Origin: Prochlorococcus sp. MIT 1341
GTDB taxonomy: Bacteria > Cyanobacteriota > Cyanobacteriia > PCC-6307 > Cyanobiaceae
Length of the DNA stretch: 64,000 bases
Direction of reading: 5' to 3'
Assembly: GCF_034092415.1 (NCBI RefSeq)
Contig: NZ_CP139304.1
Coordinates: 1,534,001 to 1,598,000 of the forward strand
Position numbers and translations under genes: made by a program. Below, in pieces: positions 1 through 64,000 of the stretch. The number at the start of each line of letters is the position of its first letter. The first letter of the stretch is position 1. The notes under the pieces are model-generated. The model searched no databases and was not told the origin of the DNA. It saw nothing but the letters and a program-made list of their open reading frames with translations.

Positions 1-1
1 A

Positions 2-865
<864 letters not shown>

Positions 866-1024
866 AAACAGCTAATTAGCTTGTGCTGACCTATTAGGGG
901 GGCTAGCGGCTAATTCTGATGTTGCCGTTGTTACCAATTCCAGATTTGAGGTGGTGAAAGTTCATTTGAATTTGGATTTGAGTAAAATTTGCTCAGACCG
1001 AGTATCAATGGAGGGGAAATTGTT

Positions 1025-1441
1025 TTGCTTGAGAGTAAAACTGATTCAGCGACAGAATCTCCTCTATATGGAGAAAGGGCAATTAAGGACTCGAGGTTAA
1101 TTTGCTTTGAAAACCCAAATAATAAAAGGCCTTATGAGATTTCTATTGAGTTGCCCGAGTTTACATGCTTATGTCCTTTTTCTGGTTACCCTGACTTTGC
1201 AATAATTCGTCTCATTTACCAGCCTGAATTAAAAGTTTTAGAGCTTAAGGCTCTTAAGCTCTATGTAAATAGTTATCGGAACAGAACCATTTCCCATGAA
1301 GAGGTCGTCAATAGGATTCTTGATGATATTGTGGAGGCTTGCAATCCTAAGTGGGTCGAATTAGAAGCAGACTTTAATCCTAGAGGAAATGTTCACATGG
1401 TAGTAAGAGTTACACATGGAAAAAAAGAGATGTTTGATTAG
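1025..1441 (+). CDS. queF: NADPH-dependent 7-cyano-7-deazaguanine (preQ0) reductase QueF
   Basis: QueF reduces the nitrile preQ0 to preQ1 in queuosine tRNA-modification synthesis. The catalytic cysteine lies in the [14 protein letters not shown] segment (about residue 50), and the type-I QueF substrate motif appears as LELKALKLY (about residues 72-80), followed by the usual NRTISHEE. I chose the TTG at 1025 because a GGAGGGG Shine-Dalgarno-like run sits at 1010-1016, about nine bases upstream; a TTG at 989 in the same frame would add twelve residues. The protein is then 138 residues, normal for this short form. The stop overlaps the convergent ccs1 stop by four bases. Confidence 0.93.
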
Positions 1442-2727
1442 TTTTTTATAGCTTGGGAAAGAAGGATTGGTAATTCATTCGCCAGCCCAATTAGGTTTCT
1501 ATTTGATAGTCCACCCACATGAATAACAGATTCATTTGGATCTTTTATTACCCAAAGCTGCTTGGTCGCAATCATGCTTAAACTTCCGCCTAAGAGGATA
1601 ACCGCAAAACCTGTATATACCATTGGTACCCCTGGATCACGTTTTAAAAGTATTCCGCTTGCTGCTAGGACGTCTAATACCTGAAGGGATAGACCATTTA
1701 TTTCAATCTTCTCAGATCCAGGGCGAAGATTATTGATGAAATTTCCTTCTTCATCGAAGACTTCTATGGGACCTTTTTCATTAGAAATTGTGAGGAGTAA
1801 TGGGTTCTCGCCACTAGGGCTAGTTGGAAGTACTAATCCCCAAATTTGTTCTCCTAATTCGGGAAAACTTTTTAGAGGGAGTTGGAGCTTAGGGCTATTC
1901 CCAATCCGTACTGTTAATGCGGCCAAAGACCAGTCCGCTTGATAAATGGTCATTCCATGGATTCTTAATGGATGATTAACACTTATTTCCCAAAAGGAAC
2001 TTTTAGAGGCTCCTGGTTCAATTAGTTCTAGTTTTGAACGAAATTGTTCTGGACGACCAGTCTGATCACGATCAATTTGAAATTTGTCAAGATTGATTGT
2101 TAGCTGATTTATACCATTTCGATTTAGGAGGTCAAATGATCTCCCGGGGGCTAGGAATCTTTCGATTTTTTCACCTTGTAGTGAACCCCAAACTGCTCCA
2201 ATCATCAATAGAACAATGCCAAGATGTATAAGAGGAGGACCAACTCGGCCAATTACACCTTTGCGAGCTGCTAGACGATCTTGGTTGTTTTTGACTTGCC
2301 AACCTTGTTTTTTTAAATGTTTGGTTAGGTAATTAAGCTTTTCAGTTTGTTTGGGTATAGAAAAAGTTTCTGCAAGAGCTAACTTCCCGAGCTGCTGAGG
2401 CTGTAAATAATCAACCCATTTTAAGTTCGCTCGGAGGGTTGGGATCTGTCTCCTCCAGCTACAGGTGATAAGTGATAAACCAAGCCATATTAATAAAGTC
2501 AAAAACCACGCACTTGTGTAGACGTGGTCCAATTGAAGGGATAAAAGTAATTCTCCTTTAATTAATCCGAGCCATGGTTGCTGGTTATAGGTATTTAGAT
2601 AAACATCTTTTGCTTGATTTTGTGGAATTGTTGTTCCCAGAGCACTGGCAATCGCGATGATGAAAAGAAGAGCTATTGCAATTTTTAAATTTGAGATCCA
2701 GAAAAGTAGTCGATTGATAGTTTTCAT
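1438..2727 (-). CDS. ccs1: Cytochrome c biogenesis protein Ccs1/ResB
   Basis: Ccs1 (ResB family) forms, with CcsA, the system II machinery that moves haem across the thylakoid/plasma membrane and attaches it to apocytochromes c. The 429-residue protein has the expected layout: membrane segments near residues 7-30, 73-93 and 165-185, a large lumenal ResB domain, and a last membrane segment near 370-393. It lies three bases downstream of ccdA in the same direction, so the two form one cytochrome c maturation operon. Its product would be needed for the cytochrome c6 encoded at 55233-55562. Confidence 0.93.
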
Positions 2728-2730
2728 GGT

Positions 2731-3399
2731 TTATATCCAACGACTTAGAAGACTTAGCAAGCCAGTACTTAGAAAAAAGATCCCACTTAAGGCCGGAATC
2801 CACTTTGTTATTGGCCTAATTGCTAGCAGGTTAGGGATCGTTGCTGCTGCAGTGCCTGCCAGCATAAGAGGGATCACTTGGCCGATACCAAACGCTGCTA
2901 GGAATATGGACCCAATAAATGGATTCCCATGCTGAGCTATCCAGCCAAGCAACACAGCTAACACAGGAGTGGAACAGGGTGATGATGCGAAGCCAAAAGC
3001 CATTCCTGCAGCTACAGGTGCATAGGCTGTGGGAACTCGTTCTTGCCATGCTTTAGGGTCTGGTCCTTCAGGAAAAGGTAATTTGATGAGCCCAAGCAAA
3101 TTTAGCCCCATTAAAATTGCCAGGATTGAAACTATTGTTGGAATTAATGGCGGCACTTGTCCATAGATTCGACCTACTAATCCGCTTAGACTTCCGAGGA
3201 AAATTAAAGAGAAAATAATCCCACTACAGAAAGAAACACTTCTGCGCCAAGGAGCTGCCTGATTATCAAATCCTGCAAGATAGGCAACAGTGACAGGAAG
3301 GAGTGATAACGAGCAGGGACCAAGGCTAGTTAACAATCCTCCTAAAAAGACAATTGCAATAGTGAGGGGTCCCAGGTGCTCAAGACCATGCTTCAGCAA
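2731..3399 (-). CDS. ccdA: Cytochrome c biogenesis protein CcdA (thiol-disulfide membrane carrier)
   Basis: CcdA passes electrons across the membrane to keep the haem-binding cysteines of apocytochromes reduced. The protein is multi-spanning and has the two redox cysteines in LGPCSLSLLP (Cys29) and SSPCSTPVLA (Cys142). The start is uncertain. The only ordinary start in frame before the first membrane segment is TTG at 3399; the frame stays open upstream to an in-frame TAG near 3465 without an ATG or GTG, and homologues often have a somewhat longer N-terminus. It precedes ccs1 by three bases. Confidence 0.9.
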   Translation of the reverse strand: MLKHGLEHLGPLTIAIVFLGGLLTSLGPCSLSLLPVTVAYLAGFDNQAAPWRRSVSFCSGIIFSLIFLGSLSGLVGRIYGQVPPLIPTIVSILAILMGLNLLGLIKLPFPEGPDPKAWQERVPTAYAPVAAGMAFGFASSPCSTPVLAVLLGWIAQHGNPFIGSIFLAAFGIGQVIPLMLAGTAAATIPNLLAIRPITKWIPALSGIFFLSTGLLSLLSRWI

Positions 3400-3489
3400 C
3401 TCTTGACTAGTACTTGCAAGATCAGAAATGGCTAATTCAAGGGAATGTATGGCTTTGGTCGGCTATGCCGGGTGAGGTTGATTTGTTTA

Positions 3490-4755
3490 CTATCTTATCG
3501 ATTTTTGAACTTTATTGGGTCTTCTGTCTGGAAGGAATCCTGTTGATTCAAGTGAGCATCTAATCAGTAAACCTGCTAGAAATAAACTTGAGATTAGAGA
3601 ATTTCCTCCGTAGCTAACTAGTGGTAAAGGTAAGCCAGTTGTTGGCATTGCTCCAGAAGCTACAGCAATATTCATTATTGATTGACCAACAAGAATTGTT
3701 GTTGAACCAATGGCCACTAATTTTGCTTGATTGTTTCTGCATCTAAGTGCAACCCTTAGACCTAGAAACGCAATTAGTAGGAGAAAAAATAAAAGCATTA
3801 GAGACCCGATGAAGCCAAATTCTTCTGCGAAAACAGCAAAAATAAAGTCTGTACTTTGTATAGGAAGATATTGCAATTTTTGAGTAGAGAGTCCATAACC
3901 CTCACCAAACCAGCCACCTGAACCTATCGCCAAAAGACTTTGGATGAGTTGATATCCCGTGCCTTGGGGGTCCTGCCAGGGATCAAGAAACGAAGTTACT
4001 CTTAGTCTTTGGTATTCATTCAAAAAAATACTTGCTGTGCCCAATAAGCTTCCTGCAATTGCAGTAGAGAATAGGCTCCTTAAACGTACTCCAGAGGCTA
4101 AGGCAATCAGCCAAATGAGGATGCCTATTAGTCCAGCAGTGCTTAAGTTTGGTTGTTTTAAAATAAGTAAAAGTAATGTCGCGAAAACTCCCAGCCAGAG
4201 TAGTTTCTGATCTGAACTAATTCTTTTCCAATGTGCAAAAGTGCTAGCTGCCTGGAGAACAACAAAGGGCTTAATTATCTCTGATGGCTGTATCTGTATT
4301 GGCCCAAGAATTAACCATCTACTAGCTCCATTAACTGTGCTCCCTATGAGCAGGGTTGCACCAACCAGAACACATCCAATTATCACACCAGTTCCAGCAA
4401 GCTTGAGCCAGCGCCTCAGACTTGTTGAGATGACCAGAAAAAGAAGACTCCAGCTAGATAGAAGCCAGAGAATCTGTCTTTTTATGTAATAGGATCCATC
4501 ACTCATTTCTCTAGCAGCTACCCACCAACTGGCTGAACCGAGAACTAACAGCCCTGCCAGGCTCCAAAACCCTAAAAGACTTAGTAAAAGCCTTGTTTCT
4601 GCAGGCCAGAGGCTCCAAGGGAGAGGAAGTTGTTTTTGCCAGAAAGAAATTTCTTTTGGATATCTTAGAAAGCTTTCCTTGCCCTTTGCATTTCTATAAG
4701 GCATCTCTCTTTTTATTGGCTTTGAGGGGTAACCCAAGAGATGAAAAGAGAGCAT
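3490..4755 (-). CDS. ftsW: Cell division protein FtsW (SEDS peptidoglycan glycosyltransferase)
   Basis: FtsW polymerises septal peptidoglycan from lipid II together with a class B penicillin-binding protein. The 421-residue sequence has about ten membrane segments and typical SEDS features: GASRWL after the fourth membrane segment, the long outer loop with the EYQRLRVTSFLDPW segment, AVFAEEFGFIGS, and the C-terminal GLPLPLVSYGGNSL motif. The first 50 residues are a hydrophilic, basic cytoplasmic extension, common in cyanobacteria. It is a single gene facing the cytochrome maturation operon. Confidence 0.93.
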   Translation of the reverse strand: MLSFHLLGYPSKPIKREMPYRNAKGKESFLRYPKEISFWQKQLPLPWSLWPAETRLLLSLLGFWSLAGLLVLGSASWWVAAREMSDGSYYIKRQILWLLSSWSLLFLVISTSLRRWLKLAGTGVIIGCVLVGATLLIGSTVNGASRWLILGPIQIQPSEIIKPFVVLQAASTFAHWKRISSDQKLLWLGVFATLLLLILKQPNLSTAGLIGILIWLIALASGVRLRSLFSTAIAGSLLGTASIFLNEYQRLRVTSFLDPWQDPQGTGYQLIQSLLAIGSGGWFGEGYGLSTQKLQYLPIQSTDFIFAVFAEEFGFIGSLMLLFFLLLIAFLGLRVALRCRNNQAKLVAIGSTTILVGQSIMNIAVASGAMPTTGLPLPLVSYGGNSLISSLFLAGLLIRCSLESTGFLPDRRPNKVQKSIR

Positions 4756-5121
4756 TTGACTCTATTGATACGTCTATAGAGTGTTTTGCCAAGTCTGAGC
4801 GCAAACAAATAAATACAAGAGGTAGATTTTGTCGAGTTTTTAATAAAATAGATTTTTTGATATAAGGCTATAAGCTCATTTCACATAGGAGATGAAAATG
4901 AATGCTCTTAATCGTATGCTTATAAGTTGAATTTTATTATCTTTTGCTTGATTTAATTAGGGAATTCTAACATTTACCTGACCTTAAGATATCGTTTGTA
5001 TTGTACTTCTTAGGTGTAAGAGAATGCAGTGGTAAAGTTATATTTTTTTTTACTCTGATCATATAGCTGTTTATAAAAGCTATGATTTGTTTTGTATTCA
5101 TAGATTCTGGAGCAGTCTCAA
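4756..5121. other. AT-rich intergenic region between divergent genes
   Basis: A 366-base AT-rich gap between ftsW and the methyltransferase gene, which are divergently transcribed, so it should hold both promoters. A TATAAAAGCTATGAT stretch near 5072-5086 is a plausible -10 region for the methyltransferase gene. A tiny frame of ten codons (4898-4930, MNALNRMLIS) follows an AGGAG sequence at good spacing; it could be a leader peptide or chance. I see no tRNA, repeat or terminator hairpin here. Confidence 0.4.
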
Positions 5122-6312
5122 TTGAGTCAGACTTCGTGCGCTGTTAGCGATTTCTATGATCGTTTCCCATACCCTGGTGATGTGCTGATAGATGGCCCTC
5201 CCCCTGGATACAATTGGCGTTGGTGTTTTGAGGCAGCCTATGCTTCATGTTCCGGCACTTTGTTTGGTTCAAAGCATGAACAATTTACGCCAAAGATTCT
5301 TGATGCAGGTTGTGGGACTGGAGTTAGCACAGATTATCTAGCTCATTTGAATCCTGGGTCGGAAATATTTGCCATAGACATCTCTAAGAATGCTTTGAAA
5401 ATTGCATCAAAACGTTTATCTCGCTCTAAAGCATTTGATATTGCGAAAGTCTCTTTTGAGAAGACTAGTTTATATGATTTACCTCATATAAACTATTTTG
5501 ATTTCGTTAACTCCGTAGGGGTTTTGCATCATTTGACTGATCCATCCTCTGGTTTAAAAAAACTAGCTTCATGTATGAAACCCGGAGGTATTTTGCATAT
5601 TTTTTTGTATGCAGAAGTTGGGCGCAGGGAAATAAGAAGTGTTCAGAGATCATTAACTTCTCTTGGATTAGTCCCAAATGATCAGGGAGTTAGATTAGGG
5701 CGCAAAATGCTATCAGAGTTGCCTTGCTGCAGCCAATTACGTAGGAATTATGAGGAGAAATGGTCTGATGAATGTAGAGCAGATGTGAATTTTGCAGATA
5801 TGTATTTACACCCTCAAGAGGTTAATTATAATCTTGATACTTTGTTTCAGTTGATTGAGAATACTGACCTGATTTTTGTGGGATTTTCTAACCCTGAGAC
5901 TTGGAATATTGCTAGGTTGTTGAAGGGAGAACTTCTTGCAATTGCTAAGGAGATGTCATTAATGAAGCAGTGGAAGCTTATTGAAGACTTGGATTTAAGC
6001 ATAAGTCATTTTGAATTCTTTCTCGCTAAGAAACCTTTTCCTATTTTGGACTGGGTAGATGATTCCAGTTTACTTTCTGCTTCTGGAAAGATAAGTCCTT
6101 GTTTATGGGGATGGCCGACTAAAGATTTGCTTGATAGAGATATGGCGCCCTTGAAGTTGAGTTCTGAGTCTTTCGAGTTTTTGAATGTATTGCATTCATC
6201 ACGTCCTGGAACGCCATTAAGCGAGTTGCCTCTTGGATGGTCATCAAGTCAGATCGCTTCTACAGCAAGGGATTTGTTGTTACGGCATGTAATTTTGATC
6301 TCTCCAGGCTGA
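5122..6312 (+). CDS. Class I SAM-dependent methyltransferase, substrate unknown
   Basis: A 396-residue protein with a Rossmann methyltransferase domain: SAM-binding motif I is DAGCGTG at residues 61-67, the acidic loop is FAIDIS, and SVGVLHHLTDP follows as motif IV-like sequence. It opens with YDRFPYPGD, a segment seen in a cyanobacterial methyltransferase group, and has a C-terminal region of about 150 residues without a recognisable domain. The start is a TTG with a GGAG about ten bases upstream. It stands just before the ATP synthase cluster on the same strand, but nothing ties it to that complex. The substrate cannot be told. Confidence 0.8.
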   Translation: MSQTSCAVSDFYDRFPYPGDVLIDGPPPGYNWRWCFEAAYASCSGTLFGSKHEQFTPKILDAGCGTGVSTDYLAHLNPGSEIFAIDISKNALKIASKRLSRSKAFDIAKVSFEKTSLYDLPHINYFDFVNSVGVLHHLTDPSSGLKKLASCMKPGGILHIFLYAEVGRREIRSVQRSLTSLGLVPNDQGVRLGRKMLSELPCCSQLRRNYEEKWSDECRADVNFADMYLHPQEVNYNLDTLFQLIENTDLIFVGFSNPETWNIARLLKGELLAIAKEMSLMKQWKLIEDLDLSISHFEFFLAKKPFPILDWVDDSSLLSASGKISPCLWGWPTKDLLDRDMAPLKLSSESFEFLNVLHSSRPGTPLSELPLGWSSSQIASTARDLLLRHVILISPG

Positions 6313-6365
6313 AGCCCGCAACATGGTAGATTCCGCGGGCCTTTATAGAAAGAGCCTCGGCTCAT

Positions 6366-6839
6366 TTGCTGGCATCTTCTCGGACTATTCCTGAACCCGA
6401 TCCCTTGAAAGGAGATCAGACTTCACTGGAAACAGTTGGGGTAGAAGGCGTTGCCGGCGAGAACCTAGAGTCAAATTTGCCCTCGGATGTAGACAATTCT
6501 TCGCTAGAGGAATTTCAAAACTTTCAGAGTGGTTCAATTTTTTCAACTTTGGTTCTTGCTGCCTTGGCGGCCGCAATTACTGCGGTTTTCTCTGATTTTC
6601 ATATCGCCAGCAGCTTGCTTGTTGGTGGTTTCTCAGGAGCTTTATACCTGTGGCTTTTGTCTCGCAGTGTTCAAAAGCTTGGGAAAGATTCACAGAACTT
6701 GGCCAAAACGCAACTTCTTGTTCCAGTAGTTCTTTTTCTGGCATCTACAAAGTTGCCATTTTTGGAACTTTTTCCAGCAATCGTTGGCTTTTTCCTTTAT
6801 AAGCCAGCAGTCCTTCTTAAGGTTTTCTTGAGTGATTAA
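6366..6839 (+). CDS. atpI: ATP synthase assembly protein I (Atp1/AtpI)
   Basis: A 157-residue protein at the head of the ATP synthase cluster, where cyanobacteria encode the non-structural subunit I that helps assemble the c-ring. The N-terminal 55 residues are acidic and probably disordered; four hydrophobic segments follow (about residues 58-75, 80-98, 117-135 and 138-152), as expected. The start is a TTG without a clear ribosome site, so the exact N-terminus is uncertain. The call rests mostly on position and membrane pattern, because this protein is poorly conserved. Confidence 0.8.
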   Translation: MLASSRTIPEPDPLKGDQTSLETVGVEGVAGENLESNLPSDVDNSSLEEFQNFQSGSIFSTLVLAALAAAITAVFSDFHIASSLLVGGFSGALYLWLLSRSVQKLGKDSQNLAKTQLLVPVVLFLASTKLPFLELFPAIVGFFLYKPAVLLKVFLSD

Positions 6840-6924
6840 ACTTGAGTCAAAATCAATGCCTGTTGGACTTTTTTAAAGGCTTCTCAAAACACAATTGTTT
6901 TAACTAACCACACTTAAACTCTAA

Positions 6925-7650
6925 ATGGGTACCTTGCCATTTATTTTTCCCTTTGCCGAACTAGAGGTTGGCCAACATCTTTATTGGCAAATAGGGAACC
7001 TTAGGCTTCACGGCCAGGTTTTTATGACTTCCTGGATAGTGATAGGTGCCTTGTTAACTCTTGTGGTTGTTGGCACTAGAAAGATGGATAGGGATCCAAG
7101 AGGGGTGCAAAACCTCCTTGAATTCCTTTGGGATTACATTCGTGATCTTGCGAGAACCCAAATTGGGGAAAAGGCATATCGCGATTGGATGCCCTTCATA
7201 GGAACATTGTTTCTTTTCATCTTTGTAAGTAATTGGGGAGGAGCTCTCGTCCCTTGGAGATTGATAAAGCTTCCTAGTGGTGAACTAGGTGCGCCTACAG
7301 CTGATATCAACACAACTGTTGCGCTTGCTTTGCTCGTCTCACTCTCTTACTTCTATGCAGGTTTGAGTCGAAAGGGTTTGCGGTACTTCGAGTACTACGT
7401 TCACCCGACTCCAATCATGCTCCCTTTCAAGATTGTTGAGGATTTCACAAAGCCTCTTTCACTTTCGTTTCGTCTTTTTGGAAACATCCTTGCAGATGAA
7501 TTGGTTGTGGCTGTTTTGGTTTTTCTAGTTCCTCTCATTCTTCCAATTCCAGTGATGTTTCTGGGCTTGTTCACTAGTGCAATTCAGGCTTTGATTTTCG
7601 CCACTCTTGCCGCTTATTACATCGGTGAGGCGGTCGAAGAGCATCATTGA
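6925..7650 (+). CDS. atpB: ATP synthase subunit a
   Basis: Subunit a forms the two proton half-channels of F0 against the c-ring in the thylakoid membrane. The 241-residue protein carries the conserved helix [18 protein letters not shown] with the essential Arg, and ends in [17 protein letters not shown], as in chloroplasts and cyanobacteria. It is second in the cluster. Two hairpins lie between it and the c-subunit gene, so transcript levels may change here. Confidence 0.97.
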
Positions 7651-7707
7651 GATCAAAATTTTTTCTAGGTCAAAATTCCATTTACCTAGCAAATTTTCTT
7701 GCGCAGA

Positions 7708-7749
7708 GGTCTGAAAAAAACAGACCCATCTCAAAAAAATTTTGAGATG
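7708..7749 (+). promoter_or_regulatory. Two tandem hairpins between atpB and atpE, with a possible internal promoter
   Basis: GGTCTG (7708-7713) pairs with CAGACC (7721-7726) around an all-A loop. Immediately after, CATCTCAAAA (7727-7736) pairs perfectly with TTTTGAGATG (7740-7749) around AAA. Neither is followed by a long T run, so they look more like RNA processing or stability elements, or a weak attenuator, than a full terminator. A TATAAA at about 7762-7767 could be the -10 of an internal promoter giving extra c-subunit transcript. The pairing is read directly; the function is inferred. Confidence 0.6.
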
Positions 7750-7790
7750 TCCCCTCGCAGGTATAAACTCCCGGTCCCCTTCGCGCGTAA

Positions 7791-8066
<276 letters not shown>

Positions 8067-8204
8067 TCCTTTAATTCGGATAATTCCTCTCTTCAATTCA
8101 CCTCATAAGGGCTCAATTGAAGCGTTGTTTTAAACCGCTAAAGGGATTCTCAAAAGCTTTTCGCCGCATTACCGATTTTCTCAAACCACTTAGAGCCATT
8201 CTCT

Positions 8205-8666
8205 ATGATCAGTTTGTTTTTGTTAGGTGCAACTGAGGGAGGTCTATTCGACTTCGACGCCACTTTGCCTTTAATGGCAGTTCAGGTTGTACTTCTAACT
8301 TTCATACTTAATTCTCTTTTCTTCAGGCCTGTTGGTCGTGTTGTAGAAGAGCGTGAAGGTTATGTCACAACAACAAGAGCAGAGGCCAAGGAGAAATTGC
8401 TTAAAGTAGAGAAGCTTGAGGCAGAACTTCTTGAACAGCTCAAAGGAGCTCGTCAAGCTGCTCAAAAGCTCATCAATGATGCTGAACAAGACTCAGACAG
8501 ACTCTATCGAGAAGCATTGGCATTGGCCACAGCTGAGGCAAATGCTTCTCGAGAGGAGGCTCGCCGTGAGATTGACTCACAAAGAGAGTCTGCTTTAAAT
8601 CAGCTCAAAGTGGACTCAGAGAAGCTTGGAGATCTAATAGTTGAACGACTTTTGGGAGCCAAATGA
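8205..8666 (+). CDS. atpF2: ATP synthase subunit b'
   Basis: The second peripheral-stalk subunit found in photosynthetic bacteria and chloroplasts, which pairs with subunit b to hold F1 still. It has 153 residues: one N-terminal membrane segment (about residues 22-42), then a long charged coiled coil rich in Glu, Lys and Ala. It overlaps the next gene, atpF, by four bases, which suggests translational coupling and equal amounts of b and b'. Confidence 0.93.
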
Positions 8667-9178
8667 ACTTTTCTTTGATTTTTGCTTCTGGGGGATTTGG
8701 TCTCAATCTCAATTTGTTTGAGACCAATATCATCAATCTTTCGGTTGTTATTTTTGGACTTTATAAGTTCTTGCCTAATTTTCTAGGGGGGATTTTAAAA
8801 CGCCGAAGAGAAGCAATCTTGGTTGACCTTACAGATGCTGAAGAACGTCTTGCTAATTCATCAAGAGCACTTCAAGAGGCTCAGAAAGAGCTTGCTGCTG
8901 CTGAGCAGAAAGCTCAACAGATACGTTCAGATTGCAAGCTTAGAGCTGAAGCTATTCGCTTAGAAAGTGAAAAGCGCACTGTTGAAGAAATGGCTCGAAT
9001 TAAGCAAGGGGCCGTATCTGATCTGAATGCAGAAGCTGTTCGAGTTAGCTCTCAGTTGCGTCGAGAGGCTGCTCGTTTGGCCATTGAGAAGGCTTTGGAG
9101 ACATTGCCTAGAAAGCTCGATGAGAAAGCTAAGGCAGATTTTGTAACCCAGTCAATTAATAACATGGGAGCTTCCTGA
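8663..9178 (+). CDS. atpF: ATP synthase subunit b
   Basis: The peripheral-stalk subunit b: 171 residues with an N-terminal membrane segment (about residues 20-42), the [11 protein letters not shown] turn, then a long Ala/Glu/Lys-rich coiled coil. Its start overlaps the b' gene and its last base is the first base of atpH, so the three stalk genes are translationally coupled. Confidence 0.94.
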
Positions 9179-9726
9179 TGCCACTTCTAAATACCATTAC
9201 AACCCCTTATGCAGAGGCTTTTCTGCAGGTGGCAGAGAGCCGTAAAGAGGTTGATAAGGTCGTGACTCAGGCAAAGTCCTTGCTTGAACTATGGAATGAG
9301 ACCCCGGAGCTAAGTGATGCGATGGCCTCTCCAGTTTTGGAAGTTCAATCTAAGAAGGATGCACTTGAAAAGCTTTTTGCGAAGCAGTTGACCCCATCCT
9401 TTCTTAATTTTCTAAAGCTTTTGGCTGATCGCCAACGCATTGGTTTGCTTGATTCAGTTCTTGAGCGACTACTCGAGATCTATCGTGATCAGCGCAATAT
9501 TGCGCTTGCAACAGTCACGTCAGCCTCTGAGCTTACAGAAAGTCAACAAGCAGAACTTTTAAAGAAGATTCAGCTAGTAGCAGGTACTAAAAAGCTTGAG
9601 ATCAATCTCAAGGTTGATCCGAATTTGATTGGTGGCTTCGTCGTTAGCGTAGGCTCCAAGGTCATTGATGCAAGCGTCTCTGGTCAAGTTCGCCGCCTTG
9701 GATTGGCGCTGGCCAAAGTGAGCTAG
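9178..9726 (+). CDS. atpH: ATP synthase subunit delta
   Basis: Delta (OSCP in mitochondria) caps F1 and binds the b/b' stalk. The 182 residues begin with ITTPYAEAFLQVAE, the usual start of the N-terminal helical bundle, and end with the conserved LIGGFVVSVGSKVIDASV segment. It starts on the last base of atpF, and atpA follows after 54 bases. Confidence 0.95.
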   Translation: MPLLNTITTPYAEAFLQVAESRKEVDKVVTQAKSLLELWNETPELSDAMASPVLEVQSKKDALEKLFAKQLTPSFLNFLKLLADRQRIGLLDSVLERLLEIYRDQRNIALATVTSASELTESQQAELLKKIQLVAGTKKLEINLKVDPNLIGGFVVSVGSKVIDASVSGQVRRLGLALAKVS

Positions 9727-9780
9727 CTCTCCTTCACCACCCCCTAAACAAGTTTTTCACCCAAACACCTCAATACCCTC

Positions 9781-11298
9781 ATGGTTTCCATTCGTCCCGA
9801 CGAGATCAGCTCAATCCTTAAGAAGCAGATCGCTGACTATGACAAGTCAGTTTCCGTTAGCAATGTTGGTAGTGTTCTCCAAGTAGGAGATGGCATCGCA
9901 CGCATATATGGCCTTGAGGAGGTCATGGCAGGCGAATTGGTGGAGTTTGAGGATGGAACTGAGGGGATTGCTCTGAATCTTGAAGACGACAATGTAGGAG
10001 CGGTGCTAATGGGAGAAGGCCTTGGGATTCAGGAAGGAAGCACTGTTAAAGCGACAGGAAAAATTGCTTCAGTTCCGGTAGGGGAAGGTACTTTGGGACG
10101 GGTTGTTAACCCGTTGGGACAACCAGTTGATGGGAATGGCGAAATATCTTCAACTGAATCTCGTCTTATTGAATCTGTTGCTCCTGGAATTATTAAGAGA
10201 AAGTCAGTACACGAGCCGATGCAAACAGGGATCACATCGATTGATGCCATGATTCCAATCGGACGTGGCCAGCGTGAGCTCATAATTGGGGATCGTCAGA
10301 CAGGCAAAACAGCAATCGCTCTAGATACGATTATCAATCAGAAAGGTGAAGATGTCGTCTGTGTTTATGTAGCTATAGGCCAGAAGTCCGCATCAGTTGC
10401 AAACGTTGTTGAGGTTTTGCGTGAGAAGGGAGCCCTTGATTACACGGTGGTAGTTAATGCAAGTGCATCTGACCCAGCTGCTTTGCAGTACTTGGCTCCA
10501 TATACCGGCGCCGCAATCGCTGAGTATTTCATGTATAAAGGCAAAGCAACTTTGGTTATTTATGATGATTTAACAAAGCAGGCCCAGGCTTATCGCCAGA
10601 TGTCTTTATTGCTTCGTCGTCCTCCTGGGCGTGAGGCCTATCCAGGAGATGTTTTCTATCTTCATAGTCGCTTACTTGAAAGAGCAGCAAAATTATCAGA
10701 TTCAATGGGAAAAGGCTCAATGACAGCCTTGCCAATCATCGAGACACAAGCTGGTGATGTTTCTGCATACATTCCTACAAACGTTATATCTATTACTGAT
10801 GGCCAAATCTTTCTAAGCTCTGATCTTTTTAATTCTGGACTGCGTCCAGCTATCAACGTTGGTATTTCGGTTAGCAGAGTTGGAGGTGCTGCCCAAACAA
10901 AAGCAATTAAGAAAATTGCAGGAACATTAAAATTAGAACTGGCCCAGTTTGATGAACTAGCAGCCTTTTCTCAGTTTGCCTCTGATCTCGATGAGGCTAC
11001 TCAGAATCAACTTGGCAGAGGTAAGCGCTTGCGCGAATTGCTCAAGCAGCCACAGTTTGCTCCATTGAATCTCGCGGAGCAGGTGGCGATTGTTTATGCA
11101 GGTGTCAAAGGGCTTATTGATGAAGTCCCAGAGGAAGAGGTTACACATTTTGCTAGGGAACTCCGAGAATATTTAAAAACTAATAAGGCCGAGTTTATTT
11201 CTAAAGTTCAACAAGAGAAGGTGCTTTCAGAAGATACTGAGAACATGTTGAAAGAGGCTATAAATGAGGTGAAAACCTCAATGCTAGCTTCGGTTTAA
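9781..11298 (+). CDS. atpA: ATP synthase subunit alpha
   Basis: The non-catalytic nucleotide-binding subunit of F1. The 505 residues include the P-loop [11 protein letters not shown] near residue 170 and the family signature [14 protein letters not shown]. The N-terminus [17 protein letters not shown] is the normal delta-binding helix. It sits between delta and gamma, as in other cyanobacteria; the beta and epsilon genes lie about 13 kb away on the other strand. Confidence 0.98.
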
Positions 11299-11327
11299 TC
11301 CTTTTAGATATCTAGGAGGAATTAACT

Positions 11328-12278
11328 ATGGCTAATTTAAAGGACATTAGGGACCGGATTGTCTCAGTTAAAAACACACGAAAAATCACTGAGGCAATGA
11401 GGTTAGTAGCCGCAGCCAAGGTTCGTCGTGCTCAGGAACAGGTTCTCAGGAGTCGTCCCTTTGCAGATCGTTTAGCACGTGTTTTGGAAAATATTCAATC
11501 TCGTATTCGCTTCGAACTTGCTGATGCACCATTACTAAAGACTCGTGACCTAAAACAAATCACGCTAGTAGCAGTAACTGGTGATAGAGGTTTATGTGGA
11601 GGGTATAACTCCAATATTATTAAACGAACTGAGCAGCGATTTGCAGAGTTGAAGTCCCAGGGTTTTGATCCTGACTTAGTCTTAATTGGTCGTAAAGCAA
11701 TTACATATTTTCAAAACAGATCAAGCACTTATAAAATTCGTTCAACTTTCGCTGATCTTGAGCAAGTCCCAACTGCTCAAGATGCTGAGTCAATTACCAG
11801 TGAGGTTTTGGCGGAATTCCTTTCTGAGAGCACTGACAGAGTAGAGATGATTTATACCAAGTTCATTAATTTGGTAAGTTGTATGCCTGTCGTACAAACA
11901 CTTTTGCCATTAGACCCTCAGGGAATAGCAGCAGAAGAAGATGAGATCTTTAGGCTTACAACCAAAGAGAGTCGTTTGACTGTTGAAAAAGGTTCTGGAC
12001 CTGCAAATGAGCAACCAAGTCTTCCCTCAGATATTGTTTTTGAGCAAAGTCCTGAGCAATTGCTTAACTCATTACTTCCTCTTTACTTGCAAAACCAACT
12101 CTTGAGAGCATTGCAAGAGTCAGCTGCTTCTGAATTAGCCAGCAGAATGACTGCGATGAATAATGCAAGTGATAATGCAAAGGAATTAGCAAAGACTTTG
12201 ACCCTTGATTACAATAAGGCTCGTCAGGCTGCTATTACTCAAGAGATTCTTGAGGTTGTTGGAGGTTCTTGCAGCTAG
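11328..12278 (+). CDS. atpG: ATP synthase subunit gamma
   Basis: The central rotor shaft of F1. The 316 residues have the N-terminal helix [20 protein letters not shown] and the C-terminal helix ending in EILEVVGG. The central region is longer than in non-photosynthetic bacteria (about residues 197-235), which is the cyanobacterial/chloroplast insertion; the cysteine pair of the plant redox switch is not visible in it. A strong AGGAGG ribosome site lies twelve bases before the start. It ends the first atp cluster. Confidence 0.97.
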
Positions 12279-12487
12279 AGGTTAATAAGGGTATTTATTT
12301 ACTTTTTCCTACATAGCGCTATTTCTTTATAGGTATCACAATAGTTTATTTTTCAAACAGAGAATATTTGATTTTGTCTTTTGCGGAATCTCTACCTGTT
12401 CTTTAGGACTGATAATATTAAGATTGTATTTATCCCCTTTTGTAAACATAAGGGGTCATTTAGTTTTCTTTTTGGGTCATATCACAC

Positions 12488-12685
12488 ATGAAGTTAAATA
12501 CTCATAAACTTCAATTGACTTGGCCAGATGAATTGCCTCCAGAGCATTTGCGGCCGTGGCTGTTAAGGGAATTGAAGAGTCTTGGAAAACCTTTGCGTTG
12601 GGCGATTACCTTAATTAGGCCTTGCGAGTCAGGAAGTTGTCGACTGATAATTGTTGAGGCGGTTGTAATCAAGGGAGAAAAATAA
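12488..12685 (+). CDS. Small conserved hypothetical protein (65 aa)
   Basis: A 65-residue protein beginning MKLNTHKLQLTWPDELPP and containing LRPWLLRELKSLGKPLRWAI. It has no signal peptide and no recognised motif. It lies 14 bases before the DUF3326 gene on the same strand, with a 209-base AT-rich gap from the atp cluster, so it probably starts a two-gene unit. The function is unknown. Confidence 0.65.
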   Translation: MKLNTHKLQLTWPDELPPEHLRPWLLRELKSLGKPLRWAITLIRPCESGSCRLIIVEAVVIKGEK

Positions 12686-12698
12686 TTCTGAATAATCA

Positions 12699-13826
12699 AT
12701 GAAATTATCTTTTTCGCGAAACAATTTAATTCAGTCAGCTCCCTTGCCAACCCTGTTAGTGATTCCATCAGGCATTGGATGTTCTTTTGGTGGCTATGCA
12801 GGTGATGCAATGCCAATAGCACGCTTATTAGCTGCAGCTGCAGGATGTTTGATAACCCATCCAAACGTAATGAATGGAGGCTCTCTTTACTGGAATGATC
12901 CTCGCATATTTTACGTTGAAGGATATAGCTTGGATCGCTTTACTGCTGGAGAGATACTGTTAGAACCAGTGCGGCAGCAACGAATTGGCTTACTTCTAGA
13001 TGCGGGAATTGAGACAGAGTTACGAGAGAGGCATATGCAGGTAGCAGATGGATGTAAAGCCAGTCTTGGATTAAATATTGGCCCTGTGGTTATAACTGAT
13101 ACCTCATTGGGGATAACTCTTAGGAAGGGTTCCAGTGGAAGTAGTTGGGGTGATCTGGAGTGCCCAGCGTCACTTCTTAGGGGTGGTGAGGTTTTGAAGA
13201 AGCATGGGGCAACTGCTATTGCTGTGGTGTCTAGATTTCCTGATGACTTTGGCTCTGATGATCTTAAGGATTACCGGGAAGGACATGGTGTTGACTTATT
13301 AGCTGGTGCTGAGGCATTGATAAGTCACCTTCTTGTTCGTCATTTAGGCATACCTTGCGCTCATTCTCCCGCACTTAATTCATTGCCTTTAGAGGTTTCG
13401 ATTGATCCTAGGGTCGCAGGAGAGGAGATTGGACATACTTTTTTATCTTCCGTTCTGGTTGGGTTGAGTCGAGCCCCTGATTTAATTCCTGCAAAGGTCT
13501 TAGCAGAGGCCTTGCCTCATGCGCATCACTTGTTGTCTGCTAAGGATATTGGTGCGCTGGTTGTTCCTGACGGAGCCTTAGGAGGAGAATCTACTCTTGC
13601 ATGCTTAGAACGAAAAATTCCGGTAATTGCTGTTACGAATCAATCCGTACTTCGTGTGACTAAGGCTGCCCTTGGCTTCGAGAACGAAGGTAGTGCTTTA
13701 GATTCCAATCAAGTTTTAACTGCGGAAAGTTATCTTGAGGCAGCTGGGTTGGTAACTCTTTTAAGGGAAGGGATATCTATAGAGGCATTACGAAGACCAG
13801 TCAAGTCAGTCAGAGAAGCTACTTGA
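12699..13826 (+). CDS. DUF3326 family protein
   Basis: A 375-residue protein of the cyanobacterial and plant DUF3326 family, recognised by VIPSGIGCSFGGYAGDA near residue 22, then ITHPNVMNGGSLYW, LRKGSSGSSWGDLECPA and the Gly/Ser-rich VPDGALGGESTLACLE. It has no membrane segments. I know of no established enzymatic role for this family. It probably shares a transcript with the preceding 65-residue gene. Confidence 0.8.
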   Translation: MKLSFSRNNLIQSAPLPTLLVIPSGIGCSFGGYAGDAMPIARLLAAAAGCLITHPNVMNGGSLYWNDPRIFYVEGYSLDRFTAGEILLEPVRQQRIGLLLDAGIETELRERHMQVADGCKASLGLNIGPVVITDTSLGITLRKGSSGSSWGDLECPASLLRGGEVLKKHGATAIAVVSRFPDDFGSDDLKDYREGHGVDLLAGAEALISHLLVRHLGIPCAHSPALNSLPLEVSIDPRVAGEEIGHTFLSSVLVGLSRAPDLIPAKVLAEALPHAHHLLSAKDIGALVVPDGALGGESTLACLERKIPVIAVTNQSVLRVTKAALGFENEGSALDSNQVLTAESYLEAAGLVTLLREGISIEALRRPVKSVREAT

Positions 13827-13912
13827 TATTTTGGAAGTATTAAAGATTAACTACTTTTGTAAGCTGTATATAAGGACTTCGCCTTCGCTTGGAAGTTAAT
13901 AACTTAATAATG

Positions 13913-15052
13913 TCACCTAAGGCAAGCCATTGGATGTCTTGGAGCAACCCCAAGCGCCTTCGCTACGCCTGGATGACAGATTGAGCCATTGACCGTGTTT
14001 AATCCAGACAGAAGTTCTGGCCTTTCAGTAATTGCTTTCTCGAGACCCCTTCCAGCAATGCCAAGAATATAGGGGAGCGTAACACTTGTCAGTGCTTCGG
14101 TAGATGTAAAAGGAACAGCACCTGGCATGTTCCCAACAGCATAGTGCTGAACACCATGAATATTCACAGTGGGTTGAGTATGTGTTGTTTCTTTGCTTGT
14201 TGAAACGCATCCACCTTGGTCAATTGCAACGTCGACTATTACCGAATTGGACTTCATTTGCTGAACCATTTTTTCTGTGATTAATGTTGGTGCTCGACCT
14301 CCGGGCGTAAGCACTGCTCCAATTAATAGATCAACTGTAGGGACAATTCTTTCAAGAAGCCCTCTACTGCTGACCAAACTGACAAGCCTCCCGTTTCTGT
14401 TTGTTTCAAGTTTACGAAGTCTCTCTGGCGATCGGTCTAGCAGAATTACTTCGGCATCCATCGCAGCTGCAACCCTTGCAGCATTCCACCCAACAGTGCC
14501 AGCTCCTAGCACGGCAACTTTCGCGGGACTAACACCTGTGCACCCACCAATCAGAACCCCTCTACCCCCTTTTGGACGTTCAAGAAGGTTCGCACCTGTC
14601 TGAGCAGCTAATCGGCCAGCTATTTCACTCATAGGTGCTAATAGTGGCAAAAAGCCAGTTTGCATTTGTACTGTTTCGTAGCCAATCCCAGTTGCTTTAG
14701 ATTTCAGCAGTGCTTCGCCAACTTTCGGATAGGCGGCTAGGTGTAAATAGGTGAAAAGGACCATGTCTTCCCGTAGAAAACAGAATTCTTCTTTTTGGGG
14801 CTCTTTAACCTTCACAACAAGATGTGTGCACCAAGCCTCTTCCTTGCTCACGATTTGTGCGCCTGCCTGGGCAAAGTAATCATCCGAGATCCCTGCGCCT
14901 TCGCCTGCACCAGATTGAACTCGTACCTCTAAGCCTTGTGTAACAAGCTCTTTTACTCCGTCTGGGGTTAAAGCAACACGGAGTTCATCAGCTTTGATTT
15001 CTTTTGGAATCCCAATGGTGGCCATTGGTTTAGAGAGAACGGAAGATCCCAT
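13913..15052 (-). CDS. ald: Alanine dehydrogenase
   Basis: Catalyses the NAD-dependent interconversion of L-alanine and pyruvate plus ammonium. The N-terminal domain has IGIPKEIKADELRVALTP, the substrate Lys in VKVKEP (Lys83) and the catalytic His in LFTYLHLAA (His104); the NAD fold shows VLGAGTVGWNAA near residue 186. An internal Met at position 10 (15025) is an equally plausible start and is where most homologues begin. It is a single gene convergent with the DUF3326 gene. Confidence 0.94.
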   Translation of the reverse strand: MGSSVLSKPMATIGIPKEIKADELRVALTPDGVKELVTQGLEVRVQSGAGEGAGISDDYFAQAGAQIVSKEEAWCTHLVVKVKEPQKEEFCFLREDMVLFTYLHLAAYPKVGEALLKSKATGIGYETVQMQTGFLPLLAPMSEIAGRLAAQTGANLLERPKGGRGVLIGGCTGVSPAKVAVLGAGTVGWNAARVAAAMDAEVILLDRSPERLRKLETNRNGRLVSLVSSRGLLERIVPTVDLLIGAVLTPGGRAPTLITEKMVQQMKSNSVIVDVAIDQGGCVSTSKETTHTQPTVNIHGVQHYAVGNMPGAVPFTSTEALTSVTLPYILGIAGRGLEKAITERPELLSGLNTVNGSICHPGVAKALGVAPRHPMACLR

Positions 15053-15112
15053 GAGCTATAACTGCTTTTTTATAGGTTGGCTAAACACAAACAGACTGAC
15101 CAGATATTGGCA

Positions 15113-16807
15113 TTATGAGGCTGCTATAGGTATTCTCCAACCTGTACCAAAGGCTTGAGGACTAATCTTTAAGACTGGCGGAGCTTGCCTCCGCTTAAAT
15201 TCACCTTTTTTCAAAAGCATACTTATTTTCTTGATTAGTTCTGGATCGTATCCCTTGGTTATTAATGCTTTTGTGGTAAGTCGTTCTTCTATAAAGCCTC
15301 TAAGAATTGGGTCCAGAATGGAATAAGCAGGTAGAGAGTCGCTGTCTAGTTGATTCTCACGTAATTCTGCACTTGGCAATTTCTCAAGTATTTTTTTCCC
15401 AATCACATCGCCTTTAACGTGCAGTCCAATGTTTTTACGAAAGTTTTCGGGTGATTGGTTATCCAGCCAATGGCAAAGTTCAAAGACATTCGTTTTATAG
15501 AGATCTCCTATCACAGCCAATCCTCCATTCATGTCTCCATAGAGAGTGCAGTAACCAACGGCTAGTTCAGATTTATTGCCTGTGGAGAGTAAAAGCTGAC
15601 TGTTTTGGTTCGCTACTGCCATGAGGAGAGTACCGCGTATACGTGATTGCAAGTTTTCAGCAGTTACACCTTTTGGAGATTCCCCAAGGGATTTCTTTAA
15701 GGAAGTGTCAAAGCATTCCATTAGTTGAGTTATTGGGATCGTTTTCGTTGAAATTTCTAATCGTTCTGCAAGTTCCTTTGAGTCAGTAATTGATCCTTGC
15801 GAGCTCCAAGGGGAAGGCATTAGCAGAGCAGTTACATTTTCTGCTCCTAACGCAGCAGAAGCAACAACGGCTACTAAAGCAGAGTCAATACCCCCACTAA
15901 GGCCTAATAGAGCTTTCTTGAAACCACACTTTTTAGCATAGTCACGTACACCTAGAACCAGTGCATGTAAGACATCTTCCATGTAATTGTTATCCATTTC
16001 ATTTTTTAGTGCTTGGATGTGGTTTGTATCCCAAATCTCTAAACTCTCACGATAGCTTGGTAGCTGTAGAACCATCCCTTTCGGATGTTTCAGGACAAAG
16101 CTTGCACCATCAAAAATCAGTTCATCATTAGCACCTACTTGATTTAAATAGATCACGGGACAATTAAGTCTTTGGCTGGCTTTATTTGCAATGTCTACTC
16201 TTAATTGTTGTTTTGAGGTATTGAATGGTGATGCAGAGAGGTTTATTAATAAATTGATTTTTTCATTAATGAGTTTTTTGATTGGGTCAGGACCGCTTAT
16301 GCGTTGTGCTTGCAGCTCTTCTTCGACCCAAAGGTCTTCGCAGATAGTTATTCCAATTTTCCAGGTTTCGCCATTTTTTTTGAAATGAATCATTCCTGGA
16401 GAGTTTGCAGCTCGAAAATAACGCGTTTCGTCGAAGACGTCGTAGCTAGGAAGAAGTTGTTTGCGCGCTACGACTCTCCATGTTTCAGCATTGATTAGGG
16501 CTATTGAATTAAATAATTTTGGGATTCTTTGATCAGATATACCTTCAGCGATACCAACTAAAATACTTATTTTGGGAACTTTAGTCGCAATGATTTCACA
16601 AAGGGATTGGAGAATCCTTTCTTGGAGCTTTATATATTGTTCATTTAGAAGCAAGTCTTTCGGGGGATATCCCCAAAGCGATAATTCAGGAGTAACTAGT
16701 AGGTCTGCAGAGTAAGAATCAGCTTCTATGCATGCAGCTTCGATAAGTGCAGCGTTTCCCAGGAGGTCTCCAACTAAGGGATTAAGTTGAGCAAGGGCTA
16801 CACGCAT
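15113..16807 (-). CDS. nadE: Glutamine-dependent NAD+ synthetase
   Basis: Makes NAD from deamido-NAD and ATP, taking ammonia from glutamine. The N-terminal nitrilase-like glutaminase domain (about residues 1-260) has the Glu/Lys/Cys set, with the Cys in GITICEDLWVEE. The C-terminal synthetase domain has the PP-loop GLSGGIDSALVA near residue 300. The length (564) is usual for the two-domain form. Its ATG overlaps the nadD stop region, so the last two steps of NAD synthesis are encoded together. Confidence 0.96.
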   Translation of the reverse strand: MRVALAQLNPLVGDLLGNAALIEAACIEADSYSADLLVTPELSLWGYPPKDLLLNEQYIKLQERILQSLCEIIATKVPKISILVGIAEGISDQRIPKLFNSIALINAETWRVVARKQLLPSYDVFDETRYFRAANSPGMIHFKKNGETWKIGITICEDLWVEEELQAQRISGPDPIKKLINEKINLLINLSASPFNTSKQQLRVDIANKASQRLNCPVIYLNQVGANDELIFDGASFVLKHPKGMVLQLPSYRESLEIWDTNHIQALKNEMDNNYMEDVLHALVLGVRDYAKKCGFKKALLGLSGGIDSALVAVVASAALGAENVTALLMPSPWSSQGSITDSKELAERLEISTKTIPITQLMECFDTSLKKSLGESPKGVTAENLQSRIRGTLLMAVANQNSQLLLSTGNKSELAVGYCTLYGDMNGGLAVIGDLYKTNVFELCHWLDNQSPENFRKNIGLHVKGDVIGKKILEKLPSAELRENQLDSDSLPAYSILDPILRGFIEERLTTKALITKGYDPELIKKISMLLKKGEFKRRQAPPVLKISPQAFGTGWRIPIAAS

Positions 16808-17397
16808 TATTTTTTTGCACTTAAGCCGTAGAGATTTTGCTCAAACAACATTGGCAAAATTTCCCTGGGGATGTCATTTGGGGATGTATTATTGCGAACT
16901 TTTGAACTCGCGGCACCTGGAATCTTAAGAGGCAATAATTCGATATGACCACCTAGAGACTTCAAAGTCTCTATTGCCAAGGGATCCATTGGCCACCCTT
17001 CACGAGGTGCAATTCCTATTCGCGCTTTCTGAAGAATGTCTTTTGCTTGAACCCAGGTAGGAATTTGACTAGTAAGATCACTCCCAATTACAAATATCAA
17101 ATCTTTAGTAGGCCATAATTCTTTTGCGCGCTCCAAGGTAGTAATAGTCCAAGGGCTACTCAGTTCTTGCATTAGCTCCAAGTGAGGGTTGGAGATGGTT
17201 TTCACTAGAGCGTTTAACATTTCCCGGCGTTTCAGGATTGGTGCTCCGTGTTGCTTAATTGGGTTGTCACTGGCCCAAGTCTTAACTTTTGGGAAAAGAG
17301 TTAGCAACCCCTTCAATAGAGCTTGGTGTCCATAGGTTGGAGGATCTGCGCTTGTTCCAAACAGAGCAATTTCGTTTTCTTTTTTCTCCCTTTTCAT
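16807..17397 (-). CDS. nadD: Nicotinate-nucleotide adenylyltransferase
   Basis: Transfers AMP from ATP to nicotinate mononucleotide, the step before NadE. The nucleotidyltransferase motif reads GTSADPPTYGH (residues 14-24), with T-x-G-H in place of the more common H-x-G-H. I chose the ATG at 17397, which overlaps the upstream GTPase stop in an ATGA, rather than a longer frame up to 17448; this gives 196 residues. It shares its last base with nadE, and the order GTPase-nadD-nadE shows one operon. Confidence 0.92.
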   Translation of the reverse strand: MKREKKENEIALFGTSADPPTYGHQALLKGLLTLFPKVKTWASDNPIKQHGAPILKRREMLNALVKTISNPHLELMQELSSPWTITTLERAKELWPTKDLIFVIGSDLTSQIPTWVQAKDILQKARIGIAPREGWPMDPLAIETLKSLGGHIELLPLKIPGAASSKVRNNTSPNDIPREILPMLFEQNLYGLSAKK

Positions 17398-18716
17398 GGT
17401 AAAAAAGCTTTCAGATAGTGACGTTCGTTTTGTGAAGCAATAGGCCATTCGCCTAACCAGTTCTTTGCTTGTGGATCGCTGTTTGCTAAATACTTGAGCA
17501 TTGTTTTTGGAATTGCCATTCGTCGATTACTTCCTCTCATAAGTTCTGTTGCTGCCATTCGACCGGTCAACTTGGTTGTGTGAACAGCGATAACAGCCTG
17601 GACAATTGCTACAGGTGCAGCGGGTGCAAGTGTTATCCCTCCCGAGAATGGGGCGGCGATGAGAAGTAGTTGCCTCAAACTGCTTAAAGCTAGTTGGATA
17701 CCTAACTGGGCGCTGCCTAGGAGGATGCTATGACCAGATAGTCTTGTGAGCATTCGTCTTGCAGCAGGACCTCCCATCTGTATCCCATATATTTTGCAGA
17801 GCTGCATCACTAGAGCCGTATCAAAGGCTATACCTGCTGCCAAATCAAATAGTAATAGTGGATTGGCTGCTATTCCCGATGCCTTTATCGCGGCAAAGCG
17901 GCCTATAAGACCTTGAGCTGCTGTTTTATTTTGCTTAAGTCTCACTTGTTTAAGTTGGTTTTGGAAATGGTCGGCCAGTTGAAGTGTATTTAAGGCAAGA
18001 AGCAGTTCCCCCTGTTGCGCAAGTATCTGAATGAGATACTTGCGCAGTCCCTCTACTTTTGGCTTACATCTATGACTTCTGACTTTCTGATTAGTTGTAA
18101 GGTGAACCTCACGTGGTGCAGCTGAAACTGCTTCTATTTGGATTTGTTGAGCTGCTTTTGGTAGTCGGTTTCGAATACTTTTAATAAGCTCATTTTTTTC
18201 TTTAGGTGTCCATTGGTCGCATCGATTTAAAACAACAACAATTGGTTTTCCACTCCGGAGTAGTGCTTGGAGAGCATTGAGTTCGACATGGTTAATGTCT
18301 CCATCTAACACAAGAAGGATTAGATCAGATTGCAGAGCGATGCGAGCAGCAAGGCGACCTCGTCCTGCTGCTGAGATCTCATCTATGCCGGGCGTATCTA
18401 GGAGCTCAACAGTTTTGAGTTGATTAATATTCATCTCCCATTGGATAGTTTGGATATGACGAGTACACCCATGAGCAACATCCGTTGCGAATATTTCTTC
18501 GCTTAGTAGAGCATTTAGAAGACTTGATTTTCCAACACCTACTCGTCCAAAGACAGATATTCTTAAGCGTCTCTCATTAAGTCGGTGTATGTGTTTATCG
18601 AGATTGATGAGCTCTCCTTTTAGAAGGCTTTTTTCTCGGTAACTGATCTGTAAATTTTCTCTCCATTTGGATAACAATTGATGGCAGTTTAGAGCTGTTG
18701 GTTGGAATTCTTTCAT
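17394..18716 (-). CDS. Era-like GTPase with C-terminal hydrophobic region
   Basis: A TRAFAC-class GTPase of 440 residues. G1 is GRVGVGKS (57-64), G3 DTPG (107-110) and G4 NRCD (164-167). The C-terminal half contains several hydrophobic stretches like the DUF697 membrane region of YcjF-like proteins. The start at 18716 overlaps the preceding stop in an ATGA, and its own stop overlaps nadD the same way, so it is translationally coupled on both sides. The cellular role is unknown; ribosome- or membrane-linked work is a guess from the family. Confidence 0.82.
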   Translation of the reverse strand: MKEFQPTALNCHQLLSKWRENLQISYREKSLLKGELINLDKHIHRLNERRLRISVFGRVGVGKSSLLNALLSEEIFATDVAHGCTRHIQTIQWEMNINQLKTVELLDTPGIDEISAAGRGRLAARIALQSDLILLVLDGDINHVELNALQALLRSGKPIVVVLNRCDQWTPKEKNELIKSIRNRLPKAAQQIQIEAVSAAPREVHLTTNQKVRSHRCKPKVEGLRKYLIQILAQQGELLLALNTLQLADHFQNQLKQVRLKQNKTAAQGLIGRFAAIKASGIAANPLLLFDLAAGIAFDTALVMQLCKIYGIQMGGPAARRMLTRLSGHSILLGSAQLGIQLALSSLRQLLLIAAPFSGGITLAPAAPVAIVQAVIAVHTTKLTGRMAATELMRGSNRRMAIPKTMLKYLANSDPQAKNWLGEWPIASQNERHYLKAFLP

Positions 18717-19711
18717 GGATTTGATTTTCTCCACCAACCAGCTAGCACTGCTAGTACAGCGTCGGCTCGAATTAAACCAACAAATCCACCAAATTCATCT
18801 ACAACTACTCTGACACCACCTTTATCGGTCCTAAAACCTTCAAGAAGCCTATCGGCACGGATCATTTCTGGTACAAATTCAACGCTGTGACTAAGTTCGA
18901 CAGGCGTCATGTTGCCTCGACCTTCAAGCAAAGCTTTTAGGAGACATTCTCGATTTGCCATCCCTAGAACTTTGTCAACTTCTTCTCCCAAGACCACCCA
19001 CCACCGGGCATCGTTACTCAAGAGAGTACTCCGAAGGGAGGATAGGCTTGCAGAACCATCAAGGGTTGGTGCTGCAACTCTTGGGGTCATCAGGTCTCGA
19101 GCAGTGATGTCGTTGAGCTGAAAGACTTTGGAAATCATGGCGGCTTCATCTGCTTCTATTTGTCCTTTTTGAGATCCAAGTCTTGCTAGTTGACGGATTT
19201 CTTCTTCGTCAGTACTTAATTCGTTTTCCGCTCTTATTGCAGGCATTATTCTTTCTAAAAGCAATAAAAGTGGACGCATTATTAATCCCAGCAAATCTAA
19301 AATAGGTGCGCTTGCTAATGACACTTGCAGTGCAAGCCGGCTTCCAAGGGCTTTCGGCAATATTTCTCCGAATAGTATTACCAAAATCGTGAGGCTTATT
19401 GAGAAAAGTGGTAAGGCAACGCTGCTTATTTGTCTGGTCTCAAAAATAACCGCTGCATAACCTCCGAGCATGAGGCTGCCGAAAATATTAAATCCGTTGT
19501 TTGCAATTACTAAAATCGTAAGAGTGCGACCCAACCTTTGACGTAATTTTGCAAGTTTTCTAGACCCTTTTAATGCATTAGGCCGTGCGGCAAGCTCATG
19601 CACTCTAAAAGGGTTAACAGTAAGTAGGGCTGCTTCTACTCCTGAACATAGCGCGGAGCCGGTGAGCACGATGATCACAAGCAGGGCTAGTACAAATAAG
19701 TCGGAGCTCAT
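18713..19711 (-). CDS. CNNM/CorC-type membrane protein with CBS domains
   Basis: A 332-residue protein of the CNNM (DUF21) plus CBS-pair family, often annotated hemolysin-like and linked to Mg2+/Co2+ homeostasis. The N-terminal part (to about residue 165) has a short N-terminal membrane helix with ALCSGVEAALLTVNPFR, LVIANNGFNIFGSL and ILFGEILPKALGSR, all typical. The CBS region follows from about residue 205 (DLMTPRV). The C-terminal transport-associated domain of full CorC is missing. It is the first gene of the operon with the GTPase, nadD and nadE. Confidence 0.88.
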   Translation of the reverse strand: MSSDLFVLALLVIIVLTGSALCSGVEAALLTVNPFRVHELAARPNALKGSRKLAKLRQRLGRTLTILVIANNGFNIFGSLMLGGYAAVIFETRQISSVALPLFSISLTILVILFGEILPKALGSRLALQVSLASAPILDLLGLIMRPLLLLLERIMPAIRAENELSTDEEEIRQLARLGSQKGQIEADEAAMISKVFQLNDITARDLMTPRVAAPTLDGSASLSSLRSTLLSNDARWWVVLGEEVDKVLGMANRECLLKALLEGRGNMTPVELSHSVEFVPEMIRADRLLEGFRTDKGGVRVVVDEFGGFVGLIRADAVLAVLAGWWRKSNP

Positions 19712-20043
19712 GCTTTAGGTGTGAGTTGAAAGGCAAGCATCCTGATGAATTTTTCCATTAGTTCTGCATTTCTGCATTGTGGTAGAAATAACTCAGGACA
19801 GAGGCGAAAAATTAGAGGTTAAGCCTGAAAGGGAAACGTAGTGTTTTGAGTAGACCTTTTGCTTTGAATAAAGCAAGTTGCAGTTTTCTCGGCAAGTTCC
19901 GATATCCCTACGAAGGTTATATCGCATTTAGGGAATGGAGTTTAGTCTTGTCCTAGATGCGCTATTAAGGGTGTGGTTTATGGAGTTTGCTTCTTAAAGT
20001 CTTTTTCTATTCGGATGTGTCTCGTTTGCTTTAAACCTCAGCT
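19712..20043. other. Intergenic region between divergent genes
   Basis: A 332-base gap between the CNNM/CBS gene and pepP, which point away from each other. It must contain both promoters. I see no RNA gene, long repeat or convincing operator; the only local symmetry is the short GCTTTGAATAAAGC at about 19861-19874, a 14-base stem-loop of low significance. Confidence 0.35.
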
Positions 20044-21366
20044 GTGATTGATTTGACTACTTTTAACAAACGGCGTGAACGCTTTTTAGCTCAATTGGGA
20101 GATGTGGCGGCAATTATTCCTGCTGCATCGTTGGTGACCCATCATGCAGATTGTGAGCATCGTTTTAGGCAAGATAGTGATTTTTGGTATCTCACGGGCT
20201 TTGATGAGCCTGATGCTATAGCTCTCCTTTTGCCATTTAGGCCACTAGGGGAGAGATTTATTCTCTTTGTTCACCCTAAGGATCCAGCATTAGAGGTATG
20301 GCAAGGTTCGCGATGCGGAATAAAAGATGCAGTTAAATATTTTGGGGCAGATCTTGCGCATCCTTTAGACGAGTTTTCGCAGCGTTTAGGTGATTATCTT
20401 GTTGGAGCTGAATCCATTGCATTTCGAGTAGGAAAGCATTCCAAAGTTGAGGAGATTGTTTTGGGAGTTTGGTCTGCTCAACTTGACATGGCATCCAGAA
20501 GGGGTTTGGCGCCTTATTCGCTTATTGCACCGTGCCCTTTCATACATCAATTACGTTTGAGAAAGGATCCAGAGGAGTTAGAGAGAATGAGAGAGGCGGC
20601 TCGAATATCTGTTGAAGCTCACGAATTGGCAAGAAAAGTAGCTAGACCTGGGATGAATGAGCGAGAGCTACAAGCTGTTATTGAAAAACACTTTTTAGAA
20701 AAAGGTGCCAGAGGCCCTGCATATGGATCAATTGTTGCGACTGGAGATAATGCATGCATTTTGCATTACACGGCTAATAACGCACCTTTGAGAGATGGAG
20801 ACTTGTTATTGATAGATGCTGGCTGCTCTTTGGAGGATTATTACAACGCTGATATCACAAGGACCTTCCCTGTTAACGGTAAATTCAACTCTGAGCAGCG
20901 AGCTTTATATGAAATTGTTTTTGCGGCACAGCAAGCTGCTATTGAGACTATTTGCCCTGGACAAAATGCAGAAGGAGTTCACCAAGCTGCTCTAAAGGTT
21001 TTAGTTGAGGGGCTTTTAGAGATTGGCCTTCTGGTTGGGAGTGTGGATGAAGTTATTGAGAAAGGGTTTTATCGACATTTTTATATGCACCGTACAGGGC
21101 ATTGGTTGGGATTAGACGTTCATGACGTAGGTGCATATCGTTTAGGAGAATATCCTGTAGATCTTCAGTCGGGTATGGTTTTAACAGTTGAACCAGGCCT
21201 TTATATTAGTGAGCGTCTTCCAGTGCCAGAGGGGCAACCAGAAATAGATGACTGTTGGAAAGGAATTGGAATAAGAATAGAAGATGATGTGCTTGTTACA
21301 GATGATGGGTCTGAAGTTTTTACTGAGAGCGCTGTTTCTAAGGTCGAGGATGTAGAGAGATGCTAA
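20044..21366 (+). CDS. pepP: Xaa-Pro aminopeptidase
   Basis: Removes N-terminal residues that precede proline. The N-terminal creatinase-like domain has FRQDSDFWYLTGFDEPDA, and the C-terminal pita-bread domain carries the dinuclear-metal ligands: LLIDAGCSLEDYYNADITR (two Asp), MHRTGHWLGLDVHD (His), and Glu in VEPGLYI and GIRIEDDVLV. The length of 440 is usual. It starts with GTG. It stands alone, convergent with the HAD gene. Confidence 0.95.
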   Translation: MIDLTTFNKRRERFLAQLGDVAAIIPAASLVTHHADCEHRFRQDSDFWYLTGFDEPDAIALLLPFRPLGERFILFVHPKDPALEVWQGSRCGIKDAVKYFGADLAHPLDEFSQRLGDYLVGAESIAFRVGKHSKVEEIVLGVWSAQLDMASRRGLAPYSLIAPCPFIHQLRLRKDPEELERMREAARISVEAHELARKVARPGMNERELQAVIEKHFLEKGARGPAYGSIVATGDNACILHYTANNAPLRDGDLLLIDAGCSLEDYYNADITRTFPVNGKFNSEQRALYEIVFAAQQAAIETICPGQNAEGVHQAALKVLVEGLLEIGLLVGSVDEVIEKGFYRHFYMHRTGHWLGLDVHDVGAYRLGEYPVDLQSGMVLTVEPGLYISERLPVPEGQPEIDDCWKGIGIRIEDDVLVTDDGSEVFTESAVSKVEDVERC

Positions 21367-21406
21367 TTTTTTTTTTGAAAGCTAAATTTTTATTTTAGTC
21401 ATAGTT

Positions 21407-22195
21407 TTAGCTAATAAGCTCTGAATATTGAATTAGATCTTCGGTACAGCTTAGGATTATGTCTGTGCCAGCACATTTTAGTTGCCTTTCATAAGCTTTT
21501 CTTTCTTCTTTTTTGCTTTCCCCATGAAGATGTGGTGGTGCGACAGCAAGGCTTTTAAATAGTTGATTAGGAATTCGTTTCTGAGCATTTTTAACTGTTA
21601 AAACATCAGCAACGGTATCTCCTAAATAAGCAATAACTGGAGCTTCTTTGCCTAATTCTTGCTTTAAAAGTGACTGGGCTATCCTTAATAATCCAGTTGG
21701 ATCAGGTTTGCTTGGGGCGTCTTCCATGGCAATTAAAGGAGGGTCTTTGAGCCCAAGTCGATCTTCCAAAATAAACTTTGCAGATGGCCTTTCAGCCCCG
21801 CTTAGGAATCCCCATGAAAATCCTTTTTGAGTTAGAGAATTAAAAAAATTATTTTTTATCAATAGTGGTTCGTTACATATATAGCCTTTCCAATTCTTGC
21901 TGTTTCCATTCGGGTCGCCACCGAAGTAGAAATTGCTAAACACCCTTACAAGTTCAGATTGAATTGGTAATTCTTTATCTAAAGCCTCTTTCTTTTTATG
22001 CCGTTTTATTAATTCCATGCTTGCATCCCAGTCATTATTCCAAGTCCCCTCTGCTTTTAAAACATCGATTTCGTTAGTTGTGGGCTTATATCGAACAAAG
22101 TGATAAACCGTTTCCTTTATTGCTAGCCGATAGCTTCTGGATACATCACGGATCACGCCATCGATGTCAAATAGCAGTATGCCTTTAGGGTCCAG
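21407..22195 (-). CDS. HAD-family phosphatase with an unusual start codon
   Basis: A HAD hydrolase like the TIGR01548 group found in cyanobacteria. Motif I, LLFDIDGVIRD, motif II SG in WGFLSGAERPS, the Lys in SKPDPTG and the C-terminal YLGDTVADVLT are present. The first standard start, GTG at 22156, falls inside motif I and would remove both catalytic Asp residues. Upstream the frame is open only to a TAA at 22220-22222 and holds no ATG, GTG or TTG. Translation must therefore begin at a near-cognate codon; CTG at 22195 is my choice, and CTG at 22177 or ATA at 22180 are alternatives. The substrate is unknown. Confidence 0.75.
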   Translation of the reverse strand: MDPKGILLFDIDGVIRDVSRSYRLAIKETVYHFVRYKPTTNEIDVLKAEGTWNNDWDASMELIKRHKKKEALDKELPIQSELVRVFSNFYFGGDPNGNSKNWKGYICNEPLLIKNNFFNSLTQKGFSWGFLSGAERPSAKFILEDRLGLKDPPLIAMEDAPSKPDPTGLLRIAQSLLKQELGKEAPVIAYLGDTVADVLTVKNAQKRIPNQLFKSLAVAPPHLHGESKKEERKAYERQLKCAGTDIILSCTEDLIQYSELIS

Positions 22196-22228
22196 AGTGA
22201 AAAAGGTGTTGCAGGGCTGTTAGGTTAG

Positions 22229-22768
<540 letters not shown>

Positions 22769-22793
22769 GGTTAAGATTTGGTATTTCCAACTA

Positions 22794-23465
22794 CTACTGA
22801 GTGGACATAGCATCATTATTGAATTGCTGTTCAGCAATGATTGTTGCAGAGACTTCATAGAGTTCCTTTGCAATTTTGTGGCTGATTGTGAATGTATTGA
22901 TTCCCTCTGAAGCCAGTTCAATGATTTCTTTTGGGTTGCGTATGCTTGCTACTAAAAGTTTGCATGTGCTCCCTAGGCCATCTAATACTTTTTGCATTCT
23001 TTTGAGTTCTTGAATCCCATCAACGCCAAGATCGTTTATTCGACCTAGGTAAGGAGCTATGTAACTTGCCCCAAGCCCTGATGCAATAATTATTTGTTTA
23101 GCGTCGTAGCACGCTGTCAGAGTGACTGAGATACCTTTTTCGATTAGTACCTTTGCGGCTTGACTGCCAGTAAAAGTTACAGGAATTTTGACGTATATTT
23201 TTAGTTGTTTTGTTTTTAAGAGGTCTAATTGGGATCCGCAGAGGACAAGTTCCCTTTGACTTCTTCCCCAGGCTTGTAGATGAAGCTCTTTATATCCTAA
23301 TGATTCCGCATGCTTAGCTAGTTTCTTTAATTGTTCAATTCGACATGACTGTTTTGCACGACGGAGTAGAGAGGGATTTGTTGTGATCCCCGAAAACAGC
23401 CCTGTTGATGTTAGTTCTTCCCAAACTTTTGGGTCTCCATTATCTATAAGCAGCTGCAAACTCAT
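22794..23465 (-). CDS. Transaldolase / fructose-6-phosphate aldolase-like protein
   Basis: A 223-residue TIM-barrel aldolase of the short transaldolase family: it has GITTNPSLL near the N-terminus, the Schiff-base Lys in IYVKIPVT near residue 92 and ASYIAPYLGRIND after it. The family cleaves or transfers dihydroxyacetone units. Whether it is a true transaldolase or an aldolase on another sugar phosphate cannot be told. It sits between the PSRP-3 gene and atpC on the atpC strand, 38 bases after it. Confidence 0.8.
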   Translation of the reverse strand: MSLQLLIDNGDPKVWEELTSTGLFSGITTNPSLLRRAKQSCRIEQLKKLAKHAESLGYKELHLQAWGRSQRELVLCGSQLDLLKTKQLKIYVKIPVTFTGSQAAKVLIEKGISVTLTACYDAKQIIIASGLGASYIAPYLGRINDLGVDGIQELKRMQKVLDGLGSTCKLLVASIRNPKEIIELASEGINTFTISHKIAKELYEVSATIIAEQQFNNDAMSTQ

Positions 23466-23503
23466 TTATTGAAAACAATTTTTGAGGAACTCTCTTTTGT
23501 TGT

Positions 23504-23917
23504 TTATTGGCGTTCGTTTCTTGTTGCTTGAGCTCTTGCACGGGCCCTGTTGAGATTTTGTTGTGCCTTTAATTTGTCCGTTGATGTTGGTTGGTCTGCC
23601 TGTTTATTGAATTCAGCTTTGGCTTTTTCTAGCTCCAAATCAGCAGAGTTTGTATCTATATCACTTCCTAGCTCTGCTCCATTAACTAAAACCGTTACAT
23701 CATCATTCTCTACTTCAGCAAAACCACCCATTAACGCTATTGAATCCCACTTGCCATTGGCCAGCACCCTTAAAACCCCTATATCAATAGCAGTAACCAA
23801 AGAGATATGCCCTGGAAGGATTCCTATTAAACCAGTGGTGCTAGGAAGAATCACCTCGTCGGCAGTGCCGTCGAAAACGCTCTTGTCGGGCGCCAGCACT
23901 CTGAGGGTGAGGGTCAT
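23504..23917 (-). CDS. atpC: ATP synthase subunit epsilon
   Basis: The rotor-foot subunit that also inhibits ATP hydrolysis. The 137-residue protein has the N-terminal beta-sandwich (LTLRVLAPDKSVFDGTADEV, GLIGILPGHISLVTAIDIG) and two C-terminal helices rich in Lys, Ala and Arg. It lies 84 bases after atpD, the standard cyanobacterial beta-epsilon unit apart from the main atp cluster. Confidence 0.96.
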   Translation of the reverse strand: MTLTLRVLAPDKSVFDGTADEVILPSTTGLIGILPGHISLVTAIDIGVLRVLANGKWDSIALMGGFAEVENDDVTVLVNGAELGSDIDTNSADLELEKAKAEFNKQADQPTSTDKLKAQQNLNRARARAQATRNERQ

Positions 23918-24001
23918 TTTGAAAAAGATTTAAGTGGAATTGGAGAAGCTTGATGGAGCATCTTTTCTAGGAAAGATGCTTTTAATTTGGAGTTTAGACC
24001 T

Positions 24002-25531
<1,530 letters not shown>

Positions 25532-25615
25532 TTACCACCGCAAGGTACAAGCTTGCTAAAGGTACGGTCACCCGCACAGGTCGGCTATGGTCGCCCAGCT
25601 GTTGTAGGACATAGG

Positions 25616-25642
25616 TTGGCGGTCTTCGGTGTTGAGTGCTAA
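25616..25642 (+). promoter_or_regulatory. Degenerate CIRCE-type operator before groES
   Basis: CIRCE is TTAGCACTC-N9-GAGTGCTAA, bound by the HrcA repressor. Here the right arm GAGTGCTAA (25634-25642) is perfect, the spacer is exactly nine bases, and the left arm reads TTGGCGGTC (25616-25624), matching six of nine positions. The position, 57 bases before the groES start, fits an operator in the promoter or leader. The decay of only one arm suggests weakened or lost HrcA control. Confidence 0.6.
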
Positions 25643-25698
25643 CTCGCTCCCGTTGGCGGCGTTTAAGCGCCCAAGTTGTTGCTCTTTAATCCCCCCCT

Positions 25699-26010
25699 AT
25701 GGCTGCTGTTTCTCTCAGCGTCTCCACTGTTAAGCCACTTGGAGACCGCATTTTTGTAAAAGTATCTGAATCTGAGGAGAAGACTGCTGGAGGCATTCTT
25801 TTGCCTGATACTGCTAAGGAAAAGCCTCAGGTTGGTGAGGTTGCACAGGTTGGTCCAGGCAAAAGAAATGATGATGGTTCTCGCCAGTCTCCAGAGGTTG
25901 GAATTGGCGACAAGGTTCTTTACAGCAAGTATGCAGGAACTGACATCAAGCTTGGTCGTGATGAGTATGTTCTTTTGTCAGAAAAAGACATCTTGGCTGT
26001 AGTTAATTGA
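25699..26010 (+). CDS. groES: Co-chaperonin GroES
   Basis: Caps the GroEL folding chamber. The 103-residue protein has [12 protein letters not shown] at the start, the mobile loop [18 protein letters not shown] and the roof segment. It is directly followed by groEL after 58 bases and preceded by a CIRCE-like site, so it heads a heat-shock operon. Confidence 0.98.
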
Positions 26011-26035
26011 TCTTCTGACTTCACTTAACTTTTAA

Positions 26036-27703
<1,668 letters not shown>

Positions 27704-27737
27704 TGAGTTTCTCTCATCAATAAAAGATAAAAAATAT

Positions 27738-27767
27738 AAGGACCGGTTTTTCGCCGGTCCTTTTTTA
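27738..27767 (+). terminator. Rho-independent terminator after groEL
   Basis: AAGGACCGG (27738-27746) pairs perfectly with CCGGTCCTT (27754-27762) around a seven-base loop, and the descending arm runs into a T tract ending at 27766. It is the clearest intrinsic terminator of the window and closes the groESL operon. Confidence 0.93.
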
Positions 27768-27912
27768 TTCATTCACCCTCAATTAGGAAAATCAGGAGTC
27801 AAATGTTTGCTGGGTATTTTTTTAGCTAAGCTATTAAGTTTACAGAAAAAGTATATTTCTTTCTAAGATTTAAGTGAGGATTTTTTAAGCATTATGAGTC
27901 GTAAAGGGTTTT

Positions 27913-28143
27913 CTAGCTTAGCCATCCTGCGCTGAGGATTATTGCTAGGCTCAGGAAAATAGCCAAAAATATCCAGGTGACTCTATTTAGGGTTGCTTCC
28001 GCACTGCTGGCGCTTGTAAACATTGTACTTCCACTAGCAGCTAGTCCGCCCATGCCATCACCTTTTGGGCTGTGAAGTAAAACTAATAAGATTAGGAGCA
28101 CTCCAGATGCTGCCCATACCCAGGTAAGAATTGAAGTAATCAT
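27913..28143 (-). CDS. secG: Protein translocase subunit SecG
   Basis: The small accessory subunit of the SecYEG channel. It has 76 residues with two membrane helices (about 5-23 and 53-73) joined by the polar HSPKGDGMGGLAASGSTMF loop, the typical SecG signature. It lies 58 bases downstream of gpmI on the same strand. Confidence 0.93.
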   Translation of the reverse strand: MITSILTWVWAASGVLLILLVLLHSPKGDGMGGLAASGSTMFTSASSAEATLNRVTWIFLAIFLSLAIILSAGWLS

Positions 28144-28201
28144 AATGAATTAATTTTATCAATCATTGGTTTGCTTTGCCTGAGAGACAAACATGTTTTA
28201 T

Positions 28202-29836
28202 TCAGACTGGCTGAGCTAATTTAGGGTTAATTGTTACTGTAGGACTAATTTCAATTAGTGAGAGTCCTGTCATCTCAACTGGTTTTGGTAGTCCTAGAAG
28301 TTGAAGGATTGTTGGAGCAATATCTGCTAACCCTCCACCGGTCCTTAATTGAATTGAATTGCCTTGCCCTATGACTTTTCTTTTTTCTCCTTCAATAAGG
28401 ATTGCTGGAACAGGATTTGTAGTATGTGCAGTCCATGCTTGACCGTCAGGCCCTTCCATAAGCTCTGCATTTCCATGGTCAGCAGTAATTAATAATGCTC
28501 CACTCATTTTCCCCGTTGAATCCAATAGTCTTCCAAGACATTTATCGACAGTAGAGATAGCTTGTTGTGTTGCGCCCATAATGCCTGTATGTCCAACCAT
28601 ATCTGGGTTTGCATAATTAATCACCACTAGAGAATAAAGTCCACTTTCAATTGCTTTGGTGCAGCTATCTGTAAGGGCTTCTGCAGACATGGCTGGTGAT
28701 AAGTCATATGTAGCGACTCGCGGAGAAGGAACCAGGTGTCTGTCTTCTCCTTCCAGAGGTTGTTCGATCCCGCCATTTAAGAAATATGTTACATGCGGGT
28801 ATTTTTCTGTTTCTGCTGTCCTGTATTGACGAAGCCCATGTTCAGAGATGACTTGACCGAGAAGGTTCTCGAGAGGGTCTGGAGGGAATACGACATCAAC
28901 ATTTAGGTTTGGTTCATACTGGGTGAATGTGACGATGTTGAGTGCAGGTTGGGAATCACGAGGAAATGCAGAAAAGCTTTCAGCTGTTAGGGCTTGTAAA
29001 AGTTGTCGAGCACGATCTGGACGAAAATTGAATATCACCAGTCCATCTCCATCTTCAAGAGAGTCTTTTGAGAGCTTTATAGGCTCAATAAATTCGTCTG
29101 TAACTCCTTCTGCATAGCTTTTCTCTAGCAATTCTTTAGGAGATTCATCTTTAACAGTTATTTGAGGATTTGTGAGTAGATTGTATGCCTTTTGCGTTCT
29201 CTCCCATCGATGATCACGGTCCATTGCCCAATACCTACCACACATGCTTGCTAATTTGCCTACTCCTGTTAGAGCAATTACTTCTTGAATTTGCTCAAGA
29301 TAATAGGCAGAACTTTTTGTTGGAGTATCGCGGCCATCAGTGATGGCATGGACAATAACTTTTTGGAGACCGGTTGCACTAGCCCATTTCAATAGACCGC
29401 AAAGATGATTGAGATGACTATGTACTCCACCATCTGAACAGAGTCCTAAAAGATGCAAGGTTTTGCCGGATCGCCTTAATTTTCTTGCAAGATTGGAAAG
29501 TGCTTTCGTTTCACCTAGTCTTTGATTTTCTACAGTTTTTGTAATTCTTACCAATTCTTGCTGAATTATTCTCCCAGCCCCGATGGTTAAGTGCCCTACC
29601 TCAGAGTTGCCCATTTGTTCTTCTGGCAGGCCTACGTCTTCTCCACTTGCTTGGATAAGAGTGTGTGGGTAGGCCTGCCACAAGGAATCCATTATTGGAG
29701 TATTGGCAGTCTTAATTGCATTGTGATCGGAGTTTTCGCTGTAACCCCAGCCATCAAGAATCGCCAATACAACAGGCGCTACTTGCTCGGAACTTATTGA
29801 TCTCCTGAGCTGATTTTGGGCATTTTGATCAGCCAA
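28202..29836 (-). CDS. gpmI: 2,3-bisphosphoglycerate-independent phosphoglycerate mutase
   Basis: Interconverts 3- and 2-phosphoglycerate through a phosphoserine and two Mn2+. The metal site begins in [12 protein letters not shown], the catalytic Ser is in [12 protein letters not shown], and the later ligands are in [13 protein letters not shown] and ITADHGNAE. The 544-residue length is normal. It starts with TTG preceded by AAGGA at suitable spacing. secG follows on the same strand. Confidence 0.96.
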
Positions 29837-29920
29837 GCTTCCTTGATGTGCTGTTTCTAATTATCAAACTACTTCTTTTGGGGCCTTAGATATGGAATTG
29901 TTTTCACTTCTGTCAGGTTT

Positions 29921-29957
29921 TGCGCATCCTTTGCTTTTGCCTAAGAAAGGATGCGCA
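29921..29957. repeat. Perfect 12-bp inverted repeat upstream of pyrR
   Basis: TGCGCATCCTTT (29921-29932) pairs perfectly with AAAGGATGCGCA (29946-29957) around a 13-base loop, in the short gap between the divergent gpmI and pyrR genes. It ends 26 bases before the pyrR start. There is no T run after it in the pyrR direction. It may be an operator or a leader RNA hairpin. Confidence 0.7.
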
Positions 29958-29982
29958 TAAAATTTCCTTGAGGGGACTAAAA

Positions 29983-30525
29983 ATGCCTGAGGAAAACAGA
30001 GAAGCAAGAGTCGAGATACTTTCCTCAGAAGAGTTGGGAAGAACTCTTGCGCGTCTTGCTTCCCAAGTCTTTGAGACAGTAACTGATAGTAAGGAACTAA
30101 TTTTGTTGGGTATTCCAACTAGAGGAATTCATCTCTCAAGAGTTTTAGCTTTGCAGCTTGAGAAACTTACGGGCCATAAGATAGATCAAGGTAGTGTTGA
30201 TCCAACTTTTCATCGGGATGACATTGGCAGAATCGGCAAAAGGATGGCTCAACCCAATGATTTACCTCCAACAATAGAAGGTAGGCAGATTGTTTTAGTA
30301 GATGATGTGATTTTTACCGGTCGAACAATAAGAGCATCTTTGGAAGCATTGCAGGCTTGGGGAAGGCCAAAGAGGATTATGTTGCTTGTAATGGTTGATA
30401 GGGGCCATAGGGAAGTACCTGTTCAGCCGGATTTCTGTGGTCGAATAGTCCCTACTCGTAGGACCGAAAATATTGAATTGCGCCTTAAAGATTTAGATGA
30501 AGAAGAAGGGGTCTATCTTTGTTGA
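29983..30525 (+). CDS. pyrR: PyrR-like uracil phosphoribosyltransferase / pyrimidine regulator
   Basis: A 180-residue PRTase with the PRPP loop IVLVDDVIFTGRTIRA, the MVDRGHREVP segment and IPTRGIHL that mark PyrR. PyrR proteins can bind pyr mRNA leaders and also make UMP from uracil; which role applies here is not visible. The start at 29983 is set by a GAGGGGA ribosome site seven bases upstream. A 12-bp inverted repeat lies just before it. It converges on the Hsp70-like gene. Confidence 0.9.
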   Translation: MPEENREARVEILSSEELGRTLARLASQVFETVTDSKELILLGIPTRGIHLSRVLALQLEKLTGHKIDQGSVDPTFHRDDIGRIGKRMAQPNDLPPTIEGRQIVLVDDVIFTGRTIRASLEALQAWGRPKRIMLLVMVDRGHREVPVQPDFCGRIVPTRRTENIELRLKDLDEEEGVYLC

Positions 30526-30552
30526 AAGAAACACTTATAGAAGTTTTGGAGA

Positions 30553-32160
30553 TCATCGCACTGTAGATAGGTATTTGGGGCCAATCTTCTTCCCAGTACG
30601 TAAGTCTTCCCCTTCTAGTATTAATTTCGCTTCTTCGTTGATTCTGAACTGAAGCTTTAGGCAATCTTCGCCAGGTTGGGCATTAGGGTTCAGAGATAGA
30701 GAGATTGCTTCTTTTGGCAAAGCAGAAATAAGAGGTTCATCTGAGAGTGATTTAATTCTTGGCATTCCTTTGTTATAAATAACTTCATGGCTTCCTTGGT
30801 TCTCGGGTTCCCCAAGAAGAATCTCTAGATTTGATTGATTTAGATGGCTCGCCGCAAGAACTATCTCTAGATTCTTAGTGGTTGGCCAAGTTTGACCTCT
30901 TACAAATAAAGGATGCCATATATGTTTTTCACTTCGTTGTTCCCAAATACGAAGTGAAATACCTCGCTGAAGTACATCTCTTACTTGAACACCTGGTGTT
31001 AGTCCCAAGGCTCCAATTGCCACAGCCTGAATAGGTGGAGGGGTAATTAATGGGGCTGGCTTTGTAGTGTTTTTTAACCATTCTTTTAGGACAAGAACCC
31101 TTGATCCTCCTCCAACGGCAATCACCCCATGAATGTTATTAAGATTGCATCCATTTCGTCTACCACCAGCAAGTGTTTCTTCTAGAAGTTTACTTAAAGT
31201 AGTGAGTAATTCTTTTCTGACTAGTAACTCATTAAGATCATTAATGTTGAGCTTTAGAGCAGTCCCTTTTAGTGTTTTTTTGTTCATAACTATTTCAGTA
31301 AGTATTTCCGAATTTTTAAGGTTTGAGTTGCTTAGACGGCATTTGAGTCTCTCTGCTCCATTTAGCAGGTCTTCGGAAAGAATGTTGTCTGGATATAGGT
31401 GATTTGCAATCCATCTATCTAGATCTCTACCTCCCAGACGAATCCCAGACTTCCCAAGAACTTTTGCGGTACGAATATTTTGTCGACTTTTGTCAAAGAG
31501 ATCTTCTCCATTGAATCTAATTAACTCTGCAATTGGTGCGATTTTCCCTTCTCCCCCCTCAATTGCAACTAGAGAGATGTCTATTGTGCTTCCGCCAAAA
31601 TCACAAACAAGAATTTTGGACCCATGAGGCATTCCTGCTCCTAAGGCAGCAGCCGTGGGCTCATCAACAATGGCAATTTCTTTCACAGGAAGCTGAGAAC
31701 ATACTTTGTTAAGCCAGGTTCTATATGCACGGTAGCTTTCTATGGGTGTAGTAAGAACGAGCCTTTTAACCTCAATGTTTTTTGGTAAATGCTTCCAAAT
31801 CTCTTTTAAAAGTATTTCCCCTGATTGTTCTGGAGAAAGCAGTTTCTCCTTTTGTGATTCTTCATGAGGCTTTCCTATCCACCTTTTGAAATCTCTAAAA
31901 AGATGCGGATCATTTTGCCCATACAGTCCTGAAGAAATGATTTGATTCCCGACTAATAAGTTTGGAACACTGTTTGGGTTGTACCAAACAAGGCTAGGGA
32001 TCTCACCCTTAATTCTAGAAATAGGTGGAATGTCAAGTAGGCGAGGCCGACTTTCGCTTTCTCCTTGGAATGCGACAACTGTTGTTGTATTCCCAAGGTC
32101 TATCGCAAGAGTGCCACTCTGCTTTGAAATCTGAAGCTTTTCCTCTGTCCTTGGTGACAT
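30553..32160 (-). CDS. Hsp70 (DnaK)-like ATPase, divergent
   Basis: A 535-residue Hsp70/actin-fold protein. Phosphate 1 is LAIDLGNTTTVVAFQG, the connecting EPTAAALGAG is clear, phosphate 2 is ILVCDFGGSTIDISL, and the adenosine motif is IAVGGGSRVLVLKEW. The C-terminal part of about 150 residues is a shortened substrate-binding-like region without the helical lid or an EEVD tail. It is too divergent to be the main DnaK. A start at ATG 32160 is preferred to GTG 32166. It is divergent from a small gene and convergent with pyrR. Confidence 0.83.
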   Translation of the reverse strand: MSPRTEEKLQISKQSGTLAIDLGNTTTVVAFQGESESRPRLLDIPPISRIKGEIPSLVWYNPNSVPNLLVGNQIISSGLYGQNDPHLFRDFKRWIGKPHEESQKEKLLSPEQSGEILLKEIWKHLPKNIEVKRLVLTTPIESYRAYRTWLNKVCSQLPVKEIAIVDEPTAAALGAGMPHGSKILVCDFGGSTIDISLVAIEGGEGKIAPIAELIRFNGEDLFDKSRQNIRTAKVLGKSGIRLGGRDLDRWIANHLYPDNILSEDLLNGAERLKCRLSNSNLKNSEILTEIVMNKKTLKGTALKLNINDLNELLVRKELLTTLSKLLEETLAGGRRNGCNLNNIHGVIAVGGGSRVLVLKEWLKNTTKPAPLITPPPIQAVAIGALGLTPGVQVRDVLQRGISLRIWEQRSEKHIWHPLFVRGQTWPTTKNLEIVLAASHLNQSNLEILLGEPENQGSHEVIYNKGMPRIKSLSDEPLISALPKEAISLSLNPNAQPGEDCLKLQFRINEEAKLILEGEDLRTGKKIGPKYLSTVR

Positions 32161-32207
32161 GCTCACGAGTATTGCCAGGTTGTGTTTGTAAGAAGTTAGT
32201 TGTGATT

Positions 32208-32492
32208 ATGGATAAGCTTCAACAGCTTGTTTTTTCCTTTTACAGAGAGAATCTAAATATTCAGGAACAACTTGAACCACTACGTTATTGCAGGATGACT
32301 AGGAGTTGGGGAACTATACGTGTTGAATGCTTGGATGTTGAGCATTTGGAGGTAGTAAGTGATTTAGTGGGCTATATAAGGCCGCCTTTGGCAGCTTTAG
32401 GTCTTGGTAGGAAGATTGTTTTGAGGTCACCTGGTTCCATTCAAAGGTCTTATCCCATCAAAATTCCTTTTCATAGTGATCTTCTCGCTTAA
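32208..32492 (+). CDS. Conserved hypothetical protein (94 aa)
   Basis: A soluble 94-residue protein: MDKLQQLVFSFYRENLN, then CRMTRSWGTIRVECLDVEHL and a C-terminal GRKIVLRSPGSIQRSYPIK. No motif I can assign. It begins a run of small co-directional genes (this, rpoZ, DUF1818) with short gaps. GTG at 32202 is a possible start two codons upstream. Confidence 0.65.
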   Translation: MDKLQQLVFSFYRENLNIQEQLEPLRYCRMTRSWGTIRVECLDVEHLEVVSDLVGYIRPPLAALGLGRKIVLRSPGSIQRSYPIKIPFHSDLLA

Positions 32493-32539
32493 AAAGAAAG
32501 CCTCTGTCAATTAAAATAATTAAAAACAGGTGCTCCTAA

Positions 32540-32767
32540 GTGCTCAAAGCAAGTGTCGATTCACAGGATCTAGCAACCAGAGGTGAGAGCCTAATTCGGC
32601 ATTCTCCTAATCGCTATCTCACTACTGTTCGGATAGCATTTCGAGCCAAGCAAAGGAGATTTGATGATTTTGATGGTCTTTTAGAGGAATCCAGTATCAA
32701 GCCAGTTCATAGAGCCATTGTTGAATTAAGTGATGAGCAGGATCAGCCAGATTTGCTTCCTGGCTAA
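32540..32767 (+). CDS. rpoZ: RNA polymerase omega subunit
   Basis: Omega helps assemble the core enzyme around beta'. The 75-residue protein has the cyanobacterial omega pattern: [35 protein letters not shown], and a tail ending [11 protein letters not shown]. It starts with GTG and is followed by the DUF1818 gene after four bases. Confidence 0.9.
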
Positions 32768-32771
32768 ATAA

Positions 32772-33152
32772 GTGATTCAAAATGAGGGCCCTGGTTGGCG
32801 AATATCTCGAGATTCAATGCGAGGGGAGTTCCAATTTTTAATTGGAGGTAATGGTTGGGCGTTTGAGCTTACAGAACCCGAGTGGTGTGTATTGGTGGCA
32901 ATAATTTCCGAGCTAACGAGTCAACACAATCAACTTCAAGAGCAATTAATGCCTGAAGAGCTTGTTTCCTTAGAGATTGAGAAGGGAAGCTGGTGGGCTT
33001 CCTTAGATGGAGACACAAATGATTGGAGCCTCCAGATTGTTTTTCAGTCAACGGAATCCGGGGTTAGAGGTTTTGAGGCTCATTGGCCACAGCCATCGGC
33101 AAAAGCAGTTGCAGAAGCTGTGAGAACCATTTGGGATTCTCCTACTGATTAG
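32772..33152 (+). CDS. DUF1818 family protein
   Basis: A 126-residue protein of the cyanobacterial DUF1818 family (GPGWRISRDSMRGEFQFLIGG, WAFELTEPEW, SLQIVFQ and a Trp-rich C-terminus). No function is established. It starts with GTG four bases after rpoZ and should be cotranscribed with it. Confidence 0.8.
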   Translation: MIQNEGPGWRISRDSMRGEFQFLIGGNGWAFELTEPEWCVLVAIISELTSQHNQLQEQLMPEELVSLEIEKGSWWASLDGDTNDWSLQIVFQSTESGVRGFEAHWPQPSAKAVAEAVRTIWDSPTD

Positions 33153-33212
33153 CGAGACTTATTAATAGCTTGTTAACGATATTCCCCTGACTTTTACTTG
33201 TTATTGCACAGC

Positions 33213-33266
33213 TTTTCCACAGTTTATTACCTTCGCGGCCTTTTTATGGCTAGAACATGTGGAAAA
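33213..33266. promoter_or_regulatory. Pair of inverted DnaA-type boxes
   Basis: TTTTCCACA at 33213-33221 matches the cyanobacterial DnaA box; its exact reverse complement TGTGGAAAA is at 33258-33266, 36 bases further, in the 288-base gap between DUF1818 and DUF2811. An overlapping CCTTTTT...AAAAAGG hairpin is also possible. Two boxes do not make an origin, and no dnaN or dnaA gene is near; DnaA-linked transcription control is one option. Confidence 0.5.
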
Positions 33267-33440
33267 AGGATCTAGAGAGTGTTTTCCTCTTGACTTAAAT
33301 CATGAATTCATCCCTTTAGTGATGGATATGCAGCGCTATGCTCTAATTACTTTTTCAGCATTGGATTCTCATTTTGAGAATTGCTTAGATCAGTAAAATC
33401 ACATCTACTTGACTGAGGGCAAGAGTTGTGAGGAACTAGT

Positions 33441-33755
33441 GTGACTTCAAGAGAAAAGAAGATGCAAAGTTCAGATGTAAGTCCTCTCACCAATGGACTA
33501 GTGAATGAAGCTCCATTAAATGTTTGCGAGGACTCAAATCAGCAAGTGAATGAAGGAGTTGTAAGCTTTCAGACAGAGTTGCCTGTTGCTTTGCAGTCTG
33601 CGATGGCAGCATTTATTGAACGCTATCCAAATTGGGATCAATACCGTTTAATCCAGGCTGCCCTTGCAGGGTTTTTGGTTCAAAATGGTGCGGTCTCCAG
33701 GTCAATTACCCGATTGTACGTAGGTAAAATGTTCTCTTGCGATTCTCTGGTGTAA
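33441..33755 (+). CDS. DUF2811 family protein
   Basis: A 104-residue protein whose last 65 residues fit DUF2811: VSFQTELPVALQSAMAAFIE, RYPNWDQYRLIQAALAGF and LVQNGAVSRSITRLYVGKMF. The first 40 residues are polar and probably flexible. Starts at GTG; ATG 33462 is an alternative. The function is unknown. Two DnaA-type boxes lie upstream. Confidence 0.8.
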   Translation: MTSREKKMQSSDVSPLTNGLVNEAPLNVCEDSNQQVNEGVVSFQTELPVALQSAMAAFIERYPNWDQYRLIQAALAGFLVQNGAVSRSITRLYVGKMFSCDSLV

Positions 33756-33862
33756 CCCTTTTTATTAACGGAACCATGAAGAATTTAGTAATACTTTCAC
33801 TCTAATTATTGTGATATTGGTTAAGCGTAGTCTGATCTTTTTCTATTGAAGTGTATTAGCTT

Positions 33863-34333
33863 CTATATAACTCCACCTAACCTGCTAATGATTTCTATAG
33901 CGATTTTATTATGTATTGGCATTATAGAAAGCCTGTTACCTTTGCGGAGAAGAGTGAGTTGCTCAGCTGAATATGAAGCCCTTAGTTCTTCTATGGTTAA
34001 TTTCTTTTCAAATTGGCAAATATAGCCCATGCGATTACAATCCCAACGGGGATTTTCTTGTGAGGATTTTGGGTCATAGTATTTTGCATTTGGGTCGAAT
34101 TGTGTTGGATCAATTAAACCTGTTTCCAACACTTCCATAAGCCCAACTATTCCAGGAGGCTTGCAATTGGAATGATAAAAGAATGCTTTATCCCCTATGG
34201 ACATTCTTCTCATAAAATTCCTTGCTTGGTAGTTACGAATTCCATCCCAAAGAGTTGAAACTTCTTCTTTTAGATGGTTAATGCCATACACCTCAGGCTC
34301 GCTCTTCATTAGCCAGTAGTTAATTTCAGTCAT
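33863..34333 (-). CDS. EVE-domain protein; insertion target of the element array
   Basis: A 156-residue EVE-domain protein (PUA-like fold that in studied cases binds modified bases). Seen are NYWLMKSEPEVYGI at the start, WDGIRNYQARNFMRRM, GDKAFFYHSN and PGIVGLMEV. The coding sequence is complete, but its first 29 bases or so form an attachment core that recurs at 55050, 58216 and 59264. The DNA upstream of the start codon is therefore element-derived, and the gene must be expressed from the promoter that element 1 brought (a TAAGAT lies about 10 bases before the ATG). Confidence 0.92.
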   Translation of the reverse strand: MTEINYWLMKSEPEVYGINHLKEEVSTLWDGIRNYQARNFMRRMSIGDKAFFYHSNCKPPGIVGLMEVLETGLIDPTQFDPNAKYYDPKSSQENPRWDCNRMGYICQFEKKLTIEELRASYSAEQLTLLRKGNRLSIMPIHNKIAIEIISRLGGVI

Positions 34334-34334
34334 A
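34305..34334 (-). repeat. Attachment core 1 (intact EVE gene 5' end)
   Basis: Begins TTCATTAGCCAGTAGTT and ends with the complement of the EVE start codon plus one base. It is identical over 30 bases to cores 2 and 3, and over 22 of the first 23 bases to core 4. This copy is joined to the complete gene, so it is the left outer junction. Confidence 0.88.
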
Positions 34335-34360
34335 GTCTGTAATCTTAGCGATACTTGATG

Positions 34361-34382
34361 GTTGGAATGGAGTTGGAATGAA
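34361..34382 (+). repeat. Arm-type repeat pair, left end of element 1
   Basis: GTTGGAATGGA followed directly by GTTGGAATGAA. It starts 26 bases after core 1. The same 22 bases occur at 54982-55003 in the same orientation. It is probably bound by the recombinase N-terminal domain. Confidence 0.8.
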
Positions 34383-34415
34383 GCCTCATTCTTCCATCTC
34401 TTTTCTTTACTCTAT

Positions 34416-34490
34416 CTAATTTGGATTAGGTGGCTCAGCGTAAGCACCTGGAATTGACAAGAAGAACAAAGCTAGTAAGAAGTAGCGCAT
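34416..34490 (-). pseudogene. Truncated secreted-protein gene (24 codons)
   Basis: A frame that begins at an ATG overlapping the stop of the previous gene (TAATG) and encodes a complete signal peptide, MRYFLLALFFLSIPGAYA, then only EPPNPN before a TAG. It is too short to be a normal secreted protein, so it is either the stump of a third gene in this secreted-protein operon, cut when the element end formed, or a small secreted peptide. Confidence 0.5.
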
Positions 34491-35107
34491 TAGATTTCCT
34501 TCGCGCGTCTTTGGCATACATCAACCTCGAAATATGCATCTTGATATTTATGGGAGGAGAGGTCTCTTACGGCCTTTAATTCCATATTGCAATTATCTGT
34601 ATATCGAAAAAGTTTAAAGAAAGGATCTTTGCCTGAGAAGTCTCTCCAACTATCGAACTTTTTCTTATACCTTCTTTTGACAATTTCTACTGCTTGATTG
34701 ACTGCTTTTAGTTTTTCATCTTCTTCTATCGCATTTTTGCTCCATGGATGATTCTCATTGCACGGGCCACCTTCGAAACGACTGCCTCCACAAATATCAA
34801 AGCTCCATGGTGACTTCTTAGGATCACCCTCATACAAAAGAATGTTTTCAATAGATCCAGAAAGTATTGGTTCTTTTCTCTGTTTATTTTTTTTGTAATC
34901 CCAAGGAATATATCCAAACTGAAAACCTTTTTTAGTTCTCCAATGACTACCTGATGTGGCACCACTACAAGTCTGAATAATCTTGTCTACAAAGCATTTC
35001 TCCTCTTTGCAAATCTGCATATAGCCTTCGCTATCTCCGCAACCTGCTTTCGCTGGTGACGGAATAAATACAAGGAGTGCTGTTAAGAATAAGAAGCTGC
35101 GCATCAT
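34490..35107 (-). CDS. Secreted hypothetical protein, Cys-rich
   Basis: A 205-residue protein with a signal peptide (MMRSFLFLTALLVFIPSPAKA, cleavage after AKA) and then a Cys-rich mature part (CGDSEGYMQICKEEKCF, CGGSRFEGGPCNENHPW and two further Cys), suggesting disulfides in the periplasm or outside. No family is recognised. Its start overlaps the previous stop by one base and a truncated secreted frame overlaps its own stop, so it is the middle of a tight set. Confidence 0.6.
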   Translation of the reverse strand: MMRSFLFLTALLVFIPSPAKAGCGDSEGYMQICKEEKCFVDKIIQTCSGATSGSHWRTKKGFQFGYIPWDYKKNKQRKEPILSGSIENILLYEGDPKKSPWSFDICGGSRFEGGPCNENHPWSKNAIEEDEKLKAVNQAVEIVKRRYKKKFDSWRDFSGKDPFFKLFRYTDNCNMELKAVRDLSSHKYQDAYFEVDVCQRRAKEI

Positions 35108-35553
35108 TATTTCGATCTATACCAAATACAAATAAAGGCACCGTTGCTTAAAAGGTACTTAGTTTCCCCTCCAGCACTACCGATACGACAAGCAGCCTCT
35201 CTTCCTTCGGAGAGTTCTTTATAACTACCTTTCCATATTTCTTTTCCGTTAGAACTGATAGTGGCCTCATGGAATAAAGGGCGATCATCTGCTCCTCTAA
35301 AAACTCCATCCATTGACTCATCAGCCCGACTATCGTTTGTCCGAAAGGTAAATTCTGTGCCTGATCGAATGGGATTTACCGAAAACCATTGCTGACCCAT
35401 ATTGAAATGAGCGTTTAAGAGGCAAACATCGCTCAATTGGGGCTTTTCTTTAGAGAGTTTGTAGTCACATCCATAAACCATCGGCCCTGAATTGCTTGAC
35501 GCAATTACAGGCGAAGCGGCGACTAGAGCTGAAAGCAGTAAACTTCGCAGCAT
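35107..35553 (-). CDS. Secreted hypothetical protein
   Basis: A 148-residue protein with a signal peptide (MLRSLLLSALVAASPVIAS), then GPMVYGCDYKLSKEKPQLSD and a C-terminal YLLSNGAFICIWYRSK. I chose the ATG at 35553 because it places the signal peptide at the N-terminus; the frame is open to an ATG at 35619. The mature part looks beta-rich with four Cys. No family is recognised. First gene of the secreted-protein set at the left end of element 1. Confidence 0.6.
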   Translation of the reverse strand: MLRSLLLSALVAASPVIASSNSGPMVYGCDYKLSKEKPQLSDVCLLNAHFNMGQQWFSVNPIRSGTEFTFRTNDSRADESMDGVFRGADDRPLFHEATISSNGKEIWKGSYKELSEGREAACRIGSAGGETKYLLSNGAFICIWYRSK

Positions 35554-35625
35554 TATCCAGAAATCACTTGGTCCTTTTTCAAAGGATATTGCGATGGCTG
35601 GCATAAGCCAGAGATTCAAGGCAAG

Positions 35626-36018
35626 TTGATGGTCCCCAAAAAAGCCTGCTCAAGAAAATCAGGTCTAATAAAAACAATGTGTATCCGCCGAAAAGGAGTG
35701 CTTCAACTGGAAAATCTCTTCGAGAGACTTGATGATCAAGAGCTTCGCCAATTAGCTTGGGTTTATATGAGAAGAGAAAGAACCACAGCCGATCAGCATC
35801 TACGAAACATTATTGGTGGCGAAATACTTCATAGACGTAATGAGAAAGTGTCGAAACTCAATAGAGACCTTTGGTTGTCTACACGTCGGGGGAAAGTAGT
35901 AGAAGCTATTAAGCGTCGTCTTGTCCGTTGGGGAGTTTGGAGTTCTTCTAAATCAAGGGAAGAAAAAACATCTAACCTTTTCTTTTCGCTAGTCAAAGCC
36001 TTTTTTACAGGGTCATGA
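35626..36018 (+). CDS. Hypothetical protein, remotely similar to the 36699-37061 product
   Basis: Up to 130 residues, basic. The core reads LRQLAWVYMRRERTTADQHL, then VSKLNRDLWLSTRRGK, and is probably helical. A similar pattern (LIELDQYYQERSETSIDDEL ... LEKSLFLSTSKK) is seen in the gene at 36699-37061, so the two may be old paralogues. The start is uncertain: TTG 35626, ATG 35629 and ATG 35677 are all possible. No function is known. Confidence 0.5.
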   Translation: MMVPKKACSRKSGLIKTMCIRRKGVLQLENLFERLDDQELRQLAWVYMRRERTTADQHLRNIIGGEILHRRNEKVSKLNRDLWLSTRRGKVVEAIKRRLVRWGVWSSSKSREEKTSNLFFSLVKAFFTGS

Positions 36019-36034
36019 GGAAAACGGTTGGTAT

Positions 36035-36514
36035 CTATGCATCAGCTCTAGGAAGCACATTGCCCCTAGATCGGAGTAACTCTTGAGTCATTGGGCAGCG
36101 TGTACCTAACTGATCTAGCAGCATAGAGGCGATCTCAAGTCCAGCAGCTTCAAAAAGCGTGAGACTGCTAATTGTTTTGATCGCGTCTAATTCACTGCCC
36201 ATAAGATTCGTAAGGCTTTGTTCTGGGATTTTGAGTTGTTCAGCAATAACAGTAATAATTTCTTCTAACCGATCCTTCAGTAATTTGTTCTCGAGATATT
36301 CCTGCGCCTCTAACAAATCATTGATCCCAAACTTCTTTGATTTTTCTGAATGGCCTAACCCTAGTAGCTGAGGAAGTACAAACCAAATCCAATGACTTTT
36401 TTTACAACCTGAGAACAATTCAGCTACAGCTTTCTCATGAAAATTTGGAGTGCCAGTGTTTTGAGCTAAGTAAAAACGTTTTAAATTCTCAGGTACGCTC
36501 AAAGTATTGCTCAT
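36035..36514 (-). CDS. DUF1810 family protein
   Basis: A 159-residue all-helical protein of the DUF1810 family: NLKRFYLAQN at the start, the KKSHWIWFVLPQLLGLGHS motif, then FEAAGLEIASMLLDQLGTRC. The family has no firmly established biochemical role that I know of. It stands alone between the two similar small genes in the left part of element 1, convergent with the first. Confidence 0.85.
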   Translation of the reverse strand: MSNTLSVPENLKRFYLAQNTGTPNFHEKAVAELFSGCKKSHWIWFVLPQLLGLGHSEKSKKFGINDLLEAQEYLENKLLKDRLEEIITVIAEQLKIPEQSLTNLMGSELDAIKTISSLTLFEAAGLEIASMLLDQLGTRCPMTQELLRSRGNVLPRADA

Positions 36515-36698
36515 TTGATTTAATCAATAGCCAATGAAATGAGCATGGTATTTCCGAATGGTTTCAAAAAAGAATCAATAGCTTGGATTAGCGATTGAAA
36601 GTATGAAGAGTTGATCCGGATAAGTTTTTCCCCAGGCATGGCTGCAGACGTGAGTTAATCAATAAAGAATTGGTTTAAGAAATGATCCAGCTGGTTAC

Positions 36699-37061
36699 CT
36701 ATAAATTCCACACATCCTCTATAGGGAGAAGGCAGGAAGAGTTAGCGTCATCTTCCACTGGATCCCTTTGTGCATTCCTATATGGATGATGGCTAGAAAA
36801 AAACCAGACAAGACTTTTTGCAAGATTCATAAGTTTGAGAAAAAGGTTTTTTTTAGAAGTTGATAGAAATAGAGACTTTTCCAGACCATTTATTTGAGGT
36901 TTTTTTTCTTTCATGACCAACTTCACGATGTGATGAAGCTCATCATCAATAGAAGTTTCACTGCGTTCTTGATAATACTGATCTAGTTCAATCAGCTGCT
37001 CATAGGAGAGAGCTGAAGTCCCTTCATAGCAGTTCTCCCAGTCTTCGGGTTCTAAGCACAT
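36699..37061 (-). CDS. Hypothetical protein, remotely similar to the 35626-36018 product
   Basis: 120 residues, with an acidic N-terminus (MCLEPEDWENCYEGTSALSY), then LIELDQYYQERSETSIDDEL and LFLSTSKKNLFLKLMNLA. The pattern of a Tyr/Arg-rich helix followed by LSTxRK is shared with the 130-residue protein on the other strand. No known domain is visible. Confidence 0.5.
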   Translation of the reverse strand: MCLEPEDWENCYEGTSALSYEQLIELDQYYQERSETSIDDELHHIVKLVMKEKKPQINGLEKSLFLSTSKKNLFLKLMNLAKSLVWFFSSHHPYRNAQRDPVEDDANSSCLLPIEDVWNL

Positions 37062-37162
37062 CTTCTAGTATCTCCTTAGGGTCCCTATATTTACATTTGA
37101 TTCTTCTTGAGGAAAGTAAGCACGATCTTCTTAGTCTGGATCATGTCTCCTGAAATTGAAGG

Positions 37163-37241
37163 TCTATCCAAACTCTATTCAAACCACCCATTCTCGCTGA
37201 GATCCCATGGCAAAACATGAACCTAGCTACTGGCTAATGGA
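37163..37241 (-). repeat. Inverted element end: core plus arm repeats
   Basis: Read on the minus strand from 37241: a degenerate core (13 bases CATTAGCCAGTAG intact), then an 18-base block GCCATGGGATCTCAGCGA that is identical to 59294-59311, then GTTTGAATAGA and GTTTGGATAGA at 37184-37163, beginning 27 bases after the core. This is the same core-spacer-arm layout as the other element left ends but in opposite orientation, 0.25 kb before the high-GC defence operon. Confidence 0.78.
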
Positions 37242-37484
37242 GAGGGTGTCCATTTGAGTCGTTCTTCGATGGACGTCTATGGCTCAATCCAGTTCTGAGA
37301 TCTCTCTAATAAAACAAGACTTACACCAAAACTTTTCTGCCTCTCTGCTTTTTGCTGTCGTTAAGTGCCGAGGGGCGAACCCATGGCCTGCTAATCGGGG
37401 GTTTTACTGTTCTTTAATGGGCATTCAAAGCCAAGGATTCGTTCCTATATAAAGTGTTCTTGTGGTGTGGACCAGCAGTAGCCT
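37242..37484 (+). promoter_or_regulatory. Leader and likely promoter of the defence operon
   Basis: A 243-base stretch between the inverted element end and the helicase gene. TATATAAAG at about 37447-37455 is a good -10 candidate, about 30 bases before the ATG. There is a short hairpin AACCC/GGGTT around 37379-37403. No clear ribosome site precedes the helicase start, so translation may begin on a short leader. Confidence 0.45.
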
Positions 37485-40400
37485 ATGGCAACCCGCCTCG
37501 AGGACCTCAAGCCAGAAGCCTTGGTGCAAGGCCTTGTCGGTCGGGAAGCCGTGCGCGTGGTCACTGCGGAGATGCTTGGGGAAGCAGCCTGCAAGGTGGT
37601 CTACCGGTCCCAGGACGGCGCTCTGGGCGAACAACTCCTGTTCCGCAGCAATGAAGCTGAGCTGGAATTGGTTGGTGGTGGCCGCAAGTGGAGCTTTGAA
37701 GGAAGCGGTGATCTCTTCCGGCTCATCAGCGAAGCTGCCCGGATTGAGCTGGCTTACCTGTTCGACCCATACGTGGCGGTAAGCAGCAGCACGATCGATC
37801 CGCTGCCCCACCAGATCAGTGCGGTTTATGAGCACATGCTCCCCAGGCAGCCGATGCGCTTCCTGCTGGCAGACGACCCTGGAGCCGGCAAAACAATCAT
37901 GGCTGGCCTGCTGATCAAGGAGCTCTTGATCCGTGGCGAGATGGAGCGTTGCCTGATCGTGGCGCCGGGTTCTCTTACTGAGCAGTGGCAGGACGAACTC
38001 AAGGAAAAGTTCGAACTCCAGTTCGAGCTTCTGACCCGCGACCTGATCAATGCCACAGGCCTGGGTAATCCGTTTGAGCAGAGACCACTTCTGATCGCAC
38101 GGATGGACATGCTCTCCAGGGACGAAGAACTGCAGAGCCAGCTTGAGCAGGCCCTCGAATGGGACCTGGTGGTTTGCGATGAGTCACACCGCATGAGCGC
38201 CCACTACTTCGGCAGCGAGGTGAAGCGGACCAAGCGCTACGAGATGGGCAAGCGGGTGGGAAACCATGCCCGCAACCTGTTGTTGATGACGGCGACGCCC
38301 CACAATGGCAAGGAAGAGGACTTCCAACTGTTCATGGCATTGCTGGACGAAGACCGTTTTGCTGGCCACCAGCGTGATGCCGTCCACCGCAGTGATCCCA
38401 CTGACCTGATGCGGCGACTGGTCAAGGAAGACCTCTACACCTTCCAAGGAACCAAGCTTTTCCCGGAGCGCAGGAGCTACACCGCCGAATACGAGCTCTC
38501 TGATCCAGAGAAGGTCCTCTACGAGCGCGTGACTGAATACGTGCGGGAAGAGATGAACCGCGCTGACCGCAATGCCAACGAGCAAGGCGGAGGCAAAAAA
38601 CGCGTGAATGTGGGCTTTGCGTTGATGACGCTGCAACGTCGTCTCGCCAGCAGCCCATTCGCGATCCACCGCTCGATTGAACGCCGTCGTGATCGATTGG
38701 AAAGCCGCTTGAAAGAAGAGCGGCTGTTGCTTGAAGGACGTGGCGCAGAAGCTCGCCTGGGCCTCGATGCCAAGTACCAGCCTGGCTCGATGAGTGATGA
38801 AGACATCGAGGACCTCTACGAAGAGGACACGGCTGGAGAGATCGAAGGAAAAGAAGAGAAGTTCACCGACAACGCCACATCAGCTAAGACTCTTGCCGAG
38901 CTGCAGTTCGAGATCGAAATCCTGCAAGAGCTGGAGAAACTCAGCAAACGGGTCGTCGATCAACGTACAGATGCCAAGTGGCGGGAGCTGGACCGAATCC
39001 TTGATGACCCGTTGATGAAGCAGGCCAACGGCGCTCGCCGAAAATTGGTGCTTTTTACAGAGTTCAAGGACACGCTGACCGACTTGGCAAGCAAGATCCG
39101 CGATCGCTTAGGGCGCCCTGAAGCTGTGGTGGAGATACATGGCGGGGTTGCTCGTGATCGGCGCCGGCAGATCGTGCATGCATTCATGAATGATCCTGAA
39201 GTTGTGGTGCTGCTGGCCAACGATGCGGCTGGTGAAGGCGTGAACCTTCAGCGAGCGCATCTGATGGTGAATTACGACCTCCCTTGGAACCCAAACCGGT
39301 TAGAGCAACGCTTCGGGCGGATCCACCGGATTGGTCAGAAGGAGGTGTGCCATCTCTGGAACCTTCTGGCGAAAGACACCCGAGAGGGCGACGTCTACAT
39401 CCAGTTATTGCGCAAGCTGGAAGCAGCGAGAGAAGCACTTGGAGACAAGGTTTTCGACGTGTTGGGCCAACTTTTTTCTGGCCGATCACTGCGTGAGTTG
39501 CTGATGGATGCCGTTCGCTACAACGATCGCGCGGATGTGAAGGCTCGGCTTGAGCTGGAGATCGATGGAGCTGTCGACCAACGCCACCTAGAGGACCTCC
39601 TCGCGCAGAGGGCTCTGGTGCGGCAGGGCATGGACACAGCCAACGTCGAAAAGCTGCGGCAGCAAATGGAACGCGCCATGGCCAGGCGGATTCATCCCCA
39701 CTACGTGCATGACTTTTTCATCGAGGCTTTCAAGCGTCTTGGCGGCAAGGTGAACCCCAGGGAGAAGGGCCGCTACGAAGTCACCTGCGTGCCTCCCCTG
39801 CTGATGGATCGGAACCAGGAGATCGGTATTGGATTGCCTGTTCAGCCTCGTTATGAGCGGATCTGCTTTGAAAAGGAGCACGTCTCTGACAGCCCACGAG
39901 CCGAGCTCGTCAGCCCTGGGCATCCATTGCTTGAGGCCTGCATCTCCCTGGTGATGGAGCGTGATGGCTCAGTGCTGGGGCAGGGGGCTGTCTTGGTGGA
40001 CGAGCGGGATCTCGGAAGTGAGCCTCGGCTGCTGTTTTGCCTGGAGCATGGTCTTCAGGACGGCCGCAAGACCCGAACAGGTCACCAGCAATTGATCTCC
40101 AACCGCCTGCAGTTCCTGGAGATCAGCCGGAGTGGGGATGTGAATCCTGCGGGATCTGCTCCCTATCTCGATTACAGGCCACTGCAGGACGGCGAGCTGG
40201 ATCTGACAGCACCGCTGCTGCAGGAGAGCTGGTTGGCCCAGGACTGGGATTCGGTTGTGCTTCAACACGCCATGGCAACCGTCGTGCCGCAGCACCTGGA
40301 GGATGTGAAGCAAGAGAAGCTCGAGCGGATTGCCAAGGCTGAGCGCGAAATCAATGCGCGGATGACGCGGGAGATCAACCACTGGAGCCGCCGCTACGAA

Positions 40401-41012
40401 GAGCTCAAGCTGCAGGAGCAAGCTGGCAAGCAAGCGCGGCTTCCAGCTCAGGTGGCTAGAGAACGTGCCGAGGTGCTGGTGAGTCGTCTGGAGAAACGGC
40501 TAGCGCAACTGAAAGCAGAAGCTCAAATCACGGCCAAGGTCCCCAACCTCAAGGGGGGAGCACTGGTCATCCCTGCTGGATTGTTGCTGAGGCTTCAAGG
40601 GCAGAGCCAGCCTGATGCGGTGGACTCAGCAGCACGCAAACGTGTGGAGCTACTAGCCATGAACGCCGTCTTCGAAGCAGAGAAAGCGATGGGCCGCATG
40701 CCGAAAGACGTCAGCGCACAACGAGGCCTGGGTTACGACATCGAGTCGATGGATGCGCAAGGCAACCTGTTCTTCATCGAAGTGAAGGGGCGCATCGAAG
40801 GAGCCGACTCAGTGACGCTCACGATCAACGAAGTGAATACGGCGCGCAACTCACCGGATCGGTTCCGCTTGGCGCTGGTGAGTGTCGCTGGTGATGCCGC
40901 ATCTCCTCCTGTCTATGTCAGTGGCGTCGACTGGGGAATTCCTGGCTTCGGAGACATTTCAGTCACCAAAAAACTTGAGCAAATTCAGGCCGCTGGCCAA
41001 GCACCTCACTGA
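37485..41012 (+). CDS. SNF2-like helicase with C-terminal DUF3883 nuclease-like domain
   Basis: A 1175-residue superfamily 2 helicase: motif I ADDPGAGKT (129-137), motif II DESH (232-235), motif III MTATPHNG (from 268), and in the second RecA domain DAAGEGVNLQ (about 580) and RFGRIHRIGQ (about 608-617). A long coiled-coil middle follows. The C-terminus (about 1080-1165) fits DUF3883, with D-I-E-S then FFIEVKGR, a pattern like the D...ExK of PD-(D/E)XK nucleases. Such helicases occur with DUF1156 and DUF499 genes in defence islands. First gene of a three-gene operon; the next start is five bases away. GC is far above neighbouring host DNA. Confidence 0.9.
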   Translation: MATRLEDLKPEALVQGLVGREAVRVVTAEMLGEAACKVVYRSQDGALGEQLLFRSNEAELELVGGGRKWSFEGSGDLFRLISEAARIELAYLFDPYVAVSSSTIDPLPHQISAVYEHMLPRQPMRFLLADDPGAGKTIMAGLLIKELLIRGEMERCLIVAPGSLTEQWQDELKEKFELQFELLTRDLINATGLGNPFEQRPLLIARMDMLSRDEELQSQLEQALEWDLVVCDESHRMSAHYFGSEVKRTKRYEMGKRVGNHARNLLLMTATPHNGKEEDFQLFMALLDEDRFAGHQRDAVHRSDPTDLMRRLVKEDLYTFQGTKLFPERRSYTAEYELSDPEKVLYERVTEYVREEMNRADRNANEQGGGKKRVNVGFALMTLQRRLASSPFAIHRSIERRRDRLESRLKEERLLLEGRGAEARLGLDAKYQPGSMSDEDIEDLYEEDTAGEIEGKEEKFTDNATSAKTLAELQFEIEILQELEKLSKRVVDQRTDAKWRELDRILDDPLMKQANGARRKLVLFTEFKDTLTDLASKIRDRLGRPEAVVEIHGGVARDRRRQIVHAFMNDPEVVVLLANDAAGEGVNLQRAHLMVNYDLPWNPNRLEQRFGRIHRIGQKEVCHLWNLLAKDTREGDVYIQLLRKLEAAREALGDKVFDVLGQLFSGRSLRELLMDAVRYNDRADVKARLELEIDGAVDQRHLEDLLAQRALVRQGMDTANVEKLRQQMERAMARRIHPHYVHDFFIEAFKRLGGKVNPREKGRYEVTCVPPLLMDRNQEIGIGLPVQPRYERICFEKEHVSDSPRAELVSPGHPLLEACISLVMERDGSVLGQGAVLVDERDLGSEPRLLFCLEHGLQDGRKTRTGHQQLISNRLQFLEISRSGDVNPAGSAPYLDYRPLQDGELDLTAPLLQESWLAQDWDSVVLQHAMATVVPQHLEDVKQEKLERIAKAEREINARMTREINHWSRRYEELKLQEQAGKQARLPAQVARERAEVLVSRLEKRLAQLKAEAQITAKVPNLKGGALVIPAGLLLRLQGQSQPDAVDSAARKRVELLAMNAVFEAEKAMGRMPKDVSAQRGLGYDIESMDAQGNLFFIEVKGRIEGADSVTLTINEVNTARNSPDRFRLALVSVAGDAASPPVYVSGVDWGIPGFGDISVTKKLEQIQAAGQAPH

Positions 41013-41017
41013 TAACG

Positions 41018-43933
41018 ATGACCGACTACCCCGTAAAACGCCGCAAGAAACTGATTGAGGTTGCCATCCCTCTGGAGGCGATCAATGCAGCATCAGCGAA
41101 AGAGAAAAGCATCCGCCATGGGCATCCGAGCACTTTGCACTTGTGGTGGGCACGGCGGCCGTTGGCAGCAGCAAGGGCAGTGATCTTTTGCCAGATGGTG
41201 GATGACCCATCGGCAGTACCAGAGGAGTTCCCGACAGAAGAAGACCAGGAGAACGAACGGCTGCGGCTGTTTGCTCTGATTAGTGAGCTAGTCACCTGGG
41301 AGAACACCACCAATGAGGAGGTGTTGAACCGGGCGCGGGCAGAGATCAGCCGCAGCTGGAAGCGTTGCTGCGCCGATAACGCCGAGCACCCTGAGGCAGC
41401 TGAGCTGTTCAACCCGGAGACGCTGCCAGGTTTCCACGATCCCTTCGCGGGGGGTGGGGCCTTGCCGCTAGAGGCGCAGCGCCTGGGACTGGAGAGCTAC
41501 GCCAGTGATCTGAACCCGGTAGCAGTGCTGATCAACAAAGCAATGATCGAGATACCGCCGAAGTTTGCGGGGATGCCGCCGGTGAACCCGGAGAGGAGGC
41601 TCAACCTTGATGTGCACCAGTGGAAGGGCGCCCAGGGCTTGGCGGAAGACGTGCGCTACTACGGCAAATGGATGCGCGATGAAGCCGAAAAGCGCATCGG
41701 TCACCTCTATCCGAAGGTGCTGATCACCCCGGAGATGGTGAACGATCCGGAGAATCCGCGCCCGGATCTCAAGCCTTACGAAGGACAGGAACTCACCGTG
41801 ATCGCCTGGCTCTGGGCGCGCACCGTGAAGAGCCCAAACCCGGCTTTCTCCCATGTGGAAGTGCCTCTGGCTTCCACCTTCATGCTCTCCACCAAGAACG
41901 GCAAGGAGGCCTATGTCGAGCCGGTGATCGAGGACGGCGACTATCGCTTCACTGTGAAGGTCGGCAAGCCACAGAATCCGGAGAGGGCGAAGAACGGCAC
42001 AAAGGTTGGCAGAGGAGGAAACTTCACATGTCTGATGTCAAACACGCTTATTAAGGTTTCAACTATTCGTGACCAAGGTGTTGCCGGGACTTTGGGTGCG
42101 CGGCTGATGGCAATCGTCGCTGAGGGTACGCGCGGACGCGTCTATCTTCCTCCGACACCGGAGCACGAAGCAGCGGCAGATAGTGCGAATCCGCCATGGA
42201 GACCTGAGACCGAGATTAACCACAATCCGCGCGACATCCGCACTCAGCTCTACGGTCTCACCAACTACTGCGACCTCTTCACAGATCGCCAGCTAGTGGC
42301 ACTCACCACCTTCTCCGATCTCGTGGGCGAAGCGATACAAAAAGTTCGCAGTGATGCTCTTCGAGCGGGACTATCTGATAACTCCACATCTCTGCGTGAT
42401 GGCGGCATTGGCGTCGATGGGTACTCGGAAGCAGTCTGCACCTATCTTGCCTTCTGTCTTGACAAAATGACAGACACGAATACTTGCTTATGCAGCTGGC
42501 AGGTCAATCCGCCCAGGCTGAGGGCAACTTTTGGGAGGCAGGCTTTACCCATGGTCTGGGATTATGCGGAGGCCAATGTTTTTGGCGACGCAGCTGGTGA
42601 CTTCCAAAGATGTGTCGGCTCTCTCACAGAGGTCTTAGACAAACAAACAGTTCCTGTTTTGCCAGGAATAGTCGATCAGTTCGATGCGCAGAGACAGGAA
42701 ATTAGCGCAAATAAAATAGTGTCGACCGACCCTCCATATTATGACAATATTGGCTATGCAGACCTTTCAGATTTTTTCTATGTCTGGCTGCGTCAATCAC
42801 TCCGTACACTCCATCCAAACCTGTTCGCCACACTTGTTGTTCCAAAAGCAGAGGAGTTAGTTGCTACGCCGTATCGCCACAACGGCAAGGAGCAAGCCGA
42901 AGAGTTCTTCCTAAAGGGCATGACTGAGGCAATGCATAAGCTCGCCATACAGACTCATGCAGGCTTCCCAATCAGCATCTATTACGCCTTTAAGCAATCT
43001 GAAACGAAAGCATTGCAAGGCACAGCAAGTACTGGCTGGGAAACATTTTTGGCAGCCGTCATTGATGCTGGGCTAGCCATCACTGGTACTTGGCCGATGC
43101 GATCGGAGCTCGCAACTCGGAATGTTGGCAGAGGCACAAATGCTCTCGCCTCAAGTATAGTTCTGGTTTGCCACAGCAGGAATAGAGATTCAGACGTACT
43201 TTCTCGTACTGCCTTCCGCCGCGAGCTACGAAAGCATCTGCCCGAGGCAATCAAAGAGCTAGAACGCGCCAATATTGCACCTGTAGATGTTGCTCAAGCG
43301 GCAATTGGGCCTGGCATAGCAATTTTCAGCCAAGCCAAAGCTGTTCTTAACTCTGACGACTCCTCAATGAGTGTCAGGGATGCGCTGATTGAAATCAACG
43401 AGGCGCTCGATGAATACCTGGCCGAAGATGAAGGCTCCTTTGACGCAGACACATGCTTCGCACTCACTTTCTTCGAGAGTTATGGCTACGAAGAACGCCC
43501 TTATGGCGATGCTGAAGGCTTAGCAATAGCGAGGAATGTCTCGGTTCAGGGTGTTGCCGATGCGGGGATTCTGAGGGCTATCGCTGGCAAAGTTCAATTG
43601 CTTCGCCGTGAGCAACTTGATGCCGATTGGGACCCATCAAGTGATGGCCGCCTATGCGTATGGGAAGCCACTCAGCACTTGATCAAAAAGCTAGAGGTAG
43701 GTGGCGAAGCATCTGCCGCGGCCCTTCTTGCACAGCTCAAGAATCTTCTTGGGCAAGGAGAGCTGGTCGCGAACTGTCGTGCTCTTGCTTACCGCCTCTT
43801 CAACCACTGCGAGAAGACAAAGCAAACAGAGGAAGCTCGTGCTTACAACGGGCTCGTGATCGCTTGGCCAGAACTTGAACGGCTAGCAGCTTCTCAATCT
43901 TCTGAATCCGCTGTTCAGACCACCCTGATCTGA
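41018..43933 (+). CDS. DUF1156 adenine-type DNA methyltransferase, anti-phage associated
   Basis: 971 residues. The N-terminus is a textbook DUF1156 segment (KLIEVAIPLEAINAASAKEK, HPSTLHLWWARRPLAAARA). SAM motif I is DPFAGGGALPLEA (about 141-147) and catalytic motif IV is TDPPYYDNIGYADLSDFFY near residue 570, of the amino-methyltransferase (N6-adenine or N4-cytosine) kind. Base composition changes inside the gene: 36 of 60 bases are GC at 41641-41700 but 24 of 60 at 42721-42780. This suggests replacement of the central and C-terminal region, where target recognition may lie. Predicted to mark self DNA in the defence system. Confidence 0.9.
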   Translation: MTDYPVKRRKKLIEVAIPLEAINAASAKEKSIRHGHPSTLHLWWARRPLAAARAVIFCQMVDDPSAVPEEFPTEEDQENERLRLFALISELVTWENTTNEEVLNRARAEISRSWKRCCADNAEHPEAAELFNPETLPGFHDPFAGGGALPLEAQRLGLESYASDLNPVAVLINKAMIEIPPKFAGMPPVNPERRLNLDVHQWKGAQGLAEDVRYYGKWMRDEAEKRIGHLYPKVLITPEMVNDPENPRPDLKPYEGQELTVIAWLWARTVKSPNPAFSHVEVPLASTFMLSTKNGKEAYVEPVIEDGDYRFTVKVGKPQNPERAKNGTKVGRGGNFTCLMSNTLIKVSTIRDQGVAGTLGARLMAIVAEGTRGRVYLPPTPEHEAAADSANPPWRPETEINHNPRDIRTQLYGLTNYCDLFTDRQLVALTTFSDLVGEAIQKVRSDALRAGLSDNSTSLRDGGIGVDGYSEAVCTYLAFCLDKMTDTNTCLCSWQVNPPRLRATFGRQALPMVWDYAEANVFGDAAGDFQRCVGSLTEVLDKQTVPVLPGIVDQFDAQRQEISANKIVSTDPPYYDNIGYADLSDFFYVWLRQSLRTLHPNLFATLVVPKAEELVATPYRHNGKEQAEEFFLKGMTEAMHKLAIQTHAGFPISIYYAFKQSETKALQGTASTGWETFLAAVIDAGLAITGTWPMRSELATRNVGRGTNALASSIVLVCHSRNRDSDVLSRTAFRRELRKHLPEAIKELERANIAPVDVAQAAIGPGIAIFSQAKAVLNSDDSSMSVRDALIEINEALDEYLAEDEGSFDADTCFALTFFESYGYEERPYGDAEGLAIARNVSVQGVADAGILRAIAGKVQLLRREQLDADWDPSSDGRLCVWEATQHLIKKLEVGGEASAAALLAQLKNLLGQGELVANCRALAYRLFNHCEKTKQTEEARAYNGLVIAWPELERLAASQSSESAVQTTLI

Positions 43934-43940
43934 TCGACCT

Positions 43941-46900
43941 ATGGCTCTCTCCAACCGCGACCGCATCGGCAAGGCCCTTGATCAGCTCGCTGCTGGTCTG
44001 CTGCCCTATGTCTCCCTCCAGCTCTACAACTCTGTTGGCAGCGACTGGCAAGACCGCCTACCTCCACAAGCCAACAACCTCCAAGACGTCTCAGTCCTCC
44101 TGAAGCTCTTCATGGAGCACTGGGGGCTGGTCTTCAAGAAGTTGCTCAGCAACTCGGATCGCGCCTATGTGAGTGAGCTTTTAGAGGCTCGCAATAAGTG
44201 GGCCCATGCCGAGGCGATGTCTTCGGATGACGTCGATCGTTATCTCGACACCGCTGTTCGTCTCTGCCGCAACATCAACGCCACCGATCAGGCGGAGACA
44301 ATTCGTTCTCTGCGAGAAGAGCTCCAACAGCAGGTTTACACGGAACGGGCGCGCAACAAGACCCGGTATCAAGCCACCATTGCCAACCAGGTTCAGTCAG
44401 GTCTGAAGCCATGGCGTGAGGTGATCACTCCCCACCCAGATGTGATCAGCGGGAAGTACCAGCAGGCCGAATTTGCTGCTGATCTGGATCTTGTTCAGAG
44501 AGGTGTGGGCAGCTCGGAGTACACCGATCCAGAGGAGTTTTATCGACGCACCTTCATCACCGATGGCCTTAGGGATCTGCTGAAGATAGCTCTGCAGCGC
44601 TTCAACAGCCAGGGCGGCGAGCCCGTAATCGAGCTGCAAACCAACTTCGGTGGCGGCAAGACCCACTCGATGTTGGCGCTCTATCACTTGTGTTCCGGCG
44701 TCCCCTTGGCATCCCTCCCTGGTCTTGACCAGGTCTGCAGTGAGCTTGGGATCAACAGTGTTCCTAAGGCTTCAAGAGCCGTCTTGGTGGGCACAGCCTT
44801 CAACCCTTCCAAGACCGATACCAAGCCCGATGGCACCGAGGTCCACACCCTCTGGGGTGAACTCGCTTGGCAGCTTGGAGGTGCCTCCGGTTATGCCGAG
44901 ATCGCAGAGAGTGACAAGCGTCAGGTCCCCCCTGGTGCCCGGGCACTTGCAGCACTATTCGAGGCCCATGGCCCGTGTTTGATCCTTCTTGATGAGTGGG
45001 TGGCCTATGCCCGCAACCTCGTCTCGCAGGGTGACTTACCGGCTGGCACATTCGACGCCCAGTTGTCGTTTGCGCAGCAGCTCACCGAAGCCACCAAACA
45101 GGTCTCGAACGCTCTCTTGTTGATCTCTGTTCCTCAAAGCCGCAATGAAATCGGTGGCAGTGATGGTCAGATCGCATGTGATGGCTTGAAGAACGTGGTC
45201 ACGCGTCTCGCCTATCAGTGGCGTCCTGCGACAGGGAACGAAAGCTACGAGATCGTCCGTCGACGACTGTTCGAGCCGATCGCGACCAGTGAAGACGGGG
45301 CCAATCGAGATGCAGTAGTTCGGTCGTTCACCGACCTCTACGCAGTGAATAAGGCCGACTTCCCTTCCGAGGCGCGAGAGCCCGGCTACCGAGATCTGCT
45401 CACCTCGGCTTATCCGATTCACCCAGAACTGTTCGAGCGTCTCTACGAAGACTGGAGCACCCTCGATCGTTTCCAACGCACGCGTGGTGTCTTGCGCTTG
45501 CTTGCTCTCACAATCGAAGGTCTTTGGAGCGGCGACAGCAAGGACTTGCTGATCATGCCCAGCTCAATGCCGATCGATGACAACGACGTCAAGAACGAGC
45601 TGGTGCGTTTCTTGGATAACCAGTGGGAGCCAATCATTTCCCAAGACGTCGATGGCGGCCAATCAGTGCCAACTCGCCTCGATGCAGAGAACCCCAACTT
45701 CGGCCGGGTGAGTGCCTGCAAGCGTGTCGCCAGAAGCCTGTACATGGGCACTGCGCCTGGAGCCAACCGTGAGCGCAAAGGCATCAACGACCAACGCGTG
45801 AAGCTCGCCTGCGTCATGCCAGGAGAACCCATTGCTGTTTTCGGTGATGCCTTGCGGCGTCTTGGAGATCGCGGTCGCTACATCCAGCAAGACGGCGATC
45901 GCTATTGGATCGACACCAGCCCCAATCTCAACCGCACAGCCGAGGACTACAGGGAGAGCTATCTGCGCCAAAAGGACGAGCTGCTGGCTGAGCTAAACCA
46001 ACTGCTGGCGAAGGAAGCCTCCAAGCGCGGACGATTTGATGGCGTCCACGCAGCCCAGATCGAAACCAGCGGCATCCCAGATGAAGCCACAACGCGTTTG
46101 GTTCTGCTGGCCGCCCAGTACCCCTACAAGCGCAATCAGGACACCAGCCCTGCACGTGAGTGGGTCAGCAGTTGCCTGCAAAGCAAGGGGAACAGCCCGA
46201 GGCAGTTTCAGAACACGCTGGTGTTCCTCGCTCCGGACGAGCAGAACCTCGACAACCTCTTTCAAGCGCTAGCCGACAGACGTGCGTGGCAACGGGTGAT
46301 CGACGAGAAGCTGCTACTGCAGATCACCGTCAACCAGGAAAACCAGGCCGCGACCAAGATCCAGGAGGCAGTGGAGGCAATCGCTCTACGAATTCCAGAG
46401 ACTTGGTCTTATCTCTTGGTGCCCTACCAAAGTCAGCCCGGTCCCCAGGGAGCTGATTGGGATGAAAAGCGCCTGAGTGGTGGCAAAGGCTCACTAGCTG
46501 AGCGAGCGACTGAGAAATGCATTCAGGAAGACCTGCTTGCAGCTCAGCTCGGTGCACGGGCGATCAAAGAGAAGCTCAATGCGTTCCTCTGGCGTGACCG
46601 TCCGCATGTCGAGGTACGTGAGTTGGTGGAGTGGTGCCGAAAGTACCTCTACCTGCCGCGCATCAGCACCGATCAGGTGATCCTCGATGCCTTGGTGAAC
46701 CCGCAAGCAGCGATGACTGGAGAGGAGACCTTCCACCTTGCTGATTCCGTTGATCAGGCATCGGGTCGCTATGCAGGCCTTCGACCTCAAGAAGCTTCCA
46801 GCACTCAATTGCCAACGCTGAACAGCCTGGTCGTCAAAAACGAAGTGGCCCTGCAGCAACTTGCTTCTGCGACTCTCATTGATGTCGTAGACGTATCTCT

Positions 46901-47234
46901 TAGACCCGTGTCGTCCACTTCGACTGCACATAGAGCAACGTCAGCAGACACTTCGTCCGCGAATGTGGCACCACCTCAACCAGAAGCACCTGCGAAGCCT
47001 CAACTGCCAACGCGCTTTGTCGCATCAGTGAAGCTCGACTCAACAAGGGCCAGCCTTCAGATGAGCACCTTCATGGAAGAGGTGATGTCGCATCTCCAGG
47101 CTTTGGATGGTGCCGACGTTGAGATGACTTTGGAAGTCCAGGTCAGAGCTCCTGCTGGTATCGATGAGCAGACAGCGCGGATCGTGCTGGAGAACTCAGT
47201 AGCGTTGAAGGTAGAAAACCCAGGGCTCTACTAA
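43941..47234 (+). CDS. DUF499 AAA-type ATPase with N-terminal Swt1-like HEPN domain, anti-phage associated
   Basis: 1097 residues. The N-terminal 110 residues look like a Swt1-type HEPN domain: EARNKWAHAE has the R-x4-H pair (Arg84, His89) that acts in HEPN RNases. The DUF499 ATPase follows, with Walker A NFGGGKTHS near 235-243, Walker B LILLDEWVAYARN near 347-359, and a sensor stretch LLISVPQSRNEIGG. The C-terminus has a Pro/Thr-rich linker and a small beta-rich tail. It starts seven bases after the methyltransferase gene. The protein may couple nucleotide hydrolysis to phage sensing or to RNA cleavage; this is inferred. Confidence 0.9.
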   Translation: MALSNRDRIGKALDQLAAGLLPYVSLQLYNSVGSDWQDRLPPQANNLQDVSVLLKLFMEHWGLVFKKLLSNSDRAYVSELLEARNKWAHAEAMSSDDVDRYLDTAVRLCRNINATDQAETIRSLREELQQQVYTERARNKTRYQATIANQVQSGLKPWREVITPHPDVISGKYQQAEFAADLDLVQRGVGSSEYTDPEEFYRRTFITDGLRDLLKIALQRFNSQGGEPVIELQTNFGGGKTHSMLALYHLCSGVPLASLPGLDQVCSELGINSVPKASRAVLVGTAFNPSKTDTKPDGTEVHTLWGELAWQLGGASGYAEIAESDKRQVPPGARALAALFEAHGPCLILLDEWVAYARNLVSQGDLPAGTFDAQLSFAQQLTEATKQVSNALLLISVPQSRNEIGGSDGQIACDGLKNVVTRLAYQWRPATGNESYEIVRRRLFEPIATSEDGANRDAVVRSFTDLYAVNKADFPSEAREPGYRDLLTSAYPIHPELFERLYEDWSTLDRFQRTRGVLRLLALTIEGLWSGDSKDLLIMPSSMPIDDNDVKNELVRFLDNQWEPIISQDVDGGQSVPTRLDAENPNFGRVSACKRVARSLYMGTAPGANRERKGINDQRVKLACVMPGEPIAVFGDALRRLGDRGRYIQQDGDRYWIDTSPNLNRTAEDYRESYLRQKDELLAELNQLLAKEASKRGRFDGVHAAQIETSGIPDEATTRLVLLAAQYPYKRNQDTSPAREWVSSCLQSKGNSPRQFQNTLVFLAPDEQNLDNLFQALADRRAWQRVIDEKLLLQITVNQENQAATKIQEAVEAIALRIPETWSYLLVPYQSQPGPQGADWDEKRLSGGKGSLAERATEKCIQEDLLAAQLGARAIKEKLNAFLWRDRPHVEVRELVEWCRKYLYLPRISTDQVILDALVNPQAAMTGEETFHLADSVDQASGRYAGLRPQEASSTQLPTLNSLVVKNEVALQQLASATLIDVVDVSLRPVSSTSTAHRATSADTSSANVAPPQPEAPAKPQLPTRFVASVKLDSTRASLQMSTFMEEVMSHLQALDGADVEMTLEVQVRAPAGIDEQTARIVLENSVALKVENPGLY

Positions 47235-47869
47235 TTGCAGTTGATGGTATTGGCAGCTTTAATTAAATCCCTTGCTCTCAATAATTCTCGTCTAATTGAG
47301 AAGTCTAGTAATAGCAGTTGGTTCGGAGGAAAGCTATTAGGAATTATTCCAACCTTTTTGTGAATCCATTCCAACTTTGAATAAATAGTTAGTAATACCA
47401 AGCTGGTTCGCTTTTCTTCTAGGAGTATTCAAGGTTGCTTTTCTGCGACTTCAAGGATCGATTTCAAGATGTTAGAGACCATTCCTATGAATCAATCCAT
47501 TCATCCTCATAGCTTCTTTGGGGAGGGGCGTATGGGGGTGATGAGCGTCCCTACTACATCGTTAAACCACCTCTCAAATCTGTGAAAATTTTTTTGGGAC
47601 TTATTTCCCTAAGCCTTCCAGTAATAGTCCCACTCTCCTTGAAGTTCAGTACTAGATAGGGAGTTATAGAACCCTCTCCACTTCTTTTCCGAGTTGGCAT
47701 CAGTAGCAACTAAGGACACCAACAGATCTATTGCTTGTTCTTGGTTAAAGGTTTTGCCGTCATCTGATTTGAATATCATTTTTGCTTTAACCCATAACTA
47801 AAATTTACTGCTTTCTGATGAGTCAGTGAGTTATAGGTATCTTTAAGCATAGAAAACTATTTTCAGAAT
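47235..47869. other. AT-rich gap at the end of the high-GC module, with two arm-like half sites
   Basis: Composition falls abruptly from the high-GC operon to AT-rich DNA here. On the minus strand GTTGGAATGGA (47375-47365) and GTTGGAATAAT (47353-47343) lie 22 bases apart, twice the 11-base period of the element 1 arm repeats; no core is near. A small minus-strand gene lies at 47609-47779. Otherwise I see no RNA gene or terminator of note. Confidence 0.5.
47609..47779 (-). CDS. Small hypothetical protein (56 aa)
   Basis: A 56-codon frame from ATG to TAG: it begins MIFKSDDGKTFNQEQAIDLL and ends with GFYNSLSSTELQGEWDYYWKA-like aromatic sequence. The amino-acid mix looks like a real small soluble protein, but the ribosome site is weak and there is no family I recognise. 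It lies alone, opposite to its neighbours. Confidence 0.45.
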   Translation of the reverse strand: MIFKSDDGKTFNQEQAIDLLVSLVATDANSEKKWRGFYNSLSSTELQGEWDYYWKA

Positions 47870-48856
47870 ATGGGCAGCAATATCGAGGCAATGTACTTAG
47901 GCGATATGCTCAATAACACTTATGTGGGGAAAGAAGACTACGATGCTTGGAAAGAAGGGAGAGCAAAAGAAGAGTCAGGAGATACACCTGAAGCGATTGA
48001 ACAATATACTTTAGCAATAGAAATTAACCCTAGAAATAAATATGCTTGGAATAGTCGAGGTTATGCAAAGTGTTTCTATCTAGATGATAAAAATGGAGCA
48101 ATAGATGATTTCAATCAAGCGATAGAAATTGATCCCAAGGATCCTCTTTTATATGGGAATAGAGGGAATGCAAAGCACTTGCTAGATCAAAATAAGGAGG
48201 CAGTAATTGATTTTTCAAAGGCAATTAGTTTGTCGATAGCAATAGGAGAAACTATAAGTAATTCTTGGGTTGGTAAATCAAGTTATCGAGGTGAAATATA
48301 TTTTAAACGAGGTATGGCAAATGGATCAATCAAAGAATTTCGAGATTCAATAAATGACTTTACAGAGGCATTAGAAGCAGGCGTAGAAATACCAAGTTCT
48401 TATTTCTTCAGAGGACTTTCCAAATCGTTACTTGAAGACCGCGATGGCGCTGCCGAAGATTGGATAAAAGCAGCAGGATTAGGTAATGAAGATGCTCCTG
48501 AGTCATTAAAGAATTATTGTATTGACCTTATAAATCTTGGTATTGAAAAGCAAGAAAAAGGTGATTATGTAGGTGCACTTAAGGATTTCAACAAAGCGAT
48601 AGAAATCAAATCTGATGACGGACTGTATTTCTACTTTCGTGGTACTTGTTTAAATGAATCAAACGATTATCAAGGTGCTCTTAGGGACTTCAATCAAGCG
48701 ATAGAAATGGTTCCCGATAATATCGATTCTTATTTTAATCGAGCGGTAGTAAAGAAGAAATTAAATGATCTCAAAGGAGCATGTGAAGATTGGAAGAAAG
48801 CAGCAGAATTAGGAGATGAAGAGGCAGCAGAACTATTGAAGGAGCATTGCGAATGA
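47870..48856 (+). CDS. TPR-repeat protein
   Basis: 328 residues of tetratricopeptide repeats, with units such as AIEQYTLAIEINPRNKYAWN and ALRDFNQAIEMVPDNIDSYF. TPRs form superhelical scaffolds for protein-protein contact. There is no signal peptide, so it is likely cytoplasmic. The C-terminus is LKGACEDWKKAAELGDEEAA, also found at the ends of the next two TPR proteins, so the three are paralogues. Its stop overlaps the next start in an ATGA. The gene is very AT-rich (18 of 60 GC at 48001-48060). Confidence 0.82.
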   Translation: MGSNIEAMYLGDMLNNTYVGKEDYDAWKEGRAKEESGDTPEAIEQYTLAIEINPRNKYAWNSRGYAKCFYLDDKNGAIDDFNQAIEIDPKDPLLYGNRGNAKHLLDQNKEAVIDFSKAISLSIAIGETISNSWVGKSSYRGEIYFKRGMANGSIKEFRDSINDFTEALEAGVEIPSSYFFRGLSKSLLEDRDGAAEDWIKAAGLGNEDAPESLKNYCIDLINLGIEKQEKGDYVGALKDFNKAIEIKSDDGLYFYFRGTCLNESNDYQGALRDFNQAIEMVPDNIDSYFNRAVVKKKLNDLKGACEDWKKAAELGDEEAAELLKEHCE

Positions 48857-49965
48857 CTAATCCAACGGATAAACCTCTTGTTGGTCAAGAGTTACTAGAC
48901 AAAATCAAAGAACTTGGCGATTCAAATTACTCAGATATTGTGCGTGCCTGCGGATATGTTTCAACTTTTCAAGATGGTACTGAGCGACTAGATCTTGTTG
49001 ACTTCCGTGTCGCAATGTTAAAAGCAAAAGGAGTAAAAAGTGCCAATATTAATCTTCTTGAGATTGATGCAGGCGACGAACGATATTGGGAATTAGGGCG
49101 TGCTAAAGAAATAACTGGTGACTATAAAGGTGCTGTTGAGGACTACAACAAGGCGATAGAGATAAACCCCGAAAATACACATGCTTTAAATAGTCGTGGT
49201 TATTTGAAATCAACTCTTGGTGACTATAAAGGTGCTGTTGAGGACTACAACAAGGCGATAAATGTTGATCCAAATGACACTGTCCCTTACAGAAACTGTG
49301 CTAATGCAAAGTATGATATGGGTGATCCTTCAGGTGCAATAACTACCTACAATAAATTAATAGAGTTAGATCCAATTTGTTATTTTTATTATATTCAAAG
49401 AGGTGCAATTAAAATCGAATTAGAAGATAATAAAGGAGCACTATATGATTATGACAAGGCAATAGAGATTATTAGTAATCACAAAGACAAAGCAAGATAT
49501 GATTGGTTAGATGATCCTAGAATAGACACTATGTATCATTACCGTGCGACCATTAAATTTAAATTAAAGGATTTTGAAGGTGCAGTATCTGATCATAAAA
49601 AGGCAATAGATTTAAACCCTAATTATCATGAGACATACTATGCAAGTGGTCGTGCTAAGAGTGAGTTAGGTGATCATCAAGGAGCAATATCTGATTACAG
49701 CAAGGCAATAGAAATTAATCCTAATCATGCTTTTACTTACTATGAGCGCGCCAGAGTAAAAGGGAATACAGGTGATATTAAAGGAGCAATTGATGATTTG
49801 ACTAAAAAAATAGAACTTGATCCGCAGGGCAAGAGCATCTATGCAATTCGCGGTGCTTTAAAGAAAGAGCAGGGCGACCTAAAAGGTGCATGTGAAGATT
49901 GGAAAGTAGCAGCAGAGTCAGGCAACAAACGTGCTGCCGAATGGTTGCAGGAACATTGCCAATGA
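48853..49965 (+). CDS. TPR-repeat protein
   Basis: 370 residues. The first 80 residues are a distinct segment (VGQELLDKIKELGDSNYSDI and ACGYVSTFQDGTERL), followed by about eight TPR units and the same LKGACEDWKVAAESGNKRAA ending as its neighbour. The start at 48853 overlaps the upstream stop. A 43-base perfect repeat (49116-49158 and 49218-49260) shows a recent one-TPR duplication. A relic frame overlaps its stop. Confidence 0.82.
   Translation: MTNPTDKPLVGQELLDKIKELGDSNYSDIVRACGYVSTFQDGTERLDLVDFRVAMLKAKGVKSANINLLEIDAGDERYWELGRAKEITGDYKGAVEDYNKAIEINPENTHALNSRGYLKSTLGDYKGAVEDYNKAINVDPNDTVPYRNCANAKYDMGDPSGAITTYNKLIELDPICYFYYIQRGAIKIELEDNKGALYDYDKAIEIISNHKDKARYDWLDDPRIDTMYHYRATIKFKLKDFEGAVSDHKKAIDLNPNYHETYYASGRAKSELGDHQGAISDYSKAIEINPNHAFTYYERARVKGNTGDIKGAIDDLTKKIELDPQGKSIYAIRGALKKEQGDLKGACEDWKVAAESGNKRAAEWLQEHCQ
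49116..49260 (+). repeat. Recent in-frame TPR duplication
   Basis: A 43-base sequence encoding GDYKGAVEDYNKAI occurs at 49116-49158 and again, with no mismatch, at 49218-49260. The period is 102 bases, exactly one 34-residue TPR unit. Confidence 0.85.
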
Positions 49966-50021
49966 CTGAACCTAAAACTGCTGCTGAATACCTTGATCGT
50001 GGATGTGATAAGGAGCATTAA
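49962..50021 (+). pseudogene. Relic of a TPR paralogue (19 codons)
   Basis: The frame starts in an ATGA overlap with the preceding TPR gene and reads MTEPKTAAEYLDRGCDKEH then stop. AAEYLDRGCDK matches AAKYLDSGCDK in the next gene (its residues 46-56), so this is probably what remains of another TPR gene, now perhaps serving only to couple translation to the next start. Confidence 0.55.
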
Positions 50022-50023
50022 GA

Positions 50024-51169
50024 ATGACTAGTGACTTCTTTAAAAACCTCCAAAAAGCCAAGGCGCTAGATGCTGAACGAAAAGCAGCAGTTGAGAAGAA
50101 GTTGGATGCTGAGCGAAAAGCAAGAGTTGAGAAATTCCTTGCAGAGAAAAAAGAAGCCGCCAAATATCTTGATAGTGGTTGTGACAAAGATGAGAAGAAA
50201 GATTCTCAAGGTGCAATTGAGGATTACACCAAGGCAATAAAAATCTATCCAACGTATACCGAAGCATATGCCAATCGAGGATGCGCTAAGGAAGAGTTAG
50301 GCGATCAAGCAGGAGCACTGGCTGATTGGAAAAAAGCGGCAGATTTAGGAGACAAGGAAGCAGCAAAGTGGATTAAAGAAGTAGAAGATAAAACTGGAAT
50401 AACACAAGAGCGGGAATTAACGAGAGAAAAACGTGAAAAGATTGTTGCTAAAGCAAAGAAAGAAGGATTTGATTGGGTTTCAAAACCCCAAATTGCAACA
50501 TTTGAACCTGAAGAACTAATACTTCTAATTCAATTAGAAAAAGAAGCTGATCCAGCGCAAGTCGATTGGTTTAATAAACACCCTAATTTAATTGAAGGTC
50601 TGCATAGACATATGGGGGACGAACCTCTAATTGAAACAGAAAGCTCAAAGCAAAAAAAAGTTGTAGAAAAATATAATTTTGAAATTAATGACTGGCAACT
50701 CAATATTTATAAAGCTGCCTTTGCAAATGAGGCTAAAGAATTTTTAAAAGCCTGGAATGATGATGCAGGAGGCAAAGATCATGGAGAAGCAATTATTTAT
50801 GACCCTTCTGGTGACGGGAGGTTTTGTTGTTGGGACGAACAACATGGGGGGACTATCTATGTTCCTAAAAGATGCATGCTTGCAGACCCAGACTTCTACG
50901 ATATTGAAGCTTGGGAAGAAGTCGATAAAGATTATTGTGTAGACCTTGGTCTTCTAAGTGAGGAAGACTCATGGGAAGATTTCGTTCAAGAATGTAAAAA
51001 GACAGGTGGAATTGGAGCCGAGCCAATGATGGCTACATATGTGTTGCGGTTGTCTTATCTAGATGCAAACGGAGAGGATGATGGCTTTGTAGATGACAAT
51101 GATTTAATTGAATCGTGTGGTGCTCACTTTGAAGACCTCCATGAGGATTCACGTTGGCATGATGGTTAA
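50024..51169 (+). CDS. Coiled-coil and TPR protein with a unique C-terminal domain
   Basis: 381 residues. Residues 8-45 form a charged coiled coil with a repeated KxLDAERKAxVEK unit, residues 46-120 hold TPR-like helices (QGAIEDYTKAIKIYPTYTEA), and residues 210-381 form a separate acidic domain with YDPSGDGRFCCWDEQHGGTI and a run of Trp, Asp and Glu. I recognise no family for that domain. It has a good AAGGAG ribosome site, and the nuclease gene follows after three bases, so it is probably functionally linked to it. Confidence 0.72.
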   Translation: MTSDFFKNLQKAKALDAERKAAVEKKLDAERKARVEKFLAEKKEAAKYLDSGCDKDEKKDSQGAIEDYTKAIKIYPTYTEAYANRGCAKEELGDQAGALADWKKAADLGDKEAAKWIKEVEDKTGITQERELTREKREKIVAKAKKEGFDWVSKPQIATFEPEELILLIQLEKEADPAQVDWFNKHPNLIEGLHRHMGDEPLIETESSKQKKVVEKYNFEINDWQLNIYKAAFANEAKEFLKAWNDDAGGKDHGEAIIYDPSGDGRFCCWDEQHGGTIYVPKRCMLADPDFYDIEAWEEVDKDYCVDLGLLSEEDSWEDFVQECKKTGGIGAEPMMATYVLRLSYLDANGEDDGFVDDNDLIESCGAHFEDLHEDSRWHDG

Positions 51170-51172
51170 TCA

Positions 51173-52030
51173 ATGATCGAGCTCAAAAGAAACGGCAAAA
51201 AAGAACCTGTAAAAGCAACTGGAGTTCGTGCCAGAGAGACTTCTTCTTATACCCCAAATCAAACAGCAGATTTCAAGATCAGTAGAGGTCGTTTCTCAAA
51301 CTTCCTGACTTGTAAAAGATGCTTCTATCTAGATCGAGTCATGGGTCTTGATCCGCCTGGAACGCCAGGTTGGACTCTCAATGAAACAACTGACCTTCTA
51401 CTTAAAAAAGAGTTTGATGAGTGCAGAGAATCCCAGACACCACATCGTTTATTTGCTTCTAATGGATTAGGTCATGTAGTTCCTTTTGATCATCCAGAAA
51501 TGGACAACTGGAGGAACTCTCTCCATCGTGGATTGATGCTTAGACACAAAGACACCAGCATCATTTTGACGGGTGGTGTAGACGATATTTGGCAGGACAC
51601 AAGAACTAAACAATTGATAGTTGTCGACTACAAATCTCAAGCAAAGAATGGACTAGTAAGCAAACAGGAATATCTAGATGATCCATATCATGAGGGATAC
51701 AAACTTCAGATGAACTTCTATGCCTACCTACTTAAAGGAATGGGATTTGATGTTCATCCAACGTCTTACTTCTTGGTGTGTAATGCCAAGAGAGATGATG
51801 ATGGATTTCATAAGACGATGAACTTTGATGAGTATCTCGTTCCCTATAACTGGACGATTGACGGACTCGAAAAGGAAATTGATGAGATGGTTGCTCTGAT
51901 GAATCAACACGAAATTCCTGAACCTAATGAATGTTGTAAAAACTGTGCTTATGCAGATCAATATGCAAAAGCAGTTCATCTAGCAGGTAACAGTGGCGGT
52001 CAGAGTATTCAAAGAACGCTATTTTCTTAA
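51173..52030 (+). CDS. RecB/Cas4-like PD-(D/E)XK nuclease
   Basis: 285 residues. The nuclease core is GGVDDIW (134-140) and VVDYKSQAK (150-158), giving the D...D-x-K triad, with QMNFYAYLL (179-187) as the usual following helix. Cysteines pair up at the ends: TCKRC (47, 50) and ECCKNC (254, 255, 258), as in the Cas4/RecB group where such residues can hold an iron-sulfur cluster. The N-terminal ISRGRFSNFLTCKRCFYLDR is typical of the group. Last gene of the TPR operon; role in defence or element biology is inferred. Confidence 0.82.
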   Translation: MIELKRNGKKEPVKATGVRARETSSYTPNQTADFKISRGRFSNFLTCKRCFYLDRVMGLDPPGTPGWTLNETTDLLLKKEFDECRESQTPHRLFASNGLGHVVPFDHPEMDNWRNSLHRGLMLRHKDTSIILTGGVDDIWQDTRTKQLIVVDYKSQAKNGLVSKQEYLDDPYHEGYKLQMNFYAYLLKGMGFDVHPTSYFLVCNAKRDDDGFHKTMNFDEYLVPYNWTIDGLEKEIDEMVALMNQHEIPEPNECCKNCAYADQYAKAVHLAGNSGGQSIQRTLFS

Positions 52031-52041
52031 AAGGAGGAATA

Positions 52042-52413
52042 CTAACTTTTAGAGAATCTCTTCTTACTCCAAACCTCATCAACAATTTCCTTAGCTCTTT
52101 CGGGGGTTAAGGGGTTATCTGTAGCTGGGTTTTGATTATTTGGAAAAGCTTCTTTAACGATTGCCTGAAACTCTTCTTCTTCAATAGCGGCTTGTTCTGG
52201 AGTTAGTTCTCTTGGCTCATAACCCATAAACCATCCATGTGACTGAAACTCTCTTAGCCGTTCTGCTGGCATAGTTTCAGGGTTCGTTGTTCTGTTGAAC
52301 ATTGCTTGATCGAACCTTTCTTTCGGTGTTGGTTCGTGCTGTTTGTTGATTTTATCTAGCAGTCTCTTTGTGATACTTGATCTTTCTTGCCTTGATAAAT
52401 CTGCTTTATTCAT
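52042..52413 (-). CDS. Hypothetical protein (123 aa)
   Basis: A hydrophilic, probably helical 123-residue protein (MNKADLSRQERSSITKRLLD; HGWFMGYEPRELTPEQAAIE). Pro-rich in the C-terminal third. No motif is recognised. It converges on the nuclease gene and lies in the same direction as the recombinase and the ribbon-helix-helix-like gene, with a structured 274-base gap before it. Confidence 0.55.
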   Translation of the reverse strand: MNKADLSRQERSSITKRLLDKINKQHEPTPKERFDQAMFNRTTNPETMPAERLREFQSHGWFMGYEPRELTPEQAAIEEEEFQAIVKEAFPNNQNPATDNPLTPERAKEIVDEVWSKKRFSKS

Positions 52414-52577
52414 AGCTAGTAGTGATTGTGAATTAATTAACTATTCTTTTACCCATACAGTCTCAACAAGGATGATGCTGAATGTCCATTGAGGGGACAT
52501 GACTGATCATCAGGGTTGAACCTTTAGATATTAAGTGTTGGGGTTTGTGTGTTTGGGAGATACAGACGGTGCTTTCG

Positions 52578-52685
52578 TGATGGTTGTTCGCTTCGCTCAC
52601 CGAACCATCAGTAAAGGGAATTGTTGTAGTTAGGTTTTCTTTCCTCTCCCCCTGTATACGGGAGGCATTGAACCTAATTCCCTTT
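52578..52685. ncRNA. Two strong hairpin-forming inverted repeats (possible structured RNA)
   Basis: TGATGGTT (52578-52585) pairs with AACCATCA (52603-52610). Directly after, AAAGGGAATT (52613-52622) pairs with AATTCCCTTT (52676-52685), and TTAGGTT (52630-52636) pairs with AACCTAA (52671-52677) inside it, leaving an inner loop with CTCCC/GGGAG. Candidates are a small RNA, a terminator for the upstream minus-strand gene, or a recombination or replication site. The pairing is seen; the function is not known. Confidence 0.5.
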
Positions 52686-52687
52686 CT

Positions 52688-53368
52688 TTAACTATCATCT
52701 TCCTCCAATTCTGATAGGCGACCTTCATATTCTTCTTTGGCTTCTTCAATTAACTGATCAAGTTTCTGCTCACGTTCTTTTTGAAGTCGTTCCAATTCTC
52801 TGTAGACAGCGTCTATCTCTTCTTGTGTTGCTGGTGTCCTTGGAGATAAGTCATCTCTGTCACGGCATTTTTCTCTGTATTGTTTTTGTTTCTCTAATTC
52901 TTCTGGACTGCAGAAGGTGTAATTAATAATGAGACCTTGAATGATACGAGCTTTGGAAAGGCCGATCTCATTACTAAAACAATGAAGCTTGTTCCAAGCT
53001 GTACTTGTAATGGCGAGATTAAGTTGCTTTGTCCCTGTAGATCCTTTGTTCTTCTTAGAAATGTCCTCAGCATTCATTAAATGATTAGGCCAGCTGTAGC
53101 CGGAAGTACCCATCCCTCTAATGCCTTGAGATTGGCTTGGTAAGCCTTTTAAGATCATCCAAGTCAACATGTCTTGTTGAGTGATTTGACGCTGCTCGGC
53201 CTCTTCCTTAAGTCGCAGAGAAGCTTCTTCATTGACCCTTACACAGAGTTGCCTCTTGGTGACTTGAACACCTGTTTTCCCATCTTCTCTTGGCACCTTT
53301 GTGAAGTCTCTTTTGCTTTCTTTTTTCTTCTTTCTGTAGTGTCTTTGGTGTTTGGTTAGTTTTTTCAT
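52688..53368 (-). CDS. Putative ribbon-helix-helix DNA-binding protein
   Basis: 226 residues. A Lys/Arg-rich start is followed by two segments with ribbon-helix-helix character: KRQLCVRVNEEASLRLKEEA (about 38-57) and KQLNLAITSTAWNKLHCFSN (about 114-133). The C-terminus is a Glu/Lys/Arg coiled coil. Ending one helical turn before the element recombinase gene on the same strand, it could be the directionality factor or a repressor; this is inference. Confidence 0.55.
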   Translation of the reverse strand: MKKLTKHQRHYRKKKKESKRDFTKVPREDGKTGVQVTKRQLCVRVNEEASLRLKEEAEQRQITQQDMLTWMILKGLPSQSQGIRGMGTSGYSWPNHLMNAEDISKKNKGSTGTKQLNLAITSTAWNKLHCFSNEIGLSKARIIQGLIINYTFCSPEELEKQKQYREKCRDRDDLSPRTPATQEEIDAVYRELERLQKEREQKLDQLIEEAKEEYEGRLSELEEDDS

Positions 53369-53391
53369 TTATGAGTGAATTGGTTGTGAAT

Positions 53392-54945
53392 TTAATCGGC
53401 ATATAACTGAACTATTGCTGCATTACTTGTTTTCTTTCCGTACTCGATGTCCGTGATTTCCTTCGTTCTCTTTCGTATGTCTATGCGTTCGTAGGTGTCC
53501 ATGATTGTCTTGACGCTGTTGCCGCAAATACGAGCAAGTAAAAAGATGTCTGTTCCTTTCATTAAGTGATTTTCAATGAAAGTAGAACGTAGTGAGTAGA
53601 GGGTATAAGGACGATCAGAGAATTTATGACCTTTTAGTTTCCCCTCATCCATCAACTTATCCACTGCCCATCTCCAATGCTGTTGGATCTTTCTTTGATT
53701 CGGTTGCTTCATCTCGTTATGGATCTGAGCAAAGACAAAGTCATCACCTCTGACTGTGTGCTTCATCTCGTTCTCTAGAAAGTATTTCCATCTCCTAAAG
53801 ACATAACCAAGGTTGCAAGGAATCTCCCTAACTCTTGAAGTCTTGGCTCGAACAGTGGTGATGAATGAGATGAGTCGTTCTTCTCGTCCCCAAGCATCGT
53901 GATTGAGAACCCAATCAGAAGGGTTTACGTCTAAGTCTGGAGGTTCGATATAGATCTCATCTTCTTTCCCTTCTTCTTTGATCTCATCAAGGATCTGCTC
54001 ATACTCTTCTATCGCCTTTGACTTACTGATCCTTCCGACATCAATAATCTCGACACTCTTCCATTTCATCTTGCAGATCTCCTCGGGGGACATGCCAGTG
54101 CTCTTGGCGATTAATAACCAATGCCAGAACATGTTGCGGAAATAGATCGACTTCTCTGAACGTCTTCCGAACTGATCTTTCTCATATGCCAATGGTCTCC
54201 ACTCTTCTCTGACGTAATCGATAATTGTTCTCCAGTCTTCTGGATTAATTGCTGGGTTGGCGTCCTTATCTGTTTCTCTGACTGTGATTCGTGGTAAGAA
54301 CTGACCATCAAGCCATAGGTGAGCAGGGATGTATTTATGTTTAACCAAATAGCTCTTTATAAATTCACCTAAGACTGCAAGCTCTCTATGAATCACGATG
54401 CGTCTTTGTGTTTGCCGCATCCTGAACTCAGGGTATTGATCAAAGGTTGTATTGGTGATTTGGCTTGTCAGAACAACTTTCCTTTTCTTGAGGAAGTCCA
54501 TGATGTGTTTTGAACAGTTCAACTTGTGCTCATAACTGTTCTGAGAAAAGGTTCCTGCATCCACTCTTCTTTGCTGTTCCATTAACCATTGACCCATTGC
54601 TTTCTCGATTGAGATCTTGGGGTTCTCTTTCTTCTGTTGTTCTCGTGCAAGCTTCTCTTTTTTCTTGAGCAGTTTCTCTTCCCTTTGAACCAAATTCATC
54701 GGGTCATAGTTCTCGACTATGCGTTCTGCATCCTTGAGTTCATCTCTTAGTTCGATAGCTGCATCAGCCGCTAAGGATTCAGCCTCATCCAGATTCTTGG
54801 CATCAGGAAGAACTTTGAATTTATAAGCTTTCTGTCCTTGTACCTTTTCTCGATAAAAGAACTTCCCCTCGCTGGTTCCAACACCAAACTGTCCAACTAT
54901 TCCACGCCCATTCAGGACTTTTCTTTTCTCTAAAATCTTTGGCAT
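53392..54945 (-). CDS. Tyrosine recombinase (integrase) of element 1
   Basis: 517 residues. The N-terminal 110 residues are arm-binding and coiled-coil-like; a core-binding region follows (about 112-205). In the catalytic domain are the beta-strand Lys region TSRVREIPC, box II YSLRSTF (450-456, Arg453), GNS (475-477, Asn where His is usual) and the nucleophile in DTYERI (Tyr485). The first catalytic Arg, expected in TGxR, is replaced: TGMSPEEI has Ser286. It starts 36 bases from the arm repeat and about 105 from core 2, the normal place for an integrase next to its attachment site. Confidence 0.88.
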   Translation of the reverse strand: MPKILEKRKVLNGRGIVGQFGVGTSEGKFFYREKVQGQKAYKFKVLPDAKNLDEAESLAADAAIELRDELKDAERIVENYDPMNLVQREEKLLKKKEKLAREQQKKENPKISIEKAMGQWLMEQQRRVDAGTFSQNSYEHKLNCSKHIMDFLKKRKVVLTSQITNTTFDQYPEFRMRQTQRRIVIHRELAVLGEFIKSYLVKHKYIPAHLWLDGQFLPRITVRETDKDANPAINPEDWRTIIDYVREEWRPLAYEKDQFGRRSEKSIYFRNMFWHWLLIAKSTGMSPEEICKMKWKSVEIIDVGRISKSKAIEEYEQILDEIKEEGKEDEIYIEPPDLDVNPSDWVLNHDAWGREERLISFITTVRAKTSRVREIPCNLGYVFRRWKYFLENEMKHTVRGDDFVFAQIHNEMKQPNQRKIQQHWRWAVDKLMDEGKLKGHKFSDRPYTLYSLRSTFIENHLMKGTDIFLLARICGNSVKTIMDTYERIDIRKRTKEITDIEYGKKTSNAAIVQLYAD

Positions 54946-54981
54946 TACTGGGCGTTTGAGTAAAGAAGAAACGAACTCAAA

Positions 54982-55003
54982 GTTGGAATGGAGTTGGAAT
55001 GAA
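54982..55003 (+). repeat. Arm-type repeat pair, right end of element 1
   Basis: GTTGGAATGGA plus GTTGGAATGAA, identical to the pair at 34361-34382. It ends exactly 46 bases before core 2, between the integrase start and the core. Confidence 0.82.
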
Positions 55004-55049
55004 ATTATCCGATTCCTTTAAAACCCAGTCCTTCACTCATCTTACGTAC

Positions 55050-55079
55050 TTCATTAGCCAGTAGTTAATTTCAGTCATA
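55050..55079 (-). repeat. Attachment core 2 (junction of elements 1 and 2)
   Basis: Identical to core 1 over 30 bases. Read on the minus strand it still encodes the EVE N-terminus (MTEINYWLMK) but runs into a stop four codons later, so it is a displaced 5' fragment. Identity with core 3 continues to about 55086. Confidence 0.88.
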
Positions 55080-55104
55080 TCAAGGGATTGCGGGGAATTG
55101 CCTG

Positions 55105-55126
55105 GTGTGAACAAAGTGTGAACAGA
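55105..55126 (+). repeat. Arm-type repeat pair, left end of element 2
   Basis: GTGTGAACAAA plus GTGTGAACAGA, starting 25 bases after core 2. It has the same 11-base period as the other pairs with altered bases, which suggests a different recombinase specificity. Confidence 0.8.
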
Positions 55127-55130
55127 AGCT

Positions 55131-55187
55131 GCTCAGCAAGGCACCAGATTGTTTCCCCCTATTAATAGGGCTTTTGCTCTGCTGAGC
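55131..55187. terminator. Hairpin and palindrome downstream of the cytochrome c6 gene
   Basis: GCTCAGCA (55131-55138) pairs with TGCTGAGC (55180-55187), enclosing the perfect 14-base palindrome CCCTATTAATAGGG (55157-55170), which is followed by CTTTTGC on the plus strand. It may end transcription entering from either side at the junction between elements 1 and 2. It is weak as a classical terminator. Confidence 0.4.
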
Positions 55188-55232
55188 CATAACGACTTAA
55201 CTAAATCAAGCTAATGAACTGTTACTGTCTAA

Positions 55233-55562
55233 TTAACCCCATCCTTTGGAAGACTGGGATTCAACATAAGCTGCAACTTCGCTTATCTCGGATGCTGTCA
55301 AAACACCATTGAAAGATGGCATTGCATTTTTACCATTGGTTACTTGAGCAACAATCGCAGCTTCATGGTCTGATTCGTAGTTAGCTAAAAAGCTTTTTAA
55401 ATCAGCTTGTGAAAGAGTTCTTTCTGGGTTGACTAAATTTCCTCCAGCCGCATGACAGGCAGCACAATTCGCCGAAAAAGTTCCCGCTCCATCTGCTATT
55501 GCCATCTGTGGAGCGAAGATCCCTATACAAAGAGCCAAAAAGCTTGAGAGGAGAATTCTCAT
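55233..55562 (-). CDS. petJ: Cytochrome c6 (accessory copy)
   Basis: A lumenal electron carrier between cytochrome b6f and photosystem I, able to replace plastocyanin. The 109-residue precursor has a signal peptide (MRILLSSFLALCIGIFAPQM...AIA), the haem motif CAACH (33-37) and the axial Met in NAMPSFNG (Met81), and ends in KGWG. It lies inside element 2, not beside photosynthesis genes, so it may be an extra or horizontally moved copy. It is 160 bases downstream of the metallophosphoesterase-like gene and probably has its own promoter. Confidence 0.92.
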   Translation of the reverse strand: MRILLSSFLALCIGIFAPQMAIADGAGTFSANCAACHAAGGNLVNPERTLSQADLKSFLANYESDHEAAIVAQVTNGKNAMPSFNGVLTASEISEVAAYVESQSSKGWG

Positions 55563-55722
55563 CCGAGGCGTGTATATCTTTTACTACTTTGAAGCAAAAA
55601 AAAGCATTTTCAAAAGAGTCTACTTATACAGATATGTTTTGAAACTCTTCAAAAAATTCTACTAGTGTTTGTTTGGCATGAATTTGGGTAACTCCTTCTC
55701 TCTCTCAAAATAATGACGAGGT

Positions 55723-56436
55723 TTATGCGAAACCCTTCCCTTTGGGATTTGTTTTGCTGCCGGCGGTAAGGAAGTGCGTTTTATCGCTACCAATGTCATA
55801 AAGGGTGTAATTCAAGCCAGCTCCAATTCCAATCACGCTTCGTTTGGGAACTTCCTGTTGTTGTTCACGTTTACCGTTCAGATCCTTTACTTGTGAATTG
55901 ATCCCTCCTCCAGTCAGTTCAAGATGAAATTGTTTAGTACTGCGCGCTGTGAACAGTCTGTTCACATTGAGACGGGTGAGTCGATCAAGGAGGATCAGTG
56001 GAGATGTTTCAGCTGTGAGGTTGTCACCCACGTCTGAAGAGCTCCCATGGATGAGTGCACAGTCAAGTTCAATGAAGCCAAATTGCAGTGATGCCAGCCA
56101 TTTCAGGTGAGAAGGATTAACCGTATTCAGCAGTGCGCTGACTGTGTCTTCACCTTGGCTGAGCCGCAGAGCATCAGCTTTGCGTTCACCACGAAACCCA
56201 CGCTCTGCAAGTAGTTGCTCTTCCCACCAACCATAGATGCAATCTGGTTTTAAATCGCCGCGATGGGGATTTTTTAGTCGATCTAAGAGTGCGTCACAGT
56301 TGCGTTCGGGTCCGACTAGGTCTCCAAGGACAAATAAGGCTGTAACCCCACGAGTCTTCTTTAGATCCCGTTGAATTAGGTCATAGGTCTCGAGATCTCC
56401 GCGTAGACCACTTACTAGTGCCCATCTTTCAATCAT
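55723..56436 (-). CDS. Metallophosphoesterase-like protein lacking most metal ligands
   Basis: 237 residues with the metallophosphoesterase fold pattern, but the metal-binding motifs are largely lost. The D-x-H start reads LVSGLRGD, GDLVG is kept (LFVLGDLVGPERN), the GNHD position reads YGWWEEQ, HG is kept in ALIHGSSSD, and GHTH reads ARST. It is therefore probably not a phosphatase; it may bind and regulate its neighbour. It overlaps the true metallophosphoesterase gene by four bases (ATGA). Confidence 0.7.
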   Translation of the reverse strand: MIERWALVSGLRGDLETYDLIQRDLKKTRGVTALFVLGDLVGPERNCDALLDRLKNPHRGDLKPDCIYGWWEEQLLAERGFRGERKADALRLSQGEDTVSALLNTVNPSHLKWLASLQFGFIELDCALIHGSSSDVGDNLTAETSPLILLDRLTRLNVNRLFTARSTKQFHLELTGGGINSQVKDLNGKREQQQEVPKRSVIGIGAGLNYTLYDIGSDKTHFLTAGSKTNPKGKGFA

Positions 56437-57248
56437 CGTTCACACACATGACTTGCATCTTCAGCCTGTTCGGCGAATTCAAAACCATGACTCAATCGCC
56501 ATGCGAAGACTTTCGGTAGCCCCGCCTTGACAATCGCTTGACACGTTCGGCCAACGTCATAGGGCACCTCTTTTATCTCAATTTCATCAGTTGCATCGTT
56601 GTGAATTACATAGGTGGCATTGGTACTTCCATGACGTGGCTCGCCCACTGATCCAGCATTGACGATTTTGCGCATCGGCAGGGTTAGTTCTTCGCCCTGA
56701 TCATTGCCATGCTCGGCACTCTGTAACCGCACACGAATAGATCCATCTCTCAACTCACGTATATAAGGCTGGTGGGTATGCCCGCAAAAGAGAATATCGG
56801 CCCCCGCTGTTTCTACTCGCTCGAGAGCCGCAAATGCATCCATGTCTGGCAGAAGATACTCATGCTGACTGTTGGGACTGCCATGCACGAAGAGGAGTCG
56901 ATCACGACGTAATGATGTTGGGAGGCTGGCTAAAAAACTTTTGTTTTCGTCCGTTAACTGATCATCTGTCCATTGGTGGGCCAGGTGCCCGCGTCTTTCT
57001 GCTAGCTGAGAAGGGTAGCTGCACTCGCAGGCATTAAGACCATCGATGATATCTTCATCCCAGCAGCCCTGGCAGGTCGCGATGCCACGCTTCCGTATCA
57101 GCTCAACCACTTCGTTGGGTTGGGGACCATAGCCAACTAGATCACCAAGACAGGTAATGGTGTCAATCCCCTGCTTATCAATGTCATTCAAGACAGCTTC
57201 TACTGCAGGGAGATTGGCGTGTAGGCAGGAGACAATTGCGTGATGCAT
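56433..57248 (-). CDS. Metallophosphoesterase, YfcE/MJ0936-like
   Basis: 271 residues. GDLVGYGPQPNE, LFVHGSPNS and ILFCGHTHQPY are intact metal motifs. The first motif reads AIVSCLHANL, with Cys8 in place of the usual Asp of D-x-H, and the GN[HC][DE] motif reads CQGCWDED. So two ligands are substituted, which may change metal preference or activity. It sits five bases after the CobW-like gene and overlaps the degenerate paralogue. Confidence 0.8.
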   Translation of the reverse strand: MHHAIVSCLHANLPAVEAVLNDIDKQGIDTITCLGDLVGYGPQPNEVVELIRKRGIATCQGCWDEDIIDGLNACECSYPSQLAERRGHLAHQWTDDQLTDENKSFLASLPTSLRRDRLLFVHGSPNSQHEYLLPDMDAFAALERVETAGADILFCGHTHQPYIRELRDGSIRVRLQSAEHGNDQGEELTLPMRKIVNAGSVGEPRHGSTNATYVIHNDATDEIEIKEVPYDVGRTCQAIVKAGLPKVFAWRLSHGFEFAEQAEDASHVCER

Positions 57249-57253
57249 GGCGA

Positions 57254-58039
57254 TTAGGTTGAGGGAATAGCTTCTTTTTGTCGATCCCTAAGAGGCATTT
57301 GATGCATCTCAAGTACGGCATCGTTTAGTAGGCAGAGGTCGATCGTTGATTGAATGCGCAGGCAATCAAGATGTTTTCCTTGGACAACAAGCTCAGACAA
57401 GCTGCGAGGTCTCCCATTTGGATCTGAAATTTCTTGAAGTGGAAGGAACTGTGAGCTTTCTTGGCTCACGATCCAGTTGAAGAAAATAGAGCGCCCATCT
57501 GGCAAGTTCATCAAGCCCTTAGCTCGATAGACGTCGCCATATGCTCCGTTCACTAGCTCGAACCAAAAGGTATTCAGGCTGGGTGGATCCCAGACGCTGG
57601 TATTAAGACTGAGGCTGAAGGATTCAAGTTTTTTGAATTCCAATGTGTCTTTGTTTGGCAATTCAGGATCCCGACCAAAGTGGAGATGCCTGTCAGGATG
57701 AAGTTGCAAGGTTTCAAGCTGATTTTTGACGCGAGGATCCATATCCGTTAGGCCTGCATGCTGAGGAGCCTGGAACTGGGGAAGCTCAATCAATGTGAGC
57801 AGGTCGCCTTGTTGCGATCTGGAGGCATGATGGGAATCCGATAGATCTATGAGTTGAGGGAATTGATCCTTGAGAAATGCCTTATCGATTCCTGAGTCAG
57901 ACACCTGCTCTAGTCCCTTAGAGGGATAGCCATCTAGTCGCAAATATCCGCATTTACCTTGATGGCCTTGCATTGTTTTGAGTATCCAGCTGGTTTTGCC
58001 GCAGCCTGGCGAACCCGAGATCAGCCATGTTTGGCTCAT
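57254..58039 (-). CDS. CobW-like P-loop NTPase
   Basis: 261 residues, shorter than standard CobW/COG0523 metal chaperones. The P-loop is SGSPGCGKTS (8-17), a Walker B-like LLTLIELPQF follows near 80-89, and the C-terminal region has GDVYRAKGLMNLPDG, typical of the CobW C-terminal domain. The CxCC metal motif of zinc chaperones is not visible. First gene of the element 2 operon, with a Zur-like box 48 bases upstream; a metal-trafficking role is inferred. Confidence 0.72.
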   Translation of the reverse strand: MSQTWLISGSPGCGKTSWILKTMQGHQGKCGYLRLDGYPSKGLEQVSDSGIDKAFLKDQFPQLIDLSDSHHASRSQQGDLLTLIELPQFQAPQHAGLTDMDPRVKNQLETLQLHPDRHLHFGRDPELPNKDTLEFKKLESFSLSLNTSVWDPPSLNTFWFELVNGAYGDVYRAKGLMNLPDGRSIFFNWIVSQESSQFLPLQEISDPNGRPRSLSELVVQGKHLDCLRIQSTIDLCLLNDAVLEMHQMPLRDRQKEAIPST

Positions 58040-58086
58040 TCTTTGGACAATGACAATCGCTCTATAAAAATATCAGAAGGCGAGAA

Positions 58087-58101
58087 CGATAACCATTTTC
58101 A
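58087..58101. promoter_or_regulatory. Zur/Fur-like box upstream of the CobW-like gene
   Basis: CGATAACCATTTTCA matches the cyanobacterial Zur consensus TGATAATCATTATCA at 12 of 15 positions, with the central symmetric bases kept. It is 48 to 62 bases before the CobW-like start, where a repressor would overlap the promoter. Zur would silence the operon in zinc-replete cells; a Fur-type reading is also possible. Confidence 0.5.
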
Positions 58102-58147
58102 TTACGTAACCCTGATTTTTTCTTCTTTCATCTCTGCCATTTCTCTA

Positions 58148-58169
58148 GTTTGAATAAAGTTTGAATAGA
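58148..58169 (+). repeat. Arm-type repeat pair, right end of element 2
   Basis: GTTTGAATAAA plus GTTTGAATAGA, ending exactly 46 bases before core 3. Confidence 0.82.
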
Positions 58170-58215
58170 AATTCTTGATTCGCTGAGATCGGTTGCTATC
58201 ACCTAAAGGGAACTT

Positions 58216-58245
58216 TTCATTAGCCAGTAGTTAATTTCAGTCATA
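58216..58245 (-). repeat. Attachment core 3 (junction of elements 2 and 3)
   Basis: Identical to cores 1 and 2 over 30 bases, and to core 2 for about seven more. On the minus strand it encodes MTEINYWLMKSSL then stop, another displaced EVE 5' fragment. Confidence 0.88.
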
Positions 58246-58271
58246 TCAAGGGGTTTGGGCGAAAATGGGCG

Positions 58272-58293
58272 GTTTGAATAAAGTTTGAATAAA
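58272..58293 (+). repeat. Arm-type repeat pair, left end of element 3
   Basis: GTTTGAATAAA twice, starting 26 bases after core 3. The spacer ends GCGAAAATGGGCG, closely like GCGAGAATGGGTG in the inverted end at 37k. Confidence 0.82.
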
Positions 58294-58324
58294 CCCTCGA
58301 TCTCAGGGTTTCAGCTCAGTACCA

Positions 58325-58894
58325 TTATCTGTAAGACCTACAAAGAGGATTGTTTCTATGGACACGTGAATCGCACATTTCATCTATTTCTCTGGTTTTC
58401 TTTGACCAGTCAGTAATAGGTGGATTGTCATAGGGGTTCAGCCCTTTATCTCTACCTTGCGTATCTTGTGGCCCTTGGCTATTTGGGAATCGGAAGTTGG
58501 GATAGGGCAAAGAATCTTGTTTTTTCCAGCGAAATAAAGCTTTTACGAAGTTTCTTTGAGCTTTGTCTTTAGAGAAAAGAAATAGGGCCTGCTTTATTCG
58601 GCCATTCTTTGCTCTATATGTGATGTAGTTGTAGTGTTCTCGGCCATCTTGGTCATTTCTATACTTTATGTACTGAGAAGCTTGAATCCCTCCTTGGCCT
58701 TCGACCCACATCCCAGATCCTTGAAATCGAACACGACATTTATTTCGTATTTTTCGACACCAAGCATCGTGATAACTCTTAGGCCCATCTTTAAAAAGTT
58801 CTTCTGAGAAATCAGCATCTCCAAAGTCCGCAAAGGCTGGGCTAAATAGAGAGGCAAAAAATGGAAGAAGAATCAAAGCATGCTTTGGTTTCAT
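58325..58894 (-). CDS. Secreted hypothetical protein
   Basis: 189 residues. Signal peptide MKPKHALILLPFFASLFSPAFA, then an acidic and a basic part (YHDAWCRKIRNKCRVRFQGS; YRAKNGRIKQALFLFSKDKA) and four Cys. The start at ATG 58894 is chosen because it puts the signal peptide at the N-terminus and lies just after the upstream stop. No known family. Confidence 0.6.
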   Translation of the reverse strand: MKPKHALILLPFFASLFSPAFADFGDADFSEELFKDGPKSYHDAWCRKIRNKCRVRFQGSGMWVEGQGGIQASQYIKYRNDQDGREHYNYITYRAKNGRIKQALFLFSKDKAQRNFVKALFRWKKQDSLPYPNFRFPNSQGPQDTQGRDKGLNPYDNPPITDWSKKTREIDEMCDSRVHRNNPLCRSYR

Positions 58895-58895
58895 A

Positions 58896-59129
58896 TTATT
58901 GAACTCCTCCATCAATGCACCAGAAGAATGTGTTGTACTCTTTTGTGTTTCTGCTAGTGGCTAATGCTCCTTCTTCCTGGCATACGTCCATAGAAGCCAT
59001 TGGCATGGATACAGAGGACTGTGACCCTGTGCCTCTAGAGAAAGAGAGAACTAAATGAACAGCTGGATCGGCTGCTTGAACAGGGATGGAAAATGTCAAT
59101 AAAAGTGGGGCAAGAAGTAAGCAGCGCAT
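58896..59129 (-). CDS. Small secreted hypothetical protein
   Basis: 77 residues with a signal peptide (MRCLLLAPLLLTFSIPVQA) and a short mature part with two Cys (MDVCQEEGALATS ... FFWCIDGGVQ), likely one disulfide. It is directly upstream of the other secreted gene. The signal peptides resemble those of the secreted set at the left end of element 1. Function unknown. Confidence 0.58.
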   Translation of the reverse strand: MRCLLLAPLLLTFSIPVQAADPAVHLVLSFSRGTGSQSSVSMPMASMDVCQEEGALATSRNTKEYNTFFWCIDGGVQ

Positions 59130-59195
59130 GATTGGTTGTTTTTCCTTTGTCTAGTTGTTCTAGGTCAATATTCCACTTATTTGAAGTAAAAAGGA

Positions 59196-59217
59196 GTTTG
59201 AGTAAAGTTTGAGTAAA
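59196..59217 (+). repeat. Arm-type repeat pair, right end of element 3
   Basis: GTTTGAGTAAA twice, ending exactly 46 bases before core 4. The 46-base spacer resembles the one before core 3 (GATTCGC, GAGA and TTGCTATCAC shared). Confidence 0.82.
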
Positions 59218-59263
59218 TGTCCACGATTCGCCGAGAGCACTTGCTATCACTCAAATGCACTTG

Positions 59264-59331
59264 TTCATTAGCCAGTAGTTGATTTCCTGTTGTGCCATGG
59301 GATCTCAGCGATATTGCGATGTGTGGATGAC
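59264..59331 (-). repeat. Degenerate core 4 with relic arm site (right end of the array)
   Basis: The first 23 bases match core 1 with one mismatch, then diverge. The 18-base block at 59294-59311 equals the inverted 37k end. At 59321-59331, 27 bases after the core, GTGTGGATGAC matches the arm pattern GTKTGRAYRRA at 10 of 11 positions; the second unit is gone. So this is an old, decayed element left end at the border to core genome. Confidence 0.68.
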
Positions 59332-59499
59332 TTAACATTCTCACCCTCTTATTTCTATTCTATTTCAATCAAGTTTTGATTACTAATACAAACAGATCGC
59401 AACTGACAGAAAAACTCCTCTATTCCCAATAAGAAGGGTCTGTTGAGAAAACTAGTAACGGCAAAAGATCTGAGTTATTCCAATTTTTTCTATCTTGAC
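59332..59499. other. AT-rich stretch between the array and the core genome
   Basis: No gene, repeat or clear promoter is visible. It lies downstream of the HEAT-like gene and may include the remains of an older insertion. Confidence 0.3.
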
Positions 59500-60219
59500 C
59501 TATTTGTATTGAAGTTGAAGTTGAAGTTGCTTTTGGGCCATCTCTTTTAGGGGGCCTTGGGGGAGCTCATTGAGAAGATTTGACAGGGTTGCAAGGCTAT
59601 GGGGAGTAGCTATACAACTGAGGGCAAGAAGAGCTGCTCGAGCTGTTGCTTCTGATCCGTTCTTAGCAATTTCTGCAATTTGTGAGTTGACGGCTGCACT
59701 ATTGCGCCGTTGTAAAACCCTAATGGTTGATAACACAATTGGATCGCGAAAATCTTTTAATGGTTTCTGAACAAGATCAAGAAGAAGATCATCACTGAGT
59801 TGATGAACTTTGAATTTGAGTAATTCCAATCCTGCTAAAAGAAGGGGTTGGGATTTTTCGCTTAAGACATTCCTAAGGAGCATGATTGAAAGTTCACCTC
59901 CCCAGCAGGCAAGTGCTTGCAGAACTGGCAGCCTGAGTTGTTTCTCTTCTTTGAGCAGCTTTAGCAACCAAGTTTTTGCCTCAGTCTGATGACAAAGTCC
60001 TGCTGCATGAATTAACTCTGGTTGAGCTCCTGCTTTTTTGATTATCAACTCTAAAACTGGCCAACCTTTATTGCTTAGTAATCCGAGTTGCTCAGTTATT
60101 GCAAAGCGAAGGTCTGCCTGAAGATTGAGTGAATAAACCTCACCCAACCAACAAGGCTCGAGGGGAACCCTGCGGGATTGGTTGAGTCTTTCCCAGATTG
60201 AGTCTTCATTGATGGCCAT
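59500..60219 (-). CDS. HEAT-repeat-like protein next to focA-nirA
   Basis: 239 residues of amphipathic helices in a HEAT/armadillo-like pattern (WPVLELIIKKAGAQPELIHA, ARAALLALSCIATPHSLATL, ending in a Gln/Leu-rich LQLQLQYK). I chose the ATG at 60219, 16 bases after the focA stop; a longer frame overlapping focA is possible. Its position as the last gene behind nirA and focA suggests a helper role in nitrite use, but I cannot show it. Confidence 0.65.
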   Translation of the reverse strand: MAINEDSIWERLNQSRRVPLEPCWLGEVYSLNLQADLRFAITEQLGLLSNKGWPVLELIIKKAGAQPELIHAAGLCHQTEAKTWLLKLLKEEKQLRLPVLQALACWGGELSIMLLRNVLSEKSQPLLLAGLELLKFKVHQLSDDLLLDLVQKPLKDFRDPIVLSTIRVLQRRNSAAVNSQIAEIAKNGSEATARAALLALSCIATPHSLATLSNLLNELPQGPLKEMAQKQLQLQLQYK

Positions 60220-60235
60220 AGATAGTCCTTTGGCC

Positions 60236-61147
60236 TTAGCGTGCACCAAGTTCTGCTGCTAGTTCTCGTTCCAGCTTTTCATCATGAACTGTTGGCAGGA
60301 CATTGGGCATCTTGGTGCGATGTGTGCTGTAGAAGAGCATGCCTATAAAAACCATTCCTCCAATAATGTTGCCAACAGTAACTGGCAGGAAATTCCAAAA
60401 AATAACCTTAATGAAGGGCACTCCAGAGCCAAGAAGAGGACCTGCTGTATGCAAAAACATGTTTACAACAATGTGCTCCATGCCCATTGTTTGGAATGCA
60501 GTAATTGGTAGCCAACAAGCAAGAAGTTTTCCTGGAACACTTTTACTTACAAGAGCCATTGTGACTCCAAGACATACGAGCCAGTTAGCAATAACACCTC
60601 GTATAAATGCTAGGAAAAGTCCAGTACTCCCTAGAGACTCATACTTGGTAAGAACATTTGATTGATTTATAGATATCAGTTTTGATGCAACAACAGCCCA
60701 TCCTTTACCTCCTTCAGCTGCAGATAAAGGGTCAATAGTGCCTGCGCTTGTCAAACTAATTGAAAGTAAAACTGCTACAAGAAATGTGCCTAAGAAATTA
60801 CCTATCCAGACCCAACCCCAATTTCTAAATGTGGCTTTCCAGGAGGATTTACCCGCCCATGTTGCCATAGGTAATAGAGCAAAATTTCCAGTAACTAGCT
60901 CCATACCAAAAAGCACTATGCTTGCAAATCCAAACGGGAAAATAACTGAGCCAAGGAAAGGCATCCCAGATTGAATACCTACAGTTATTGCTAGACATGT
61001 AGCCAAGCCAAGTATTGCCCCAGAGTAAAAACCTCTTACCAGTAAGTTTTTTGTACTTACAGTAGATTTTTTTCCACCCGCTGCGATCATTCCATCGACT
61101 AATTCATTAGGAAGGACATAATCCATTTGTGAGGTGTTTGCATCCAT
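60236..61147 (-). CDS. focA: Formate/nitrite transporter family protein (nitrite uptake)
   Basis: 303 residues with the FNT pattern: six membrane helices and the conserved segments GMELVTGNFALLP, ANWLVCLGVTMA, MGMEHIVVNMF and GNIIGGMVFIGM. FNT channels carry formate or nitrite. Because it lies directly after nirA on the same strand, nitrite is the likely substrate. There is no nitrate reductase in view, so the locus looks built for nitrite use. Confidence 0.9.
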   Translation of the reverse strand: MDANTSQMDYVLPNELVDGMIAAGGKKSTVSTKNLLVRGFYSGAILGLATCLAITVGIQSGMPFLGSVIFPFGFASIVLFGMELVTGNFALLPMATWAGKSSWKATFRNWGWVWIGNFLGTFLVAVLLSISLTSAGTIDPLSAAEGGKGWAVVASKLISINQSNVLTKYESLGSTGLFLAFIRGVIANWLVCLGVTMALVSKSVPGKLLACWLPITAFQTMGMEHIVVNMFLHTAGPLLGSGVPFIKVIFWNFLPVTVGNIIGGMVFIGMLFYSTHRTKMPNVLPTVHDEKLERELAAELGAR

Positions 61148-61192
61148 GTTTGGGAAAATGATTGTGTTGAAGATGTTTTTAAATTGATTGAT

Positions 61193-61336
61193 TTACCTAC
61201 TAATGCGATTCATTAGCCTTGAAAAAGGATCTTTACTTCCACCTTGACGATTAATGAGTGGACGGTCACTCCCAAATTCACTTAGCCAATTGACAATGCG
61301 ACTAAAGAAATCAGTTGAATTTGATTTAAATTGCAT
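61193..61336 (-). CDS. Small hypothetical protein between nirA and focA (47 aa)
   Basis: A 47-codon frame in the nirA-focA gap, in the same direction as both: MQFKSNSTDFFSRIVNWLSE, then RPLINRQGGSKDPFSRLM and a basic end. It starts 39 bases after the nirA stop. The composition is protein-like and basic, but the ribosome site is poor, so it needs comparison with relatives. Confidence 0.45.
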   Translation of the reverse strand: MQFKSNSTDFFSRIVNWLSEFGSDRPLINRQGGSKDPFSRLMNRISR

Positions 61337-61375
61337 GGAGAAGTTAATAAATGATTTTGGTTTGGTAAAAGCAGC

Positions 61376-62980
61376 TTATGGAGAATTACTGCTTTTACCT
61401 AATTGCCGAATCCAACCAATAATCTGCTTTAAAGTAATAAATTTCTCAGAGGAATTCTTGGTCTTTGGAATTGCCGAGTAATTTTCAATCAATAATCTTT
61501 TTAATAGATTCTTCAATTCAGCAGTAGGTACTGATTTATGTTTTAACTCTCCTATTTTTTGATTTGGGCCTTGTTCTCCTCCAATTGATATGTCATAAGC
61601 CTCAATCATTTCCCCGTCAGCATTTCTAGCTTTTGTCCCGGTTAGGCCTATTGCGCCCATATAAGCTTGACCGCAACTATTGGGACATCCTGTCCAGTGA
61701 ATCTTTAGTTCTTCAGGTAAATCAATTTCTGAGTCAAGCTCTTTAGATATCTTTAGAGCCTGATCTTTAGTATTTGTCAAAGCAAAACTGCAGTAGGTAT
61801 TACCTGTACATGAGACAGTCCCTGCTGCTATTGTTTTTGGGTTGAGAGGAAATTTCTTTAATAAAGGATCAGCTTTAAAATTATCAATTTGCTTGTCTGG
61901 GATATTAATTATAACCACATTTTGATCTTCAGTAAGACGAACTTCACTGCTCCCATAGGTTGCACTTATGCTGGCTAAATCTTGAAGTTCTTCTGCTGAA
62001 AGCCGACCTACTGGAATATGTATGCCTGCATAGTTAAGTCCTAACTGCTTTTGAGGATGAATCCCAAAGAAAGAACGTGGTTTTTGTGAAAATATAGAAC
62101 CAGGGTCTGGAATAAGTCTTCCAAATTTTTCTTGAACATGATTCCTAAAATTTTCTACTCCCACTTCATTTAAATAGAACCTAAATCGTCCTTTAGGTCG
62201 TTTATAACGTTCTCCACCATCACGCCAACTAGATATAACTACACCTGTGAAATTACAGATTTCATGTGGTTTAACCCATACATTAAGAGGAATAGCGTAG
62301 TCATTTAATTGAGAAGAAAGAATCCCTCCAACCCAAACACTAAAACCAAGTTCCCCTTCTTTTATAACTGGGTGGAAAATAATGTCATTATGCAAAAGAA
62401 AGTTGTCATGAGAACCTGCTACTGCAGTGTTCCATTTTCTCGGCAAATTAGAGAATTCAGGATTTCCTTCTCCATTCTTAGTTAAGTAATTTTCCAACTC
62501 CAATGTATATGGCCGGGTATCTATAATTTCTTTTGGATCGATTCCTGCTAATGGATTACCTGTGACATTTCTTGGGTTATCAAACCCTGATTGGATAGTT
62601 TCTATATCAGCATCTTTTAGACGTCTAAGAATTTCAGGTAGGTCACTAATAAGAATTCCACGGAGTTGAAGGTTTTGCCTTGTAGTGATATCGCAACTTC
62701 CATCTTCTGCATAACGAGCAACAATAGATGCAATTAAATTTAATTGATGTGCATTTAGTATTCCATTAGTTACTCGTAAACGGAGCATAAATTTTCCTGG
62801 TGTTTTAGGCCGCCAGAACATTCCATACCATTTCAAGCGAAGTTCTAAGTCAGTTTTGTCAATTTTCTCCCAACCAATCTTGGCAAATTCTTCTATTTGA
62901 CTACCTAGTAGAAGCCCATCTTTCATTGCCTTATTCTTTTCTATTTTATTTAATTTCTTCCCTTCTAGATACGGTTGCAT
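61376..62980 (-). CDS. nirA: Ferredoxin-nitrite reductase
   Basis: Reduces nitrite to ammonium with six electrons from ferredoxin. 534 residues; the 4Fe-4S/sirohaem cysteines are in SCTGNTYCSFALTNTK (near 393) and WTGCPNSCGQAYMG (near 430). The N-terminal duplicated half has KFMLRLRVTNGILNAHQL and DITTRQNLQLRGI. It heads a nirA-focA-HEAT unit, and two GTA-N8-TAC sites lie 204-325 bases upstream, in accordance with control by NtcA. Confidence 0.97.
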   Translation of the reverse strand: MQPYLEGKKLNKIEKNKAMKDGLLLGSQIEEFAKIGWEKIDKTDLELRLKWYGMFWRPKTPGKFMLRLRVTNGILNAHQLNLIASIVARYAEDGSCDITTRQNLQLRGILISDLPEILRRLKDADIETIQSGFDNPRNVTGNPLAGIDPKEIIDTRPYTLELENYLTKNGEGNPEFSNLPRKWNTAVAGSHDNFLLHNDIIFHPVIKEGELGFSVWVGGILSSQLNDYAIPLNVWVKPHEICNFTGVVISSWRDGGERYKRPKGRFRFYLNEVGVENFRNHVQEKFGRLIPDPGSIFSQKPRSFFGIHPQKQLGLNYAGIHIPVGRLSAEELQDLASISATYGSSEVRLTEDQNVVIINIPDKQIDNFKADPLLKKFPLNPKTIAAGTVSCTGNTYCSFALTNTKDQALKISKELDSEIDLPEELKIHWTGCPNSCGQAYMGAIGLTGTKARNADGEMIEAYDISIGGEQGPNQKIGELKHKSVPTAELKNLLKRLLIENYSAIPKTKNSSEKFITLKQIIGWIRQLGKSSNSP

Positions 62981-63033
62981 GGTTTAGATGTGTAATGCTA
63001 TTGATTGGTATGTGAAAAAAAGAGAATAATCAA

Positions 63034-63049
63034 CTGAGGAATACCTCAG
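63034..63049. promoter_or_regulatory. Short palindrome in the nirA leader
   Basis: CTGAGG-AATA-CCTCAG, a perfect six-base-pair stem with a four-base loop, 54 to 69 bases before the nirA start. It may be an operator or an RNA hairpin; no known consensus fits. Confidence 0.4.
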
Positions 63050-63183
63050 CCTTGTAAATTTTTTGAGGCCAGACTTCTATTCATTCAAAAGGAATAAAAT
63101 TCATCTCCTATTAATGCATTTAGCGGCTCACTCTTTATGTATCAGATTAAACCAAAATGGAAATTTCTTGAATTTAAAGTTTA

Positions 63184-63197
63184 GTATATTTAGATAC
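63184..63197. promoter_or_regulatory. NtcA-type site, proximal
   Basis: GTA-TATTTAGA-TAC, a perfect GTA-N8-TAC, 204 bases upstream of nirA. The 15 bases GTATATTTAGATACA are identical to the distal site 107 bases away, so one probably arose by duplication. Confidence 0.65.
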
Positions 63198-63290
63198 AGC
63201 ACTATTACATCCAAGATGAATTTGGATTGATTGACGTATTTAAAATATTGCTAATCTGCTATTCCTATAGTAGATCAGAAGATTATGCTA

Positions 63291-63304
63291 TGTATATTTA
63301 GATA
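63291..63304. promoter_or_regulatory. NtcA-type site, distal
   Basis: TGTA-TATTTAGA-TACA, the full extended NtcA palindrome. On the nirA strand a TATAGG -10-like hexamer follows 22 bases later and a TACTAT 19 bases later, near the spacing of NtcA-activated promoters. This implies a nirA transcript with a leader of roughly 280 bases if it is the used promoter. Confidence 0.7.
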
Positions 63305-63357
63305 CAAGAAATAGTCATTTGGCTCTTTTATCTCTCTTTAGAAGCCAAATCGGAAAA

Positions 63358-63552
63358 CTAATATTGACGACCTACTTCGCCAAACCAACGGATTGAACCT
63401 TCTAATAGCATTCCCCAAACTTTCTTCATTGCAGCAATGTCTCTATCTAGTCCATTATTCAAATTACTGAGGTGGCTTAAATCATTTATTTGCTTAGAAG
63501 ATCTTGTTATTAATCTTCTTTTTGATTTTGGACTATAGAGGCGGTTGACCAT
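63358..63552 (-). CDS. Small hypothetical protein (64 aa)
   Basis: A basic 64-residue protein: MVNRLYSPKSKRRLITRSSK at the start and KKVWGMLLEGSIRWFGEVGR at the end. It ends about 50 bases from the distal NtcA site. No motif is recognised. Confidence 0.5.
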   Translation of the reverse strand: MVNRLYSPKSKRRLITRSSKQINDLSHLSNLNNGLDRDIAAMKKVWGMLLEGSIRWFGEVGRQY

Positions 63553-63748
63553 TTAAAGCCCTTTTCTTGAAAATAAATTTATGACCATTACAGCAGAGAT
63601 CCATACTATTCATATGTTGCAATTGCTACAAAAAATAATATTCAATCCAAATATGCCTTTCTTGAATAAGGTTAGCTCTTAATTTAAACGTTAGATTTGA
63701 TTATTAGCTTGTGTTTGCAATTGTTTGCCTTGGAGGGATCTATTGTAA

Positions 63749-63997
63749 TTATTCTTTCGAGAAATAATCTAAATCAGCTTCTAACATGCTTTGGTTATCT
63801 TCATTTGAGCAGCATCTATACATAAGATTAATAATACGTTGTGGATCAATTTTAAGAGCTGCAACCTCATTCCATAGTTTGCGACTCAGTTCATCGTTGG
63901 CCAGATTAAACTGTGCATTAATAATATCCCTTGCTAACGAGAAGACTTTTTTATTAGCTTCAGAGCTGTAAGGCTTATTAGTAGACCCTTTAGACAA
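63749..63997 (-). CDS. Hypothetical protein, possibly cut by the window edge
   Basis: An acidic helical protein of at least 82 residues, KKVFSLARDIINAQFNLAND near its start and EADLDYFSKE at the end. The only start seen is a TTG three bases from the window edge, and the frame stays open to the edge, so it may be longer. No family is recognised. Confidence 0.5.
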   Translation of the reverse strand: MSKGSTNKPYSSEANKKVFSLARDIINAQFNLANDELSRKLWNEVAALKIDPQRIINLMYRCCSNEDNQSMLEADLDYFSKE

Positions 63998-64000
63998 GTA

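Follow-up and report, generated by a model that had tools for sequence, protein, structure and literature searches.

Attachment sites of the lambda Int type consist of a shared core with short direct repeats on each side, and the integrase gene lies near one end. Proteins of the EVE domain family bind modified DNA bases. The tycheposons of Prochlorococcus have one of seven tRNA genes at their border, as described in PMC10872708. Hma is a candidate defence operon in which helicase, methylase and ATPase genes follow one another in that order (PMC8565338). On EVE-gene integration in cyanobacteria and on attachment arrays in Prochlorococcus, a literature search whose scope stopped short of the original tycheposon study returned nothing specific.

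The window, by which we mean the whole stretch of 64,000 nucleotides that was analysed (1534001-1598000 in a single-contig genome of 1.94 Mb), contains an array of elements at an EVE-domain gene (Table 1). As in lambda Int-type sites, the core is flanked by direct repeats on both sides and an integrase gene lies beside one end, but here the arms, tandem 11-mers, come in several types, the left end restores the start of a gene, and the site at 37163-37241 is inverted and without a partner. Like the tycheposons as described (PMC10872708), the elements join a tyrosine recombinase to variable cargo in islands of the same organism group. Element 1 (34305-55050) is 20.7 kb long, within the 4-200 kb of tycheposons, and its cargo zone differs among sister elements; nitrite genes (FocA-like and NirA-like) are among the cargo of this array. 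In contrast to the tycheposons, the elements border on a protein gene, at the 5' end of EVE, and not on a tRNA gene, and no tRNA genes were found in the window. The operon next to the inverted site has HmaA helicase, HmaB methylase and HmaC ATPase genes in order, with full-length or nearly full-length matches, but differs from Hma as described (PMC8565338) in the N-terminal HEPN_Swt1 domain of HmaC, which lies outside the PADLOC model, and in being carried by a mobile element, in a small genome of low GC.

Table 1. Features of the EVE array and of element 1, in window coordinates.
Feature	Position	Strand	Remarks
EVE-domain gene, integration target	33863..34333	-	PF01878, E 4e-52; core inside its 5' end
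Element 1 left end	34305..34423	+	Core 34305-34327; arms GTTGGAATGGAGTTGGAATGAA 34361-34382; conserved to about 34423
Cargo piece	34424..36073	+	94% to part of a different integrase-bearing element, G065 (C2)
DUF1810 protein gene	36035..36514	-	PF08837, E 5e-32; part resembles a longer gene of the same G065 element
Captured gene (ORF 36699-37061, MCLEPEDWE...)	36539..37061	-	77-79% DNA identity
Small-gene fragment (43-aa family, ..EEDRAYFP..)	37097..37153	-	Interrupted by stop; abuts inverted end
Inverted-end arm pair, 11 bp each	37163..37184	-	GTTTGAATAGA GTTTGGATAGA
Inverted-end spacer	37185..37218	-	In-frame ATG (MAKHEPSYWLM); includes 18-base block 37194-37211
Inverted-end core	37219..37241	-	4/23 mismatches to array consensus
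Outer flank of inverted end	37242..37345	-	G031:C5 only, also abutting a core there; possibly a divergent right end
Hma operon: HmaA 37485-41012, HmaB 41018-43933, HmaC 43941-47234	37485..47234	+	PADLOC E 0, 0 and 2.5e-296
Conserved non-coding block inside element 1	47267..47600	+	First ~30 bases missing beside Hma
Element 1 tyrosine-recombinase integrase	53392..54945	-	PHROG 1 integrase, E 3e-14
Element 1 right end	54982..55072	+	Arms 54982-55003; core 2 at 55050-55072
Core 3	58216..58238	+	Repeat copy
Core 4	59264..59286	+	Spacer of the inverted-end type, but GTGTGGATG-type arm

The array of cores at the EVE gene

The core repeat of the array, TTCATTAGCCAGTAGTTAATTTC, is the 5' end of the EVE gene and encodes EINYWLM; the first codons of the gene (MTEINYWLM) come from the left end of an element. 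Direct copies of the core begin at 34305, 55050, 58216 and 59264 in the window, the array extends about 24 kb beyond the window, as far as 1621.7 kb in the genome, and a weaker core copy lies at 1642.5 kb. In left ends the core is followed, after a spacer of 32-34 bp, by a pair of 11-bp arm sites; in right ends a pair of arm sites comes first and the core follows about 46 bp later. An in-frame ATG leading into YWLM or a variant accompanies 82 of the 117 cores read in the window and relatives, and each insertion would therefore give the EVE gene a new start, with stacking in one direction. In the scheme that we infer from this anatomy, elements of the family would insert into the chromosomal EVE gene at its 5' end, the left end would bring a new start codon and the first codons and thereby restore the gene, and one insertion after another would build up a co-oriented tandem array. 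The locus suggests that a family of arrays exists at a protein gene, which is rebuilt with each insertion; the literature covered by our search has no description of such arrays.

Orientation of the cores follows the same pattern, and every array core of this genome other than the inverted one faces in the direction opposite to it. Cores in the window's own genome (three mismatches or fewer) number 10 forward and 0 reverse, and among the matches listed from 122 genomes orientation was uniform in 26 of the 28 contigs with at least two cores (hand count). The exceptions among these matches were G077, with one distant site in the opposite sense, and G023:C24, which is mixed. A segment of the G029 array that holds several cores (C2:227.8-239.2 kb; L119/L120) lies in inverted orientation with forward segments on either side, a real inversion within an array; G023 perhaps has one too. 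The left break of the G029 segment adjoins a right arm whose core is gone.

Cargo of the array was also found elsewhere. The genes that follow core 4 (59480-62980), named by eye as a FocA-like transporter and a NirA-like nitrite reductase, occur in the EVE arrays of G029 and G023 as well, at 93-95%. The cargo of element 2 (55697-58099), by eye a CobW-like protein and two phosphoesterase-like proteins, is a three-gene module that serves as cargo of many arrays (91-98%); in G031 the module adjoins zinc-uptake-like genes.

Anatomy of the inverted end

The minus strand at 37163-37241 reads, in order, core TCCATTAGCCAGTAGCTAGGTTC (37241-37219), spacer and the arms GTTTGAATAGA GTTTGGATAGA (37184-37163), exactly as the first-pass annotation had described it, and matches left ends in many genomes. 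The 27-base spacer given there applies when the core is counted as 30 bases; with a core of 23 bases the spacer has 34 bases, compared with 32-33 bases at the other ends of the window. The core agrees with the conserved EVE core CATTAGCCAGTAG and deviates mainly by a natural variant. Because this variant, TTCATTAGCCAGTAGCTAGGTTC, is common in nature, the core is not decayed. The tandem 11-bp arms lie 34 bp from the core, within the range of left ends, and an EVE start codon stands in frame within the spacer.

Among matches to other genomes, the best (94% over 88 bp, E 8e-33) was to a left end in G065, the one immediately downstream of the element 1 sister in AG-439-B13. Left ends of many further genomes were 84-92% identical, and the best alignment score with another end was 157 (G132, L118), against a maximum of 31 in 200 shuffles. 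These values exclude a chance match. Judged by its sequence, 37163-37241 is a genuine left end of MAxxEPSYWLM type and belongs to an element whose integration site is the EVE gene start. Neither the inverted end with its core nor a relative of the element 1 integrase was found in viral contigs, and a search of Rfam gave no match. A right-end partner in the same orientation is absent, with no minus-strand core near 34.4 kb within seven mismatches.

The spacer shares the 18-base block GCCATGGGATCTCAGCGA with the plus strand at 59294-59311, as had been noted earlier. Core 4, which stands beside that copy, had been described as decayed and as standing at the far right of the array. We find no special tie to core 4, since the CCATGGG spacer accompanies 33 of the 117 cores read in the window and relatives and the closest matches among ends come from other genomes. 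Core 4 has only one mismatch, and the array runs well past it and past the window.

Spacer, core and flank together (37185-37344) recur in G031 alone, at 94% over 160 bp, and among the 400 genomes searched the outer flank (37242-37345) has no strong match besides G031. The stretch might be a junction of two elements, with the right end of one at 37242-37345 and the left end of the other at 37163-37241, that was inverted or inserted inverted; Hma would be cargo of the first element and the outer ends would have been lost later. The flank abuts a core in G031 too, beside the three-gene module that is cargo of element 2 in the window, and there (L031 10753-10855) it holds two 12-bp direct repeats, AGTGTTGGTGTA and AGTGTTGTTGTA, possibly a different arm type, while the left end of the same G031 unit has a similar GTTGTTGT stretch. 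The segment with multiple cores in G029, truly inverted between forward segments, also speaks for a junction of this kind. However, the flank was rejected as a usual right arm, its score against about 100 other right flanks being 22 where the shuffle mean was 22.5; a left end of the Hma part is absent near 47.25 kb, and 34424-36073 is colinear with a different element. We consider an inverted junction unlikely.

Element 1 and its sisters

The two ends of element 1 are both of the GTTGGAATGGA type, and the left arms are identical to the right arms. The integrase gene adjoins the right end, as it also does in relatives down to about 60% identity; the relatives of the integrase are from Prochlorococcus or Synechococcaceae single-cell genomes. 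Its match to Pfam Phage_integrase (E 2e-4) is below the gathering score.

Only four close relatives of element 1 were found, mostly in fragmentary single-cell assemblies: AG-439-B13 (L074/L112/L113), AG-363-N16 (L043), AG-363-P19 (L036) and AG-409-M05 (L040). Their integrases are 92-98% identical in protein sequence to that of element 1. The first-pass annotation had suggested that element 1 is a composite and called for relatives that have the element without 37.2-47.3 kb. All four sisters lack 34424-47266, and with it the inverted core and Hma, and have otherwise the same layout, which bears out the composite nature of element 1. Only 0.2-1.7 kb separates the left end from the conserved block (47267 in the window) in the sisters. 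The block opens there with ACAGATCG (ACAGATCR..), and this head is missing in the window beside Hma, which makes the insert the derived state. Neither an element end nor a shared direct repeat was found at the boundaries of the insert, 34424 and 47267. The sole 10-mers common to both boundary regions belong to the arm sequence GTTGGAATGG, which is in the block of every sister, and no second inverted core was found at 34.4 or 47.25 kb.

Composition and origin of the insert

The insert (34424-47266; 12.8 kb) occupies the left cargo zone of element 1, holds the Hma operon and the inverted end, and is a mosaic of several sources. The piece at 34424-36073 has the same orientation relative to the integrase as in the G065 element, whose recombinase differs. 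The captured gene at 36539-37061 adjoins a SIMPL-like gene (named by eye) in G013, G064 and G200; a search of the window's own genome, run without a positive control, gave no match to this SIMPL-like neighbour. In a search of 251 genomes of the family, only larger genomes had close relatives of HmaC, the best Hma match having 82% protein identity (G215), and the operon looks Synechococcus-derived. A second genome spanning the Hma junctions was not found.

The inverted end is of the GTTTGAAT type and adjoins the defence operon, as the first reading of the locus had it; Hma begins at 37485 and has a GC content of 57%. From this position, that reading suggested capture of the Hma block, or inversion of 34.3-37.2 kb, by recombination between GTTTGAAT-type ends, and the inverted segments of G029 and perhaps G023 are in keeping with such events. 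Element 1 itself argues otherwise. Its matched GTTGGAATGGA ends stand in their usual places, and one inversion that recombined the inverted core with core 1 or 2 is disfavoured because it would break the match of the arms; no GTTTGAAT end lies at 34424 or 47267. The sisters lack the segment altogether rather than having it reversed, and since 34424-36073 is colinear in the G065 element, 34.3-37.2 kb did not simply flip. Capture or inversion through GTTTGAAT-type ends is therefore improbable in our estimate.

Two sites in inverted orientation, 34305 (+) and 37241 (-), flank a 2.9-kb segment (34305-37241) that the integrase of element 1 or of a sister could conceivably flip by recombining core 1 with the inverted core, so that EVE would start with MTEI or with MAKHEPS and a different upstream region. 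With an intact core, intact arms and an in-frame start codon, EVE would be complete whichever way the segment lay; were such flipping to occur, a mobile element would control the host gene EVE through two starts and their upstream regions. However, the flipped state was found in no relative or second copy among the genomes searched, the arm types differ (GTTTGAATAGA vs. GTTGGAATGGA), and the present arm pairing shows no net inversion. An active inversion of this kind seems very improbable, and the inverted end is probably not a working switch.

We favour, and regard as fairly probable, a reading in which the inverted end is the relic of a left attachment end, carried as a passenger in the patchwork cargo of element 1. 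It would stem from a further element of this family and retain that element's core, P-prime spacer and pair of integrase arm sites. Non-site-specific recombination would have brought the 12.8-kb patchwork into the cargo zone of element 1, between its left end and the block at 47267: cargo of a different element, the captured gene, the fragment from the small-gene family, Hma, and about 190 bp that cover the inverted end and its flank; the partner of the passenger end would be gone. We infer that this recombination was illegitimate or used short homology, that the pieces perhaps arrived in more than one step, and that the end is now inactive. Against a relic, both core and arms of the inverted end look intact, a degree of preservation that a dead relic would not need. 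Flank and core also occur together in G031, so this end may have travelled within a larger unit whose partner is missing.

A relic of this kind would record how such elements swap cargo. In the streamlined cyanobacteria of the ocean, large gains of cargo would then be possible with the integrase ends fixed, the zone behind the left end being rewritten by patchwork recombination, which in element 1 would have added a candidate antiviral operon.

Repeats in the conserved block

The conserved block of element 1 has two GTTGGAAT repeats on the minus strand near 47346-47375. The blocks behind the left ends of the window, L074, L043, L036, L040, L119 and L037 each hold two repeats of 8-10 bp, about 22 bp apart and on the opposite strand, which vary in step with the arm type of their own element: GTTGGAAT in element 1, L074 and L043, GTTCGAAT in L036, and GTGTGGAT where the left ends are of the core-4 type. 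This tracking of the arm type suggests that the repeats are a putative third binding site, for the integrase or for a partner protein.
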